This document shows, piece after piece, positions 1 to 64,000 of a stretch of DNA of 64,000 bases (positions are counted from its first letter, which is position 1; every line of letters begins with the position of its first letter). Position numbers and translations under genes: made by a program. The stretch spans positions 1 to 64,000 of the forward strand of contig SVQZ01000010.1 of assembly GCA_015065105.1 (NCBI GenBank), written 5' to 3'. The notes beneath the pieces were generated by a model. The model saw only the letters and a program-made list of their open reading frames with translations. It searched no databases and was not told where the DNA came from. The stretch is from Oscillospiraceae bacterium (GTDB lineage: Bacteria; Bacillota; Clostridia; Oscillospirales; CAG-272).

Positions 1-3000
1 CGTCGAGGTTACCGAAGGTAACAACGTTGTCGTTCTGTGTGAAGGTAGGTACCTTCTGCTGAATTTCTACTACAAAGATCTTCATGTAGCCGTTTTCATA
101 GCATACTGCTATGGTAGCTGTTCCGTTGTCTCTGTACTGAATGGTGTATTCGTCAACACCCTTGAGTACGCCCTTTGCTGTGAATGCTCTTGAGCCTTCT
201 GCCGCCTTTATCTGTGCGCCGGTCTTATAAGTACCGTATGCGGTACGGATTACCTTAACACCTTCAAGGTTCTTAACTGTGATCTGGAGACCGTCAGCAG
301 ACATGGTAGGCTCTACTACGTCAACGGTAACGTAAACGTATTTCATTGTACCGTCATTGTATCTTACAAGAACAGTATATACACCGCCTGCGGGAACTGT
401 GTAGTCATAAGACTCTGCGCCGTTTAACTTGTTCTGGGTAAGACGTACGATCTTGTTTGTATTTACGTCGGAATAGTTATCATACTCACCGAGAGCAAGG
501 AATACGTCCTTAACCTCTGCTGTGAGACCGGAAATTGTAACAACTGCGCCCTCTGCCGTTGCCGCGGGCTCGGTTACTACAGGCTCTTCGGGCTTTTCCT
601 CTTCCCATACACCGTAAAGCGTTACGGGCTCGGTTACTTCTATTTGGCTGCCTGCTGCATAGAAGTTTCCGCTTCCGTCTGCCTCGGTATTCCAGCCTGT
701 CAGTATATATCCCTCTCTTTCGGGGATCATTGTTCTTGCGCTGTAGCCCTCGCGGTTTGCAAGGAGAGTATTGCTTTCGTCACCTGCGTTGAATTCTGAG
801 GAGGAGGAATATCTTGTATAGCCTCCCGAACCGAGGAGGGTGTAATTATATCCTTCGGTCACATCAACAAAATCCTGAATATCCCTTGAGCCGTCATTGA
901 TATTATAGGTGATAACAGGATCCCAGCAGGCGTAAACGAAGATATTTGTACCGTAGGGAACACGGTCATTGCTTACCATAAACACACTTGATTTGTATGC
1001 ATCGGGATAGATCTCATATTCATAGCCGTTGTTTGCGGCAGTGTCATTGTAGGTATAATTGCCCTTACCGTCCGCAGTTCTGAATTCGGGAACCGTCATA
1101 TCGTCAGAATCGGTATGAAGTCTGTAGCCTTCGCGGGAAAGAGTTGCCGTTTCGGCAGGAAAGCTGAAGGGCACACCCTTCATCATAAGTCCGTAATGAG
1201 TATTGGGTATCTTTACCGGATAAACGTCTCCTTTACCCCACGTTCCGCCGTTGGCATGGTAATAGACGTTATAATATCCGTTATCTCCGTAAGCGCCGTC
1301 ACCGTCAGAGCGCATCCATACACCCTTTAAGGTTACGTCTCCTCCCGGGAAGCCTTCAGCGGTCTGCCCCGGCTTATATACTACGTCAGCCGCACCCGAT
1401 ATACTCCAGCCTACGAATACCCATCCCGGATAACAGGGGGTGTTTCCGGGGATGACCGCAGTACCGCCGCGGTATGAAACAGATTCGGGGATATCCTCTG
1501 CGGGAAGCACACCGTCAAAGTGAATAAAGCCTGATGCTCCGATCTGTCCGCGGTAGAATTCATAGAGACGCTTATACGCGTTTCTTACCTCCTGAGCGGG
1601 CGGAGCTTCTTCTTCTAAAAGATACTTTGCGTATTCGTAGTGATAAACACCCTGACCGATTCCGAATTCATCGCAGGATGCAACCATCTGTTCAAGCTGT
1701 GTTGTATTAACGTCTATATCCTTGGTGAATGCCTTGATAAGAACGTTCCACATTTCCTCGTGCCAGATACCGTTACGCAGACAATAGCTCTGGTTAGCGC
1801 CTGCGGTAGGTGTATAGGTTAAGTTGTATTCCTCTACAGCATAGGCTTTCTGTGAGGGAAGAAGGGACATTGTATCGAGAACTACGGAGAATTTCTGACC
1901 GGGAGAAAGAGTTACCTCGTCATTCAGTTTTATCGTGTAATAACCCTCGCCGTTTACTGTGGTAACAACACCCGAAACGAATGTACCCGAATTTGGGACA
2001 TCTTCCACGGGATCTATATAAACTCTTACTGTCAGCTGTGCCGCCGCGTTCATATTGTAAACGCCTACCTGCTTTAAGACCTCATGACCCTTTGCGGTAA
2101 ATACGTTTGCCGTAACCATAGGCTGATGGGCTGTGTATTCGTCAAACCAGAAATAGGTTATACCCTTACCCCAGTTACCGTCATACTGATAGTTATTATC
2201 TACAACGCTGTTGGGCTCAAAATCTACTATACGTGCACTCTGAAGGGTGGGTTCCCAATAGGAGAGCCAAAAATAACCGCCGCCCGTACCCCATTCGGGG
2301 CCCCAGCTGTTTTTGACAAGCCATGCTCCGTTTCCGGGAGGTGTCATATATGTACCGAAGTTGCTTACGGGGAAGGTGTCATCCCAGCCTACGATATATA
2401 TTGCATGGTTGGTATAGTCATAGATATCCTGATATCCTGCAACACCGCCGGGAAGAAAATTATAACCCGACTTGTGAGAATAATAGCTTGCCACAACTCC
2501 TCCGTAGGTCATTATGGCATTTTTCATGGATACCATATCCTTTGCGCCTATTGCCGCAGAGGTGATAAGATGCTCCTCTGCAATATAACGCATATTTTCA
2601 CTGTAGCCTACCGTTTCAAAGCCGTATGCCCAGTTGACGGGAGGAAGATATTTTTCGCTTTCGGGGCCTACCCATCTCGCAAGAGTTCCTGTGGAAAAAT
2701 AGATATTACCGCCCTTGTTATGAGGATCGGATTCATAGATACCGTCAAGATAGGTCGGATCAGAGGTGTCGGAGGTTTTTGAGTTCCATGCAAAATATGC
2801 AAGATGAGCCTCGGAAAAATCGGCGCTTTCGGTAACAGCATGATTACGCATATATGCTGTTTCCGCTGCCGATATGGGGGCAAAAGCCCAGCAGTTGCTT
2901 GATTCTATCTGATCCTTTACCGGTGTGATTATATTTGCCCCTGCGGAGTTTGTGATGCCGAGTGAATTATAGCTTGCAGGGAAGCTTTTTGCTGTACCCT

Positions 3001-3250
3001 CGCCTGCAAGACCTCTTTCGGCTGTAGAAGAAATGCGCTCAACCTCGTTGCCGTTTTCGTCCACGGTAACGCTTTCAAGATAGCCGAATTCGGATACTGT
3101 ACCCGAGGGGATGACGTGGTTGATTCTTTTTACAGGCTCACTTTCATCATCCTTTATCTCTTTGGCATTTAATCCGACGGGGAGAAGAGATGTGATCATT
3201 GCAAAAACCAATAAAAAGGATACTGTATTTTTTGCGTTCTTAAAGATCAT
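1..3250 (-). CDS. Secreted C1 (papain-like) cysteine peptidase with C-terminal InlB-type beta-repeats; 3' end beyond the window
   Basis: Manual minus-strand translation from ATG at 3250 (RBS ggagga): MIFKNAKNTVSFLLVFAMITSLLPVG signal peptide; ITPVKDQIESSNCWAFAPISAAE (Cys motif), NHAIYIVGWDD (His), WLVKNSWGPEWG (Asn); then GWNTEADGSG/GWSISG repeats. Not in the ORF track because it runs off the left edge. Confidence 0.9.
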   Translation of the reverse strand, partial: MIFKNAKNTVSFLLVFAMITSLLPVGLNAKEIKDDESEPVKRINHVIPSGTVSEFGYLESVTVDENGNEVERISSTAERGLAGEGTAKSFPASYNSLGITNSAGANIITPVKDQIESSNCWAFAPISAAETAYMRNHAVTESADFSEAHLAYFAWNSKTSDTSDPTYLDGIYESDPHNKGGNIYFSTGTLARWVGPESEKYLPPVNWAYGFETVGYSENMRYIAEEHLITSAAIGAKDMVSMKNAIMTYGGVVASYYSHKSGYNFLPGGVAGYQDIYDYTNHAIYIVGWDDTFPVSNFGTYMTPPGNGAWLVKNSWGPEWGTGGGYFWLSYWEPTLQSARIVDFEPNSVVDNNYQYDGNWGKGITYFWFDEYTAHQPMVTANVFTAKGHEVLKQVGVYNMNAAAQLTVRVYIDPVEDVPNSGTFVSGVVTTVNGEGYYTIKLNDEVTLSPGQKFSVVLDTMSLLPSQKAYAVEEYNLTYTPTAGANQSYCLRNGIWHEEMWNVLIKAFTKDIDVNTTQLEQMVASCDEFGIGQGVYHYEYAKYLLEEEAPPAQEVRNAYKRLYEFYRGQIGASGFIHFDGVLPAEDIPESVSYRGGTAVIPGNTPCYPGWVFVGWSISGAADVVYKPGQTAEGFPGGDVTLKGVWMRSDGDGAYGDNGYYNVYYHANGGTWGKGDVYPVKIPNTHYGLMMKGVPFSFPAETATLSREGYRLHTDSDDMTVPEFRTADGKGNYTYNDTAANNGYEYEIYPDAYKSSVFMVSNDRVPYGTNIFVYACWDPVITYNINDGSRDIQDFVDVTEGYNYTLLGSGGYTRYSSSSEFNAGDESNTLLANREGYSARTMIPEREGYILTGWNTEADGSGNFYAAGSQIEVTEPVTLYGVWEEEKPEEPVVTEPAATAEGAVVTISGLTAEVKDVFLALGEYDNYSDVNTNKIVRLTQNKLNGAESYDYTVPAGGVYTVLVRYNDGTMKYVYVTVDVVEPTMSADGLQITVKNLEGVKVIRTAYGTYKTGAQIKAAEGSRAFTAKGVLKGVDEYTIQYRDNGTATIAVCYENGYMKIFVVEIQQKVPTFTQNDNVVTFGNLD

Positions 3251-3350
3251 AACAAAGTCCTCCGAATATAATATATCAATTATAAGGGTATCATAATAAC
3301 CTTTTTTTGTCAAGTAAAGGCCGCCGGGTGCAGCGGTAATAAAATATAAA

Positions 3351-3376
3351 AAAACCGTCCGAAAGGACGGTTTTTT
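3351..3376. terminator. Rho-independent terminator between rplL and the convergent/tandem gene
   Basis: aaaaaaCCGTCCgaaaGGACGGtttttt. Confidence 0.85.
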
Positions 3377-3402
3377 ATGCTATCATATTTTTTTCGGTTA
3401 AA

Positions 3403-3774
3403 TTACTTAACTTCAACTTCAGCGCCTGCTTCGGTGAGCTGAGCCTTGAGAGCTTCTGCTTCTTCCTTGGAAACGCCTTCCTTAAGGGTCTTGGGAGCGC
3501 CTTCAACGAGGTCCTTAGCGTCCTTGAGGCCGAGACCGGTGATCTCACGAACAACCTTGATAACGTTGAGCTTAGAAGCGCCTGCAGACTTAAGAACTAC
3601 GTCGAATTCAGTCTTTTCTTCAACAGCTGCTGCTGCGGGAGCTGCGCCTGCCATAGCTACGGGAGCTGCGGATACGCCGAACTCTTCTTCAACTGCCTTT
3701 ACGAGGTCGTTGAGCTCGAGAATTGTTAATGCTTTAATTTCTTCAAGTATGTTTGTAATCTTTTCGCTTGCCAT
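3403..3774 (-). CDS. rplL: 50S ribosomal protein L7/L12
   Basis: [40 protein letters not shown]...[52 protein letters not shown] upstream of ATG at 3774. Confidence 0.98.
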
Positions 3775-3827
3775 TTTGAAATACCTCCAATAAATCAAAT
3801 AAATTAATAATCAGTAAGTCTTTGGAC

Positions 3828-4385
3828 TTATTCTGCTGCAGGAGCTTCTGCTTCTGCGGGTGCAGCTTCCTCAGCTGCTACGGGAACTTCTTCGCCACTC
3901 TTGTCGATAATAGCCTGAATACCATAAGCGAACTTGTAAAGAGGAGACTGGATGCTTCCCAACAACTTGCAGATAAGACCTTCTCTGGAAGGAATATCAG
4001 CAAGCGCATTTACTGCTGCTGCGTCGATAACGCCATTATCAATGAAACCTGCCTTGATTTCGTAGGTTTCGATCTTGTCAGCATACTTCTTTGCGATCTT
4101 AGCTGCTGCTACGGGATCGCTTTCGCTGACTGCGAATGCTGTCATACCAACGAGATATTCCTTCATCTCGGGGTAACCTGCTTCTTCGCATGCACGACCG
4201 GTAATGCTGTTCTTGTAAACCTTATAGTCTACACCTGCTTCACGCATTTCGTTACGGAGCTTTGTATCGTCTTCAACGGTAATACCCTGATAACATACAA
4301 GAACACCTGCGGTTGCGTTTTTGATCTTTTCAGCGAGAACTGCTACATCGTTCTGCTTCTGAGCTAAAATTTTTGCACTCGGCAT
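3828..4385 (-). CDS. rplJ: 50S ribosomal protein L10
   Basis: MPSAKILAQKQNDVAVLAEKIKNATAGVLVCYQGITVEDDTKLRNEMREAGVDYKVYKN...; followed directly by rplL; start chosen at 4385 after GGGAGGTG. Confidence 0.96.
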   Translation of the reverse strand: MPSAKILAQKQNDVAVLAEKIKNATAGVLVCYQGITVEDDTKLRNEMREAGVDYKVYKNSITGRACEEAGYPEMKEYLVGMTAFAVSESDPVAAAKIAKKYADKIETYEIKAGFIDNGVIDAAAVNALADIPSREGLICKLLGSIQSPLYKFAYGIQAIIDKSGEEVPVAAEEAAPAEAEAPAAE

Positions 4386-4415
4386 GTCTTTTTTCACCTC
4401 CCGAAAAAAATAAAA

Positions 4416-4565
4416 AACTTTCTTCGGCTTTAAAAATAAACATACCAACCGAAAGAAAGTTAAAACAAATCTATATGTCTTAAATTGAACTCGAAATTAT
4501 GAGCCCTTTCCTCGGCAGGACATTTTACTTTAAAACCTGCTGTCTTTGGATAGCCTGAACATAAT
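4416..4565 (-). ncRNA. Ribosomal protein L10 leader with attenuator hairpin
   Basis: Minus strand: CAGGCTATCCAAAGACAGCAGGTTTTAAAGTAAAATGTCCTGCCGAGGAAAGG, the typical L10-leader core (AGACAGCAGG...CCTGCCGAGG), followed by AACTTTCTTTCGG...CCGAAGAAAGTTTTTTATTTTTT terminator immediately before rplJ. Confidence 0.88.
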
Positions 4566-4707
4566 ACCATATCCCCCTTCTTTTGTCAAGCGATTTAATA
4601 AAAAGTTAATATTTTTTCTTTAAATACGAAAATCAGCGGCAAATCTATTTACTAAATTATGAAATAATGTTATAATTACACATATGTAAATTAATTAGGA
4701 GAAGATT

Positions 4708-7700
4708 ATGAGTATCTTTTTGCAGATATTATTGGGCATTGTTCCGATCACCCTGTTGTTTTTATTACTTTCAATATTTAAAAAACAGGCAAGAGCACGC
4801 AATATAGTGATGAGTGCGCTTCTGGTATGCATGATTATTACCATGGGTATATGTGCGCTTACGGTAAAGCCGGAGGATGAAGGCGTAAAGTCCGAAAAGG
4901 ACAAGGTAACGCAGATAGACCTTATATATTCCGTAGCGTCCAGAAAAGGAGGAACCGCAAAAGCTCTTGAGCTTTTACGTGACCTTCGTGCCACTGCCAA
5001 CGATAGTGCCGAGATCACTCTTTGCGATGCATATCTCAACGCATCCGCCGGTGATTGGAGAAGTGCGGAGCTTTTGTATAATAAGGCTATGAGTCTCAGC
5101 GGTAAAAAGCCGTCGGGTGAATTTGCCGAGCTGTGCAAAAAGGCAAGGGAGGAGACGAATACAGACTATGCCGCCGCTGTATATTTCGGTGAAGAAGTCA
5201 GCTCTGAACAGGATTCTTGCGGTAAGCTCGTCCTTCTCGCAAACAAATTCATTGATACAAAGGCAAAAGGTCTTGATAAGGAGATAAGAGACTCTGCCGC
5301 GATACTCGTGGAATCCGAAGAGCTTTTCGGGCATTATCTTGAAGCAGGCGAGCTTGACCAAGGCAGGGTAAAGTATCTCGTGTCAAGTCTTGATGAGGCA
5401 GCCGAGGCTAATCCCTCGCTTCTCAATATCGAGCCGGTACGCATCTGCCGTTTAAAGCTCAACGTTCTTGCCGGAAAGTATTCAAGCGTAGCCGGCAGTA
5501 TCACCAAAAGCTCCTGTTATGACGAGCTTGCCATAGCCTCAGAGCTTTATATAAACGGTCTTATAAGCGACTCCGCCTTTTCAAAGGATTATACCGGTGA
5601 TTACAAAAAGATGAGCCGTGAGGTCCTTGCTCAGCTTGAAAAGCTTTATGAAGATCTCCCTTCCGATAAAAAGGAGGATAAGGAGCTTGTAAAGGAGCTT
5701 ATAGAAAAATTAAAGGGCAAAAAGGCGACTGACGGTCTTGATATATTGAAGGACGGCATTCTTGCCGTGGCGGCCGATAAAGAATCACCCGATTCGCCTA
5801 AGGCATATCTTCAGCTTGCAAAGATAGAATACCGCGAAAAGGACGAAAACAAATCAAAAAGATATATAAGCAAGGCTCTTTCGGGACTCGGAATCAGCGA
5901 TGATGAGGAATTTTATATTCCTTTGAGCAATATCGCCCGGGTCATTACAGATAAGGATGACAAGGAGGAGCTGAAAAACGTTGCCGGTTACGTTGATGAG
6001 GCGATAAACCATTCGGGAGACAGTATAGTAATTGCCGCAGTTGAAAAGGCGGCGGCGCAGAACGATCCCGGGGATGATGATACAAAGAGCGGCTCAGCGT
6101 TCAACGGCTTTATGAATGATGCTGTAAGCCAGCTGAGGATCTCGGTGAATATAACCGACGTTGATTCCTCCGATTTCCCCACCGTAAAGGCTACAGTTAC
6201 CATAGACGAGTCTCTTGCATATACCGCAGAAGAATTAAAGAGTATGATATCCGTTACCGACTGCGGTGTTGAAATAGAGGATTTCACCGTGGAAAAGGTG
6301 GAATACAAGGCGGCGAATATCCTTCTTTGCTGTGACACCTCGGGCAGTATGAGCGGACAGCCGATAGAGGATCTTTCAAATGCGGTAAAGCTCTTTGTTG
6401 AGACGTCGAAGGATAAGGAAAGGATCGCTCTTGTCACCTTTGATTCGAATATCGGCGATGTATATGATTTCGGTACAGATAAAAAAACGATATACAATGC
6501 CGCGGATTTTAACGCATCGGGCGGTACCAATATGTACGATGCGATAATCGACTCTCTTGATAAATTCAGCAAAAAGGAAGGGGAGCTTAATTATATACTC
6601 CTGCTTTCCGACGGTGAGGACGGAACTATCCGTTCAAGCGAAAAGATAAACGAAAATATAGGAATTCCCTGTATCGATAAGGCTGTAGTTCTCTATTCCC
6701 TCGGTCTCGGCTCTGATGTTAATATCGACTATATGGATACTCTTGCCACCTCCACCAACGGCGAATTCGTTTATATAAGCGATTCTGCGACCCTGGGAGA
6801 TTTTTATGACACCTTAAGAGGTCAGATACTTAATCAGTATATCGTGACCTATAAGGCGGAGGATACTCTCACCGTAAACAGAAACGTAAAGATACATATA
6901 ACCGAGGACCCCGTTTCCCAGGACATTGCTTACTATTCTATAGGCGGCTCTGCCTCGGGCGAGGATAATTCAGAGGATGAGAATATCCTTACCTTCTCCG
7001 AAAAGGGAGTTTACGGTATAGATACCTCCCTTATCTACAAGAGTGCCAAGTCCACAAGGATAACTCTTTCAGGCTTCGGCTTTGAAAAGGAGGATAAATT
7101 CCGCTGTGAGCTTGACGGTAAGCTTGACTACGGCGCAGATGCGGTAAAATGCGAATTTGTGAACAAGAATACCGTTACCGTTATAATTCCGGGAGGAATA
7201 GCCTGCGGAAAATATAAGGTAAAGATTAGTATAGGTGAGCTTAAGGCAAATATCGAGGATGGACTTACCGTTGTGGCGCAAGGCTCGGAGAAGCTTACCG
7301 AATTCGGCCCCTACGTATTTACCTCTTACGAAAAAACAGAAAATGACGGTGTGACCGTGCTTTCAAGCGCCGTTAACCTTAACGGCTGGCTCAATTTCAG
7401 AGGGGAGGTTACCCTTGAAAAGACAGGTGACGAGCGCGAGATCAAAATGATCGACGAAAAGGGCTCATACGTTCAGTATTTCGAGGGCTCTGCAACGGGC
7501 TTGTCGAAAATCATGGCGAAAAAGGGGATCAAGCTTCCTATTGAGCCGCTGGGCGAGGTTGTTCTTGTGAATGACCCCACAATAAATGCCGAATCCGAGG
7601 ATTATCCTGTAAACGCGGTTGAACTTCCCTTTATTTACTTTGCGGATGCTTTATCATTTTCTATGCCCGGTATATCTCTTTACCCGAACAGAATAGTATT

Positions 7701-8772
7701 AAAGTCAAACGAATTTTCAACAAAGTTCCCCGGTCAGGACGATATGCTCAAGGCGGGCGGTATAAAGGATATATTTAAGTTTAAGATAGAAGCTGCCGGA
7801 ATAGTTACAAATAAAACCATAGGGGTAAAAGGAGAATTCAGTAACAAGCCTGATGACGATAAAAAGAGTTTTACTCCTGCAAACTTCGGTAAAACAAAGC
7901 TGATGATATCTCCTTTGAATTTTAAGGTAAAGATAGATACGGTAGAAAACAACTATTCTGTAGATCTCGGAGTGAAGCTTGATTTTATAAAGCAGGACGA
8001 TGACGGAGGTCTCGGTGTATATGCGGAATGGAAGTCAAGAGAAACCGATAAGGGTCTGGAGCATATAGTTCCTCATGAGTTTATGATAAAGGCATCTTAT
8101 CCCATTCATGCTACCATCGGACCGGTTCTGGTTACCTACAGCGATTTCAAGGTAGGATTATCCGACATCGACCCCAATAAAAAGATCAGAGACTGGAAGC
8201 TGAAGGGTCAGTTCGATCTTTCTACTGCCAAGGTAAGCGAAATGGTTCCCGGACTTAAGGATTATATAGATGACCCGGCAGTAATGCAGTTTGACGATAC
8301 CACCATTGAGCTTAGCTTCGGTCAGATGTATTTTATGATAAATGCTGAGCTTAAATTCCTTGAGCAGATAACGATAGGCAAAGCAAAAATAGAGGCGGGA
8401 AAGATCCCTGTTACCTCATGGCTTTTAGGCCTTGAAAACGATGATGCATACGGACTGCGTGCAGAGGTATTCACGGGAATCGACTGGCATATACCCAACT
8501 GCGACTTCAAGGTCGGAGCTACCCTTGTGCTCCATGCTCACAGTAAATTTGCGGGCATCGAGGCAGAGGGAGACGCAAACGTGACCATTAAATGGCTTAT
8601 CTTCAAGGCTAAGTTCAAGGAGACGGGTACCGGTGTTATCGGCTTACAGTTTGACGGAGATCTTCCTACATTTGTAATAAAGATAGCAATGGAAGACGAT
8701 AGCGGAACAAACGGCTATTATCTTATGTGGAATAAACGAACGAACCTCGATTACGGAAAGCTTGAGGTGTAA
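4708..8772 (+). CDS. Large membrane-anchored/exported protein with TPR-like N-terminal region and von Willebrand factor A domain
   Basis: N-terminal TM segments; ILLCCDTSGSMSG (MIDAS DxSxS), YILLLSDGEDG, IPG/TIG-like region; ORF 1354 aa with RBS aggaga. Confidence 0.8.
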   Translation: MSIFLQILLGIVPITLLFLLLSIFKKQARARNIVMSALLVCMIITMGICALTVKPEDEGVKSEKDKVTQIDLIYSVASRKGGTAKALELLRDLRATANDSAEITLCDAYLNASAGDWRSAELLYNKAMSLSGKKPSGEFAELCKKAREETNTDYAAAVYFGEEVSSEQDSCGKLVLLANKFIDTKAKGLDKEIRDSAAILVESEELFGHYLEAGELDQGRVKYLVSSLDEAAEANPSLLNIEPVRICRLKLNVLAGKYSSVAGSITKSSCYDELAIASELYINGLISDSAFSKDYTGDYKKMSREVLAQLEKLYEDLPSDKKEDKELVKELIEKLKGKKATDGLDILKDGILAVAADKESPDSPKAYLQLAKIEYREKDENKSKRYISKALSGLGISDDEEFYIPLSNIARVITDKDDKEELKNVAGYVDEAINHSGDSIVIAAVEKAAAQNDPGDDDTKSGSAFNGFMNDAVSQLRISVNITDVDSSDFPTVKATVTIDESLAYTAEELKSMISVTDCGVEIEDFTVEKVEYKAANILLCCDTSGSMSGQPIEDLSNAVKLFVETSKDKERIALVTFDSNIGDVYDFGTDKKTIYNAADFNASGGTNMYDAIIDSLDKFSKKEGELNYILLLSDGEDGTIRSSEKINENIGIPCIDKAVVLYSLGLGSDVNIDYMDTLATSTNGEFVYISDSATLGDFYDTLRGQILNQYIVTYKAEDTLTVNRNVKIHITEDPVSQDIAYYSIGGSASGEDNSEDENILTFSEKGVYGIDTSLIYKSAKSTRITLSGFGFEKEDKFRCELDGKLDYGADAVKCEFVNKNTVTVIIPGGIACGKYKVKISIGELKANIEDGLTVVAQGSEKLTEFGPYVFTSYEKTENDGVTVLSSAVNLNGWLNFRGEVTLEKTGDEREIKMIDEKGSYVQYFEGSATGLSKIMAKKGIKLPIEPLGEVVLVNDPTINAESEDYPVNAVELPFIYFADALSFSMPGISLYPNRIVLKSNEFSTKFPGQDDMLKAGGIKDIFKFKIEAAGIVTNKTIGVKGEFSNKPDDDKKSFTPANFGKTKLMISPLNFKVKIDTVENNYSVDLGVKLDFIKQDDDGGLGVYAEWKSRETDKGLEHIVPHEFMIKASYPIHATIGPVLVTYSDFKVGLSDIDPNKKIRDWKLKGQFDLSTAKVSEMVPGLKDYIDDPAVMQFDDTTIELSFGQMYFMINAELKFLEQITIGKAKIEAGKIPVTSWLLGLENDDAYGLRAEVFTGIDWHIPNCDFKVGATLVLHAHSKFAGIEAEGDANVTIKWLIFKAKFKETGTGVIGLQFDGDLPTFVIKIAMEDDSGTNGYYLMWNKRTNLDYGKLEV

Positions 8773-8781
8773 GGAGGAATC

Positions 8782-10959
8782 ATGATGAAAAACAGAATTA
8801 TCAGAATATCGGCATTTCTGCTTTCGGCATTGATGCTTCTCTCTCTTATTCCCTTTACTTGCACAGCGGCGGAGGAAAGTGCAAATATATTCAACCTTTC
8901 CGAAAAAAGCCATATGATGGTTAGCGTTGAATATACCTCGGGAGCACCTATGGTAAAATTTATTTCTCCCGACGGCACCGAATACGGAGCAGACGCTCTT
9001 GCCAACGGCAGTATGCTTAAGGAGGATGACGGCTCGGTACTTACCTACCGTATCAGGAACGCCTCGGCAGGTCAATGGAAGATAGTATATGACAAGGGTT
9101 CAAATAAAAAGCTCAATATTACCTGGGCGCCTTACGGCGAGGCTGTTTCTGTAAGCTCTCTCAGCTATCAAAAGGACTCGGATACAAGACTTAAGGTCAG
9201 CCTCGGAGTATCTTATTTTGAAGCTGCATCCTATAATTATGTTCTTTACGCAGTAACCACCGATGAAAACGGCTATGTTGAGGGTAAAAGACAGCTTGCA
9301 GAGGGTAGCGGTACTGCAAACTCAACCGAGGAGATCTCTGTAAATATATCAGACCTTGCAAGCTACTCGGATTATAAGATAATGGCAGAGGTTTCTGTAA
9401 AAACAGGAGCGGTTACCGTAAGCGACTCAAAGGTAAGCGCAGGAAGCTTTTCCTATACCAACGAAAATGCTCCCGAGGCAATGAAGGATGTTTACGTTGA
9501 GTACGGAGTAAACGAAGAATATCTTCTTGTTGACTGGAGTGAATATACACGTTCCTGCGAGTCATATATTCTCGCGATATACGAAAATGACAGCTCCGAG
9601 CCTGCGTATATAAGTGAGTTTGAAAGTGACATTACATCTACCGAAATACTTATAGATCCCGCAATATCAAAATTTAAAATAGATATTGGTTATAAGAAGT
9701 CCTCGGGAGAAATGTCAAACTTTTTGAGTAAAACTCTCGATACAAAATACGCAAAGGCAATAACCACCGATGCCGTAGAGGAAACGTCAAGCTCCTATGT
9801 TATGATAAGCTATGATCTTACATCCTTTTCCAAGGAGGTAAGGGTTGACGTAACGGTAAACGAAAATACCCAGGAGGTCTTGCTTAAGGATAAGGGTACT
9901 ATGACTGCGGCTCTCGAGCTCTTTGAGAATGAATTTACGGTACGCTGGTATCTTGATGAAACAACCGCATTCGTTATCCATCATTCGATATATGCAGATA
10001 ATATGGCCCCTCTCCTTATCCTTCCCGAAATAACCACCGAGGTAAATACCAAGGATTCAAAATATATTCTTGTAGGATATACTAACCCCGGATGTACCGT
10101 AACCGTCAATAAGGAAAGTGCAAAGGTCGATAAGAATGGTGATTTCACCATCACTCTTAATTTAAAGGAGGGCGAAAACGAGTTCGCGGTAGTTTCCGAA
10201 AATGTATTGGGTATTTCTTCCTCCCAGACCTTTACTGTAACCCGCTCTTCCTTTGCGGCGGTGTCGGCAAAGGGAAAAACCGATAGTGAAAAGACCTCAC
10301 CCGTAGTTAAATTCCTTTCTGAATATAAGGTGCTTTTGGCTGCTCTCGCGGCATCAATGCTTCTTTTCCTTCACGTGGTAATATCAAGCAGAATATTCTC
10401 CAAGCGCCGCGAAAAAAAAGGTGTATTGAGCGCTGTTGTAAATCTCATAGGTTCAACCGTTCTCTATATATCCGTACTTGCGGGCGGTTATGCGGGATAC
10501 TGTATATATAAATTAATACAGAGCAACAGACTTCTCAACTCTATGAAGTTCTATGAAGCGGCAAACAAGGCCGTATCCACCTCCTACGCCATGATAGAGC
10601 TGCACGAAACTATTAAAAAGAGAATGATAATCTGGATAATAATTTTCGTTCTGTTGTTTATGGCAGGATTTGTACTTATGCTTGTATCCCTCTTTATAAA
10701 GAAAAAGAACAAGCCGAGCTCTGCGGTAAAGCCTGAATCAAAGTTGTCAACAAAGGCGCGATCCGTAACTCAAACAAAGCCCGAACCCGAACAAAAAAAC
10801 GAGCAGGAGGAATCGAGGGATCCTTCTCCAAGGGAGGATGAGAAAGCTGTGGAAGCTGTTCCTGAAAAAACAGTTACCTTCTGTCCTGTATGCGGTACAG
10901 AGAATAATATCAGCTCCTCGTTCTGTAAAAAATGCGGAAGTAAGCTGAAGAAAAAATAA
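8782..10959 (+). CDS. Secreted/membrane protein with fibronectin III-like region, two TM segments and C-terminal zinc ribbon
   Basis: Signal peptide; C-terminal VTFCPVCGTENNISSSFCKKCGSKLKKK; 9-nt gap from the VWA gene, RBS aaggagga. Confidence 0.75.
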   Translation: MMKNRIIRISAFLLSALMLLSLIPFTCTAAEESANIFNLSEKSHMMVSVEYTSGAPMVKFISPDGTEYGADALANGSMLKEDDGSVLTYRIRNASAGQWKIVYDKGSNKKLNITWAPYGEAVSVSSLSYQKDSDTRLKVSLGVSYFEAASYNYVLYAVTTDENGYVEGKRQLAEGSGTANSTEEISVNISDLASYSDYKIMAEVSVKTGAVTVSDSKVSAGSFSYTNENAPEAMKDVYVEYGVNEEYLLVDWSEYTRSCESYILAIYENDSSEPAYISEFESDITSTEILIDPAISKFKIDIGYKKSSGEMSNFLSKTLDTKYAKAITTDAVEETSSSYVMISYDLTSFSKEVRVDVTVNENTQEVLLKDKGTMTAALELFENEFTVRWYLDETTAFVIHHSIYADNMAPLLILPEITTEVNTKDSKYILVGYTNPGCTVTVNKESAKVDKNGDFTITLNLKEGENEFAVVSENVLGISSSQTFTVTRSSFAAVSAKGKTDSEKTSPVVKFLSEYKVLLAALAASMLLFLHVVISSRIFSKRREKKGVLSAVVNLIGSTVLYISVLAGGYAGYCIYKLIQSNRLLNSMKFYEAANKAVSTSYAMIELHETIKKRMIIWIIIFVLLFMAGFVLMLVSLFIKKKNKPSSAVKPESKLSTKARSVTQTKPEPEQKNEQEESRDPSPREDEKAVEAVPEKTVTFCPVCGTENNISSSFCKKCGSKLKKK

Positions 10960-10971
10960 TAACAAAATAAA

Positions 10972-11006
10972 GCGGTAAGATTATAAAAAAAGTCTTACCG
11001 TTTTTA
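10972..11006 (+). terminator. Rho-independent terminator
   Basis: CGGTAAGAttataaaaaaagTCTTACCGttttt. Confidence 0.8.
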
Positions 11007-11532
11007 AATATATAGGGAATTTCTTTACCTCATGCAGAAAAAATTAGACTTATTTATCAGCCGAAATATTAACAAAATGTAAATATGTGTAAAAATGCGT
11101 TTTTTCTTGTTTGAAAAGCGTCTCCTGATTCGATATATATAATAGAGAGTATAAAAAGAAAAGCTATACTTTACCGTTTTAATGAAGTTTATCCGTATTT
11201 ATTATGGTTAACGTAAATACCGCAACAACTTCTTTACTTTGTATTGTAAAGAAATTATAAACGATTCGAGGAAGGTGAGAATAATTAAAGCTTTTCTCAC
11301 ACTTATATATCGTAAGAAAAATATATAACACGGGAGATAAATATAATTAATCAAATATGAGACAGCAAGCACTTTGCTTATAATTCAATCAGCAGTAATA
11401 TTACATATTTTATAGTTAAAACGAATTTTATGTCATTAATGTAATGAGGGGAGGAAACCGTTATGAAAATATAATAAAGAAGTTAAATATATGAGTTGTA
11501 ATGAAAAGATTAAAACAAGAAAGGAGACTAAA

Positions 11533-12954
11533 ATGAAAAAAATAATAAAGTTTGTTTTTACATCTCTGATAATTTCCGTAATTATATCTATGCTTTGCCT
11601 TGTCACGTACGCGGATTCAACTAACGTTTTGACAGATGTAAATGACGATTATTGGGCAAATAATGAAATATTCTTTGTTTATTTTAAGGGAGCGTTATTC
11701 AGAGAGTATGGTAGATTTTATCCCACGGATGGTTTGACAAGGGGTGAAGCAATAAAGGGTATTACCGATATTTTAGATCTTAACATTCCAAAACATGCAA
11801 ATACAGATTTTACCGACGTACCTTATTCATCCGAGTATTCAGGAGCGGTGAAATGGGCATCTGATAACAATATTGCCCAAGGCACGGGGGACGATATGTT
11901 TAGTCCGAATACGGTAATATCAAGACAGGCATTTTGTGTGTTTATATATAAAACCTGTCTTGTTCAAAATATAACGTTGCCTGTTATAACGCAAAACGTA
12001 AATTTTAATGATCAATCAAGTATTGCATCTTGGGCTTTGCCGTCGGTAACTGTCTTGGCAAAAGCAAATATATTGCAAGGCTACTCTAACGGTAATTTCG
12101 GGCCTACTGATACTATAACCCGTGCTGCCGGAGCTACGATACTTTCAAGATTATATGCAATATCCGAAAGCAGTAACAGAAAAATATTACTGTATGTTAG
12201 AGCTTCGAATGGGACTTCTTTGAGTAATGCTGCGGTTTATATTTATTACAGAAACAACAACCCCGGACCAAACAATCATAAATACCCCGAAGAAGTTGTA
12301 TATACCGATGCGGCGGGTATTGCCCATATAACACCGCCCAATAATGATCCCTATGCAGTAAACGTATTTGCATTTAATTATCGACAAGGGCTTTGTAATG
12401 ACTATTTAAGTCCTGATTATTTTATGAAAACTATTATAATGAACAGGGATACCGGAATGGGATACAGCTTGCCTTTAGCAGGATTTAATAATCTAAACGA
12501 ATGGGCAACTACACGTACATATTTGGATAGCTGTCAGAACTTCGGCTGGAGGTATAATTCTAACAGTCAATATGAGTACCATCAAGGGATAGATATAGGC
12601 AGACCAACAGGAACTCCGGTGTATAGTTCTTCCACCGGAAAGGTTGTACAAGCAGATTGGTTTGCAGGTTGTGGGTATTTAGTACAAATTGATGCTTGTT
12701 ATTATGAAGATGAAGAAAATGAAGAGAATAATAAATATTATTATTTTATTTATCAACATTTAAATAGTTATTCTGTTTCTGTGGGGGATGATGTTATTCA
12801 AAACCAGCAAATAGGAACAGTAGGTGCAACAGGTGGTAATTATTCGCCGCATTTGCATTTTTCGATTTCAAATAAGACAGCATATGGTGTGACAAGCAGA
12901 GATTATATGGATCCATTAGCATTCATACGTAACCAAACTCCGTACAATAACTAA
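11533..12954 (+). CDS. SLH-domain exported protein with C-terminal M23 (LytM-like) peptidase domain
   Basis: SLH repeats (FTDVPYSSEYSGAVKWASDNNIAQGTGDDMFSPNTVISRQAFCVF...); YEYHQGIDIGRPTGTPVYSSSTGKVV and GNYSPHLHFSI (M23 HxxxD / HLHF). Start set at 11533 after AAGGAG. Confidence 0.88.
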   Translation: MKKIIKFVFTSLIISVIISMLCLVTYADSTNVLTDVNDDYWANNEIFFVYFKGALFREYGRFYPTDGLTRGEAIKGITDILDLNIPKHANTDFTDVPYSSEYSGAVKWASDNNIAQGTGDDMFSPNTVISRQAFCVFIYKTCLVQNITLPVITQNVNFNDQSSIASWALPSVTVLAKANILQGYSNGNFGPTDTITRAAGATILSRLYAISESSNRKILLYVRASNGTSLSNAAVYIYYRNNNPGPNNHKYPEEVVYTDAAGIAHITPPNNDPYAVNVFAFNYRQGLCNDYLSPDYFMKTIIMNRDTGMGYSLPLAGFNNLNEWATTRTYLDSCQNFGWRYNSNSQYEYHQGIDIGRPTGTPVYSSSTGKVVQADWFAGCGYLVQIDACYYEDEENEENNKYYYFIYQHLNSYSVSVGDDVIQNQQIGTVGATGGNYSPHLHFSISNKTAYGVTSRDYMDPLAFIRNQTPYNN

Positions 12955-12958
12955 AAAA

Positions 12959-13861
12959 TTGGAGGTAAATATGAAAAAATTTATAATGTTTTTAATGACG
13001 GCTTTATTAATATTGGTGATGATTTCTTGTACAAGTATGAAAAAAACAGAGGAAAACATTGTTTTAAAAAAAGAAGCTGAAACAAACAATGCAGGGATAG
13101 ATAGAGAAGAAGCAGGCATGAATACAACTCCTATTATTGAATCAGATGAGGAAAATAAAAATTATGATGTTGGAGCAATAGGTGGAAGCAATATTTGCAG
13201 CATTCATAACTTTGGTTATCATTGTTACCCTAAGGAGATTATAGCATATATTGGAGAAGAACGGTTTAGAGAATGGGCAAATAATGCTCATTCAATTATC
13301 GATGAAAACGGATGTTGGCCTGATGGTAATCTGTTTTGCTGTATAGAACTTTTCGATGTTCCGAACGAAGTGATTATAGAAGCATATCAAAATGATTTTT
13401 ATAATCACGACTGGGATATTGAGGCAATACTTACAAAAGATAGCGTTGCCTTTGAAAATCATGCTAGAAATACTGTTGAGTCTCAGTATGATAAGAAAAT
13501 GTCCACAGAAATGCTTTTGAAATATAGATTGTACGACATTATGGAAAAAAAGACCGATGAAAAAACAGAATCATATTTTAAAATGATAACAAATAACGGT
13601 ACCAATTATCCGGTATGTAAAGTAACGTTGTACGAAATGATAAGCAATACTTCATTGACAAAAGCAGATTTTGAGAAAGCGCTGGGTAACGCATCGTCCG
13701 TAAATGGTGAAAAATATGCATACCCCCACTTCGATTACGATCTTGATCTTCTTTTTGGCGAGGCAGATACTTTGGCGGATATGATAAACGTTATCGAAGA
13801 CAACGGCTATGAATCAAAGGTGAAATTAGCGGATGCCTTGTTGCATAAGGATAAAGAATAA
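12959..13861 (+). CDS. Lipoprotein of unknown function, paralogue A
   Basis: Signal peptide ending in lipobox (LVMISC); C-terminus HFDYDLDLLFGEADTLADMINVIEDNGYESKVKLADALLHKDKE shared with the next gene. Confidence 0.75.
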   Translation: MEVNMKKFIMFLMTALLILVMISCTSMKKTEENIVLKKEAETNNAGIDREEAGMNTTPIIESDEENKNYDVGAIGGSNICSIHNFGYHCYPKEIIAYIGEERFREWANNAHSIIDENGCWPDGNLFCCIELFDVPNEVIIEAYQNDFYNHDWDIEAILTKDSVAFENHARNTVESQYDKKMSTEMLLKYRLYDIMEKKTDEKTESYFKMITNNGTNYPVCKVTLYEMISNTSLTKADFEKALGNASSVNGEKYAYPHFDYDLDLLFGEADTLADMINVIEDNGYESKVKLADALLHKDKE

Positions 13862-13989
13862 TGCCCGGAAAAACAAACGGCAGGCGCATTACTGCTGTTT
13901 AAGACTGTTGAAAAAAGAGGGGAGGAAATAGTTATGAAAAAATAATAAAGACATCAAAATATTAAAAAACAATTAGAGGAGGAATAATT

Positions 13990-14853
13990 ATGAAAAAATT
14001 ATTATTGATAACATTGATTATATTTTTAATTGTTTCGTGCGCTTCTTGCTCGGATACTAAAAAGGTGGAAGTAAGCGAAAAAAATGAAACGGATCAAAAG
14101 ATTTTAAATGCCCAAGAAAGCGAGCCTTTAGAAGAAAAGGAAAACATAGAAAAGCCGATAGGCGGAGGAGATGCAATATGTCCTGTACATACGCTTTATT
14201 ATCATGCATATCCGGACATTATTGTAGAATATATCGGAAGAGATGATTTTAATTCATGGATAGATGGAAAGGAAGTGCAGGATGACGAAGGATGTTATCC
14301 CGAAGCAAATATATTCAAACTTATTGAGCATTTCGATGTTCCCAATGACATAATTATCGAAACGTATAAGAATGATTTTTATAATTGCGAATGGGATATG
14401 GAAAGCTTACTTTCAAGAGATGAGGAAGGCTTTGATGAGTCCTCCCGTAGGATGAAAGGTGATGATTCTCACAACGAGTACAGGGTTAAACTGCTTAACG
14501 AACGTGCATTGAAACATGCTTTGTTTGATATAATGGAAAGGAAAGAGGATTCAAAAACGGCAGAATACTATAATTTGATTTCCGATAACGGAAGTGTATC
14601 ACCGGTAACGGAAGTTTCTATTTATGAAATGGTAAGCAATACCTCCTTGACAAAAGAGGATTTCATAGATGCATTGGACGGGGTAGCAGGAGAGGAATCA
14701 AGTGAGACTTCCGAATCCCACTTCGATTACGATCTTGATCTTCTTTTTGGTGAGGCAGATACTTTGGCGGATATGATAAACGCTATCGAAGACAACGGCT
14801 ATGAATCAAAAGTGAAATTAGCTGATGCCTTGTTGCATAAGGATAAAGAATAA
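13990..14853 (+). CDS. Lipoprotein of unknown function, paralogue B
   Basis: Lipobox FLIVSC; same domain layout and nearly identical C-terminus to 12959..13861. Confidence 0.75.
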   Translation: MKKLLLITLIIFLIVSCASCSDTKKVEVSEKNETDQKILNAQESEPLEEKENIEKPIGGGDAICPVHTLYYHAYPDIIVEYIGRDDFNSWIDGKEVQDDEGCYPEANIFKLIEHFDVPNDIIIETYKNDFYNCEWDMESLLSRDEEGFDESSRRMKGDDSHNEYRVKLLNERALKHALFDIMERKEDSKTAEYYNLISDNGSVSPVTEVSIYEMVSNTSLTKEDFIDALDGVAGEESSETSESHFDYDLDLLFGEADTLADMINAIEDNGYESKVKLADALLHKDKE

Positions 14854-14866
14854 TGCCCGGAAAAAC

Positions 14867-14895
14867 AAACGGCAGGATGCTTCCTGCCGTTTATT
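14867..14895 (+). terminator. Rho-independent terminator after paralogue B
   Basis: AAACGGCAGGatgcttCCTGCCGTTTattatattt. Confidence 0.75.
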
Positions 14896-14906
14896 ATATT
14901 TAAAGA

Positions 14907-16979
14907 TTATATTTTAAGACATCCCTTAAGGTATTTATAGCCCAGGGCGAGCTCGTTGATATGCTTTTGAATCTTTTCGGATTCGATATCGAAGCTTTCT
15001 ATGCTGTCCCACCATTTTTCCAATTCATCCTTTACAGCAGATATCTGCTCTGTTTTGAAGATGGCGGCTGCGGTGGTATATTGTGCGAAATGCTTGCCGG
15101 TGCTGCATATTTCAAGTGTGAAGAAGTATTCCTCAACAAGCTCGGAGGCTTCACCGTAATAAGCGTCGATAAATGCACGTATCTCTGCGTTATACTCCTC
15201 TTTTGTGAGATCCTTATCCCACATGAGAAGTGAAACCAGATACGCACGTAATGCACCGAACTCGTTGCCCTCGCTGTGGAGGTAACCCTCGTTAAACATA
15301 CCGTTTACACCCAATTCTTCAAAATACTGATAGTTTTCGTAAATAGAATCGAAGTTCATGAAGGGTAACTTGTCGTCCTGAGTATATTCAACAACGTAGT
15401 ACCAGATATAGATATTGTCAGAAAGAGCGCACCAGCCCTCAAGATCTTCCTTGAAATCCTCGTTCTTCGCGCACTCAGGATCGTTTAAGGGGCATCCGCA
15501 GCAGCTCTCAATAGGGCAGTACATTACCACCACGTTATCTCGGGGCGCAGTCTTGGGGGGGTCTATAGAGAACATATAGGCAAGGGTAAGTATCTTTATT
15601 TCGGGATAATCGGTTTCTATATCCTCGGCAAGTCGGTTTATAAATCTTATAAGAGAGCCTGCAAGGCTTCCCTCTGCAACGTTTGCCTGGGAGCAGGCGC
15701 TGCATTTACAGTAATCGTAGTTATCGTTCTGGGTGACCGATACTATCTTTGCATCGGTGAGTCTTGAGCAGAGAGTTCTTAATCTTTCAAGGGTCTTCTG
15801 ATATATCTCCTCGTCCGAGAAGCAGGGTTGTGTTTCTTGAGGAGCAAGATCAAAGGTGGTCGCCATTGTATGTACGAATTCTCCGCCGAAGCTGAAGTTT
15901 CCGCCGAGATAATAGTTCATTACTCGTCTGTTGTTAGAATTTATCTTTCTCTTTGCCGCGTATTCGTGATGGAAGATCTGATACTGGTCACAGTCGCGGA
16001 ATTCCATATAGGGCTTCTGCTCGTTGAAGGTGTCCTTGGGGATGTCTATAGCATCGTTGAAATAGATGATCTCGCAGTCTTCACCAAAGAAGCGCGCTCC
16101 GATATATTCCTCAAGGAAGGAATATACCGCATAGAGAGTGCCTCGGCGCTCCGCACCGGTGAGGATAAGTCTTGTGCCCTCGGTCTTTATAAGAAGGGTC
16201 TCTTCACCGTAGCCTGTTCTGTCTATCTTATCAATAACGTCACCCTCTCGTGAGGTTATACCCACAACGATCTCGTATTTTGAGGGCTCTGTGTCATCTG
16301 TTACACGCTCAAGCTCAACTCCTGTTGCAAGCTTGATATATTTTTGAAGCTCTTCGGCGGCGTAAACCTCATTGAGACCAAAGGTCTTCATTTCCCAGTC
16401 GTGATAAACTATCTTATACTTTGAAATATCAACTCCGCCGATAGTAAGCTTCTTTACGGGGTGCTCCTTACCCGAGATCTTCATTTCGTGAATATCAACG
16501 TAAACGAAGTCTTCACTTTTCTGCTCGGTATAGCTTACCTCTCCCTTTTTATCTATCTTTGCGGGGAAAACGGGAGATTCAAGAGTAATATTTTCTGTGA
16601 GAAGCTCAAATGCCTCCGAATAAGCATAGGTGGTTCCGGCAGAGATGCTTATATCCTTTTCCTCGTTCTTTACGGTATAAGCATTTCCTTCTACCGCCTC
16701 ATGACCGCGGGCATCGCCGATAAGAAGTTCATATTCCGCTTCCTTTTCCGAATCCTTGACAACGGGAAGAGTTACTCCGTAACGGCGGGATACAGTATCC
16801 TGCAGACGAAGAGCGGCAAGCTTGTTTACGGTAAATTCCTCAACGTAGCTTCCTTTTACCTCACGATATACTATTGTGTATTTTGAAATTTCAATACCCT
16901 TTTCTTCTTTTTTTGTTTTGCAGGCCGTAAGGGGCAGAACCATTAAAATGCACAGTAATACTAAAAAAACTCTTTTCAT
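14907..16979 (-). CDS. DUF4838-type lipoprotein (putative carbohydrate-active)
   Basis: MKRVFLVLLCILMVLPLTACKTKK lipobox; YLGGNFSFGGEFVHTMATTFDLAPQ...VSVTQNDNYDYCKCSACSQ typical of DUF4838 proteins. Confidence 0.8.
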   Translation of the reverse strand: MKRVFLVLLCILMVLPLTACKTKKEEKGIEISKYTIVYREVKGSYVEEFTVNKLAALRLQDTVSRRYGVTLPVVKDSEKEAEYELLIGDARGHEAVEGNAYTVKNEEKDISISAGTTYAYSEAFELLTENITLESPVFPAKIDKKGEVSYTEQKSEDFVYVDIHEMKISGKEHPVKKLTIGGVDISKYKIVYHDWEMKTFGLNEVYAAEELQKYIKLATGVELERVTDDTEPSKYEIVVGITSREGDVIDKIDRTGYGEETLLIKTEGTRLILTGAERRGTLYAVYSFLEEYIGARFFGEDCEIIYFNDAIDIPKDTFNEQKPYMEFRDCDQYQIFHHEYAAKRKINSNNRRVMNYYLGGNFSFGGEFVHTMATTFDLAPQETQPCFSDEEIYQKTLERLRTLCSRLTDAKIVSVTQNDNYDYCKCSACSQANVAEGSLAGSLIRFINRLAEDIETDYPEIKILTLAYMFSIDPPKTAPRDNVVVMYCPIESCCGCPLNDPECAKNEDFKEDLEGWCALSDNIYIWYYVVEYTQDDKLPFMNFDSIYENYQYFEELGVNGMFNEGYLHSEGNEFGALRAYLVSLLMWDKDLTKEEYNAEIRAFIDAYYGEASELVEEYFFTLEICSTGKHFAQYTTAAAIFKTEQISAVKDELEKWWDSIESFDIESEKIQKHINELALGYKYLKGCLKI

Positions 16980-17129
16980 TTTATACTCTCCAACTTAATT
17001 TTATAATTTTATTATATCTTTTCAATATGAACAAATCAATATTAATTAAAAAAAGATAGGATTATACTTGAAAAATTCAAAGCTATAAGATATAATGAAA
17101 TTAATATTGACCGAAAGGAAAAAATTATA

Positions 17130-18158
17130 ATGAAAGCAGCAGTTTGGACCGATATCGGTAAGGTAGAGGTCAGAGAAGTAGAAAAGCCCAAGGTACAGCC
17201 GGGCTGGGTAATACTTAAAATTACGGCGGCAGGTCTTTGTGCCACAGATATTCACCACATTTTCGGTAAAATTACACTTACAAAGCCCCCTCACATTTTA
17301 GGTCACGAAATGGCGGGCGTAATTGAGGAGATAGGTGAAGGTGTAGAGGGCTGGCAGATAGGCGACCGTTGTACGGTTGATACTATGATAGGTTGCAAAA
17401 CCTGTAAATACTGCAAAGAGGGCAACAGTGAGTTCTGCTCCAACGGCGGTGAGATCGGCTATGCACCCTACAACGGAGCATATTCCGAATACGTTGCGGT
17501 TCCCGCTCCCAATCTTCATAAGCTTCCCGATAACGTAAGTGACGAGGAGGCGGCCATAATCGAAAGCTGTGTATGTCCTGCAGGCTCTATGCTCGCTCAC
17601 CCCGTAAAGCCGGGCGAGATAGTTCTCGTTCAGGGCGCAGGCCCCGCAGGCCTTGCATATATTCAGCTTGCAAAGATCCAGGGTGCCAAAAAGGTCATTC
17701 TTTCATGCCGTAAGAGCTACAGAAGCGACCTTGCAATGAAATTGGGCGCAGACGTACATATCGATCCCACAAAGGAGGACGTTTACAAGAGAGTTCTTGA
17801 AGAGACCGACGGCTACGGAGTTGACGTTTCTATCGATGCGGCAGGCTTTGGCGAAACCGTTAAAACAGCGGTACAGTGTGCTTGTGCGGGTGCGAGAGTT
17901 ATTCTCTACGGTATCCCCGCAGATGATGACAAGGTGGATTTCCCCGTTACCGAAATAATCATAAAGCAGCTTTCCATCTACGGTGCCTGCTCCTCCCCCA
18001 AGTCATGGGAGCCTATGCTCAAATGGACAAGCGAGGGCAAGTTCAACCTTAAGGCTATGGTAAGCGCAGAATACAAGCTTGATGATATCATGCAGGCTAT
18101 CGACGATATCGAAAACAGAAGAAATAATATAGTAAAGGCGGTTATAAGTTTCAAATGA
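17130..18158 (+). CDS. Zinc-dependent medium-chain alcohol/polyol dehydrogenase
   Basis: GLCATDIHHIFGK, HILGHEMAGVIEEIGEGV, four-Cys structural zinc loop CKTCKYCKEGNSEFC, VQGAGPAGLAYIQLAK. Confidence 0.9.
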   Translation: MKAAVWTDIGKVEVREVEKPKVQPGWVILKITAAGLCATDIHHIFGKITLTKPPHILGHEMAGVIEEIGEGVEGWQIGDRCTVDTMIGCKTCKYCKEGNSEFCSNGGEIGYAPYNGAYSEYVAVPAPNLHKLPDNVSDEEAAIIESCVCPAGSMLAHPVKPGEIVLVQGAGPAGLAYIQLAKIQGAKKVILSCRKSYRSDLAMKLGADVHIDPTKEDVYKRVLEETDGYGVDVSIDAAGFGETVKTAVQCACAGARVILYGIPADDDKVDFPVTEIIIKQLSIYGACSSPKSWEPMLKWTSEGKFNLKAMVSAEYKLDDIMQAIDDIENRRNNIVKAVISFK

Positions 18159-19282
18159 TTATTACAGACGTAGAAGTATTGGTTGTTAAACAGCCCGAAA
18201 TTAAAATGATCGGTGACGGCAGTCAGGATACTGCCGTTGTAAGAGTTACAACAGACACAGGCATTCAGGGTATAGGCGAGGTTGACTCCTCCCCCTATAT
18301 CGTTAAGGCTATCGTTGAATCTCCCGCTTCCCATGAGGTTTGCAGAGGTCTTCGCGATGCGGTTATCGGCATGGATCCCTTCGACGTTGAGGTCATCTGG
18401 CAGAAGATGTACAATTATTCCTACTATTACGGCAGACGAAGCGCCGCTATCCATGCAATGAGCGGTATTGACATTGCTATCTGGGATATCATCGGTAAGG
18501 CTCTCGGCAAGCCGGTACATAAGCTCCTCGGCGGCTCCTTCCGCAATAAGATCAAGGCATACTGCTCCATCCTTATGCCCGAAACCGAAGAAGAAATTGC
18601 AAGAATTTGCGAAACATATCTTCCCATGGGCTTCACAGGCATCAAATGGGGCTGGGGTGCTCTTGGACGTGACGACGAAAAGGACCTTGAGCTCGTAAGA
18701 CTTTGCCGTAAGCATATGGGTGATAAGCCCAAGCTTATGATAGATATCGGCATGAGATGGACAGAATACAAGCAGGCAGTTCGTCTCTGTAATAAGTTCA
18801 GCGAATACGACGTTCACTGGGTTGAAGAGCCCTTCCTTCCCGATGCGGTTGATTTCTATAAGAGACTGACAAAGGACGTTTCCTCTGTAAATATCTCTGC
18901 AGGTGAAGAGCTTGGTACAATGTATGAATTCAACGAGCTTATCAACGGCTGTAATATCGATATTATTCAGCCCGATATGAGCCGTTGCGGAGGTATCACC
19001 GTTGCAAAGAAGGTTATGGATATGGCAATGCTCAAGGGTATTCCCATGATCCCCCATGCATTCAAGACAGGTATTCTTATGTCCGCATCCCTCCAGCTTA
19101 TTGCGGCAACTCCCAACTCTCCCTTCCTTGAGTACTGCTCACAGGAAACGGTTCTTTCCAAGAATCTCGTTAAGCATCATTTCCAGATAGACTCCGAGGG
19201 CTATGTAAACATTCCCGATATCCCCGGCCTCGGCGTTGAGATCGACGAAGAGATAGCAGAAAAGTATTCTGTTAAGATTTAG
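18155..19282 (+). CDS. Mandelate racemase/muconate lactonizing enzyme (enolase superfamily dehydratase-like)
   Basis: WGWGALG, MIDIGMRW, VHWVEEPF, IIQPDMSRCGGITVAKKVM, IPHAFKTG; 4-nt overlap with the upstream dehydrogenase. Confidence 0.9.
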   Translation: MIITDVEVLVVKQPEIKMIGDGSQDTAVVRVTTDTGIQGIGEVDSSPYIVKAIVESPASHEVCRGLRDAVIGMDPFDVEVIWQKMYNYSYYYGRRSAAIHAMSGIDIAIWDIIGKALGKPVHKLLGGSFRNKIKAYCSILMPETEEEIARICETYLPMGFTGIKWGWGALGRDDEKDLELVRLCRKHMGDKPKLMIDIGMRWTEYKQAVRLCNKFSEYDVHWVEEPFLPDAVDFYKRLTKDVSSVNISAGEELGTMYEFNELINGCNIDIIQPDMSRCGGITVAKKVMDMAMLKGIPMIPHAFKTGILMSASLQLIAATPNSPFLEYCSQETVLSKNLVKHHFQIDSEGYVNIPDIPGLGVEIDEEIAEKYSVKI

Positions 19283-19333
19283 AAGAACAACCCTTGCGGA
19301 AATGCAAGGGTTGATATTAAATGAGGAAATATA

Positions 19334-20020
19334 ATGGAAAATTGGCTTTCGCGGGAAACTGCGCTTATAGGAGAGGAAGCAGTAGAACGCTTAAAAAAAA
19401 GCTCGGTGCTTATATTCGGTATAGGCGGTGTGGGCGGATACTGCGTTGAGGCTCTTGCAAGAGCGGGAGTGGGTGCTCTTACCCTTGTTGACCATGACAG
19501 AGTGGGAATAACAAACCTCAACCGTCAGATAATAGCAACAATATCGACCCTTGATATGCCTAAGACCGAGGCAGCGGCGAGGAGAATAACGGATATAAAT
19601 CCCGAATGCAAAGTAAAATGCGTAACGGAATTTGCCGAAGCGGGAAATATTGCAGCTATAATTGAAGATGCAGAGCCCGATTATATAATCGATGCCATAG
19701 ACTGCGTTACCTCAAAGCTTCTTATTGCAGAGTATGCCGTGTCTCATTCGATTCCTCTTATATCCTCAATGGGTACCGGTAACAAATTAGATCCCGAAAA
19801 GCTGAAAATTGTCGATATTTCCAAAACTCACACCTGCCCCCTTGCCCGCGTTATGCGAAGAGAATTAGGGCAGAGGGGAATAAAGCATTTAACAGTTCTG
19901 TTCAGCGAGGAGCCTCCTGTTAAGGTGGGTATGAGGACACCTGCCTCCGTATCCTTTGTCCCCTCGTCTGCAGGACTTATGATAGCAGGCTACTGTATCA
20001 GAAAAATGATAGAGGTATAA
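19334..20020 (+). CDS. tcdA: tRNA threonylcarbamoyladenosine dehydratase (ThiF/TcdA family)
   Basis: SSVLIFGIGGVGGYCVEALARAGVGALTLVDHDRVGITNLNRQIIATISTLDMPKTEAAARRITDINPECKV. Confidence 0.9.
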   Translation: MENWLSRETALIGEEAVERLKKSSVLIFGIGGVGGYCVEALARAGVGALTLVDHDRVGITNLNRQIIATISTLDMPKTEAAARRITDINPECKVKCVTEFAEAGNIAAIIEDAEPDYIIDAIDCVTSKLLIAEYAVSHSIPLISSMGTGNKLDPEKLKIVDISKTHTCPLARVMRRELGQRGIKHLTVLFSEEPPVKVGMRTPASVSFVPSSAGLMIAGYCIRKMIEV

Positions 20021-20022
20021 TA

Positions 20023-20574
20023 ATGATAGATCTTTTAACTTTACACAAGCAGTTTTTGATTCCCCATATCAAGGAGGGAGACACGGTTGCCGATTTTACC
20101 ATGGGTAACGGTCATGATACCCTATGGCTTTCACGGCAGGTGGGAGAATCGGGCAGAGTATATGCCTTTGACATTCAGGCGCAGGCAATAGAATCCACCG
20201 CAAAATTTCTTGAGGAAAACAAAGCACCTGAAAATTATACCCTCATTCATGATTCCCATGCCAATGCAAGAGAGTATATAAAGGAAAAGATAAAAGCAGG
20301 AGTTTTTAATCTCGGATATCTTCCCGGAGGGGATAAGAGTATAACCACTAAGCGTGATTCCACCCTTATGGCGGTAGAGGCGGCAATAGAGCTTCTTGAT
20401 AATGACGGTATTGTTCTTATAGCCGTTTATCCCGGCCATGACGAAGGAACGGTAGAGGGAAATCTCCTCTATGAAATGCTGAGTCAAATATCCAGATTCA
20501 AGCTTTGCATTTCGCAGTTCAAGATAATCAATTCTCCCACCTCACCCTTCTTTTATATGATAGAGAGTAAATAA
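20023..20574 (+). CDS. mnmM: Class I SAM-dependent methyltransferase, MnmM (YtqB)-like
   Basis: DFTMGNGHDTLWLSRQVGESGRVYAFDIQAQAI...NLGYLPGGDKSITTK...NSPTSPFFYMIESK. Confidence 0.75.
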   Translation: MIDLLTLHKQFLIPHIKEGDTVADFTMGNGHDTLWLSRQVGESGRVYAFDIQAQAIESTAKFLEENKAPENYTLIHDSHANAREYIKEKIKAGVFNLGYLPGGDKSITTKRDSTLMAVEAAIELLDNDGIVLIAVYPGHDEGTVEGNLLYEMLSQISRFKLCISQFKIINSPTSPFFYMIESK

Positions 20575-20576
20575 AT

Positions 20577-20606
20577 ATCCACCCATCGGGTGGATATTTA
20601 TCTTTA
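20577..20606 (+). terminator. Hairpin terminator
   Basis: ATCCACCCatcGGGTGGATatttatcttt. Confidence 0.6.
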
Positions 20607-20683
20607 TATTATAGAAAATTGCTCCGTTTCGTGTGAATCGTTTACAGTAAGGAAAGGAACGGGATCCGGAGTGCCGGGAGGCG

Positions 20684-22411
20684 CTATTCATCAAAATTCA
20701 TCAATATTTTAACAGCCTGTGCTCTGCTTACGTTCATTTTAGGAGCAAGTATCTCTTTTTGAAGATCCACCGAGCCTAAAATATTATTTGTAATTGCCCA
20801 GCAGATCGGCTGAACTGCCCAGCTTGAAATATCCCTATGATCGATGAAGCTTTCGTGAACCGAAAGATAAACATCCTTTACGTCCTTGTATCTGTAAAGT
20901 ATCGTTGCAAGCGCCTGTCGGGTAAGGGGTTCACCTGTGCCGAATCTTCCGTTCGGTTTTCCCTTGATGATTCCTTCGGCATATGCCCAATTTACCGCCT
21001 CGGAGAACCAGTCCTTTTCCTCTACGTCATTAAAGGGGGCAGCATCGTATTCACCTAACTTTGCACCGCTTATCCTCGCAAGAACAGTAACCATCTGCTC
21101 TCTTGTAAGGAAATTATATGGGTTAAATTCATGTTTTTCATTACCCTGAACATATCCTTTTTTAACGCAATACTCCAAGCCCTTTGCATACCATGCGTTT
21201 TCATCCGTATCAATAAAGGGAGATTCATATTCGAGAATGGGTATCGGTATCGCTTCGGACTGCTCTCCGCAGTCATAACAGAAGGATATCTTATAGCCTT
21301 CGTTTTCATAGCTCGGAGGTTCGATTATTATCCATTCATTGAAGATATGTCCTGAGGATGGAATGACTATTTTATAGGAATTAGCACAGAGAGAGCAGGT
21401 ATAACGTTCATAACCGTTATTTATACAGTCGGCTATATGTCTTTCGGTCATTTCGTATTGATGATCGCAGGGCTCTCGGTCATATGCCCAGTCAACTGCG
21501 GGAATATTACATATTTTACTTACAGTATAGTTATGGGATAATTCTATCTCACCGTTACCGTTACTCGAAAAGCCAACTGTAAGATAACCGCTTTCGATAT
21601 CATTTAAACCCCTGAGGTCAACGTCCCAATAAGGGTATATATCATTTTTGATATCACCATAGCATTTGTCATTTATATATACACTGTAGCCGAGGGAAGC
21701 GTTCTTTTTGATATCAAAGCTTAAGCCCCCTGTGATATCGATGAGCTCGTATGCGTTTTGTATTGGATATTCTACAAGAGGCATTATATTAGAATTATCC
21801 TGCTTAGTGAAACGCCATTCACGTCCGAGATTTCCTTTTTCATCTGTGCTTTTGCCGTCATAATATACTATAGAAACCGATGCCTCGACATTGCTCTTAT
21901 TGTAGCCGGTTTTTTCCGTCTTCACCGTAACGCAAAGTCCTTTGCTTCCTATAGGCATCAGATTGCGAAGACCGTTGGTCCTGTGCGTCCAGTCATCGCC
22001 GATACCGGTTTCTGTTTCGAAATCGTAAAGTTCGGTTATCGGTGCCTCGGTCCATAAAAATGAAAAGTTGTCTCCGTAATTAAGCTCGAAGCTTTCTTCG
22101 GGCTCGATAAGAATGCTTAAAGAGTCAAGCGGTGAGCTTTTCGTGAAGGTGAGCGCCGTTACGGGGTAAGCGCCGGGGAAGGTGTCATAATCGGGGATCG
22201 TAACCGCTATTTTTGAATCCTTTGTAGCGGTGAAATAAAAGCCCTCGTCCTTGATGATTCCGTTGGGACTTATGATCTGATGGGATGTTGAAGAAAACTT
22301 TGCTCCCATTCCCCTCCAGGGCGTCTCTTCTGCAGAGGAGGGAAAAACGCCAAGCGGCAGCAATACCGCTAACAATGTCAATAAACCGATAAAGATCTTG
22401 CTTTTTTTCAT
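20684..22411 (-). CDS. SLH-domain exported protein
   Basis: MKKSKIFIGLLTLLAVLLPLGVFPSSAEE signal peptide; three SLH repeats at the C-terminus (FIDTDENAWYAKGLEYCVKKGYVQGNEKHEFNPYNFLTREQMVTVLARIS...). Confidence 0.85.
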   Translation of the reverse strand: MKKSKIFIGLLTLLAVLLPLGVFPSSAEETPWRGMGAKFSSTSHQIISPNGIIKDEGFYFTATKDSKIAVTIPDYDTFPGAYPVTALTFTKSSPLDSLSILIEPEESFELNYGDNFSFLWTEAPITELYDFETETGIGDDWTHRTNGLRNLMPIGSKGLCVTVKTEKTGYNKSNVEASVSIVYYDGKSTDEKGNLGREWRFTKQDNSNIMPLVEYPIQNAYELIDITGGLSFDIKKNASLGYSVYINDKCYGDIKNDIYPYWDVDLRGLNDIESGYLTVGFSSNGNGEIELSHNYTVSKICNIPAVDWAYDREPCDHQYEMTERHIADCINNGYERYTCSLCANSYKIVIPSSGHIFNEWIIIEPPSYENEGYKISFCYDCGEQSEAIPIPILEYESPFIDTDENAWYAKGLEYCVKKGYVQGNEKHEFNPYNFLTREQMVTVLARISGAKLGEYDAAPFNDVEEKDWFSEAVNWAYAEGIIKGKPNGRFGTGEPLTRQALATILYRYKDVKDVYLSVHESFIDHRDISSWAVQPICWAITNNILGSVDLQKEILAPKMNVSRAQAVKILMNFDE

Positions 22412-22600
22412 GGTTATTACCTCCTATATTAAGTTCTATGTTAATTTTATTACAAAGTAACAAAAAAGTCAATGGATTGTGTAAATATTTGTAAAATGCG
22501 CAGATAAAATAAAAGGTACGGTATAAAATTTATCTTGACATAAGACCAATTAGACTATATAATTTGTATTAATAATATTTATTATATGCGAGGAAAGAAA

Positions 22601-23986
22601 ATGATAGATAGCTTAAGAATGAAAAATCGACTTTTCGATTATACAAAGGAATGCGCAGAGGCGGTACAGAAAACCGATTTTGAAGTATTAAGAGACATAG
22701 CAAAGATTATTCTTGAAACAAAAAACACGGGAGCTAAGATATTTACCGCAGGAAACGGAGGATCTGCAGCAACGGCATCCCATATCTGCAATGACCTGGC
22801 AAAGGGATGCAGAGTTTATGACCGCGTTGGCTTTAAAGCAGAATGCCTTGCCGATTCCACCGCAGTTGTTACCTGCCTTGCAAACGATTTCTCTTATGAT
22901 GAGATTTTTGAAATAATGCTTAAGACCAAGGCGAAAAAGGGTGATGTGCTTCTTATGTTTTCGGGAAGCGGTAATTCTCCCAATGTCGTACGTGCCGCAG
23001 AATATGCACAGAAGATGGGCGTTACTACCGTTGGCTTCCTCGGCCGTGACGGCGGTAAGCTCAAGGGCTTCTGTGATTACTACGTAATAGCTCCCACCGA
23101 TTCGATGGAAATGCTTGAGGATATGCATATGCTCTACGTTCATGCCCTTGTGGTTGCTATACGCGAGGAATTGAAGCTTATGTGGGATATGGAGATAGTT
23201 AAGCCCTTAAAGGAGGGTAATTTCAAAACAGCACTTTTTGATTTCGACGGTACAGTAAGCCTTATCAGAAGCGGTTGGCAGGATATTATGATCCCATATT
23301 TCATCGAGGTCCTCTCCGAAGTTGCAAAGGACGAAACAAAGGAAGAAATAACACAGATAGTTCGTGACTTTGTTGATACTCTCACAGGCAAGCAGACCAT
23401 TTTCCAATGTATGCGCCTTGACGAGGAGGTTGTAAAGCGCGGCGGTGAGCACCGAGACCCCGTTGAGTATAAGAGAGAATATTTAAGACGTCTTGAAATA
23501 CATATAAAAGAAAGAAAAGAAGGACTTGAAAAGGGTACGGTTAAGCGCGAGGAGCTTGTAGTCCCCGGTTGCATAGAGTTTGTATATGCCTTGAGAGAAA
23601 AGGGTATCAAGTGTTATCTTGCCAGCGGTACCGATGAAAAAGACGTGCTCTACGAGGCAGGACTTTTAGGTCTTGACGAGGTTTTTGAAGGCCATATATA
23701 CGGAGCTCATGATTATATGACAGACTGCTCAAAGGAGCTTGTTATCAAATCTCTTATTAACGAAGGCGGTATCAAGCCCGAGGAGCTCATCTCCTTTGGT
23801 GACGGCTACGTTGAAATAGAGCTCGTTGCTGATATCGGCGGTTATACAGTCGGAGTTGCCACAGATGAGGAAAGACATGAAGGGATCAACGAATGGAAGC
23901 GCAACCGCTTGCTTTCTGCGGGTGCGTCGATGATAATTCCCGATTTTGCAGATTATAAGAGATTGATAGATTATATTACAGAGTAA
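22601..23986 (+). CDS. Fused SIS-domain (GmhA-like phosphoheptose isomerase) + HAD phosphatase
   Basis: TAGNGGSAATASHICNDLAKG, MFSGSGNSPNVVRAAEYA (SIS); C-terminal TALFDFDGTVSLIR (HAD motif I), SFGDGYVEIEL (motif IV). Start set at 22601 after gaggaaag. Confidence 0.85.
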   Translation: MIDSLRMKNRLFDYTKECAEAVQKTDFEVLRDIAKIILETKNTGAKIFTAGNGGSAATASHICNDLAKGCRVYDRVGFKAECLADSTAVVTCLANDFSYDEIFEIMLKTKAKKGDVLLMFSGSGNSPNVVRAAEYAQKMGVTTVGFLGRDGGKLKGFCDYYVIAPTDSMEMLEDMHMLYVHALVVAIREELKLMWDMEIVKPLKEGNFKTALFDFDGTVSLIRSGWQDIMIPYFIEVLSEVAKDETKEEITQIVRDFVDTLTGKQTIFQCMRLDEEVVKRGGEHRDPVEYKREYLRRLEIHIKERKEGLEKGTVKREELVVPGCIEFVYALREKGIKCYLASGTDEKDVLYEAGLLGLDEVFEGHIYGAHDYMTDCSKELVIKSLINEGGIKPEELISFGDGYVEIELVADIGGYTVGVATDEERHEGINEWKRNRLLSAGASMIIPDFADYKRLIDYITE

Positions 23987-24009
23987 TTCAGCACAAAAGG
24001 AGAAAAACC

Positions 24010-24990
24010 ATGCCGTTCGAAAAATTTGACAGAAGTCAGTTGAATATTTTACCCTTGAACGAGAGAATACATGACGTAGATCTTGCAAAGGTTTTCAAGG
24101 ATCCCGCAGATCATACCCCCGATTTTACCCACCGCGATCTTCCCGAGCTTGCAAAGTCTGTGTGGGAGGCAAGAAGAAAACACGATGCCGCCGTGCTTAT
24201 GATGTACGGAGCCCACGTTATCAGAACCGGTAATGCCGGATATATGATAGAGATGATGAAAAAGGGTCTTATTACCCATTTTGCAACCAATGGTGCAGGC
24301 TCTATCCATGATTATGAATTTGCTATGATAGGCGAGACCTGTGAAAGTGTTGCAAAATATATTTCCGAGGGTCAGTTCGGTCTCTGGAAGGAGACGGGTA
24401 TCATCAACGATATCATAGAAGAGGCGGCAAAGGAGGATCTCGGCTGGGGTGAAGCTATAGGCAGATATATCTGGGAGAATAATTTCCCCAACCGTGAAAA
24501 GAGCGTTCTTGCCATGGGCTATCATTTAGGAGTTCCCTGTACCGTTCATATCGGTATAGGAAACGATATTATCCATGAGCATCCCAACTGCAACGGTGCG
24601 GCAATGGGTATCTGCTCTTACAATGATTTTCTTATATATGCGCAGAGTGTTACCAAGCTTGAGCACGGAGCATTTCTCAATTTCGGCTCGGCTGTAGCAG
24701 GCCCCGAGGTTTACCTTAAAGCACTTGCAATGGCAAGAAACGTTGCTCATCAGAGAGGGGAAAGGATCACAGACTTTACAACAGCAGTTTTCGATCTCCT
24801 TGAGATACCCGAGGATTCGGAGCATTCAGCAGCACCTCCGAAATCCGATCCCCGCTACTATTTCCGCCCCTGGAAGACCATTCTTGCAAGAACGGTTGCC
24901 GACGGCGGCAGGAGCTATTATATCAGAGGCGAGCATCAGAGAACCGTACCCGCGCTTTGTAAGATGGTTATGGATATGGATAAGGAGTAA
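24010..24990 (+). CDS. Deoxyhypusine synthase-like protein (tentative)
   Basis: VLMMYGAHVIRTGNAGYMIEMMKKGLITHFATNGAGSIHDYEFAMIGET resembles the DHS NAD-binding fold; by-eye assignment only. Confidence 0.5.
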   Translation: MPFEKFDRSQLNILPLNERIHDVDLAKVFKDPADHTPDFTHRDLPELAKSVWEARRKHDAAVLMMYGAHVIRTGNAGYMIEMMKKGLITHFATNGAGSIHDYEFAMIGETCESVAKYISEGQFGLWKETGIINDIIEEAAKEDLGWGEAIGRYIWENNFPNREKSVLAMGYHLGVPCTVHIGIGNDIIHEHPNCNGAAMGICSYNDFLIYAQSVTKLEHGAFLNFGSAVAGPEVYLKALAMARNVAHQRGERITDFTTAVFDLLEIPEDSEHSAAPPKSDPRYYFRPWKTILARTVADGGRSYYIRGEHQRTVPALCKMVMDMDKE

Positions 24991-24992
24991 TT

Positions 24993-26018
24993 ATGGATCT
25001 TAATAAAATCTATTCTGCTTTTGAGCATATAAAAGAAAAGAAAATTCTTGTTCTCGGCGACTACTGTCTTGACAAGTACGTATATTCGGATCCCGCCGAG
25101 GACGATATCTCCCTTGAGACCGGCATGACCGCATGGCAGATATACGGTAAAAAGATGGCTGCAGGTGCGGCAGGAACAATTACAAATAATATCCGCGCTT
25201 TGGGTGCAGAGACCATCTGTGTCGGAATAGTCGGTGATGACGGTGAGGGCTACGACCTTCTGAAGGAGCTTAAGAAGATAGGCGCGGACACCCGTTATAT
25301 TATCGTATCCGATGAGATAACAACAGCAACCTATTTAAAGACCATGCGTAAGCAGGAGAACGGTGAATACAAAGAGGATACCCGTCTTGATTTCCGTAAC
25401 CGTTCCATTACCTCCGAGGCGCTTTTCGACCGCCTTGCCGAAAACTTTGAAAAGGCTATAGAAGAAGCTGACGGAGTTATCGTATCCGACCAGTTCTTTG
25501 AGAGAAATTCGGGTGTGGTAGGGGATTATCTTCGTATTAAGATCAACGAATATGCAAAGAAATACGATATTCCCTTCCTTGTGGATTCCCGTGCCTTCGC
25601 CCGTGAATACAAGGGGATGTACATAAAGTGCAATAACTACGAGCTTATGAAATACTGCGGTGCAAAGGGCGATCCCGAAAATCTCGATGACGTTCTTTGC
25701 GGCGGTATGGAAATGAAGAACGAGGTCGAGCATTCAATCTTTATTACCTGTAATAAAGACGGTATCAAGGTATTCGAGGATGAGATACATCATGTTCCCA
25801 CGTATCCCGTTTCGGGCGAAATTGACGTGACAGGTGCGGGGGATGCCTCCAATGCGGGAATTATAATTTCCCTTGCTCTCGGACTTTCTCCCACAGAGGC
25901 GGCAATGATTGCCTGCTGTGTTTCCTCCATCACCATTCAGCAGCTGGGCACTACAGGTACCGCTACCGTTGAGGGCGTAAAGCAAAGACTTGTTACGGTA
26001 AACGATATGATGAAATGA
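24993..26018 (+). CDS. PfkB-family sugar kinase, RfaE/HldE kinase-domain-like
   Basis: KKILVLGDYCLDKYVYSD, MAAGAAGTITNNIRALGAETICVGIVGDDGEG, GEIDVTGAGDASNAGI. Confidence 0.85.
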   Translation: MDLNKIYSAFEHIKEKKILVLGDYCLDKYVYSDPAEDDISLETGMTAWQIYGKKMAAGAAGTITNNIRALGAETICVGIVGDDGEGYDLLKELKKIGADTRYIIVSDEITTATYLKTMRKQENGEYKEDTRLDFRNRSITSEALFDRLAENFEKAIEEADGVIVSDQFFERNSGVVGDYLRIKINEYAKKYDIPFLVDSRAFAREYKGMYIKCNNYELMKYCGAKGDPENLDDVLCGGMEMKNEVEHSIFITCNKDGIKVFEDEIHHVPTYPVSGEIDVTGAGDASNAGIIISLALGLSPTEAAMIACCVSSITIQQLGTTGTATVEGVKQRLVTVNDMMK

Positions 26019-26081
26019 TCAAGGAAGCCGCGGTATATATTTTTCAAAGCTAATTAAAATAACATTTAATTCTATAAAGTA

Positions 26082-26115
26082 GAGATCCGCCGAAAGATCG
26101 GCGGATTCTTCATTT
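26082..26115 (+). terminator. Rho-independent terminator
   Basis: gATCCGCCGAaagaTCGGCGGATtctt. Confidence 0.75.
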
Positions 26116-26212
26116 AAATATATCTTTTCAGCTGTGCTTTTGCTCTCTGCCGTACAAAGTACGCAGACGAGAACGTGATCACGTCTTCTGCATCTTACTG
26201 CAGAAACCGTTT

Positions 26213-28396
26213 TTAATAATAGATCCCGAGCTCTGAAAGAGGTCTCCAGTCAATATTGTGTGAGAAGGCATCAAGAGTCTTGATCTCACCGTTTTCGGAC
26301 CAGTAAACCATACCGATCACACCTCTGTCGAAATGCTCCATAAATTCCATATCCGCATATATACGGTACATTCCGTCCTTAATTTCAAGAGCGGAATTTC
26401 CGAGAACCACAGCTACGCGGTCGGGGTTCTTCAAAAGGTCCTCTTTTACCTTGTTTACTCTCGCTTTTTCAAATCCGTGGGGACAAACTATAAGGTCAAC
26501 ACAGCCGGTTGCGTTAAGGTTTTCGTATCTTGAGTCACCGATACCCGAGGTTCCCAAAACACCAAAGCATATGGCACCCGCGCTTGAACCGCTCATTACA
26601 GTACCCTTTGCCGCCGCTTCTCTTAAGAGCGCATCGGTTCCGTGCTTTCTTAATCTTGCGAGGAGCATACGTGAGTCGCCGCCGCCCACCGATATGATAT
26701 CTGCATTCATTATCTTCTCTCTTGCCGTACCGTTTTCAAGGTCTTCAAGAGTAAGATAATCGGTTTTACATCCAAACTCCGCACCGTATTCTGCTTCAAC
26801 CGCACCGTAGCCCTCGGCTGGGTTTGTGGATGCCATACCGATATAAAGAACGTTCGGCTTTTCCTTGCCCGAAAGCTCAACTATTTCGTAATTTGTACCG
26901 AAACCGCAGGTGTCGCCTTCAAGGAAATAGCTGCCTTTATGGGTAGAGGGGGCAAGGGGCTTTAATACGCTTTCGTCAAAGCGCTGTGATATTACGGCTA
27001 TCTGTGCTCTTGTAGCATTGGATAAGGGAGATAGCTTGTTGCCGTCGGTTCCCTTTATAAGTCCGAGGGCAACTGCGCGGGAAAGATAATCCTTCGCCCA
27101 GGAAGAAACGCTTTGCGAGTCGGGATAAGCCGAAAGGTCTGCACCCTCGGGAAGCAATGCGCCCTTGCTTTCTGCGTAGGAGCAGAGAAATTTTGCGATC
27201 TGCTCACGTGTAACCTTTCTTTCGGGAGCGAACTTTCCTTCGCCTATACCGCCCGTTACTCCGTTTTTATATGCCCATTCAACTGCGGGAGCATACCATT
27301 TGTCGGATGAAACGTCGGTGAAGCTTTCGGAATTCTTGTAGGCTTCAAGGTCAGCCCCGTCGATATTGGCAAGCATCTGTACCATCTGTGCTCTTGTAAA
27401 AGCTACGGAAGGGGAGAATTTACCCTCTCCGGTACCATTCATGAAGCTCTTTTCGGCATTGTACAAAACCGCATCGGTGTACCAGGTGTCAGCGGTAACG
27501 TCACCGAAAAGCTCCTCGGCAGCGGCAGTACGGAAGTAACCGTCCTTGGTGTATATCAAAGTCTTTCCTGCGGGAACAAGGAGGTCAAAGCTGCGTACAG
27601 CATTGCCTTTGCCTTCAAGAATATAGGCATAATGGTTTGCAGTGTATATATATTCCGAATCGGATAAAATCTTGTCAGGGGCAGAGCAGTAACTCTTTAC
27701 TAACTCGGCAGAATCGGCTGCAGCTCTTTCAATAGAGCTGTAAGTAACCGTACCCGAATCTGCTGTGAGCATGGAATTTTCAAAATATACGCGGTAGTCT
27801 GTAACAAAGAAGCTGCTTGAGGTTATAACGTTACTGCCCGTTAACTCAAACTCCTCTTTGACGGTATATATATCCCATAGAGTATTGTATTCACCGGGAA
27901 CAAAGCGGTCAACCTTCTTTGCTTTTGAGATAAGCTTAACCTTATTTACAAGGCTTTCCTTTTCACAGGAAGTCTCGGGCTCTGCTTCCTTTACCGCAGA
28001 AAGGGTGAAGAATACACCCTTCGAGGACGGTGCCTCTACCTTAAGATAATAGGTATCACCGGGAATAAACTTGGTCCAGCCTCCCGCTTCGGGATCATTT
28101 GAAGCGGAAATATAGCCTAAAAACTTACCGTTTTTATCGTAATAGCTGTTTGAGTCAACTTCCCAGCCGCAAAGGCAGCCGTCGATCTCTTCAAGAGGCA
28201 TATCGGTGAGATAACATAAGGGTGCGGGGGCTTTAAAGCTGTACCACGCCGTTTCACCCGGCTCTAACCAATACTGTCTGTCAAATTCAATAGACGGCAG
28301 ATCGTCCGGGATATTTTCGGTTGCATTCATTCCGATCACTCCAATTGACTGAGTAAGCATTATAACGCTTAACATAAAAAGTATGAATTTTTTCAT
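26213..28396 (-). CDS. Exported SLH protein with C-terminal peptidase S51 / class I GATase-like domain
   Basis: Signal peptide; three SLH repeats (FGDVTADTWYTDAVLYNAEKSFMNGTGEGKFSPSVAFTRAQMVQMLANI...); NVLYIGMASTNP...ADIISVGGGDSRMLLARLRKHG...GTVMSGSSAGAICFG. Confidence 0.85.
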   Translation of the reverse strand: MKKFILFMLSVIMLTQSIGVIGMNATENIPDDLPSIEFDRQYWLEPGETAWYSFKAPAPLCYLTDMPLEEIDGCLCGWEVDSNSYYDKNGKFLGYISASNDPEAGGWTKFIPGDTYYLKVEAPSSKGVFFTLSAVKEAEPETSCEKESLVNKVKLISKAKKVDRFVPGEYNTLWDIYTVKEEFELTGSNVITSSSFFVTDYRVYFENSMLTADSGTVTYSSIERAAADSAELVKSYCSAPDKILSDSEYIYTANHYAYILEGKGNAVRSFDLLVPAGKTLIYTKDGYFRTAAAEELFGDVTADTWYTDAVLYNAEKSFMNGTGEGKFSPSVAFTRAQMVQMLANIDGADLEAYKNSESFTDVSSDKWYAPAVEWAYKNGVTGGIGEGKFAPERKVTREQIAKFLCSYAESKGALLPEGADLSAYPDSQSVSSWAKDYLSRAVALGLIKGTDGNKLSPLSNATRAQIAVISQRFDESVLKPLAPSTHKGSYFLEGDTCGFGTNYEIVELSGKEKPNVLYIGMASTNPAEGYGAVEAEYGAEFGCKTDYLTLEDLENGTAREKIMNADIISVGGGDSRMLLARLRKHGTDALLREAAAKGTVMSGSSAGAICFGVLGTSGIGDSRYENLNATGCVDLIVCPHGFEKARVNKVKEDLLKNPDRVAVVLGNSALEIKDGMYRIYADMEFMEHFDRGVIGMVYWSENGEIKTLDAFSHNIDWRPLSELGIYY

Positions 28397-28442
28397 GGTA
28401 TTTCTCCGAAATATTTTATATCTCTGATCATATTACTTTAAT

Positions 28443-28473
28443 AAAAAGCCGTTTATTACAACGGCTTTTTATC
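28443..28473. terminator. Rho-independent terminator
   Basis: aaaaAGCCGTttattacaACGGCTttttatc. Confidence 0.75.
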
Positions 28474-28479
28474 TTTATC

Positions 28480-29643
28480 TCAGATTTCAGGAATTTCGAT
28501 CTCGATCTCTTTTCCGAGCTTTGCGGAACGAACGATACCATCGATGATAGCCTGGTTGTAGAGGATCTCGGAAGAAGGAACGGGAGCCTCACCGCCGTAC
28601 TTAACTGCATCGATGAAGGATCTCATCTTATTTTCGAAATTATCAATCTCATTGTGCTTCATGGGGATCTCGGTAACAACAGGCTCGCCTGCTACGTCAT
28701 GGTAGATCTTAAGAGGACCGCCGATAGAACCGTTCCAGCACTCGGTGGAGGGAATTCTCATGCTTCCCTTGGTACCCATGATGATTGTATCACCGGGGGT
28801 GTCGAGGTGCATATCCCATGCAATACGGAAGTCAAGAATTACACCGTTCTCAAGACGGATAAAGCCTGCGCCGAAGTCGTCAACACCGAACTTTTCAGCA
28901 TACTCGGGATGCTTGGGATATGTTGCGGGGTTGGTACCGAAGAAATTGGATGTGTAACCTGTAACGGTTAAAGGCTTGGGATAGCCGATAGCGTTAAGAA
29001 CCATATCGAGAGAGTAGCATCCGATATCAGCAAGCGCGCCGATACCTGCGGTCTCGTCTTCGATAAAGGAAGTGCCGAAGGGAGTGGGAATACCCTTACG
29101 TCTGCCGCCGCCTGTCTGGATATAATATACCTGACCGAGCTCACCGGACTCAACGATCTTCTTAACCATCTTCATGTTCTCGTCGCAACGGGGCTGGAAA
29201 CCGATGGAAAGGATCTTGCCGCTGCGCTTTTCAGCTCTGCAGATCTCAACCGCTTCCTCAAGAGTAACGCACATAGGCTTCTCAAGAAGAACGTTCAGAC
29301 CGTGATCAAGAGCATAGATAGTACAGGGAGCGTGCTGACGGTTGTATGTACATACGCAAACAGCATCGAGATCGGGCTCGTTGTCAACAAGCTCACGGTC
29401 GCTGGAATAGAAACGAATACCCTCGGGCAGCTTCTTTCTTTGTGCAAAAGCCTCAGCCTTACCGGGAATAATATCCGCAAGTGCAACGATCTCAACATCA
29501 GGACATCTCTTGAGGACTCCTGCGTGCGCCTCTGCGATCCATCCTGTACCGATGATACCTACTTTGACCTTCTTCGATGTGTCGATCTCCTTCTTTTCCT
29601 GATCAAATTTGAACTGATCAAGTATGTTCTGATTTTCTGACAT
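28480..29643 (-). CDS. Gfo/Idh/MocA-family oxidoreductase
   Basis: VKVGIIGTGWIAEAHAGVLKRCPDVEIVALADI...VLLEKPMCVTLEEAVEICRAE. Confidence 0.92.
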   Translation of the reverse strand: MSENQNILDQFKFDQEKKEIDTSKKVKVGIIGTGWIAEAHAGVLKRCPDVEIVALADIIPGKAEAFAQRKKLPEGIRFYSSDRELVDNEPDLDAVCVCTYNRQHAPCTIYALDHGLNVLLEKPMCVTLEEAVEICRAEKRSGKILSIGFQPRCDENMKMVKKIVESGELGQVYYIQTGGGRRKGIPTPFGTSFIEDETAGIGALADIGCYSLDMVLNAIGYPKPLTVTGYTSNFFGTNPATYPKHPEYAEKFGVDDFGAGFIRLENGVILDFRIAWDMHLDTPGDTIIMGTKGSMRIPSTECWNGSIGGPLKIYHDVAGEPVVTEIPMKHNEIDNFENKMRSFIDAVKYGGEAPVPSSEILYNQAIIDGIVRSAKLGKEIEIEIPEI

Positions 29644-29905
29644 TTGTCATTACCTCCGAATTATTTGATGTCTTTATTTTATCAGTTAACGCAGTAAATG
29701 TCAATGATTTTTTTGCAAATAGAAGTGTCCTGCCGACGCTATTCATATATGCCGTTCAATTTATTTATTTTGTTTTCCGGATCATGTGAATATCCATGCT
29801 TGATTTGGAAAAATATATAGTTACTTTATACTTGAAAAAATAAATATAATATACTATAATGGTAAATAATAGATTCAAAACCATTTTTACACATAGAGGT
29901 AGCAA

Positions 29906-31435
29906 ATGAAAAAGTATCTTGGAATAGAACTTGGTTCAACGAGAATAAAGGCGGTTGCGATAGACAGCGAGTACAAGCCTGTATCCTCCGGAGACTACAC
30001 ATGGAAGTCCTCCTTTGAGAACGGTATATGGACTTATGATATAAACGAGGCCCGTACAGGTCTTAAAAAAGCCCTTTCGGGTATCGAAAAAAGAGAAGAG
30101 ATATCCTATGTGGGCATCTCGGGAATGATGCACGGTTATCTTGCCTTTGACGAGGAGTGGAATCTGCTTGCCCCCTTCCGCACCTGGCAGAACACCATTA
30201 CAGCCGAAGCAGCGGCGCAGCTCACCGGACTTTTCGGATTTAATATTCCTCAGCGCTGGAGTATAGCTCACCTTTGGCAGGCATTTCTTAACGGCGAGGA
30301 GCATCTTCCCCGGCTTGCTCATATCACCACTCTTTCAGGTTATATACACTATATGCTGACCGGTGTCAACTCGGTGGGTATCTGTGAGGCATCGGGAATC
30401 TTCCCCATAGACCCCGAAACAAAGGATTACGATGCCGGAATGGTTAAAAAATTTGATGAACTGCTCGAATCAAAGGGCTGCACAAAAAAACTCCTTGACC
30501 TTCTCCCCTCTGTTTTGGTTGCGGGTGAGAATGCAGGCTCGCTTACAAAAGAGGGTGCTGAGCTGATAGATCATCTTCTTCCCGTCGGTACTCGATTTGC
30601 TCCCCCTGAGGGCGACGGAGGAACGGGTATGGCGGCAACAAATTCTGTTGCTCCCCGAACCGGTAACGTCTCTGCAGGTACCTCTATATTCTCGATGGTG
30701 GTGCTCGAAAAGAATCTTGAGTCCATCCATGAGGAGATAGACGTTATTACTACTCCTTCGGGATCGCCTGTGGCGATGGTTCACTGTAATAACTGTACAA
30801 ACGATTCAAACGCATGGATATCTGTTTTAAACGAAGCTGTGTCTTTATTCGGTTCTGAACCGAATACGGGCGAGCTTTATACAAAGCTCTATGAAAAGTC
30901 CCTTGAAGGAGATGCCGACTGCGGCGGAATTCTTGTTTGCAATTATATGGCGGGGGAGGGTGTGACCCATCTTGATGAAGGACGTCCCATGGTTGTCCGC
31001 CGTCCCGATTCAAAATTCACCCTTGCTAACTTCTTCCGTTCAACTCTTTATTCCACCATGGCTACCCTTAAGCTCGGTATGGATATTCTCTTAAATGAAA
31101 ACGTAAGGATAGATTCGATGACAGCCCACGGCGGACTTTTTAAAACTCCCGTAGTAGGTCAGAAATATATGGCGGCAGCCTGTAACGCACCGATTACCTG
31201 TATGCAGACTGCAGGCGAGGGCGGGCCATACGGCATGGCTCTTTTGGCGGCTTATGCCGACGAAAAGGCGGAGGATATGACTCTCGGTCAGTTTCTTTCA
31301 AACAAGGTTTTTGCCAACGTTAACGGCACAACTCTTGCTCCCGACCCCGAAGATATTGCAGGCTTTAATTCCTATATGGAAGAATACAAAAAGCTAATAG
31401 AGGTTGAGAAAAAAGCACTTGAGATCGTAAAATAA
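29906..31435 (+). CDS. FGGY-family carbohydrate kinase (xylulokinase/ribulokinase-like)
   Basis: KKYLGIELGSTRIKAVAID, GISGMMHGYLAFD, PPEGDGGTGMAATNSVAPRTGNVSAGTSIFSMVV, TAHGGLFKTPVVGQKYMA. Confidence 0.85.
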   Translation: MKKYLGIELGSTRIKAVAIDSEYKPVSSGDYTWKSSFENGIWTYDINEARTGLKKALSGIEKREEISYVGISGMMHGYLAFDEEWNLLAPFRTWQNTITAEAAAQLTGLFGFNIPQRWSIAHLWQAFLNGEEHLPRLAHITTLSGYIHYMLTGVNSVGICEASGIFPIDPETKDYDAGMVKKFDELLESKGCTKKLLDLLPSVLVAGENAGSLTKEGAELIDHLLPVGTRFAPPEGDGGTGMAATNSVAPRTGNVSAGTSIFSMVVLEKNLESIHEEIDVITTPSGSPVAMVHCNNCTNDSNAWISVLNEAVSLFGSEPNTGELYTKLYEKSLEGDADCGGILVCNYMAGEGVTHLDEGRPMVVRRPDSKFTLANFFRSTLYSTMATLKLGMDILLNENVRIDSMTAHGGLFKTPVVGQKYMAAACNAPITCMQTAGEGGPYGMALLAAYADEKAEDMTLGQFLSNKVFANVNGTTLAPDPEDIAGFNSYMEEYKKLIEVEKKALEIVK

Positions 31436-31504
31436 ATAAGAAGATTTTTGCCAAAGCAAAAATCAACCGCAATTATTCATTAAGATTACGGAGTAATTAT
31501 CACA

Positions 31505-32191
31505 ATGTTAGAGCAATTAAAAGAAAAAGTATTTAAAGCTAATCTTGAGCTTCCCCGTTACGGCCTTGTTACCTTTACCTGGGGAAACGTTTCCGGAATA
31601 GACCGCAAAAAAGGTCTTGTAGTTATCAAGCCCAGCGGTGTTGACTATGACGTTATGAGTGCCGATGACATGGTAGTAGTTGACCTTGAGGGGAATTTGG
31701 TAGAGGGTAAATGGAAGGCATCCTCGGATACCCCCACCCATCTTGTTCTCTATAAAGCCTTCCCGAATATCGGAGGTATAGTTCACACACATTCGAGAAA
31801 CGCTACCTCCTGGGCTCAGGCGGGTATGGATATCCCGGCACTTGGTACCACCCACGGCGACTATTTTTACGGCGATATTCCCTGTACACGTAAGATGACC
31901 CATGCCGAGATAGCGGGTGAATACGAAAAGGAAACGGGAAGGGTTATCGTTGAAACCTTCAAGGATAAAAATGCCGACGATATTCCCGCGGTTCTCGTCA
32001 ATTCACACGGACCCTTTACATGGGGTACCGATGCGGAAAATGCCGTACATAACGCGGTCGTTCTTGAAGAGCTTGCGTTTATGGCTTTTCAGGCAAAGAT
32101 GCTCAATCCCTCGCTCGAAGCTATGCAAGGAGAGCTTCTTGACAAGCACTATCTTCGCAAGCACGGTGCGAATGCCTATTACGGGCAGTGA
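31505..32191 (+). CDS. araD: L-ribulose-5-phosphate 4-epimerase / class II aldolase
   Basis: [55 protein letters not shown]. Confidence 0.9.
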
Positions 32192-32302
32192 AAATCGGAC
32201 ATAAAGCTTCAGAAAACCGCTTTATTTCGATTCATGAAACGAAGCAATTTACCGTAAAATAAAAAATGCAAATTATTATATAAATGACTGAAGGTGCAGA
32301 CT

Positions 32303-34597
32303 ATGAATAACGGTAACGCAAATATAACGGCGCTTCTTAAAAGAGGATATCTTGCTCTTGAGGATAAAGAGTGGGATAAGGCTGATTCGTTTTTTGAGCA
32401 ATCCTTGAATCTTGATGCCGAATCGGCAGAGGCTTATCTCGGAAAGCTCATGGCAGAGCTTAAGGTTTCGCATAAGTCGGAGCTTTCAAAGCTTTCGGTA
32501 CCCTTTGACAATAGTGCTGATTATGCAAAGGCTATACGCTTCGGAGACAGTGCGCTTAAAGAGGAACTTGGCTCTTATATCTCGGAAATTACAGCAAGAA
32601 ATGAATCAGAGAGGGCGGAGGCTGTATATTCCGAGGCGAAGAAGACTATGGAGCATGCCTGCGCTGCGGCAAACGGTATGGCTTTGTATAAGAAAGCAGC
32701 GGAAGGCTTTGCCGCGATTTCCGGTTATAAGGATTCGGATAAATTAAATGAAGACTGTCTCAAGCTTGCCGAACAGCTTCGCTGTGATAATATTCTTAAT
32801 GCTGTTAAAAAGGAGTATTCCTCGGCAGATATTCCCCGTCTCGGTCAGCTTATAGAAAACCTTATGCAGATAAAGAATTGGAAGGATGCATCTTCTGTTA
32901 TAGAGGAATGCAAAAAGAGAAAAGAACAGCTTGAAACAGATCGTAAAAACGGTATAATTTCCGCGTCAAGGAATGCGCTTAAGGGCAGTGACGTAAAACG
33001 TATCGAAGCGCAGATACCCGTCCTTTCATCGCTTAACGGTTACGCGGATTCAAAACAGCTTATATCCGAATGTGAGAAGAGAATACAGGAGCTGAATATT
33101 GAAAAGAAGGAAAAGCTCGAAAAAAGAAGGACTCGTAATGCAGTATTCAAAAAGGCAGCGATAATTACTTCCGCGGTTCTGGCAGGTCTTATAGCTATTA
33201 CACTTCTTTTATCCTTTTTAATAATCCCCGAGATAAGATACTCAAGGGCAACGAATTTATATAACGAAGGAAAATATGTTGAGGCAAGACATATATTCGT
33301 TAACCTTAATAACTACAAGGACTGTATGAACCGTATAAGCGACTGTGACGAAAAGCTTTTAGGTATTGACTATAAAAATGCTCTTGAGCTTCTTGAAAAG
33401 GGCGAGCTCAGTAAAGCAAAAAAGGCATTCCGCAAGCTTAAGGATTTCAAAAACAGTCCCGACATGGTAAAGGAATGCGATTACCGACAGGCGCTTATAT
33501 TGATGAAGGACGAAAAATTTGAGGAAGCTTTGAAGATTTTCATGGCTCTCTATGATTACAGTGATTCTATTGAAAAGATCGAGGCGATCGCGGCTTCATA
33601 CAATGACGACGTTTATACTGTGGCGGTAACCTACGGTAAGCTTGCGGAGCTTGATCCCGGGTTCTGGGAAAAGAGCCGTGATCTTTGGGGTGAGATAACC
33701 CGCCGTCATACCGTTTCTGCAGGATGGAACTATACCGTTGCCGTAAGAAGGGACGGTACTGTTTATGCCACCGATGTTGACCTTTCCTCCGATTATCAGT
33801 ACGGTCAGGCGGACGTGGAGAATTGGGAGGATATAATTGCCGTTGAGGCAGGCTGGGACCATACCGTAGGTCTTAAGAGTGACGGTACCGTTGTTGCTGT
33901 CGGTAACAATGAGGACGGTCAGTGTAACGTTGAGAATTGGACGAATATCGTTGCGGTAAATGCAACAAGCTCTGAAACCTACGGCTTAAGAGCCGATGGC
34001 ACCATTATATCTACCGTATCAGATGAACCCGATTCTTCAAGCGCTGTTATTATGGACGGCGATTACGGTAATACTGTCTTGCTTAACGACGGAACCGTCC
34101 CCGGAACGGAATGGAAAAACATGATAGACGTAGCCGATAACAATATTTGTGTGGGTCTCGGTTCGAACGGTAAGATAGTTATCGACGTTCCCGGTTATTA
34201 TGACGATATGGTTCCCAATACCAACGATTTCGGAAGTAATATTATAGATATAGACAGCTCTATGTATTACATAGTTGCTCTAAGATCCGACGGTACGGTA
34301 ATTGCCTTTGATAAGGAAAGCGGAGAATATATCAGCTCGGTTAAATTATGGGAAAATATCGTTCAGATAAGCTCTAACGCTTCGCATATAGTCGGCTTGA
34401 CTGCGGACGGAAAAGTTGAATCTACATACGGAGGTGTTTCTTCCTGGAATGACGTTATCGTGCCTGATCATCTTATCGACAAATTGGTGATACCGGAAGA
34501 GCCTGAGGAAAAGCCCGAAGACACGGAAGCCGTAACAGACGGAGATTCGGAAGCAGAGACGTTTGCAGCGCAAGAGGAAGTGACAGAGGCGGCTTAA
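32303..34597 (+). CDS. TPR-like membrane protein with C-terminal RCC1-like repeats
   Basis: TM at ~aa 290 (AAIITSAVLAGLIAITLLLSFLIIP); repeated VAxxAGWxHTVxLxxDGTVxAxG (GWNYTVAVRRDGTVYATD, GWDHTVGLKSDGTVVAVGNNEDGQC). Start set at 32303 after gaaggtg. Confidence 0.8.
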   Translation: MNNGNANITALLKRGYLALEDKEWDKADSFFEQSLNLDAESAEAYLGKLMAELKVSHKSELSKLSVPFDNSADYAKAIRFGDSALKEELGSYISEITARNESERAEAVYSEAKKTMEHACAAANGMALYKKAAEGFAAISGYKDSDKLNEDCLKLAEQLRCDNILNAVKKEYSSADIPRLGQLIENLMQIKNWKDASSVIEECKKRKEQLETDRKNGIISASRNALKGSDVKRIEAQIPVLSSLNGYADSKQLISECEKRIQELNIEKKEKLEKRRTRNAVFKKAAIITSAVLAGLIAITLLLSFLIIPEIRYSRATNLYNEGKYVEARHIFVNLNNYKDCMNRISDCDEKLLGIDYKNALELLEKGELSKAKKAFRKLKDFKNSPDMVKECDYRQALILMKDEKFEEALKIFMALYDYSDSIEKIEAIAASYNDDVYTVAVTYGKLAELDPGFWEKSRDLWGEITRRHTVSAGWNYTVAVRRDGTVYATDVDLSSDYQYGQADVENWEDIIAVEAGWDHTVGLKSDGTVVAVGNNEDGQCNVENWTNIVAVNATSSETYGLRADGTIISTVSDEPDSSSAVIMDGDYGNTVLLNDGTVPGTEWKNMIDVADNNICVGLGSNGKIVIDVPGYYDDMVPNTNDFGSNIIDIDSSMYYIVALRSDGTVIAFDKESGEYISSVKLWENIVQISSNASHIVGLTADGKVESTYGGVSSWNDVIVPDHLIDKLVIPEEPEEKPEDTEAVTDGDSEAETFAAQEEVTEAA

Positions 34598-34602
34598 ATT
34601 AA

Positions 34603-34636
34603 GTAAAATCTCCGCAGAAAACTGCGGAGATTTGTG
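34603..34636 (+). terminator. Rho-independent terminator
   Basis: AATCTCCGCAGaaaaCTGCGGAGATTtgtgactttg. Confidence 0.7.
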
Positions 34637-34707
34637 ACTTTGTCACGGAAATTATTTTGATTTAGGGTTATAATATAATCACAAAGAAAAAGAAAGGAGA
34701 CAAAACA

Positions 34708-35016
34708 ATGTCATTACTTCATATAAACAAAGAATTATTCGATGAAATAAAAGAATGCGATAAACCTATACTCCTTGATTTCTATGCAGATTGGTGCGGT
34801 CCCTGCCGTATGATCGCTCCTGCAATCGAAGAAATTGCCGATGAGCATCCCGAATATATAGTCGGCAAGATCAACGTTGACGAGGAGCCCGAGCTTGCAC
34901 AGCAGTTCGGAGTGTTCAGCATACCCCTTCTCGTGGTCCTCAAGAACGGAGAAATAGCAAATAAAGCACCGGGGGCACGGCCCAAGGCACAGATATTAAA
35001 GCTTTTAGAAGGCTAA
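34708..35016 (+). CDS. trxA: Thioredoxin
   Basis: PILLDFYADWCGPCRMIAPAIEEIA...VGKINVDEEPELAQQFGVFSIPLLVVLKNG. Confidence 0.95.
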   Translation: MSLLHINKELFDEIKECDKPILLDFYADWCGPCRMIAPAIEEIADEHPEYIVGKINVDEEPELAQQFGVFSIPLLVVLKNGEIANKAPGARPKAQILKLLEG

Positions 35017-35673
35017 ATCTCGAAGCTTTCTTTTATCAAGGATCTTAACGCCCTTGCGTGAAACTTCAACTATACCTTCGTTTGAAAAGTATTTCAGCAT
35101 ACGGGACACAACCTCACGGGCAGAGCCTATATACTTGGCTATCTGCTCATGGGTAAGAATAACCGTATCCGAAGAGGTTCTTGTCGCCTCGTCATATAAA
35201 AATATGGCGAGGCGTTTATCCATACTCATAAAAAGTATCTGCTGCATTACCCACATAACGTCCGAAAAACGGCTGACTGCCGTTTCAAGGGAGAATATCT
35301 TAACGGCAGGATCGCTTTCGCTTAATTCCGAAAAGGCTCTGCCGTCGATAACACAGCATTCGCTGTCCTCTTCGGCATCAATGAACACGTCAAAGGTAAT
35401 GCTTTGAATAACGCAGGAGGCTGAGAGCATACACATCTCTCCTTTGTGTAAACGGTAAAGGGTGATATCCTTGCCTTCCTCGCTCATTATGTATAAACGC
35501 AGACAGCCCGAACGGACTATAAATATTCCCGAGCAACCCTGTGCATCATGCACGTTACTGCCCTTTTTATACGAGATCGAAGTAGTATTATTTAAAAGAT
35601 AATTCTTTTTTTCATCACAGAGCTCTTCCCAAAACGGGAAGGTCTCTTCGAAAAGCTCTTCATATTTTTTCAT
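35005..35673 (-). CDS. Crp/Fnr-family transcriptional regulator
   Basis: cNMP-like domain; C-terminal HTH LTHEQIAKYIGSAREVVSRMLKYFSNEGIVEVSRKGVKILDKRKL. Confidence 0.88.
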   Translation of the reverse strand: MKKYEELFEETFPFWEELCDEKKNYLLNNTTSISYKKGSNVHDAQGCSGIFIVRSGCLRLYIMSEEGKDITLYRLHKGEMCMLSASCVIQSITFDVFIDAEEDSECCVIDGRAFSELSESDPAVKIFSLETAVSRFSDVMWVMQQILFMSMDKRLAIFLYDEATRTSSDTVILTHEQIAKYIGSAREVVSRMLKYFSNEGIVEVSRKGVKILDKRKLRDLAF

Positions 35674-36446
35674 AAGGTCAGTCTCTCTCCTGCCGAAATA
35701 TAGTGAATATTTTCGGCATATTTTTTCATGAATTCAAATTGCTGTGTACCCGTACAGTGACAGGTTAAAAACTCTGTCTTTTTTTCTGCTAAAAATTCTG
35801 CATAGCTCTTAAGAAGATCTCCCGGTTCAATATGCATAAAATGAAATCCTCCAACTATAGTGTCAACCTTAAACCAGGAGGCGATATTTAAAATTCCCTT
35901 ATGGGAGCAACCGCTGATAAGTACCCTTTTGCCCTCTTCCTCTATAAGTAAATATTGCTCGTGAAGGAATCTGTCAGGGATTATTTCTTCTCCGGATTTT
36001 TCGCAAAGACCGAAGGAACCGAATTCAAATCTCCTTTCCTTTTTGTTGCAGGAATAAAGGGTAAGTCCCTTTTCTATTTCATAAAGATCGTCGGTATAAA
36101 TTATACGTTCGTTGCTTTTAAGCTCAGGATCTATTCCTATGTAAACGCCCTCATGTCCGAACTGTTCGCCCTTGGCATTGCAGTTAAGATATACGGGTGC
36201 AGTTTTGTTTATTTCAAGAAATTTTCCAAGGCCGCCCGTGTGGTCGTTATGAGCGTGGGAGATAACAGCTAAATCGACCCTTGAAAGATCTATACCCAAG
36301 GTGTTTGCGTTTTGATAAAAAATATCGGTTTCACCCATATCGAAAAGTATCTTATTGTTTTTTGCTTCTATGTAAAGGGAGAGCCCATGCTCAAAGGCTA
36401 TATTCTCTTTAACCGAAGTGTTTTCGGTAAGCACCGTTATCTTCAT
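35670..36446 (-). CDS. MBL-fold metallo-hydrolase
   Basis: DLAVISHAHNDHTGGLGKFL, LISGCSHKGILNI, TCHCTG; 4-nt overlap with the regulator. Confidence 0.9.
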   Translation of the reverse strand: MKITVLTENTSVKENIAFEHGLSLYIEAKNNKILFDMGETDIFYQNANTLGIDLSRVDLAVISHAHNDHTGGLGKFLEINKTAPVYLNCNAKGEQFGHEGVYIGIDPELKSNERIIYTDDLYEIEKGLTLYSCNKKERRFEFGSFGLCEKSGEEIIPDRFLHEQYLLIEEEGKRVLISGCSHKGILNIASWFKVDTIVGGFHFMHIEPGDLLKSYAEFLAEKKTEFLTCHCTGTQQFEFMKKYAENIHYISAGERLTL

Positions 36447-36456
36447 ATTTCCACCC

Positions 36457-37002
36457 CTATTTATATGCTATGAATTTGGGCAGCTCATCGGGAGAGCCGA
36501 CCTGAATTATCAAAAGATCCTCGTCATAAAAGATCCACATTTCCTCATACCTGCCGTCAAGCTTGTAAAAAATACCATTATCGTATTCATTGCCAAGGTA
36601 TCTTGTATTTCCCACCACGGCAGTTTTGCCCTTTATCAGCTCGGCAAGGTCTATATTATTTTCATTATCCTCTATCTCTGCATTTTTTAAGAAATTTTCT
36701 ATATAGCTTTCGGGCAGAGTGAACTGTGTTTCCCTGAAATCACCCTCTATATATTCCATGTGTACCGTATAGAAAAAGAGGAATTTTTTAACGTCAAAGC
36801 TGTTTATCGAAATATCATACTTTTCATCATAGCAAAAAAGCTCGTTATATGAATGGTTTTTATCATATTTAGAAAAATCACCGTTATAATTACAAATAAT
36901 AAGCTTTTCCCCGGTTTTTATTTCAATATGGGGATATGCTATCAAAAAAACGGTGATAAGGATCAAAATTATACCGAATATAACTATCAATTTCTTTTTC
37001 AT
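36457..37002 (-). CDS. Hypothetical membrane-anchored protein
   Basis: MKKKLIVIFGIILILITVFLIAYPHIEI N-terminal TM; start set at 37002 after aaggagaaagagct. Confidence 0.6.
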   Translation of the reverse strand: MKKKLIVIFGIILILITVFLIAYPHIEIKTGEKLIICNYNGDFSKYDKNHSYNELFCYDEKYDISINSFDVKKFLFFYTVHMEYIEGDFRETQFTLPESYIENFLKNAEIEDNENNIDLAELIKGKTAVVGNTRYLGNEYDNGIFYKLDGRYEEMWIFYDEDLLIIQVGSPDELPKFIAYK

Positions 37003-37659
37003 AGCTCTTTCTCCTTTTGAATTTGTATTTATTATAGCATATCGGAGAGGAAAAAACAAGCGCAATGAACATATCAATGTCCGTTGCGCTTATTATATTA
37101 ATTTAAATTTTTCTCTTCGGGTCCTTCCTGTTTTTCTTCTGCCGGATCAGCTTCACAAGCTATACAACGGTAAAACACCGCCTACAACAAACAAATGATG
37201 CTCCATATTGCATAAACCGAGACAACAACAAATAAAGCCAACGAAAAAACTTTGCTCTGTCATAATTTAAGGAGGGAGATATGACATCCTGTATATTTGA
37301 AAAATTAAAGCTTGATTTAGAGCTTACACTTGCACGATCAGCATAAAACAAGATGGCAATAAAGCAGGTAATACAGCGTAGATCCATCTGTCCTTCAGCC
37401 CTTGCAACACCATTTTTTTTACTTTCTTGTATCATATATAAATCTCCTTTATATGTAATCATTATAATTTTCTATATTCAGTATAACAAAACGGTATATG
37501 CTTGTACAACCGAGAATGATTTTGTATATGATCCTGCTTGTGAAATTATGACGATTTTATCTGAAAAATTTTAAAAACGCTTGCGTGATACTTGTGACTG
37601 TGCTATAATGATTTCTGTTATTTATGATTGGTTATTTTATCAAAGAGGGAGTTTAAAAT

Positions 37660-37743
37660 ATGAAACGATTCAAAATAGTATTGTTATGCTGCGCGGCCCT
37701 TTTACTTACATCTTGTTTCTTTGTAAATAAAAACTATTGTTGA
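37660..37743 (+). CDS. 27-aa mini-lipoprotein precursor: MKRFKIVLLCCAALLLTSCFFVNKNYC
   Basis: ATG after gagggag; signal peptide and lipobox LTSC, stop TGA nine residues after the cleavage point. Below the ORF-track size cutoff. Confidence 0.5.
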   Translation: MKRFKIVLLCCAALLLTSCFFVNKNYC

Positions 37744-37767
37744 CTTAATCAGATAATATGGTATAAT
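37740..37767 (+). promoter_or_regulatory. Sigma-A-type promoter
   Basis: TTGACT-16 nt-TATAAT upstream of 37861..39036. Confidence 0.65.
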
Positions 37768-37860
37768 AAATACATAGTTTAGCCTGATTTTGATATTATG
37801 CAAAATTCCTGCGTCATTTTTGTTTATATTAATAACAGTTCTAATTAAAGGGGTTTTATT

Positions 37861-39036
37861 ATGAGATTTTTAAAGGGTAAAGACGGTAGAACAAATCACC
37901 AAAAAATCATTGCCGGTACTACTGTATTAGGTGTATTGCTAATCAGAGAATTGTTTCCTTTAGAAAAAATGGAATTGTTTTTTTCATCCTTTATCAACGT
38001 TTCGTGGATCGTTTATGTCCTGTCGTGGTTTATACCATGGCTTGTTGATGTTGCCGGTTTTGCAGCAATATTTTGGCTTTTTTCTGTGATTTATAAGAAG
38101 TGGTGGGAAAGAGCACATAAAGACTATTATCTTGAAGGTATCTGGCTGCATATACATGATAAAGAGAATCCGAGAACCGGTTTGGTACAGATCAATCAGG
38201 ATTTTTATAATATTGATACGGTAAAAGCGATCAACGTTGATCCAAATGCAGATGATCCTGCTAAAAGACAAACCGAATGGGAGTATATAGGAAATACGTT
38301 CAAACCTGCTCCCATAGATTATTTGGTAAGCTGTTATTCAGCTTTGAGAAGAGATACCAGCGGTAAATACGGAGTTCATGTTTTTTCTAACCCCGAGATC
38401 TCAGAAAAGGGTTATCCCGTGAAAGTCAAGGGCAGGTTCGGAGATATTATAAAAAAAGAAAATTTGCATACCACCGAGGTTTATGATAAGACGGGAAAGC
38501 TTTATCTTTTTAAATTAAGTAAAGACGGAATCGATCTTTCAAAGAAAGAAATAAAAGAACTGTTAAGAAATCCTTCAAGACTTGCAAATATAAATAATTA
38601 TGAAAAATTGAAGAATTCCGAGTACGGTAAAATGTTAAAGCAAGTTATGGAAAAAAACGGAATACTTCAAAGTTATAATTATCTTTCGGAAAAAATCAAA
38701 GCTTCTCCCACTACGGATATATCTGTAAACGAGCTTGATGTAATTACGATCAACCTGTTATTCCGTATTATTTTTTCGGACGGCAGAGTTAATCAGAATG
38801 AGGTAGATCTTATAAATGATTTGTTTAAAAAGGACTGGAAACGCGATTATATAAACTCTCTTGATTCAGGTTCTGTAATAACCAAATTGGATGTCTTAAA
38901 ATCGGATGAAACTATGTTAAGAGTTTTTAAAGAAATAATCATAGAGGCGTGTGTATATATAATCAAGCTTGACAATACTGTACATACTGACGAACAGCAA
39001 TGTTTGGACAGTATCAAAGCATTGCTTGAGGATTAA
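37861..39036 (+). CDS. Membrane protein with C-terminal TerB-like domain
   Basis: Two N-terminal TM segments; LDVITINLLFRIIFSDGRVNQNEVDLINDLFKKDW...CVYIIKLDNTVHTDEQQCLDSI. Confidence 0.6.
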   Translation: MRFLKGKDGRTNHQKIIAGTTVLGVLLIRELFPLEKMELFFSSFINVSWIVYVLSWFIPWLVDVAGFAAIFWLFSVIYKKWWERAHKDYYLEGIWLHIHDKENPRTGLVQINQDFYNIDTVKAINVDPNADDPAKRQTEWEYIGNTFKPAPIDYLVSCYSALRRDTSGKYGVHVFSNPEISEKGYPVKVKGRFGDIIKKENLHTTEVYDKTGKLYLFKLSKDGIDLSKKEIKELLRNPSRLANINNYEKLKNSEYGKMLKQVMEKNGILQSYNYLSEKIKASPTTDISVNELDVITINLLFRIIFSDGRVNQNEVDLINDLFKKDWKRDYINSLDSGSVITKLDVLKSDETMLRVFKEIIIEACVYIIKLDNTVHTDEQQCLDSIKALLED

Positions 39037-39066
39037 TTTAATTTTGATTAAAAGGAATAATCGAAT

Positions 39067-39834
39067 ATGGAATTTAACGAAATTATTGAACTGGTTATAA
39101 AATCTGCAGATCTTGTATTTGACAGTGAACTTAAGAACAACGTTAACATGAAAGGAACGGCAGATTTTGTAACCGCAGTTGATCTTAAGATCAGCAGTTA
39201 TCTGAAAAATGAATTAAAAAAATTAACTCCCGATATAGGCTTTATGAGTGAAGAGGAGGAAGGCTTTTCAAAAGGAAAGCGTTGGATACTTGACCCGATC
39301 GATGGAACCACCAACCTCGTTTATGATTACAATATGAGCTCGGTATCACTTGCTTACTATAACGGAACCAAGGTTGAATTCGGTGTAATATACAATCCTT
39401 TCAACAAGGATCTGTTTACTGCAATATCCGGTGAAGGTGCTTATCTTAACGGTCAAAAACTTGAAGCCGCTCCAGACAGAGAGCTCGATAGCTGCCTTAT
39501 TGAATTCGGTGCAGGATCAACCAAAAAGCAATATACCGAGGAAAGCTTTGCTATAGCCAAAGAGGTATTCGCAAACTGCCTTGACTTAAGACGTATCTGT
39601 TCCTCAGCATTGGCTATCGCATACGTTGCGGCAGGAAAATTAAACGGTTATTTTGAAAGGGTATTAAAGCCCTGGGATTATGCCGCCGCTGTTTTAATGC
39701 TTGAAGAGTGCGGAGCGCTTTCTTCCGATTGGGAAGGTAAACCTATTCAATTTGAAACCCCTTCAAGCTTTGTATGCGGAACCCCGAAAGCATATAATTT
39801 CTTGCTTGAAACGATTCAAAAAAACAAACAATAA
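39067..39834 (+). CDS. suhB: Inositol monophosphatase family protein
   Basis: ADFVTAVDLKISSYL, GFMSEEEEG, WILDPIDGTTNLVYD, LKPWDYAAAVLMLEECGA. Confidence 0.93.
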   Translation: MEFNEIIELVIKSADLVFDSELKNNVNMKGTADFVTAVDLKISSYLKNELKKLTPDIGFMSEEEEGFSKGKRWILDPIDGTTNLVYDYNMSSVSLAYYNGTKVEFGVIYNPFNKDLFTAISGEGAYLNGQKLEAAPDRELDSCLIEFGAGSTKKQYTEESFAIAKEVFANCLDLRRICSSALAIAYVAAGKLNGYFERVLKPWDYAAAVLMLEECGALSSDWEGKPIQFETPSSFVCGTPKAYNFLLETIQKNKQ

Positions 39835-39837
39835 AAA

Positions 39838-39865
39838 ATTCCATCCGTTTTATTCGGATGGAACT
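39838..39865. terminator. Hairpin between convergent suhB and spoVT
   Basis: TTCCATCCGttttattCGGATGGAActttgctttt. Confidence 0.65.
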
Positions 39866-39891
39866 TTGCTTTTACGGCTATTTTTAAAATA

Positions 39892-40443
39892 TCAGCTTTC
39901 GAGCTGCTTGCTTAAAAAGGATGCTGCGGTCTGAATCAGCTTTTTTTCTGTTTCGATGTCAAGCTCGCAGCTTTCATCCTCCTTGCAGAGAGAATAGATA
40001 CAGCCGGTAATATCACCCTCGGTGATGATAGGCATCGCCACCGAAGTATAAAAACCGTCGCTTACGTCATCGCAGGGGTTGAAGTGTCCCTTTTCATCCT
40101 CACAGATGTAAAGAGTTCTGCTCTCGATTATTTCTTCAGCCTCCTTTGAAATTCTCTTGTCCTGATAATCCTTTTTGGGTACTCCCGCCGAGGCGATCAC
40201 CGAGTCGCGGTCGGTAATAACTACGTTAAGACCGCAGGTCTTTGAAAGTGACTGTGCATATTGCTCCGCAAAGGCGTTGAGCTCCCCAATTGGAGAGTAT
40301 TTTTTGAAAATGACCTCTCCTTCTCTGTCGGTAAATATTTCCAAAGGGTCTCCCTCACGGATACGCATGGTTCTTCTTATTTCCTTGGGGATAACTACAC
40401 GTCCCAGGTCATCTATTCTTCTTACTATTCCTGTTGCTTTCAT
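39892..40443 (-). CDS. spoVT: Stage V sporulation protein T (AbrB N-terminal + GAF-like C-terminal)
   Basis: MKATGIVRRIDDLGRVVIPKEIRRTMRIREGDPLEIFTDREGEVIFKKYSPIGELNAFAEQYAQSL. Confidence 0.95.
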   Translation of the reverse strand: MKATGIVRRIDDLGRVVIPKEIRRTMRIREGDPLEIFTDREGEVIFKKYSPIGELNAFAEQYAQSLSKTCGLNVVITDRDSVIASAGVPKKDYQDKRISKEAEEIIESRTLYICEDEKGHFNPCDDVSDGFYTSVAMPIITEGDITGCIYSLCKEDESCELDIETEKKLIQTAASFLSKQLES

Positions 40444-40508
40444 ATATAAAAATCTCCTTGATTTACAGTTGCTGATAATAGTATCTGTAAAACAAGGGGA
40501 TTTATACT
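40346..40508 (-). repeat. Master copy of the spoVT-5'/promoter repeat (in the intact gene)
   Basis: gggtctccctcacggatacgcat...gatttatact shared with the four copies below. Confidence 0.85.
40479..40507 (-). promoter_or_regulatory. Sigma-G (forespore)-like promoter of spoVT
   Basis: Minus strand GTATAAA-15 nt-GATACTA, near the sigma-G consensus; recurs in the displaced copies. Confidence 0.6.
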
Positions 40509-40584
40509 TGTACGTTAAGTTAATTTACTTTTTGGCGTAAGTGTGTTATAATGAATTAAATTACATATTTATAGGGGCTCTGAG

Positions 40585-41397
40585 ATGTTACGAAGTAATA
40601 AAGGAAAAACAATCCAACGCAAAAATGCTTTAATCGAACTTTATAATAAGTATTATTGTGAAAAAGGCGTATGTAAATACTATAAGACTTGTTCCAAGCA
40701 AGCATTAGCTGACAATTTAAACGCAGGCTATGATTCTTCTTTAGCTGCAATGGTTGGAGAAAACTATGATATTGAGATAAACGATGAAAAAATTAGAATT
40801 CTTATTGTAGGTAAAGAAGGAAGAAACAAAAACGATTCACAGCATTCCCCAAAACGCCTTTTAGGTTTTCTGAATGAAGGAAAAGTAAATCTGCATTATA
40901 GAGAGACCTATAAAATGTTATGCGAAATGTTTAATTATAATTGGAATAATGATTCTATTGAAGATAGCAATAAATTTTTATTTAAGCCCGATAGTGTTTT
41001 GACGTGTTTTTCTTTGACAAATTTATATCGTTGCTCCTTTAAAAAGTATCCCGAGCAAGTAAAAGGTGTTAAAAACTATCCTATTCAAACAGAAAATTGC
41101 CTAGAACTTTTAAGGGAAGAAATAAGCATTTTAGAACCAACAATCATCATTCTTCAAAAAGCAGGTCTGCATGCAAGTGATATATCAAGAGATGCTATTG
41201 AACTTACAGATACACTTTTTTATAGTGAAACAATAGATTCATATATCATTGAAACGATACACCCAAGCAACTATGGGAAATGGTATAACGAAGCTTATCC
41301 ACGCTTTTCAAGAGACGTAAAAAAACTTCGTTTATTAAAAAAGCTTCCTCCAGAGGATTTAATAACAACAGATGCCTTAAATAAGTTGACTGATTGA
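40585..41397 (+). CDS. Uracil-DNA glycosylase-superfamily-like protein (cassette 1 cargo)
   Basis: IRILIVGKEGRN, LLREEISILEPTIIILQ, IETIHPSNYGKWYNEAYPRF resemble UDG-like motif order; by eye only. Confidence 0.45.
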   Translation: MLRSNKGKTIQRKNALIELYNKYYCEKGVCKYYKTCSKQALADNLNAGYDSSLAAMVGENYDIEINDEKIRILIVGKEGRNKNDSQHSPKRLLGFLNEGKVNLHYRETYKMLCEMFNYNWNNDSIEDSNKFLFKPDSVLTCFSLTNLYRCSFKKYPEQVKGVKNYPIQTENCLELLREEISILEPTIIILQKAGLHASDISRDAIELTDTLFYSETIDSYIIETIHPSNYGKWYNEAYPRFSRDVKKLRLLKKLPPEDLITTDALNKLTD

Positions 41398-41400
41398 AGA

Positions 41401-41437
41401 AACAGCGGAGTGATTTCACTCCGCTGTTTCTTTATAT
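41401..41437. terminator. Cassette terminator 1
   Basis: AAACAGCGGAGTGatttCACTCCGCTGTTTctttat. Confidence 0.85.
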
Positions 41438-41500
41438 CTCTCCCCCACACTATGTATTGCAATACAAAACCTGTCGAAATCTGTCAATGAGTTATGGAAC

Positions 41501-41796
41501 GGGTCTCCCTCACGGATACGCATGGTTCTTCTTATTTCCTTGGGTATAACAACTCTTCCGAGGTCCTCTTTTTCTCACCCTGTTGCGGTGCCCGATTCTG
41601 TCTGCGCGAACAAAGTTCGCTTGACATCATCGACCGCTGCCACTCACTCGCCTCGCTGTATCTGCCACCGGCAGCGCTCGGCTCGCTCCCCTGTTGCGCA
41701 CCCCAAGGGCACTTCCTCCGGGCGCTTTAATATATAAAAATCTCCTTGATTTACAGTTGCTGATAATAGTACCTGTAAATCAAGGGGATTTATACT
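41501..41796 (-). repeat. spoVT-5' repeat copy 1, start codon lost, carrying a 111-nt GC-rich insert (41579..41689)
   Basis: gggtctccctcacggatacgcatggttcttcttatttccttggg...atataaaaatctccttgatttacagttgctgataatagtacctgtaaatcaaggggatttatact. Confidence 0.85.
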
Positions 41797-41845
41797 ATGG
41801 GATTTGCTTTTAAAAAATATGTAATATAATTAAGTTGTTACATGT

Positions 41846-43069
41846 TTAAAACTTTTCACTAAAATAATCTAAAAGTGTTACCGTATCACCGAGCCGAAGG
41901 TTCACTTCATTTCTCAATTTGTCGGAAAAAACTTTTATAAAGTTACACACATTTTTAGGTGAGCTATTATCAACAATAAACACTTTCATAAGCATTTGGC
42001 TGTCATATGATTTGCAAGGATATTCTTTTAAATTTTCAAAACGAATGACAACATTTGTAGGTATCATTTTTGCTATAATGTTTTCGGAGATAGCTTTTAT
42101 GGTTTTTGCTTCATTTATCTTGTTTTGTAATACTTGTTCTTTGTTTGTACCTATATCTTTTTCAGATCTATATTGCTGTAGTTGAAACGCAGGAGCCCAC
42201 CTTCCCCTCTCATATTTACACCATTGAAATCTAAATGTATAATAGGTTTTATTTAAGTTTTTGTCTGTTATTACAAATAAATCCCTGGATGCCCAATGCT
42301 GGTAGTTATAATTGAAGTTGCAGTTTTCCCCAAAAATGTTTTCAAAAAGTACAGCACATGCACTTTCATTTGAACCATGGGCATCGTCTAATGCAATATA
42401 ACAACTCTCTGTATCCTCCAAGCTGTGTGTAAGTGCATAATCTCTGTTTTCCTTTTGAATTTTCAGAGCAGAATAATAATCACCCAGCAAATCATCTTTA
42501 TTTTGCTTCTCAAGAAATCTTATTATATCTTCCAAATAGACTTCCCTTACCCTCAGGCCGACACTCTTCTCCATAAGCTCTTTTGTCACCATCTCTTTTT
42601 GATTAGCAAAATCACGTTTTTGCCAACCGAAGGGGTAACCTGTTTTAAAATACACATATACTATCTCGCCCCAACCATTGAGAGAAACCTTCATTTTTTG
42701 ACACAAGTCTTCATAATAATTGTTTTTGGGTGACATCCATTCGGCTACTTTTTCCTTGCAGTACTTACCGAATTGCCCGCTGTGCAAATATGTGTTGGTT
42801 TTATTTTCAAATATTATCGGATAAAGCTTACTTCGCACACAGATCACGGCATATACATCCATATGAGAATATTGGTTGTAAGGACTTCCCGATTCAATAA
42901 TCACTTCGTTTTCTTGAATAGTATTGTCATTAAAAATAAAACGAATAAAATTCAGACCAATTTTAAAGTACTCAAATTCTGAACTATGTAAACACGCCAA
43001 CAACCAGCAAACCATGGCATCTTGCGACAACTCTCGTTTGGCGTATTTGAAAATATTCGGACGTTTCAT
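41846..43069 (-). CDS. PD-(D/E)XK nuclease superfamily protein (PDDEXK_4-like), cassette 2 cargo
   Basis: VYAVICVRSKLYPIIFENKTNTYLHSGQFGKYCKEKV; N-terminal SQDAMVCWLLACLHSSE. Confidence 0.65.
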   Translation of the reverse strand: MKRPNIFKYAKRELSQDAMVCWLLACLHSSEFEYFKIGLNFIRFIFNDNTIQENEVIIESGSPYNQYSHMDVYAVICVRSKLYPIIFENKTNTYLHSGQFGKYCKEKVAEWMSPKNNYYEDLCQKMKVSLNGWGEIVYVYFKTGYPFGWQKRDFANQKEMVTKELMEKSVGLRVREVYLEDIIRFLEKQNKDDLLGDYYSALKIQKENRDYALTHSLEDTESCYIALDDAHGSNESACAVLFENIFGENCNFNYNYQHWASRDLFVITDKNLNKTYYTFRFQWCKYERGRWAPAFQLQQYRSEKDIGTNKEQVLQNKINEAKTIKAISENIIAKMIPTNVVIRFENLKEYPCKSYDSQMLMKVFIVDNSSPKNVCNFIKVFSDKLRNEVNLRLGDTVTLLDYFSEKF

Positions 43070-43178
43070 CGTTTTCCCCTTAAATCATTTATTCTTATTA
43101 TAGTTAATTTAGTCTTTATGTATTTGTTTTGTCAATTATATCACATTTTCAAAACAATTTCAACTTGTCATAGCAGCG

Positions 43179-44093
43179 TTAATATCTGCTCAATCGAATC
43201 CCGGCAAATCTTAATTCCTTATTTGAATATGAATTATACAAATTTGAAAATATATTATTAGCTTCCTCTTCAGCGAGGATAAGCCGGCTTGCTTCAGAAT
43301 AAAGAATCCCGTCTATTTTACCTTTGAGAAAGTTGCTTAACGCCATTAACAGTCTTTGTGTTCCTTCAAATTCACCGCCGAAATACTCTGCATTGATAAA
43401 ATCATATTCATAGAATGTGTTGATACATCCGGTTTCATCTATTATATATGAAACAAAGCTACCTTCGACCCACGGTTCATCCGCAAAGGGTGGCTCCTCC
43501 TGTCTTTTGACAAATATAAAGAGTTCGCCTTTGTCACCCATACAAATAATATCTCCTTTTTCAAAAGGAATAGGCAAGTCAATATACATTTGCTTGAACC
43601 AATAGTCATATTCTGTTGTACTGCCGTCCGAAAAAGACATGATCCTGTTATTCTTTACGTCGGCACAGGGGAAATGTCTTTTATCATTGTTAATGTCGAT
43701 TTTGGATATACTGCAATACTCCAATGTCAGATGATTTTTATTTATCATCTCAAAGCATTCTTCGAAGCTTTTGCAAAAGCCGATATTATGCCATCTGTGT
43801 TGACATATATAGAAAGTGTTTTCATCATCTTTAATGAGTTTGTCGATACATCGGTTATCTGCAGCCATTTGTTTCTTCAGTATTTCATGAAGAGTATAAT
43901 CACTTCCTTTTAACGGTATATCCTCGGTGGTAGCGATGATCTCTTGCCATGCCTCATGCTTTTCGGACAAGCTTGCTTTGTTGCTCGAATAAATAATACC
44001 GGCTTTCTGCACCGGGGTCAAATCGTAACCGATACAATCAATATGAAATGCTATAGATGAGGAATTGATAAAATAATTGATGTTTTTTAACAT
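43179..44093 (-). CDS. Hypothetical protein, cassette 2 cargo
   Basis: 304-aa ORF preceded by aaaggagatcatt; no family recognised. Confidence 0.6.
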   Translation of the reverse strand: MLKNINYFINSSSIAFHIDCIGYDLTPVQKAGIIYSSNKASLSEKHEAWQEIIATTEDIPLKGSDYTLHEILKKQMAADNRCIDKLIKDDENTFYICQHRWHNIGFCKSFEECFEMINKNHLTLEYCSISKIDINNDKRHFPCADVKNNRIMSFSDGSTTEYDYWFKQMYIDLPIPFEKGDIICMGDKGELFIFVKRQEEPPFADEPWVEGSFVSYIIDETGCINTFYEYDFINAEYFGGEFEGTQRLLMALSNFLKGKIDGILYSEASRLILAEEEANNIFSNLYNSYSNKELRFAGIRLSRY

Positions 44094-44227
44094 AATGATC
44101 TCCTTTATATTTATTCCGTGGTGCCTTATTATCGTATACTCCCCCTATCTTGGTCCGTATATCAAAAAATAACAAGGGAAAAGAATAAATAAGGCAGGTG
44201 TTTGCTTGTTTGGTATTCCTCTGCAAT

Positions 44228-44320
44228 AGGGACAGCGGAGTGAATTTCACTCCGCTATTGTTCTTTTAACCACACTATGTATCGCCAAACAAAACCTGTC
44301 GATTGGTGTCGGTGAATAAC
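44228..44320. repeat. Relic cassette end: terminator plus conserved tail without the AbrB part
   Basis: gacAGCGGAGTGaattTCACTCCGCT...cacactatgtatcgccaaacaaaacctgtcgattgg; minus strand encodes DRFCLAIHSVVKRTIAE*. Confidence 0.75.
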
Positions 44321-44386
44321 TCTTGACATTTTAGGGAACATTTATTATAATAATGCTACGAAAAAGTTCCCTAAAGGAGTTCTGAT

Positions 44387-45325
44387 ATGAATAATTACCC
44401 TAAAATACAAGAGTTGCTGCAACAACGTGCTGATTTATATGCTCGACTCAACTTATTGGCTTATGACGGTACACCTGAAATTAAAGAAAATAAAAGCGGC
44501 AAATATTTATATGTTCGCCGTCGTGTCGGTAGCCGTGTAACCTCTACGTATGTTGATGTATATTCAGATACATTATATCAACTTTTACTTCGCAACAATG
44601 CCGAGGCAAAGGATTTAAGAAAGCGAATCCGTAAGGTTGAAAAATCACTTGCCGAAATAGGGTTTACTGAAAACGAATTATCACCCGCCGTAATGCTCAA
44701 CCTTGATTTTGCACGGATCAATATGAAATTGTCTATTTACGAGCAGGCTGTTTTGGAGGGTGTTGCAACATCTTTCCCGCAAACTGAAGATATTATTGAA
44801 AATGGTAAAGTTAACGGCGTTACTGCAAGCGATGTTCAAAAGATACTCAACCTTAAACACGCTTGGGAGTTTATTTTAGATAAAGATGTTTTACAGGTAA
44901 AAAGCGATTATTCTATCCTTTGCCACATCGCCAAACTTGTAAACGAAGGCTTTTTTGAAAACGGCGGCAGAATACGCGGAGTACCTGTTACAATTGGCGG
45001 TACCTCTTATATTCCACCATTTCCTATTGAAACTGTCGTTATTGAAAATATTTTATCTATCATAAATGAAAATGCGACGCCGATAGACACCGCTATTGAA
45101 CTATGTTTATACTGTATGAAAGCACAAATTTTCAATGACGGCAACAAACGAGCCTCTGTGATTTTTGCAAATCATTATCTGATTTCTAAGGCGGGCGGTT
45201 TGCTTGTCATTCCTGAATCACAAGTACCCGAATTTAAGCGATTACTAATTGGATATTACGAAGATAAGGACAATGGAGAAATCAAAGCGTTTTTAAAAGA
45301 AAACTGTCACAGAAACTTCAGATAG
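44387..45325 (+). CDS. Fic/DOC-family protein with substituted catalytic His
   Basis: AQIFNDGNKRASVIFANHYLI (Fic motif HPFxDGNKR with H to Q) and upstream AVLEGVATSFPQTEDIIENGKV; TTGACA-17-TATAAT promoter upstream. Confidence 0.75.
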   Translation: MNNYPKIQELLQQRADLYARLNLLAYDGTPEIKENKSGKYLYVRRRVGSRVTSTYVDVYSDTLYQLLLRNNAEAKDLRKRIRKVEKSLAEIGFTENELSPAVMLNLDFARINMKLSIYEQAVLEGVATSFPQTEDIIENGKVNGVTASDVQKILNLKHAWEFILDKDVLQVKSDYSILCHIAKLVNEGFFENGGRIRGVPVTIGGTSYIPPFPIETVVIENILSIINENATPIDTAIELCLYCMKAQIFNDGNKRASVIFANHYLISKAGGLLVIPESQVPEFKRLLIGYYEDKDNGEIKAFLKENCHRNFR

Positions 45326-45342
45326 CATAACGATAGGTGAAT

Positions 45343-45519
45343 TCACCTCTCGTTATATCTTTCCACCAAACTATGTATAGCCAAACAAAACCTGTCGAAA
45401 AGTGTCAATGTTGTATGTGACGGGTCTCCCTCACGGATACGCATTGTTCTTCTGATTTCTTTGGGGATAACTACACGTCCCAGGTCATCTATTCTTCTTA
45501 CTATTCCTGTTGCTTTCAT
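45343..45519 (-). CDS. 58-aa mini-SpoVT: AbrB domain plus conserved cassette tail (copy 2)
   Basis: MKATGIVRRIDDLGRVVIPKEIRRTMRIREGDPSHTTLTLFDRFCLAIHSLVERYNER*; sigma-G-like promoter and RBS conserved. Confidence 0.55.
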   Translation of the reverse strand: MKATGIVRRIDDLGRVVIPKEIRRTMRIREGDPSHTTLTLFDRFCLAIHSLVERYNER

Positions 45520-45584
45520 ATATAAAAATCTCCTTGATTTACAGTTGCTAATAATAGTATCTGTAAATTGGGGGGATTTATACT
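45422..45584 (-). repeat. spoVT-5' repeat copy 2
   Basis: gggtctccctcacggatacgcattgttcttctgatttctttggggataactacacgtcccaggtcatctattcttcttactattcctgttgctttcatatataaaaatctcc... Confidence 0.9.
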
Positions 45585-45647
45585 GAATGGGTTTACTTTT
45601 TGCAAGATTAATAGTATAATAATTAAAAACAAAAATGCGGTGTCAAA

Positions 45648-46475
45648 ATGAAGAATTTAGAATACGAAGACTATATAAAAAACAAACTGAATGAACCAAA
45701 CACATATTCTCAGGGATATGTTGCTTTTTTGGATATGATGGGATTTCAAAAATTGTGTAAAGACGAAAGCTGTGAAAGAATAAAAGCAATAATAGATGAT
45801 ATTGAATTATTTAAATATAAATTCATCAATTCCTTTTCAAAATTAGTTATTCCTGAAGATATTATCTCACAAACAACTGTGAAAATAATATCGGACAGCA
45901 TTATAGTTACAGCACCTGATAACTATTATGGGCTTTTGTATATTTTGTATTTCACCGCAACTTTACATATGATATTGTTGGATTGTGATGTGCTTTTACG
46001 TGGTGGGATAGAAAAAGGCGATTTTTTTGTGACAGAAACTACAATTTTTGGTCCTGCGGTTATTGACTCTTACGATATAGAAAATTCAACCACTTATCCT
46101 CGTGTTCAGATTTCCGCAAGTATTATTGACGATTTAAGAAAAATCGGCTTTGAAAAGAAAAAGACGGTTGACTATTACACTGATTTAAAAAACGATAAAG
46201 ATCTCCATCTTTCAGAAATAGAAACATTTATTTGTAAAGATTTTGATGATTGTTATTTTGTGCATTACTTCAACACCATTGAAAATATCGCTTTATTTCG
46301 CAATAGCGTAAAAAAAGAAAGAATATATCATTTTATCGAAGAACAAATAAAGAAATATAAAGGAAACAAAAAACTATCATTAAAATACGGTTGGCTTCGT
46401 AATTATTACGATCATTATTTAAGCAAAAGTTTTATATCAAAGATTTCGGAGGAATTACATAATGGCAGACATTAA
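45648..46475 (+). CDS. Class III nucleotidyl cyclase-like protein (cassette cargo)
   Basis: GYVAFLDMMGFQKLC (metal Asp), VKIISDSIIVTAP (second Asp), LRGGIEKGDFFVTETTIFGPAVIDSYDIENSTTYPRVQIS (R..GI..G.....G). Confidence 0.6.
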   Translation: MKNLEYEDYIKNKLNEPNTYSQGYVAFLDMMGFQKLCKDESCERIKAIIDDIELFKYKFINSFSKLVIPEDIISQTTVKIISDSIIVTAPDNYYGLLYILYFTATLHMILLDCDVLLRGGIEKGDFFVTETTIFGPAVIDSYDIENSTTYPRVQISASIIDDLRKIGFEKKKTVDYYTDLKNDKDLHLSEIETFICKDFDDCYFVHYFNTIENIALFRNSVKKERIYHFIEEQIKKYKGNKKLSLKYGWLRNYYDHYLSKSFISKISEELHNGRH

Positions 46476-47361
46476 ACTTTTTAATATAAAGGGAAAGGTT
46501 CAAGAATACCAAAGTGGCACCGTAACACTAGAAAAAGAACTGCAAACAGTCATTGAAAACAATATGGAGACCTTTTTTGGTGTAACTTTTCTTGCTTCGG
46601 AATATCGTACTACCGACGGAGGTAGAATGGACAGTATCGGCATCGACGAAAACCATTGTCCTGTTATTTTTGAATATAAACGATCTGTGAAAGACAGCGT
46701 TATCAACCAAGGCTTATTCTATCTTAACTGGCTCCTTGACCACAAAGATAGTTTTAAGGTGCTGGTAATTGAAAAATTGGGATTAAAAGCAGCTGAAACG
46801 ATTGATTGGACGATGCCTCGTGTTATCTGTGTTGCAGGTGATTTCACAAAATATGATGAATCTGCTATAAAACAAATGAACCGAAACATCAGCTTGATTC
46901 GTTACAAGAAATTCGGTGATGATCTATTGATGTTTGAACAAATAAATGAAAATATTGCTGCAGTAATAGAAGATAATACAGCTGTTATATCCACGAAAGC
47001 AAAAAATCTCGGCAAATCATTTGCAGACCATAAAAAAGAGGCACCTTCAGCAATTTTAACTATATATGAGGATATTCGCAATTTTGTTTTAAGTTTGGGA
47101 GATGATATAACAGAGAACCAATTAAAGTTTTATGTGGCTTTCAAGAAAATCAAAAACATAGTTTGTGTTGAAATTTTTAACAACAAATTAATATTACATC
47201 TAAAGCTCGATGTAACTACAGTAGATTATGAAGAAGGTTTTACAAGAGACACTTCGGGTATCGGACATTATGCAACTGGAGATGTAGAGGTTACCATTAA
47301 AAATCGTGCTGATTATGAAAAAGCAAAAGTTCTAATTGAGCGTGCATACAACGAAAACTAA
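46462..47361 (+). CDS. NucS-like PD-(D/E)XK / DUF5655 protein (cassette cargo)
   Basis: MEKELQTVIENNMETFFGVTFLASEY-type start (LEKELQTVIENNMETFFG), GGRMDSIGIDENHCPVIFEYKRSVKDSVINQGLFYLNWL, C-terminal DUF5655-like; overlaps the cyclase-like gene by 14 nt. Confidence 0.75.
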   Translation: MADIKLFNIKGKVQEYQSGTVTLEKELQTVIENNMETFFGVTFLASEYRTTDGGRMDSIGIDENHCPVIFEYKRSVKDSVINQGLFYLNWLLDHKDSFKVLVIEKLGLKAAETIDWTMPRVICVAGDFTKYDESAIKQMNRNISLIRYKKFGDDLLMFEQINENIAAVIEDNTAVISTKAKNLGKSFADHKKEAPSAILTIYEDIRNFVLSLGDDITENQLKFYVAFKKIKNIVCVEIFNNKLILHLKLDVTTVDYEEGFTRDTSGIGHYATGDVEVTIKNRADYEKAKVLIERAYNEN

Positions 47362-47381
47362 ACTTAAAAGCGAGGTGAATT

Positions 47382-47558
47382 TCACCTCGCTTTATATCTT
47401 TCCACCACACTATGTATCGCAATACAAAACTTGTCGAAAGGTGTCAATGTTGTATCCAGAGGGTCTCCCTCACGGATACGCATTGTTCTTCTTATTTCTT
47501 TGGGGATAACTACACGTCCCAGATCATCTATTCTTCTTACAATTCCTGTTGCTTTCAT
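47382..47558 (-). CDS. 58-aa mini-SpoVT: AbrB domain plus conserved cassette tail (copy 3)
   Basis: MKATGIVRRIDDLGRVVIPKEIRRTMRIREGDPLDTTLTPFDKFCIAIHSVVERYKAR*; stop lies in the terminator hairpin. Confidence 0.55.
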   Translation of the reverse strand: MKATGIVRRIDDLGRVVIPKEIRRTMRIREGDPLDTTLTPFDKFCIAIHSVVERYKAR

Positions 47559-47622
47559 ATATAAAAATCTCCTTGATTTACAGTTGCTGATAATAGTATC
47601 TGTAAAACAAGGAGATTTATAC
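47461..47622 (-). repeat. spoVT-5' repeat copy 3
   Basis: gggtctccctcacggatacgcattgttcttcttatttctttggggataactacacgtcccagatcatctattcttcttacaattcctgttgctttcat... Confidence 0.9.
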
Positions 47623-47642
47623 GGGTGAATTTGGGCTTTATC

Positions 47643-48668
47643 TTAATTGTAATATGAAAATAACGATTTCAGAGTATCATCATATTTGTCGCTGATTTTA
47701 TACGGCATTTGTTTGTAAGCAACTGAATCGGGAAATTCTAAATTCCCGTAAGCGTACCAGTAGAACTGATTGTTTGCAACAAATACGTCGCCGTATTCTT
47801 TATATATAATTCCTTTTTCATCGTAAGCTATAACAGTCATTCTTTGCTGATTAGGAAGATATTCGCAGGTTAGATTTGAAGCAACATTTTCATCAGACAA
47901 TAAAATAAGATGTGAAAACAACTCTCCATTTATTAAAAGTTCTTTTTCATATCCGTTAGATTGCTCAAAAACGATATAAGCACTCTGCGGATTAAAATCA
48001 TTCAATAGCTTTTGATAATAACCGATTTTTGTTTCTTTAACATAAAAGTCAATGTCGTGTTCCGAACGCAAATAAACCAAATCATTATCAGGCGCACCTT
48101 GTACACTTTGTAGCGCATATTCCGAAAGCAGTTTATCTAAAAATGAACCACCGTCTAATTTTATTTCGTCAACGATTTCCTCGCCTAAACGACACGAATA
48201 TCCATTCATATCCAATGGCACGTATCGTTCTCCGTAATAAGTTAAGCAGGAAAGATCATTAGTTAGAACGGCATATGATTCGCCCTTCAACGATTGTGCA
48301 ATACCTAAAAAGATAGAAACACATAGCATACAAAAAATAATTACCGAAATTATGCATACAGTAATCAACAAACGCAAATTACGGCGTTTATCTGCTTTGG
48401 CTTGATGGCATACTGTTAAAACAGTCTTTTCCACAACTTCAACAGCTTCTTCTTTAGATAAACGATCACCGTTTAGTAGTTCATTGACAGACACGTTAAA
48501 GATGTTTGAAATTTCGGGCAAAATAGTAACGTCGGGATAACCTTTGCCTGTTTCCCACCGGGAAACGGCTTTGGCGGTTACATTTAATCTCTCGGCTAAT
48601 TTCTGTTGCGTAATACCCGATTCTTTTCGCAGTTTAGCAATGAATGCACCTGTTTCTTGCGGACTCAT
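47643..48668 (-). CDS. XRE-family HTH membrane protein (cassette cargo)
   Basis: FIAKLRKESGITQQKLAERLNVTAKAVSRWETGKGYPDVTILPEISNIFNVSVNELLNG; TM LLITVCIISVIIFCMLCVSIFLG. Confidence 0.85.
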   Translation of the reverse strand: MSPQETGAFIAKLRKESGITQQKLAERLNVTAKAVSRWETGKGYPDVTILPEISNIFNVSVNELLNGDRLSKEEAVEVVEKTVLTVCHQAKADKRRNLRLLITVCIISVIIFCMLCVSIFLGIAQSLKGESYAVLTNDLSCLTYYGERYVPLDMNGYSCRLGEEIVDEIKLDGGSFLDKLLSEYALQSVQGAPDNDLVYLRSEHDIDFYVKETKIGYYQKLLNDFNPQSAYIVFEQSNGYEKELLINGELFSHLILLSDENVASNLTCEYLPNQQRMTVIAYDEKGIIYKEYGDVFVANNQFYWYAYGNLEFPDSVAYKQMPYKISDKYDDTLKSLFSYYN

Positions 48669-48777
48669 AAAAGCACCTCACTTTCAGTCATAATTGTACC
48701 GAATAGCACAGTTTTTTCAACCTATGAATCGTGGATAAACATATTTTTATTCATTATAGCACATTTTTCTGAAAAGA

Positions 48778-48810
48778 TAAAGCGAGGTGAAATTCACCTC
48801 GCTTTTGCTC
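48778..48810. terminator. Cassette terminator
   Basis: aAAGCGAGGTGAAaTTCACCTCGCTTttgc. Confidence 0.85.
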
Positions 48811-48872
48811 TTTTTACCATACTATGTATCGCCAAACAAAACCTGTCGAAATCTGTCAATGTTGTATAAAGA

Positions 48873-49141
48873 GGATCTCCCTCACGGATACGCATTGTTC
48901 TTCTTATTTCCTTGGGGATAACTACACGTCCCAGATCATCTATTCTTCTTACCCTGTTGCGGTGCCCGATTCTGTCTGCGCGAATGTGATTCGCTTGACA
49001 TCATCGACCGCTGCCACTCGCTCGCCTCGCTGTATCTGCCACCGGCAGCGCTTGGCTCGCTCCCCTGTTGCTTTCATATATAAAAATCTCCTTGATTACA
49101 TGATACTGATAATATTATCTGTAAAACAAAGGGATTTATAC
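48873..49141 (-). repeat. spoVT-5' repeat copy 4 with the 111-nt GC-rich insert (48953..49063)
   Basis: ggatctccctcacggatacgcattg...ttcttac[cctgttgcggtgcccgattctg...gctcgctcc]cctgttgctttcatatataaaaatctcc. Confidence 0.85.
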
Positions 49142-49270
49142 GTAAATGTTTTATGCACGGTCAATAATATGAATCTAAATATATTAACATAATTTATAAT
49201 ATGTGGTACCTATTTACTTTTATTTATACTTGTGTTATTATATAATCGAGTAAACAAGGAGATTGATGAA

Positions 49271-50071
49271 ATGGTTGATATATGTTTTGGTAATACTCTA
49301 ATTAGACGAATACTAAAACTTCAAAGAGAGTGCGATTACAACAATGGACAGGAAATACCGTTTCATTTTAATTACGGCATTCTTAAAGGCGACCCTATCG
49401 ATACACAAGCGCGGATTTATGCCGAAGCCCTAAGATGCTATTATCCTGATACAGATGAGGTTGAGCAAGTTTATTGTGATACCAAGAAACGCTATGATAA
49501 TGCTATAGAATGGCTGAATTCTGTGTTGCGGGATAAAAAAACCATACGTTTATGGATCAGCAATACGGCTAATGACATTTGTAACCTTTGTTGGTTGTGC
49601 CACTATACACAAAAGTATGATCCTGTTATTTTGTTGGTGAAATGTCCCGTATGTGAAAAAGACGGTCAATCAAACACTCCCGATTTACGTAAAAGCTGGG
49701 AACAAGTTTCATCCGATGACACATTTTTAAGCGCCATAGATAGTGCTGCAGCTATGACAAAGAATGAGATTCTTTTTTATGCAATGCAATGGAAACGACT
49801 TGTCAAAGAAAATATGCCTTTGCGTGTTCTCATAGATAATTCTATAATCAGTACAACAGACGATTTTTTTGATCCAATAATATAAAAGAATATTGGATCG
49901 ACACCTGTTGTTTTGCGGGAAGTTTTAGGAGAAGTGCTAACGGAAGATTGGGGCATGTCTGTTGACTTTATTTTAAGCCGCCTTGAGAAATTCATCAGCC
50001 AAGGTGTGGTATTGGTTTGTCAGGAATCCGCAGACGGTTTTGGAGAACATAGGATAATTTGCAAAGCATAA
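49271..50071 (+). pseudogene. DUF1835/DUF3658-like protein interrupted by an in-frame TAA
   Basis: MVDICFGNTLIRRILKL...DDFFDPII-TAA(49883..49885)-KNIGSTPVVLREVLGEVLTEDWGMSVDFILSRLEKFISQGVVLVCQESADGFGEHRIICKA*; same frame continues to 50071. Confidence 0.6.
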
Positions 50072-50121
50072 AAAGGTGCTGTCTCAAATGCGATTATTTC
50101 GCATTTGAGACAGCACCTTTT
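50071..50121. terminator. Perfect 23-bp-stem terminator, left flank of the kinase/GTPase block
   Basis: AAAAGGTGCTGTCTCAAATGCGAttattTCGCATTTGAGACAGCACCTTTT. Confidence 0.85.
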
Positions 50122-50406
50122 AAACTTTACAGGCATTTGTTCTGTTTCGTGTGAGTCGTTTGCATTGCAGAAAGGGGGGATTTGCTGTGCCCGGCTACGC
50201 TTTTCCGCGAAAAGCCTCTCTAACGTACTTTGTATGCTGAACAGAGCGATTCCATTCCGCTTTTGCTGTATATCGGATAAATATGCTGTTTTTTGTGCGA
50301 AAAATATATTTGATTTCGTTGTATATACAGTAAGATAGAAATTTGGAAATATTGTTGAAATTCATCAATTTTCAGTTTATATTATATGTTTTTTAGACAA
50401 ACTTAC

Positions 50407-50434
50407 TTGATTTTTATAACATTTATGTTATAAT
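50407..50434 (+). promoter_or_regulatory. Putative promoter of the eight-gene operon
   Basis: TTGATT-16 nt-TATAAT. Confidence 0.5.
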
Positions 50435-50505
50435 TGTTAATAGTTAGTGAATTTACGTTGTTTTTTGATAACGATGACTTTATTGTTTAAAGGAGAGCAT
50501 AATTT

Positions 50506-51522
50506 ATGCGTAATTTTATAATTTCAGCGGAAGATATTCTTAATGCAAAAAAAACAAGCTTAGGCAGTTTGTCTTTTTTGAAAAATTATTCTCAGGCAGG
50601 AAACACGTTGACCAGATTAAATTCTGCAATTGTGATGGGTGCCGATGAATTCAAAGCTGATTCAAGAAACGAGAACGGTTATTGCGGCTTACAGGAATAT
50701 TATGAATTGCTGAAATATAATTTTGACCGTTGTTTTACATATGAGGAAGCTTGTGTTGCAGGTTCTCATGCTGTGTTTTCTTTTGTTTATAACGATACAC
50801 AAGGCTGGAAGTGCCTGAATGATGCAGAACTACCGATTAATGAATTCGACGCCTTGAATATTTTCAAGGAATTATTGCTTATTATTAAGGAATATAGTCA
50901 GAAGGTACAGATTCATAATAATGGATACAGACCCATGAGCTTTATATGCCGCGACAGTGTATATATAAGAGAGGATATAAATGGCGATAAAGAATTACGT
51001 TTGTTGCCGTTGCCGTATAATTACAGATCTGATTATGCGGGCTTGCCGAGAAAAGCGGATGATGTTTACACCGATGTTTATATGGCAGCATATCTGTTTT
51101 TAGATTTAAAATATCCCGAAGGAAGAGATTTCAACGAAGCGGATGAGGCAGATGCATTGGCAGAAAGATGTTTATCGCCTTTTCCTCAGCGTCGTATGGC
51201 TTTAGACGAGTTGATAGACCGATTGTCTCAGATTTCCATGCCGGATGATCCCGGGATTAAAAATTGTTCTGAATCTTCAGAAGAAGAAACGGCAAGTAAA
51301 GAAGAGACGGTTTACACTAACGTACATTTTGATGAAGATGAAGTTGGAACACCTAAATCGCGAACAAGGGTAAATATTGACAAGAAAATACAAAGCGGAG
51401 CTAAAAAAATAAACAAGGGTAAAAAGAAGGTTCGTAAGGCATTTGATGATATGAGAGAACAGTTTGACAAGCGCTTTTCAACCGAAAAAGGCGACGCGTA
51501 TGAAGATAAAAACGATGATTAA
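50506..51522 (+). CDS. Pseudokinase-like protein with basic C-terminal tail
   Basis: RPMSFICRDSVYIRED...DVYTDVYMAAYLFLDLKYPEGRDFNEADEADALAERCLSPFPQRRMALDELIDRLSQ resembles a kinase C-lobe (DVxxxxxxxYxxL...CLxxxPxxR) without HRD or DFG motifs. Confidence 0.5.
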   Translation: MRNFIISAEDILNAKKTSLGSLSFLKNYSQAGNTLTRLNSAIVMGADEFKADSRNENGYCGLQEYYELLKYNFDRCFTYEEACVAGSHAVFSFVYNDTQGWKCLNDAELPINEFDALNIFKELLLIIKEYSQKVQIHNNGYRPMSFICRDSVYIREDINGDKELRLLPLPYNYRSDYAGLPRKADDVYTDVYMAAYLFLDLKYPEGRDFNEADEADALAERCLSPFPQRRMALDELIDRLSQISMPDDPGIKNCSESSEEETASKEETVYTNVHFDEDEVGTPKSRTRVNIDKKIQSGAKKINKGKKKVRKAFDDMREQFDKRFSTEKGDAYEDKNDD

Positions 51523-51546
51523 TTCTTAGGAAAGGTATAATATCGT

Positions 51547-53427
51547 ATGAATAACGAAAACATTGATGTAAAGGCTCCTAACGTTACAGATGCAACTGTA
51601 GAACGCAGAACTCACGTTAGTTTTACTTTTAATAATAAAAAGTATTATTTCGAGGTAGAAAAGGAATTACATAGGGAAGGAAGCGCTAAACGTATCTATA
51701 TCGGTTGTTTTCGCAGATCAGGTAACGGATCGATTCCTAATGACAGTCTGCCTACAGGTACAGAATATGATAAAGAGTATTGTCTTAAAACGGCATATGT
51801 AACCCTGCCCTTATCAATATCTCATCCTCAGAACAGACATTTTTGGGATTTCTTTCCCTTCAAGGGCGACAATTTGAGAGAGGTAATTGCTTTAAATGAT
51901 GATGCTTTTCAAATGTCGCAGGAATTGAAAAACGGTGGAATAAAACCGTATGATACAAATGCAGATCCGGATTCATTGAGGAATTTTGACTGTGCGGTTT
52001 TAGAACCGGTTTATTCTCCCTTCCGTATAGAGGATTTTCCTACCTATTTCGATAAAATTGATTGTATGCTTCAGATCATTAAAGGCTTGAAGCAGTTAAT
52101 GGGCGATGAAACTCTGAGAGAATACAGAGTTATTGCTCACAGAGATATGAAATTTAATAACGTCGTTGTGCAACACTGTGAGGACGGTACCAGAAGAATA
52201 CGTTTGATAGACTTTCCTACGGTAAAGTTTAATTTTCCTGATACTCAGGGTAATGATAATCATACCTATCTTGGCTTTGTTTCTCTCAGTAATACTGCAC
52301 CCGAGGATGTGATTGCTAATTACAGAGTATCCGCAAAAACGGATGTGTTTGCGCTTGGAGCAATGTTAGCGGAAATTTTCGGTGTATGGAGTTATGATGG
52401 TGTAAATAATCCTTTGAGGCTTTTGTTCGACTGTGTTCCCTATATTCGTACGGATATTGCCGAAGATTGCCGTATATTTTATACCAAAATGAATGAACTT
52501 TACCCATATAGCGGAGCGGATGGGTATAGCTGGTTGGAGAGCGCATTAAATGCAAACGAAAAGAATGCGGTATGGGATAATATAGATAACAGCCTTCGTA
52601 TATGGATACGTACGCTTTTCCGCAGAGCTGTAGTTATTAATCCCGGACGCAGGATCTCTTTGGATGTATTTGAGAGCGAATTGAAAAAAATTAACAAACA
52701 GATTCAAACTTATCAGAACGATTATTCGAAAGTAGGTAATGATCACCGTATATCTTACCTTTTGCTTGATACATCAAATATCAAAAGCTATGTTCATATA
52801 TACAGCGATGTTATCAACGATATTATAAATCAGAATAAAGGTTGTAAGCTTTATGTGATGCCTTATGGAGCATACCATAGTTCGAAAGTGTTGACAGCGA
52901 ATCCCGACTCGCCGGATATATTTGATATTACCGGTGAAAACGTGATGGTGAAGCTTTCAAAATTGCAGGAAAGTGAACATTCAGAGGTCCATTTAAACGG
53001 TCTTAAAGGTGCGATGTTCGACCTGTCTTCTTATCTGAAAAACGGTACGGTACAGCATAGCTTTAGCGGAGATATTCATGTTATTGCTCCTGAATTTCCG
53101 AATGAAGGTAATATGTGTTGCTTTGAAACTCGGAGTATCGATCTGCTTGGTCAGTTAACGTCAAGGCTTCTTAACGCTGTCGATATTGTTGAGCAGTTAG
53201 ATGGATGTAATAATATATACGTTCATTCTTTCAGAGAACAAGGAAGTAGTACAGAGAATTGGTATATACCTGTATTTATTAATGCTAATAACCCTGTTAC
53301 TCTTGAAAACGAGCCTGTTAAAAGCTCACAGAGCGAAGAAACACCGGCCGTTCAGGAAACCGAAGTATTACGCAGCGGCAGAGGTTTTCATTTTATCGGC
53401 GGTACAATTATTACGCGTAAAATATAA
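51547..53427 (+). CDS. Serine/threonine protein kinase-like protein
   Basis: YCLKTAYV, YRVIAHRDMKFNNVVVQ (HRDxKxxN), RLIDFPTVKF (D of DFG), SNTAPEDVIANYRVSAKTDVFALGAMLAEIFG (APE and DxxxLG). Confidence 0.8.
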   Translation: MNNENIDVKAPNVTDATVERRTHVSFTFNNKKYYFEVEKELHREGSAKRIYIGCFRRSGNGSIPNDSLPTGTEYDKEYCLKTAYVTLPLSISHPQNRHFWDFFPFKGDNLREVIALNDDAFQMSQELKNGGIKPYDTNADPDSLRNFDCAVLEPVYSPFRIEDFPTYFDKIDCMLQIIKGLKQLMGDETLREYRVIAHRDMKFNNVVVQHCEDGTRRIRLIDFPTVKFNFPDTQGNDNHTYLGFVSLSNTAPEDVIANYRVSAKTDVFALGAMLAEIFGVWSYDGVNNPLRLLFDCVPYIRTDIAEDCRIFYTKMNELYPYSGADGYSWLESALNANEKNAVWDNIDNSLRIWIRTLFRRAVVINPGRRISLDVFESELKKINKQIQTYQNDYSKVGNDHRISYLLLDTSNIKSYVHIYSDVINDIINQNKGCKLYVMPYGAYHSSKVLTANPDSPDIFDITGENVMVKLSKLQESEHSEVHLNGLKGAMFDLSSYLKNGTVQHSFSGDIHVIAPEFPNEGNMCCFETRSIDLLGQLTSRLLNAVDIVEQLDGCNNIYVHSFREQGSSTENWYIPVFINANNPVTLENEPVKSSQSEETPAVQETEVLRSGRGFHFIGGTIITRKI

Positions 53428-53456
53428 CCTGATATAATAAATAAGGAGGAAGTATA

Positions 53457-54218
53457 GTGAATAGCTTTGAAAAGAAAAAACAAATATTGTTATCTATACA
53501 GAAAAAAGCAAAAATACTGCGTGGATATTGGGCCGTGCCGGTGCTTTTTATTATAGCCGTGGGCTTTAAGCATATTATGGGCTTATTCTCATTCGGGGAA
53601 AAATATATAGCTGATTCCTGGCCGATGCGATGGATCATAATCATATTGTGTGTATTAGTTTCAATATGGATAATTTCTGTTGCCGCCGCTTGGTTGATTG
53701 GATATTATTTGAAGAATATGCGAAAAGAGGCAGAACAAAACAAAAAAGACGGTAACGTTAAAACAAAAAAGAAAAGAGCTTCTTCCGGTTCGACCCTTAT
53801 GCTGAGTTGGTTTCAGCGTAATAAAGCGAAAAGGAATCTTAAAAGATTACAGGACGATAGTGATTATTGTTTTTTAACAGGACGTACGTCGTATATTCGT
53901 TTGCAGAATTTACATGCCGGTGATGAAAGAATACTCAAGTTAGATAATAACAGCAGAGTGTCTCAAAAATGTATTTACAAAAATTTCGGAGATTGCATGT
54001 TGACTGCCGAAAAAGTTACAGATAAAAAAGGATTCCCTCACGTGTATCTGTATTGGACGTCTGTTAGTCCCTCCAAAGAAGAGATTCGTAACGCTGAAAC
54101 CGTAGAACTTGAGCCGGATACACCGGTAGCTTTGTCGTACGGTTTAATAAATGAAAATGATAATACCGAGCGAGAAGCAGTAGTTTGTGTAATAACTTGG
54201 ATTGAAGGAGGATTATAA
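53457..54218 (+). CDS. Membrane protein of unknown function (GTG start)
   Basis: Two N-terminal TM segments, cytosolic C-terminal domain; RBS aaggagga; overlaps next start. Confidence 0.65.
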   Translation: MNSFEKKKQILLSIQKKAKILRGYWAVPVLFIIAVGFKHIMGLFSFGEKYIADSWPMRWIIIILCVLVSIWIISVAAAWLIGYYLKNMRKEAEQNKKDGNVKTKKKRASSGSTLMLSWFQRNKAKRNLKRLQDDSDYCFLTGRTSYIRLQNLHAGDERILKLDNNSRVSQKCIYKNFGDCMLTAEKVTDKKGFPHVYLYWTSVSPSKEEIRNAETVELEPDTPVALSYGLINENDNTEREAVVCVITWIEGGL

Positions 54219-55471
54219 TGTTATCTGCAGGTTATGTATTTTGTACCCGCTGCGGACGTGCAACAGCGGACGCCTATTACCATTGCGGTGAATATAACTG
54301 TTGGGTACAGTTGAAAAGAGGCATTTTTGGTAAGATTTATGCGGAGTTATATACCCCTAAACACTTGAAAAGCGATACGACCGTTGAGAGTGTGACTTAT
54401 TGTGCTCCTTCAAAGCGTACGCGTGTAAGAACACAGCATCAGATCCAGATTTCGTGTAAGCTCAGAAACGGTATAACGAGAAATGCAAATTTTACCCGCA
54501 GTTGTCCTTTTTGTGTAGGAACACATCCCGATTGGACAGGCGTTCATAATTTGATTCCCGGATTGGGAGATTATCCAACCTATGTGATAGGAATGATCGG
54601 AAACCGTACGGTTGGAAAAACCAGTTGGATAGAGTCTGTTTCGTATCCTGAAAATATAAGAAAAGTTAATTCCGGCAAGCTTCGTAACACGGGGTATTCC
54701 GGGTATATCCTCAACATTAATCAGCCGGGTGAAGCAAAGGTAAGAGCGCCTAAAGCAACCCCTTTGAATGATTCGGGCAGTACCAATATTATAAATATAT
54801 TGCGAAAAGACGAAGGAAAAAAAGTTAATGAAACAGTAGCGCAGGTATTGCTGCTTGATTTCGCGGGAGAATTGTTCAAAAGAGAAAACAGAGACGTGTA
54901 TAACAACTCGGTCAGAAGACTTTTTGACGGCAGGGACGGAGTTGAAGGCAAGGAAGGCTTTGACGGTGTGGATGGTATCATTCTGATGACAGATCCGCAG
55001 GATTATTGCTTGCAGGGCGGAATAAATGATGTCTTTAACAGTGTAAACGGAACATCCGCTTTGTTTACACACGTTCCGATTGCATTTGTAATGAATAAAA
55101 TCGATCTTATGTTTAACGATCCTCCTGAACAGCACTTGGGCGAAAATCCTTCATATCCTTGTGTTCCCTTGTTTTCCGAAATTACTTTTAATAATCTTCA
55201 GGGAGAATGGATGTATCAAAAGGACGTTATGGTCAAACGTATTGATCTGGAGAATGCTTTGCTGAAAAAGATACTACCTCTTATAGCTCATACCGAAACT
55301 TATGCAAAGTGTGCGGGATTTATGGTTAAATCAACTTCGGTAACCCCTGACACTGAAGCTAACGAAGAGCAAGAGCTGCGTGTTAATTACTCCGATACTC
55401 TTAATCTTATGGATCCGCTTTTGTGGATTCTTAACGAGCTTGACATTTTCCCTATTGAGAATCTTAAATAA
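54218..55471 (+). CDS. P-loop GTPase with zinc-ribbon-like N-terminus (double-GTPase-like)
   Basis: CTRCGRATADAYYHC...CPFC; GMIGNRTVGKTSWIES (Walker A), LLDFAGELF (switch II-like), AFVMNKIDLM (NKxD). Confidence 0.75.
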   Translation: MLSAGYVFCTRCGRATADAYYHCGEYNCWVQLKRGIFGKIYAELYTPKHLKSDTTVESVTYCAPSKRTRVRTQHQIQISCKLRNGITRNANFTRSCPFCVGTHPDWTGVHNLIPGLGDYPTYVIGMIGNRTVGKTSWIESVSYPENIRKVNSGKLRNTGYSGYILNINQPGEAKVRAPKATPLNDSGSTNIINILRKDEGKKVNETVAQVLLLDFAGELFKRENRDVYNNSVRRLFDGRDGVEGKEGFDGVDGIILMTDPQDYCLQGGINDVFNSVNGTSALFTHVPIAFVMNKIDLMFNDPPEQHLGENPSYPCVPLFSEITFNNLQGEWMYQKDVMVKRIDLENALLKKILPLIAHTETYAKCAGFMVKSTSVTPDTEANEEQELRVNYSDTLNLMDPLLWILNELDIFPIENLK

Positions 55472-55504
55472 CATATTTTATGATTCCTAAGTTGGAGGTT
55501 TTGA

Positions 55505-57094
55505 TTGAATAAATTTATTATATATTCCGGAGGTAAGGATGGGTATTGTTTATACGATTCTCATCCTGAGTTTCCGGAGGAATACAGAGATCTTATTGAG
55601 GATCTATACGTCAATAAAAAAATCGTTGATCTTTCTGGAACATTAGGAGGAGAGCGCTGTTACCGTTTTGCTCCTTTAGGTGACGGTTACGTTTTTTCCG
55701 TTATTTATAAAGACTGTTACAGCAACCAGGATAAGCGCGGTTTTTATGCAACCGTAAATTGGGTGTTTACTTCGCAGGAAGCGGACAGCATTTATTATTC
55801 CGATTTTCGTAACAGTTTTAACCAATACATAAAAGATTCCGACCGTATATTGACGGAAAGGGGTTATACTATACCGGAAATGAAGGATAACGTTGTTACA
55901 AAAGCAATGTTGATCAATGATGATATACAAAAAGCTGTATTCAGTTCCATGTACAGTGCATGCAGAGTTGCAAGCATGCAAGATAATATGCTGATGCATC
56001 AGGTTTTGATGGGACGGAATGAACAACAGGGTCTTTTTGGAGACTTGTTTGTGATGTATGATATTTTTCCTCATATTTTACGTAAACGTTTATCTTTTTA
56101 TATCGGTTTCTCCTCAGTATCGGAAACAAACGGAGTTGCGTTGGCGATCACAAGAAATGAAGCTTTGCAATATATAGTTTCAAGCGGAAATTATGATGGT
56201 TCGATGGCAATTTCGAGAGCTATACTTTTAAATGACAGATTGACTGACACAAGTTTTTTCCCTGAAACAGTCGAAGGGTATATTTCCTTGCCCAAGGAAC
56301 AGCGATTAAGAATCAGTCAGATTTTTTCTTATTCAACCAATGAGTTTGGTTACCTGGAATATATTAAGGCTGTTATTCAGCAAGGAAACATGATATATGA
56401 CCGGAGGTTAAATGATTTATTGGGCGAAGACGCGTATGCTGACTTTGCATTTACCGAAGAGGAAAAAGCAAAAATTTGGCTTGCTTCCAATTCTCAGCTT
56501 ATAAATAGCGAGATAGATATACGAGGGTTAAACGATCCTGTAGAAACAGCTGAAAATACTGATGATCTTAAAAAGAACGCAGTAATTAAAGGAAAACACA
56601 AAAAGAAAAAGAAAAAAGATAATCGTACCAAGCAGTCCCAAAACGTCACAAAAGAGGCGGATAAATCTAAAACTCTTCAAAACAACAAATTTGATAAGGG
56701 TTCGTCACGTTATAGGACAAAAACAGAGAATGAGGCAGAAACCAGACAACCTGAAACTGCCCAAAAATCAGAGGGCGGTTCCCCAAAACTAAAGAACGGT
56801 TATGAAAGAAAAAAAGTTGATATCAGTTTTGAGATCAACGTTGTTCGGAGAGTATTGCCGGTATTCTTTGTTTTCGTTTTCTTTTCTGTATTATTCCTTT
56901 TATTCTCCGGTATAGTATATGCTATCGGTGTTTATTTGATTGCTGCTTTACCCAAACCGTGGTCGTTGTTGGCTTATGCTGTTCAGATTGGTGCAACTGT
57001 ATTTATTTCCATGTTGGGCGGATATCTGATTTTTTCCTATATAGGAAAACTTATTCGTCATAGACAAAGATTAGTTAAAAAGCCAAAGGAGTGA
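55505..57094 (+). CDS. GTPase-associated-like protein with C-terminal two-TM region (TTG start)
   Basis: MNKFIIYSGGKDGYCLYDSHPEFPEEYRDLIEDL...GDGYVFSVIYKDCYSNQDKRGFYATVNWVF; Lys-rich linker; two C-terminal TM helices. Confidence 0.55.
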   Translation: MNKFIIYSGGKDGYCLYDSHPEFPEEYRDLIEDLYVNKKIVDLSGTLGGERCYRFAPLGDGYVFSVIYKDCYSNQDKRGFYATVNWVFTSQEADSIYYSDFRNSFNQYIKDSDRILTERGYTIPEMKDNVVTKAMLINDDIQKAVFSSMYSACRVASMQDNMLMHQVLMGRNEQQGLFGDLFVMYDIFPHILRKRLSFYIGFSSVSETNGVALAITRNEALQYIVSSGNYDGSMAISRAILLNDRLTDTSFFPETVEGYISLPKEQRLRISQIFSYSTNEFGYLEYIKAVIQQGNMIYDRRLNDLLGEDAYADFAFTEEEKAKIWLASNSQLINSEIDIRGLNDPVETAENTDDLKKNAVIKGKHKKKKKKDNRTKQSQNVTKEADKSKTLQNNKFDKGSSRYRTKTENEAETRQPETAQKSEGGSPKLKNGYERKKVDISFEINVVRRVLPVFFVFVFFSVLFLLFSGIVYAIGVYLIAALPKPWSLLAYAVQIGATVFISMLGGYLIFSYIGKLIRHRQRLVKKPKE

Positions 57095-57702
57095 GTTGTT
57101 TGAATTATAATATTGTAGTTTGGACAGGCTTGATAGCTGTGTTGTTGATCTTTATTCAGTTATACAATGAAACAAGGGCTCAAAACCGACAAATACGTAA
57201 GATGTTTGAACACGTGTTTATCAGAGTTTACGGTATAAAGGATAATGAGATATCTCCTCTTGCTGTGCCGGTCCGTGATGAATCGATCGTTGAGTATCCT
57301 CTTGTTTCTACAAATATAACGTGCGGCAGAAAAACCGATCAAACACGTTTCAAGGTGGATATGCCTATAGATACTGAGGATATAACCTTAAAGGAGACTG
57401 CTGCGGAGTTTTGTATAGAACCGTATGAAAATAGTCTGAAGCTTTATATCCGTCCCTTGGATCAAGACGTAATATGGTTTGGCGGTCTCGGAAAATCTTC
57501 TAAAGAAGCGGTTTGCATAATGAAAAATCCTGTAAAGGATGAGAACGGTGAGTGGATCTTACCTCCGCCTCCGGCTGTGTTTAATGATAAGATGCCGGAA
57601 TATTATTCGCCAACAAACCATTATCCCTCTTTGAAAATAGGAGATGTTGTTGTGATAGGTCAAACCAAATTTGTTATAGGCTATGATAAGGATGGTGTAT
57701 AA
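57091..57702 (+). CDS. Membrane-anchored FHA-like protein (GTG start)
   Basis: N-terminal TM; STNITCGRKTDQTRFKVDMP...SLKIGDVVVIGQTKFVIGYD resembles FHA GR and closing GDxIxIG strands; degenerate. Confidence 0.5.
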   Translation: MSCLNYNIVVWTGLIAVLLIFIQLYNETRAQNRQIRKMFEHVFIRVYGIKDNEISPLAVPVRDESIVEYPLVSTNITCGRKTDQTRFKVDMPIDTEDITLKETAAEFCIEPYENSLKLYIRPLDQDVIWFGGLGKSSKEAVCIMKNPVKDENGEWILPPPPAVFNDKMPEYYSPTNHYPSLKIGDVVVIGQTKFVIGYDKDGV

Positions 57703-59225
57703 TGAAAAACAAATCAAAAAGAACTACAAGGGGTAACGGTTTTTATGTACAGATCATCGCGGCTGTTTTCGTTGCGATTTTGAGTATTTATATCGGTGCC
57801 CTGCTTCCTGCTATCACCGAATCCCGCATTGAGGAGTGTAATGAACTCATTCCCGTGCTTACTCAAGAATTGGAAGAGGCTGAAGCTTCCAAAGCATCAA
57901 AAAAGGTTATTGAAGAAAAAAGAACCGAGATTGATAAATACGAAACCAGGCTTGAAATGTTAGGGGAAAGAGATATATCTTACAGTATCTCTATGATATT
58001 TCTTGTGTGCGTGTTGATATTCGGTGCGGTGATATCACAGATAAAAACGGCTTCTTTTCCAAAGGATTTAAGCTACACGTCAAATATCGAATATGTCAAG
58101 TATTATCCGATGTTCAGCGCGCCCTTTGCTGCAACAGTAATGCTTTTGGCGATTGGTGTTACATATCAAGGGGTAATATTTTATAGAATATCGGATTTGG
58201 TATTTTTGATTCTTGCGGTGCTTGTAGGGGCAGCAGTATTTATATTATACCGACATATTCCCTACCTTTCCTCTAAGCTGGCGCAACGCCGTTTGTTCAA
58301 GAGTGCTGAAAGAAAATGGATTAAATCGTTTTCGTGGGATGATTTGCTTTTTGTAATACCTGCGGTATTGATTATAATATTACTATGCTCCGTTGTTTTT
58401 TTTGGTTGCACCATTAACGGTGCTAAATTATGGCTCAAAATATTCGGAATTACAGTTCAGCCGAGCGAATTTGTTAAGGTATTAGCCATTATAATGTGTG
58501 CCAATTCTTACGGTAAAATGTGGAGAGCGATTTTCTCAACAGTAATCTGTTGTTTTACTATTCTTGCATTTTTATACTTGAAAGATATGGGTGCTGCTAT
58601 TATAATTTTTGCAATGATAATGGTAATGCTTTTCTTGATGCTTGATAACAAAAAGACGTTCTCTCTGATCGACAACAAGAAATTAGTTATTATAGTGATG
58701 CTGTTATCGGTTTGTTTCTTTGCTTTGGCATTATCTATGTTTGATTACGCTGGTGAACGTTTTGCCAATACGGGATCTGCCATGGAGAAAGGCGGCCAAC
58801 AGGCTCAGATCATTAAAGCAATGATATATGGTGGTCTTGATGGTCTTGGTGTCGAGAAATCATCTCATATTATAAACATTTTTGCTGTTGACAGCGATAT
58901 GGCTATTGCGGGTATTACTGCTGTTTTCGGAATCGGAATGTTAGCAATTGTCATGCTTTGTTATGCGGTTATCATTGTGATACCGATACGTCGATATGCA
59001 GTTTATAAATCCTTCTACTTTTTATCTGCTCAAGTATCGGTTACTATATTGGTTCAGGTTTTACTTAACGCTCTCGGTGCTATAGACGTGCTTCCGTTTA
59101 CCGGAATAGTTGCCCCGTTTTTATCCAGCGGCGGATCGGCATTAGTATCGTTCTGTGCTATGATAGGCTTGGTTTTGGCAACCTTACATCCTGTTGTTAA
59201 ACCTTTGGAGGTGAATAAGCCTTGA
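57702..59225 (+). CDS. FtsW/RodA/SpoVE-family peptidoglycan glycosyltransferase
   Basis: INGAKLWLKIFGITVQPSEFVKVLAIIMCA, LKDMGAAIIIFAMIMVMLFL, LPFTGIVAPFLSSGGSALVSF. Confidence 0.92.
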   Translation: MKNKSKRTTRGNGFYVQIIAAVFVAILSIYIGALLPAITESRIEECNELIPVLTQELEEAEASKASKKVIEEKRTEIDKYETRLEMLGERDISYSISMIFLVCVLIFGAVISQIKTASFPKDLSYTSNIEYVKYYPMFSAPFAATVMLLAIGVTYQGVIFYRISDLVFLILAVLVGAAVFILYRHIPYLSSKLAQRRLFKSAERKWIKSFSWDDLLFVIPAVLIIILLCSVVFFGCTINGAKLWLKIFGITVQPSEFVKVLAIIMCANSYGKMWRAIFSTVICCFTILAFLYLKDMGAAIIIFAMIMVMLFLMLDNKKTFSLIDNKKLVIIVMLLSVCFFALALSMFDYAGERFANTGSAMEKGGQQAQIIKAMIYGGLDGLGVEKSSHIINIFAVDSDMAIAGITAVFGIGMLAIVMLCYAVIIVIPIRRYAVYKSFYFLSAQVSVTILVQVLLNALGAIDVLPFTGIVAPFLSSGGSALVSFCAMIGLVLATLHPVVKPLEVNKP

Positions 59226-60634
59226 AAAAGAATATAATTTTTACTCCTGAAAAAGAACGGGATTCAAGTGTGATTATTGAAGATATAGATACTTCTTATA
59301 ATAATTTAGATAACCGCGGTGCCATTAAACGTGAACGAATTCATAGAGAAGCAAAATTCGTCATTATGGCATTGTTGCTTGTGGTTTCCGTATTGACGGG
59401 AACGCTTTACAAGATGATGACATGTTCTTCCTATATAACCCGTGAAGAATTATTAAACTATACAACAGTATCTTCGGTGATGACCGACCGTTTCGGAAAC
59501 AAGATATATACTGACGGTAAGGTTAGTAATTATCCTTTGTATGGAAATGTGGTTGGCTGCGGTGAGCAGATACATAATTCTTTGTTATATAGATACTCGG
59601 ATGTGTTGACCCAAAGTGAAATAAACCCCGTTTACGGAGATTCTTCATTGGAGACCGAACCCAGGGTGTTAAAAACCACCCTGTTATCCGAGGAATCGTT
59701 ACAGGAGATTCTTGATCTTTTCGGTGGACGTAACGGATGCTGTTTTGCGTATAATTATGAAACCGGCGAGGTATATACAGCCATTACTGCTCCTTATTTC
59801 TCTCCCGATATAGCTGACCCTACTTATATTAACAGATGCTTTGATTCATTATATATTCCCGGATCTACAATGAAGATCATTACAGCTGCATTGGCTGTGG
59901 ATCAGGGGATAGATGTTAGTAAAGTGGAATATACCTGCGAAGAAAGTTTTACTTTAAACGACGGAAATAAGATTAACTGTACAGCATATCACGGCAAGAT
60001 AGATTTTTCCACTGCTATAGGAAGAAGCTGTAACTGTTATTTTGCTCAGTTGATTACTGATCTGGATCTTAATAAAGCATTGGAAAGCTTGGACAAAATG
60101 GGCTTTGCTGTAAACGGAGAATCCAAGGATAGCAGTATGATGGACGGAATAACCATTAAGACGCCTTCTACCGTAGTGGCCAATACTTCCAATTTTAGAG
60201 ATGTCTGGGGCCTTATCGGACAGGGTGATTCACTTGTTAATCCTGTTTATATGGCGCAGGCAGCTGCTGCAATTGTAAATAACGGAAAAGCGGCTAAGCC
60301 TTATTTAGTATCTTCGATAATTAATCCGAATCATTCGGACGAGGTTATTTATCAGTCCGAAACAAAAATGACGAGGGTATTATCTTCCAAAACCGCTGAC
60401 AAGACAGCGGAGTTCTGGAAAAAAGCGGTAGATGAATTGTATTATTCAGGTCACGCCATGAGTGATTTGATATCTTATGCTAAAACGGGTACTGCTCAAC
60501 AGGGTGACGGTACAGAAAATAAATTACTCGTTGGAGTCAGCAAATCTACTAAAACTGCATTTTATATTGTAGTGGAGGGCGGCGGAGTTGATCCGATGGA
60601 AATTGCTAACAAGCTTATTTGTCTTGTACCTTAA
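59222..60634 (+). CDS. PbpA-like class B penicillin-binding protein transpeptidase (TTG start)
   Basis: YIPGSTMKIITAALAVDQG (SxxK), GRSCNCYFAQL (SxN), SYAKTGTAQQGDG (KTG); single N-terminal TM. Confidence 0.9.
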   Translation: MKKNIIFTPEKERDSSVIIEDIDTSYNNLDNRGAIKRERIHREAKFVIMALLLVVSVLTGTLYKMMTCSSYITREELLNYTTVSSVMTDRFGNKIYTDGKVSNYPLYGNVVGCGEQIHNSLLYRYSDVLTQSEINPVYGDSSLETEPRVLKTTLLSEESLQEILDLFGGRNGCCFAYNYETGEVYTAITAPYFSPDIADPTYINRCFDSLYIPGSTMKIITAALAVDQGIDVSKVEYTCEESFTLNDGNKINCTAYHGKIDFSTAIGRSCNCYFAQLITDLDLNKALESLDKMGFAVNGESKDSSMMDGITIKTPSTVVANTSNFRDVWGLIGQGDSLVNPVYMAQAAAAIVNNGKAAKPYLVSSIINPNHSDEVIYQSETKMTRVLSSKTADKTAEFWKKAVDELYYSGHAMSDLISYAKTGTAQQGDGTENKLLVGVSKSTKTAFYIVVEGGGVDPMEIANKLICLVP

Positions 60635-60637
60635 AAC

Positions 60638-60688
60638 AAAAGGTGCTGTCTCAAATGCGATTATTTCGCATTTGAGACAGCACCTTTT
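60638..60688. terminator. Identical 23-bp-stem terminator, right flank of the block
   Basis: Same 51-nt sequence as 50071..50121. Confidence 0.85.
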
Positions 60689-60875
60689 AAACTTTATAGG
60701 CATTTGCGCCATTTCGTGTGAGTTGTTTACTGCAGGGAATGGAGCGAGATTCGGCGCGCCCGGCGCGCTTTTTTAATTTATAGGAAATTGCTACACTTCG
60801 GGCACTGAAGAAACAAGCTTATGTAAGGTTCACACCCGATCATCGGTGCGGGCCGGCGCCCGCTTTTTTAATTAA

Positions 60876-62606
60876 TTATGAAAGTGCCTCAAGACAAGTC
60901 CTTCTTATAAAGTCATAATCCTTATAGTCAACCGAACAGAGCTTGTCCTTTGCAATGATTTCGCCGTTTTCAAAGAAATCGCGAACGTCCTTTGTAAAAA
61001 TGACCTTATCGAAAAGCTCCTTGGGGTCGTTGCTTTTTTTGTATTCGTTTAAAAGAATGCAAAGCTCTATGCCGCGGTAAAGAGCCTTATAGCGTAGGGA
61101 AAGCAAGGGTTCTGTGCCTGCACCGGGATAAACAAAGCAAAGGTCGCCTGCAGGCCAGCCGAAATAACGGATATCGTTTTTGGGATGATCGGTCCAAACG
61201 GTGTAGTTCCAACGCAGAAAACCGTCCATTTCAAGGTAAGACGTAAGAACACCGATCAAAAGACCCTCGCAAAGATCGTTGCGAAGCATTATGTTGGGAT
61301 GATGGGGCTGGTTACAGATATACCATGTGAAACGGCTGTTCTTCATGCTTTCCTTGTATTCGAGTATCTTGTCAAATTCGGCGGAAAGCGAAAGAAGGGA
61401 GGGAACGTAATCCGCCACGGTATCTGCAAATTCAGGGATAAACTCGCTGTGGTTTATTGCCGCTTTAAATACGAATTTCGGGGCAATACTCTTTATATGC
61501 TCTGTAATTCTTCGGTAAGCTTCGGTATCTGCAGGCTCGTCTGCCACGATTCTGACTTTATTTATTTGGTTTGTTTTGACAAAGTAATCGTGAACAGCCT
61601 TTATGTATGCATCAACCTCTGCTCCCTTGGTAATATATTTATATTTGCTCTCCGCCTTATCGTAATAACGGAGCTTAAGTCCGTCGGGATGGTCGGGAGT
61701 TATGGAATCAAAGCCGCCAAGGTAATCGCACCATACGTTTACAAGACCGTAAAGGGATATTTCATCCTTGATATTATGCTTTGCGCAAAGGTCTATGTAT
61801 CTTTGTGCCGCGGAAAAATCGTAACTGAAGGAGCCGTCCTCTTCTTTGAATATTTTTGCTATCGAATATTCGTAAAGATTCGCCTCGTTTCTTGTTTCAA
61901 GGTGGCACCATTGACCGCTCCACGGAGTATCGGACATAATAAGAGTAACGGTTTTCTGACCGAGCCTTGCCATGGATGCAAGATATTTGTTCATTATTTC
62001 AAAGTGAGCATCGGAGAAGGGCTCGACCTCATATTTGCGGGCAATATTGCAGTTGTGCTGCCAAAGGTCGAGGAAGAAAGGGGAATCCTGCATATCGGGA
62101 AGAGTGTATGCAAAGACCTCAAGAGTTATCTTTGCTTGTGCAATCTTTTCCTCCCCGGAAAAGAGCTCGCTCTCATAAAAGCTTATCGGTATTTCATATT
62201 TGCCCGGAACTGCATCCTTGCCTATCTTGATATCGGCAAAAACGGCTGCGGCGGTATCGTCTTCAAGCTCTTTTACAGGATTTGACTCAAGTATATCCGC
62301 CTTACAGCATCTGTCATCGTCCGGCAAAAGGCTTTCTATATTGAATTCAAACTCAAAAAGCCCCTTCGTATCTGCCTCTATTCTGACGGCGGGACGTCTT
62401 TTCTGAGCAAAGAAAACGCTTTTTCCGACGTTAAGGGTAAAGCGGCGGTCTGCACTTACAAGAATCTGAAAGGATGCGGTGGAATTTCTTGCCGCAGCCA
62501 GGGAGATCGTTTTTTCATACCCCTCTATCATATAGGGCGCAAAGTTGTTGAGGGTGCCTATCGTCATCTTATAGGTTTCGGGCATAATTGCATAATTGAA
62601 TTTCAT
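60876..62606 (-). CDS. DUF4091-type protein (putative carbohydrate-active)
   Basis: GFLRWNYTVWTDHPKNDIRYFGWPAGDLCFVYPG...LSLRYKALYRGIELCILL; start set at 62606 after AAGAGG. Confidence 0.8.
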   Translation of the reverse strand: MKFNYAIMPETYKMTIGTLNNFAPYMIEGYEKTISLAAARNSTASFQILVSADRRFTLNVGKSVFFAQKRRPAVRIEADTKGLFEFEFNIESLLPDDDRCCKADILESNPVKELEDDTAAAVFADIKIGKDAVPGKYEIPISFYESELFSGEEKIAQAKITLEVFAYTLPDMQDSPFFLDLWQHNCNIARKYEVEPFSDAHFEIMNKYLASMARLGQKTVTLIMSDTPWSGQWCHLETRNEANLYEYSIAKIFKEEDGSFSYDFSAAQRYIDLCAKHNIKDEISLYGLVNVWCDYLGGFDSITPDHPDGLKLRYYDKAESKYKYITKGAEVDAYIKAVHDYFVKTNQINKVRIVADEPADTEAYRRITEHIKSIAPKFVFKAAINHSEFIPEFADTVADYVPSLLSLSAEFDKILEYKESMKNSRFTWYICNQPHHPNIMLRNDLCEGLLIGVLTSYLEMDGFLRWNYTVWTDHPKNDIRYFGWPAGDLCFVYPGAGTEPLLSLRYKALYRGIELCILLNEYKKSNDPKELFDKVIFTKDVRDFFENGEIIAKDKLCSVDYKDYDFIRRTCLEALS

Positions 62607-62763
62607 TTTTAAACCTCTTGAATTGACAAATGATTTATTTTTACAAGATATATTATACACAATATGGTATAAATAAACAATATATTGAATTTAATATTTA
62701 CAAAATTATTTTTTTGTGTTATAATGGATGATGTATAATTATGTAAACAAGGAGACAGATTCC

Positions 62764-64000
62764 GTGAAAAAATATAATAAATTGCCAAAGGTCTTTACTC
62801 CGAAAGCCTTATTGGCAGTAGGCGTTACAGCCATAGCGGTAATGCTGTTATATACCGTGCTGGCGGCAATATTGCGAGATTTCTTTCTGGTACTCGGATT
62901 ATTCTCGATAATACTTTTCATCATAGCCGCTCCCTGCGTTATTTTTGTATATCGCTTTATATCAAGACACAGACACGGTGTATCGGCAATAGACGATGAC
63001 GTAACGAATCTTGAATCTAATATGACACTTAAGATGCTGTCCGAGCTTTATATGCCGGTGGTTATTTTGGACGAATCAGAAAAGATAATTTGGTATAACC
63101 GAAGTTTTGAGCTTTGCGCAGGAGAGCGCTCCGGCTATTTTGGAAAGAGCTTTTCGGAATACTGCCCCGTACCCGCAGGGATCCTTCTTGAAAACAGAAA
63201 GGAAAAGGGTGCTGTTATAAAAACCTTTAATTCATTTTATAACATCAAGGCATATTCACTTCCCTTTGAGGGAAAGGATATGACCCTTACCATATGGAAT
63301 GACTGTACCGAGCTTGAAAAGGCAAATGACCGTTTGCTCAAGGAAAACCCCTTGGTGGCATTCGTTGTGATCGACAATCTCGAGGAGCTTATGCAGTATG
63401 CTCAGGAAAGCTACAGAAGCGCGGCGGCGGAGGTGGAAGGAATAATCCGTAATTGGGCTGAATCCCTGAACGGCATATTCAGAGAGTATGAAAGAGACAA
63501 GTTTCTGCTTATATTCAGAGCGGAGCATCTCGGCAAGCTTATCACCTCTAAGTTCGATATCCTTGATAAAATACGAAACGTACGCGTTGGCGAAAGTAAT
63601 CTTCCCGTAACCATATCTATCGGTATCTCCAGCCTGGACGGAGATCTTAAGGAAAAGGAAAAGGCGAGCCGAAGCGCCCTTGATACAGCGCTTCAGCGAG
63701 GCGGTGACCAGGTTGCCCTTATGCGTGAGGGCGGAATGGACTTTTACGGCGGCAAGGTGCAGGTAGCACAGAAGCGTACCAAGGTAAGAGCCCGCGTTAT
63801 TGCAGAGGAATTGGCACACCTTATGACCAATTCGGACAATATTCTTATAATGCCCCACCGTTTCCCCGACTTTGATGCAATAGGTGCGGCGGTAGGTGTT
63901 GCCCGTCTTGCCCATTACTGTAAAACAAAGGTGAATATAGTAACCGACCTTGCATCCCCCGAATTTTTAAAATGCTATGCAAGGCTTGAAAATCTTCCCG
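62764..64000 (+). CDS. gdpP: GdpP-type cyclic-di-AMP phosphodiesterase (3' truncated, GTG start)
   Basis: Two TM, PAS-like and degenerate GGDEF region, then ILIMPHRFPDFDAIGAAVGVARLAHYCKTKVNIV (DHH); not in the ORF track as it runs off the window. Confidence 0.9.
   Translation, partial: MKKYNKLPKVFTPKALLAVGVTAIAVMLLYTVLAAILRDFFLVLGLFSIILFIIAAPCVIFVYRFISRHRHGVSAIDDDVTNLESNMTLKMLSELYMPVVILDESEKIIWYNRSFELCAGERSGYFGKSFSEYCPVPAGILLENRKEKGAVIKTFNSFYNIKAYSLPFEGKDMTLTIWNDCTELEKANDRLLKENPLVAFVVIDNLEELMQYAQESYRSAAAEVEGIIRNWAESLNGIFREYERDKFLLIFRAEHLGKLITSKFDILDKIRNVRVGESNLPVTISIGISSLDGDLKEKEKASRSALDTALQRGGDQVALMREGGMDFYGGKVQVAQKRTKVRARVIAEELAHLMTNSDNILIMPHRFPDFDAIGAAVGVARLAHYCKTKVNIVTDLASPEFLKCYARLENLP

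Follow-up and report, generated by a model that had tools for sequence, protein, structure and literature searches.

Bacterial systems that pair a DO-GTPase2 protein with a GAP1-N2 partner have been classed as a predicted biological conflict family (Kaur, Burroughs, Iyer, Aravind 2020, eLife 9:e52696; PMC7159879). The main text of that study presents themes in which GAP1-N2 systems are joined by a tubulin pair/vWA, by HSP70/GrpE, or by a kinase, PP2C and vWA, infers for them a membrane- or wall-proximal role, and makes no mention of FtsW, PBP or SEDS. A second point of reference is the actinobacterial locus of the order pstP-rodA-pbpA-pknA-pknB (PMC6554272), and no published description of a kinase/GTPase/SEDS/PBP combination was found. 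The GTPase and GAP1 families discussed below have both been described before (PMC7159879). The operon is a fourth theme of the GAP1-N2/DO-GTPase2 systems, one in which the switch probably has a dedicated peptidoglycan synthase as its output module.

The window, i.e. the whole stretch of 64,000 nt that was analysed, belongs to a gut-type Clostridia genome and contains eight intact ORFs at 50506-60634, all on the + strand. The operon and its surroundings are composed of the following features:

50071-50161, unstranded: left boundary, 91-nt repeat with a perfect hairpin of 23-bp arms, 93% identical to 60638-60728
50407-50434, + strand: promoter-like TTGATT-16-TATAAT with an extended -10
50506-51522, + strand: gene 1, soluble protein of 338 aa, no Pfam family above cut-off
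51547-53427, + strand: gene 2, Hanks-type kinase of 626 aa without TM, catalytic residues kept (Pfam Pkinase, 3.6e-9)
53457-54218, + strand: gene 3, 253 aa, two TM segments (TM count) and a cytosolic domain
54218-55471, + strand: gene 4, DO-GTPase2 of 417 aa (hhalign, motifs)
55505-57094, + strand: gene 5, GAP1-N2-like protein of 529 aa with a C-terminal TM hairpin (hhalign, motif, position)
57091-57702, + strand: gene 6, 203 aa, one TM segment and a beta-rich domain, no Pfam family
57702-59225, + strand: gene 7, SEDS (FtsW/RodA family) of 507 aa with an extra N-terminal region (PF01098, 6.9e-30)
59222-60634, + strand: gene 8, class B PBP of 470 aa (PF00905, 5.3e-35)
60638-60728, unstranded: right boundary, second copy of the hairpin repeat, terminator-like, direct repeat of 50071-50161

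The gaps along the eight ORFs are, in order, 24, 29, -1, 33, -4, -1 and -4 nt, so that the preliminary description was right in seeing a same-strand block with overlapping or abutting ends, and right as well in that none of the eight genes encodes a PP2C. The promoter that it had proposed is present, complete with an extended -10; sites of this consensus are, however, no more frequent across the region than expected by chance (39 found vs 35 expected). The hairpin core occurs at two places only within the window (50071 and 60638), and the bracketing of the operon by these two copies is consistent with a self-contained unit. That the repeat is a duplication caused by insertion is unproven, since its tail is part of a dispersed genus repeat.

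Gene 4 carries the two motifs on which the earlier reading of a P-loop GTPase was based (GNRTVGKTS and NKID), together with LLLDFAGE, where the Walker B acidic residue is followed by a conserved Glu. Its N-terminus has predicted zinc-ribbon motifs of the CxxC type (CTRC, HCGEYNC, CPFC) and its C-terminus has DPLLW, which matches the EPLLW-type motif of the family; both sets fall in invariant columns of the alignment. Against a DO-GTPase2 profile of 31 members, from which the window sequence was left out, gene 4 gave an hhalign probability of 98.8% (E 4.4e-17) and a score of 128 vs a shuffle maximum of 25. PF19993 was its sole Pfam match, at 12.4 bits vs a gathering score of 27, hence below cut-off. 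Judging from profile and motifs, gene 4 is a divergent DO-GTPase2 member; the dedicated GTPase with an associated protein seen in the preliminary description stands, but its DO-GTPase2 identity had been missed. The divergence is such that a single-sequence search of 394 order-level genomes returned no homologue above noise. Single-sequence searches of plasmids, viral contigs and genome contigs found nothing. The lone order-level match was a collagen-like phage tail region and was rejected as noise.

Gene 5 is encoded directly downstream of gene 4 (33-nt gap). Two collinear hhalign matches, at an identical offset, bring the conserved N-terminal and LPxxLRxxLSF motifs into register, the latter lying at residue 188 and being elsewhere confined to GAP1 ORFs (11/11). 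The Pfam GAP1-N2 model gives no match and the full-length profile comparison is not significant; since the GAP1-N2 sequence model does not recognise it, gene 5 is named GAP1-like and not a member. At 529 aa it is short vs the usual 700-1000 aa. As regards an N-M-C three-domain layout, the sequence shows a linker of low complexity and TMs at the C-terminus, and the structure model is unreliable (pLDDT 49.5). It is nonetheless very probably a divergent, shortened relative of GAP1-N2 and, gene 4 being a DO-GTPase2, the operon is read as a GAP1-N2/DO-GTPase2 system.

As in such systems (PMC7159879), a zinc-ribbon DO-GTPase2 precedes a GAP1-like gene with C-terminal TMs, several TM proteins are encoded, and a kinase is present as in one theme. 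Unlike them, the operon has no tubulin, HSP70/GrpE, PP2C or recognised vWA (neither tubulin nor HSP70 was found near it), its GAP1 is short and beyond the Pfam model, and it carries a SEDS and a class B PBP. The kinase/PP2C/vWA theme is not matched either, for the kinase is there, PP2C is absent, and vWA was not detected in the kinase C-terminus, a region of 230 aa beyond the kinase domain in which neither Pfam nor hhalign gave support for it.

The kinase itself, already recognised from HRDMKFNN, DFP and APE, also keeps the N-lobe Lys in YCLK and the D of DFP; by its motifs it is of active type. It is matched by hhalign at 97.4% to the kinases of two related loci (see below) and to PknB-type kinases, the latter being all that a single-sequence search returned. 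By contrast, two labels found no confirmation. Gene 1 had been called pseudokinase-like, but its hhalign score against the kinase profile lies within the shuffle range. Gene 6 had been called FHA-like by eye, but Pfam gives no FHA match and the structure model is unusable (pLDDT 40.7), the models of genes 5 and 6 both being too poor for a fold search. Gene 3 occupies the position of an FNIII-type gene in other systems, and hhalign found no match between them.

The two terminal genes are the FtsW/RodA and class B PBP that had been named at the outset, as the Pfam matches listed above and the transpeptidase motifs of gene 8 (STMK215 as SxxK, SCN269 as SxN, and KTG421) indicate. Gene 7 matches FtsW in the PDB (8bh1, 3.4e-10), whereas the PDB matches of gene 8 include SpoVD and penicillin-binding protein A. 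In gene 7 the Asp of VDSDMAIA is aligned with HTDFIFA and hence with E. coli FtsW D297/RodA D262, which are the catalytic residues of these SEDS proteins; the catalytic Asp is kept. An apparent loss of this Asp (E in AMEKGG) was rejected, because the alignment with E. coli FtsW/RodA places the Asp in HTDFIF. SEDS family, catalytic Asp and SxxK/SxN/KTG transpeptidase are shared with the FtsW-FtsI and RodA-PBP2 pairs; the extra SEDS N-terminal region, the short PBP and the location outside the dcw and mre clusters are not. Since the genome has one other SEDS only, the pair is regarded as an addition and not as the housekeeping divisome.

Among 51 DO-GTPase2 loci, that of the window included, three have a SEDS, namely this one and those of two Clostridia of two other GTDB families; the kinase is found in exactly the same three, an overlap whose chance is 1 in 20,825, and these lack tubulin and HSP70. 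The TM-rich proteins of tubulin loci include no SEDS by Pfam. The preliminary description had named as its refutation a lack of co-occurrence of the GTPase and kinases with FtsW/PBP, and on this point the outcome is mixed: 48 of the 50 other loci lack FtsW/PBP, but the remaining two also carry a kinase. Both Clostridia bacterium RGIG7332 (JAFYQP010000065.1) and Oscillospiraceae bacterium SIG450 (SVKB01000001.1) resemble the window in that a single operon combines DO-GTPase2, the gene in the GAP1 position, kinase and SEDS and includes, between them, a protein that is FHA-type or unassigned. What sets them apart is a TM protein of the F5/8-type-C kind, TM segments in their kinases and an insert rich in Cys in the SEDS. 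SIG450 has a class B PBP as well. RGIG7332 has a PP2C and a weak match to FHA (8.7e-4, narrowly short of the Pfam cut-off). It has no PBP; where its contig ends, the SEDS is followed by a gene that resembles an ABC-2 permease. Relatives sampled from the families of both, and from the order of SIG450, are without the system. In a small tree, the SEDS of the three loci stand apart from the genome's own FtsW and from E. coli FtsW/RodA with 99% support. Identities of the window SEDS/PBP to their counterparts are no higher than to the genome's own FtsW/PBP (22-26%), so that the genes may have been recruited separately or the grouping may reflect long-branch attraction.

The operon most likely encodes a membrane-bound synthase of peptidoglycan that is gated by the kinase and the GTPase, and it may serve in defence, envelope repair or morphogenesis. 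The zinc-ribbon GTPase and the membrane-anchored GAP1-like protein would form a nucleotide-dependent switch at the membrane, to which the cytosolic kinase would add a second input by phosphorylation; the small membrane proteins 3 and 6, which have cytosolic domains, may act as adaptors to the SEDS and the PBP. With the switch on, the gene 7 glycosyltransferase would polymerise, and the gene 8 transpeptidase cross-link, glycan locally; I infer that the gating is direct and of this sign. Such a reading is supported by the window-free GTPase profile, the motifs and position of the GAP1-like gene, the SEDS/PBP catalytic residues, the recurrence in three loci, the tree split, the single other SEDS, and the membrane- or wall-proximal role proposed by Kaur et al. 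(PMC7159879). Against it count the GTPase divergence, the shortness of a GAP1 missed by Pfam, the low SEDS/PBP identities and the missing PBP in RGIG7332.

A possible, though rather unlikely, reading is that of an anti-invader conflict system, the GTPase/GAP1/kinase core sensing a phage or intruder and the SEDS/PBP effector reinforcing, sealing or lethally distorting the wall. Along with the classification of GAP1-N2 systems by Kaur et al., it is favoured by a rare and sporadic distribution, by the lack of the operon at this junction in genomes of the genus, by an adjoining series of accessory cassettes that include Fic, UDG-like and DUF5655 genes, and by the best PADLOC matches of the kinase, which are defence kinases. 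Yet SEDS/PBP enzymes are constructive, the kinase aside only gene 1 has a PADLOC match, a weak one to mad6 (E=0.0046), and the main text of Kaur et al. (PMC7159879) shows no defence function for any GAP1-N2 system.

It is improbable that the eight genes form a common growth operon under kinase control, like pkn/fha/rodA/pbpA, in which the GTPase and the gene next to it are passengers. The SEDS then class B PBP order and the Hanks kinase do recall the actinobacterial pstP-rodA-pbpA-pknA-pknB-fha locus (PMC6554272). But no TM or PASTA part was found in the kinase, there is no phosphatase, FHA is unproven, a GTPase and a GAP1-like protein are added, the operon is not conserved in the genus, and the DO-GTPase/GAP1/kinase/SEDS set recurs in two other lineages. 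What survives is one recurring operon of kinase, GTPase with partner and SEDS/PBP, better read as a GAP1-N2/DO-GTPase2 system than as a pkn locus plus GTPase.

More improbable still is an antibiotic bypass, whereby wall stress, acting through the kinase, induces a PBP of low affinity together with a SEDS partner of its own. The location is insular and the accessory PBP is partly similar to low-affinity enzymes of the PBP2a/PBP5 type, but such likeness is common to the transpeptidase fold in general, neither a MecR/BlaR-like nor a PASTA sensor is present, and the GTPase pair is left without explanation. Finally, that a DO-GTPase system and a SEDS/PBP pair lie side by side by chance within a cassette-rich island, as neighbouring island-like GC and repeats and a SEDS not clearly grouped by identity with those of the other loci might suggest, is very improbable, given start and stop codons that overlap or abut through all eight genes and the same combination in 3/3 kinase-bearing loci.

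GAP1-N2/DO-GTPase2 systems have a wide distribution across Bacillota and Actinomycetota, and a single paper was found that names them, predicting conflict functions. A switch encoded alongside two enzymes whose chemistry is known provides a direct handle on these systems, peptidoglycan synthesis being measurable, and the SEDS/PBP theme suggests re-reading the tubulin theme as related to cytoskeleton or septum. It may tentatively be proposed that DO-GTPase2/GAP1-N2 are general bacterial GTPase switches steering local wall or septum building, through tubulin or SEDS/PBP, the switch in the window directly controlling its own synthase under a kinase. If true, a kinase and a GTPase jointly acting on a SEDS/PBP pair would represent a new mode of wall-synthesis control.

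By sequence, the GTPase encoded by the fourth gene may be regarded as an established member of the bacterial DO-GTPase2 family. DO-GTPase2 is its sole match in Pfam, under threshold, and against a DO-GTPase2 profile of 31 proteins, from which the window was excluded, its score is 127.9 across 273 columns, at a probability of 98.8%, the maximum among the 40 shuffles serving as null being 25.4. It also displays the hallmarks of the family, namely the CxxC pairs, the Walker B glutamate, NKxD and the C-terminal PLLW motif.

Comparison of its neighbour, the 529-aa product of gene 5, with full-length GAP1 profiles was unsuccessful. Locally, the protein matches the N-terminal GAP1 profile twice, at residues 9-36 and 181-198, independently and with identical offset; a motif of the LPxxLRxxLSF type at residue 188, placed in register by multiple alignment, occurs elsewhere in 11 of 362 related-locus ORFs, all 11 being GAP1 genes. 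Gene 5 immediately follows the DO-GTPase gene and its product ends in TM helices, both of which match the description of GAP1-N2 by Kaur et al. (PMC7159879). Gene 5 is most likely a shortened GAP1, as judged from these features, and is named GAP1-like here because it falls short of the GAP1-N2 family model.

Three further readings of the preliminary description hold. Gene 2 encodes a Hanks-type kinase with a full set of catalytic residues (Pfam 3.6e-9; hhalign to kinases 97.4%), in which no TM segment was found. Gene 7 encodes an FtsW/RodA-type SEDS protein (PF01098, 6.9e-30; match to FtsW structure 8bh1) that keeps the aspartate aligned with E. coli FtsW D297 and RodA D262, and gene 8 a class B PBP in which STMK, SCN and KTG are all present. 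The by-eye readings of an FHA domain in gene 6 and of a pseudokinase in gene 1 did not gain support, profiles and models neither confirming nor excluding them. Gene 3 received no assignment.

Single-sequence searches retrieved no related loci. Profile searches with DO-GTPase2 returned about 50 loci from Bacillota and some Actinomycetota, the majority with tubulin genes and some with HSP70, both themes being already published (PMC7159879). Two of the retrieved loci contain a SEDS gene, and their genes are as follows:

G547 (SVKB01000001.1, Oscillospiraceae bacterium SIG450): DO-GTPase2, gene in the GAP1 position, F5/8C protein, kinase, 493-aa protein, SEDS, PBP
G037 (JAFYQP010000065.1, Clostridia bacterium RGIG7332): DO-GTPase2, GAP1, F5/8C protein, PP2C, kinase, FHA, 204-aa protein, SEDS

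After the SEDS gene of G037, at the contig end, the reading is ABC-2 permease-like. Under uniform scoring, kinase and SEDS occur in the same loci, at least 3 of 51, and tubulin or HSP70 in none of those three; the counts over the 51 loci are lower bounds because contig ends cut some stretches. The identities of the components and the co-occurrence of the parts are matters of observation. In a six-taxon tree with long branches, the three SEDS proteins stand apart from the window genome's own FtsW and from E. coli FtsW and RodA with 99% support, identities in this comparison being only 22-30%. The SEDS proteins of G547 (L067:4522-6165) and G037 (L026:114-1649) carry in their second half a Cys-rich, zinc-ribbon-like insert, whereas that of the window does not; both loci also encode a TM protein whose C-terminal domain is of F5/8 type C (NADase_transloc-like), at L061:13583-15406 and L026:5573-7471, and this protein is missing from the window. 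Many of the tubulin-type loci (L112-L143), for their part, end in a protein of 450-840 aa with 7-15 predicted TM segments, for which no Pfam family was found.

The operon and its boundaries are laid out as follows:

50506-60634, + strand: eight same-strand ORFs, near-abutting or overlapping as first described; neighbouring ORFs are 24-33 nt apart or overlap by 1-4 nt
50071 and 60638: perfect hairpin, identical on both flanks, marking the boundaries of the operon block; the right-hand copy (60638) is terminator-like

As for the proposed promoter TTGATT-16-TATAAT, the site exists at 50407-50434, with an extended -10, but the region shows no enrichment in matches of this kind. GC content is 0.36-0.40 in the operon block, 0.33-0.37 on its left side and 0.43 on its right. 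A dispersed, genus-specific intergenic repeat (TTTATAGGxAATTxCxxCATTTCGTGTGAGT...) is found in the window at 50071-50161, 60638-60728 and 20609-20688, and adjoins GH123 in a congener too (L152); the two copies with the perfect 23-bp hairpin frame the operon.

The GdpP-like gene neighbouring the operon and the GH123 neighbour are retained in all five congeners, and beside them the operon was found in none of the five (in G002, one of these genomes, the contig ends there); the operon is therefore accessory. The rest of the window genome encodes one more SEDS protein and three more transpeptidases.

Elsewhere in the window (39892-49192), an array of small cassettes adjoins an intact spoVT gene. 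The spoVT 5' UTR and first ~28 codons recur in four more copies (41429, 45321, 47360 and 48772), with a common tail after each; these copies divide the array into units of one or two genes (UDG-like, Fic, DUF5655, an XRE regulator and unknowns). The arrangement looks as if it arose by repeated site-specific insertion at spoVT with regeneration of the 5' end; no recombinase gene was recognised within the array.

In the most economical model, the GTPase and the GAP1-like protein would form a membrane-associated switch, which the kinase would join in gating, by way of small membrane adaptors, a private SEDS/PBP synthase. Gating of the SEDS/PBP pair, like its sign and its trigger, I infer. Conflict is the published prediction for the GAP1-N2/DO-GTPase2 family (PMC7159879), and SEDS/PBP chemistry is compatible equally well with envelope reinforcement, repair or morphogenesis. 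A single paper naming GAP1-N2 was found, that of Kaur et al., whose main text is silent on FtsW, RodA, SEDS and penicillin-binding proteins (PMC7159879). The operon represents a new theme within a family already described rather than a novel category.
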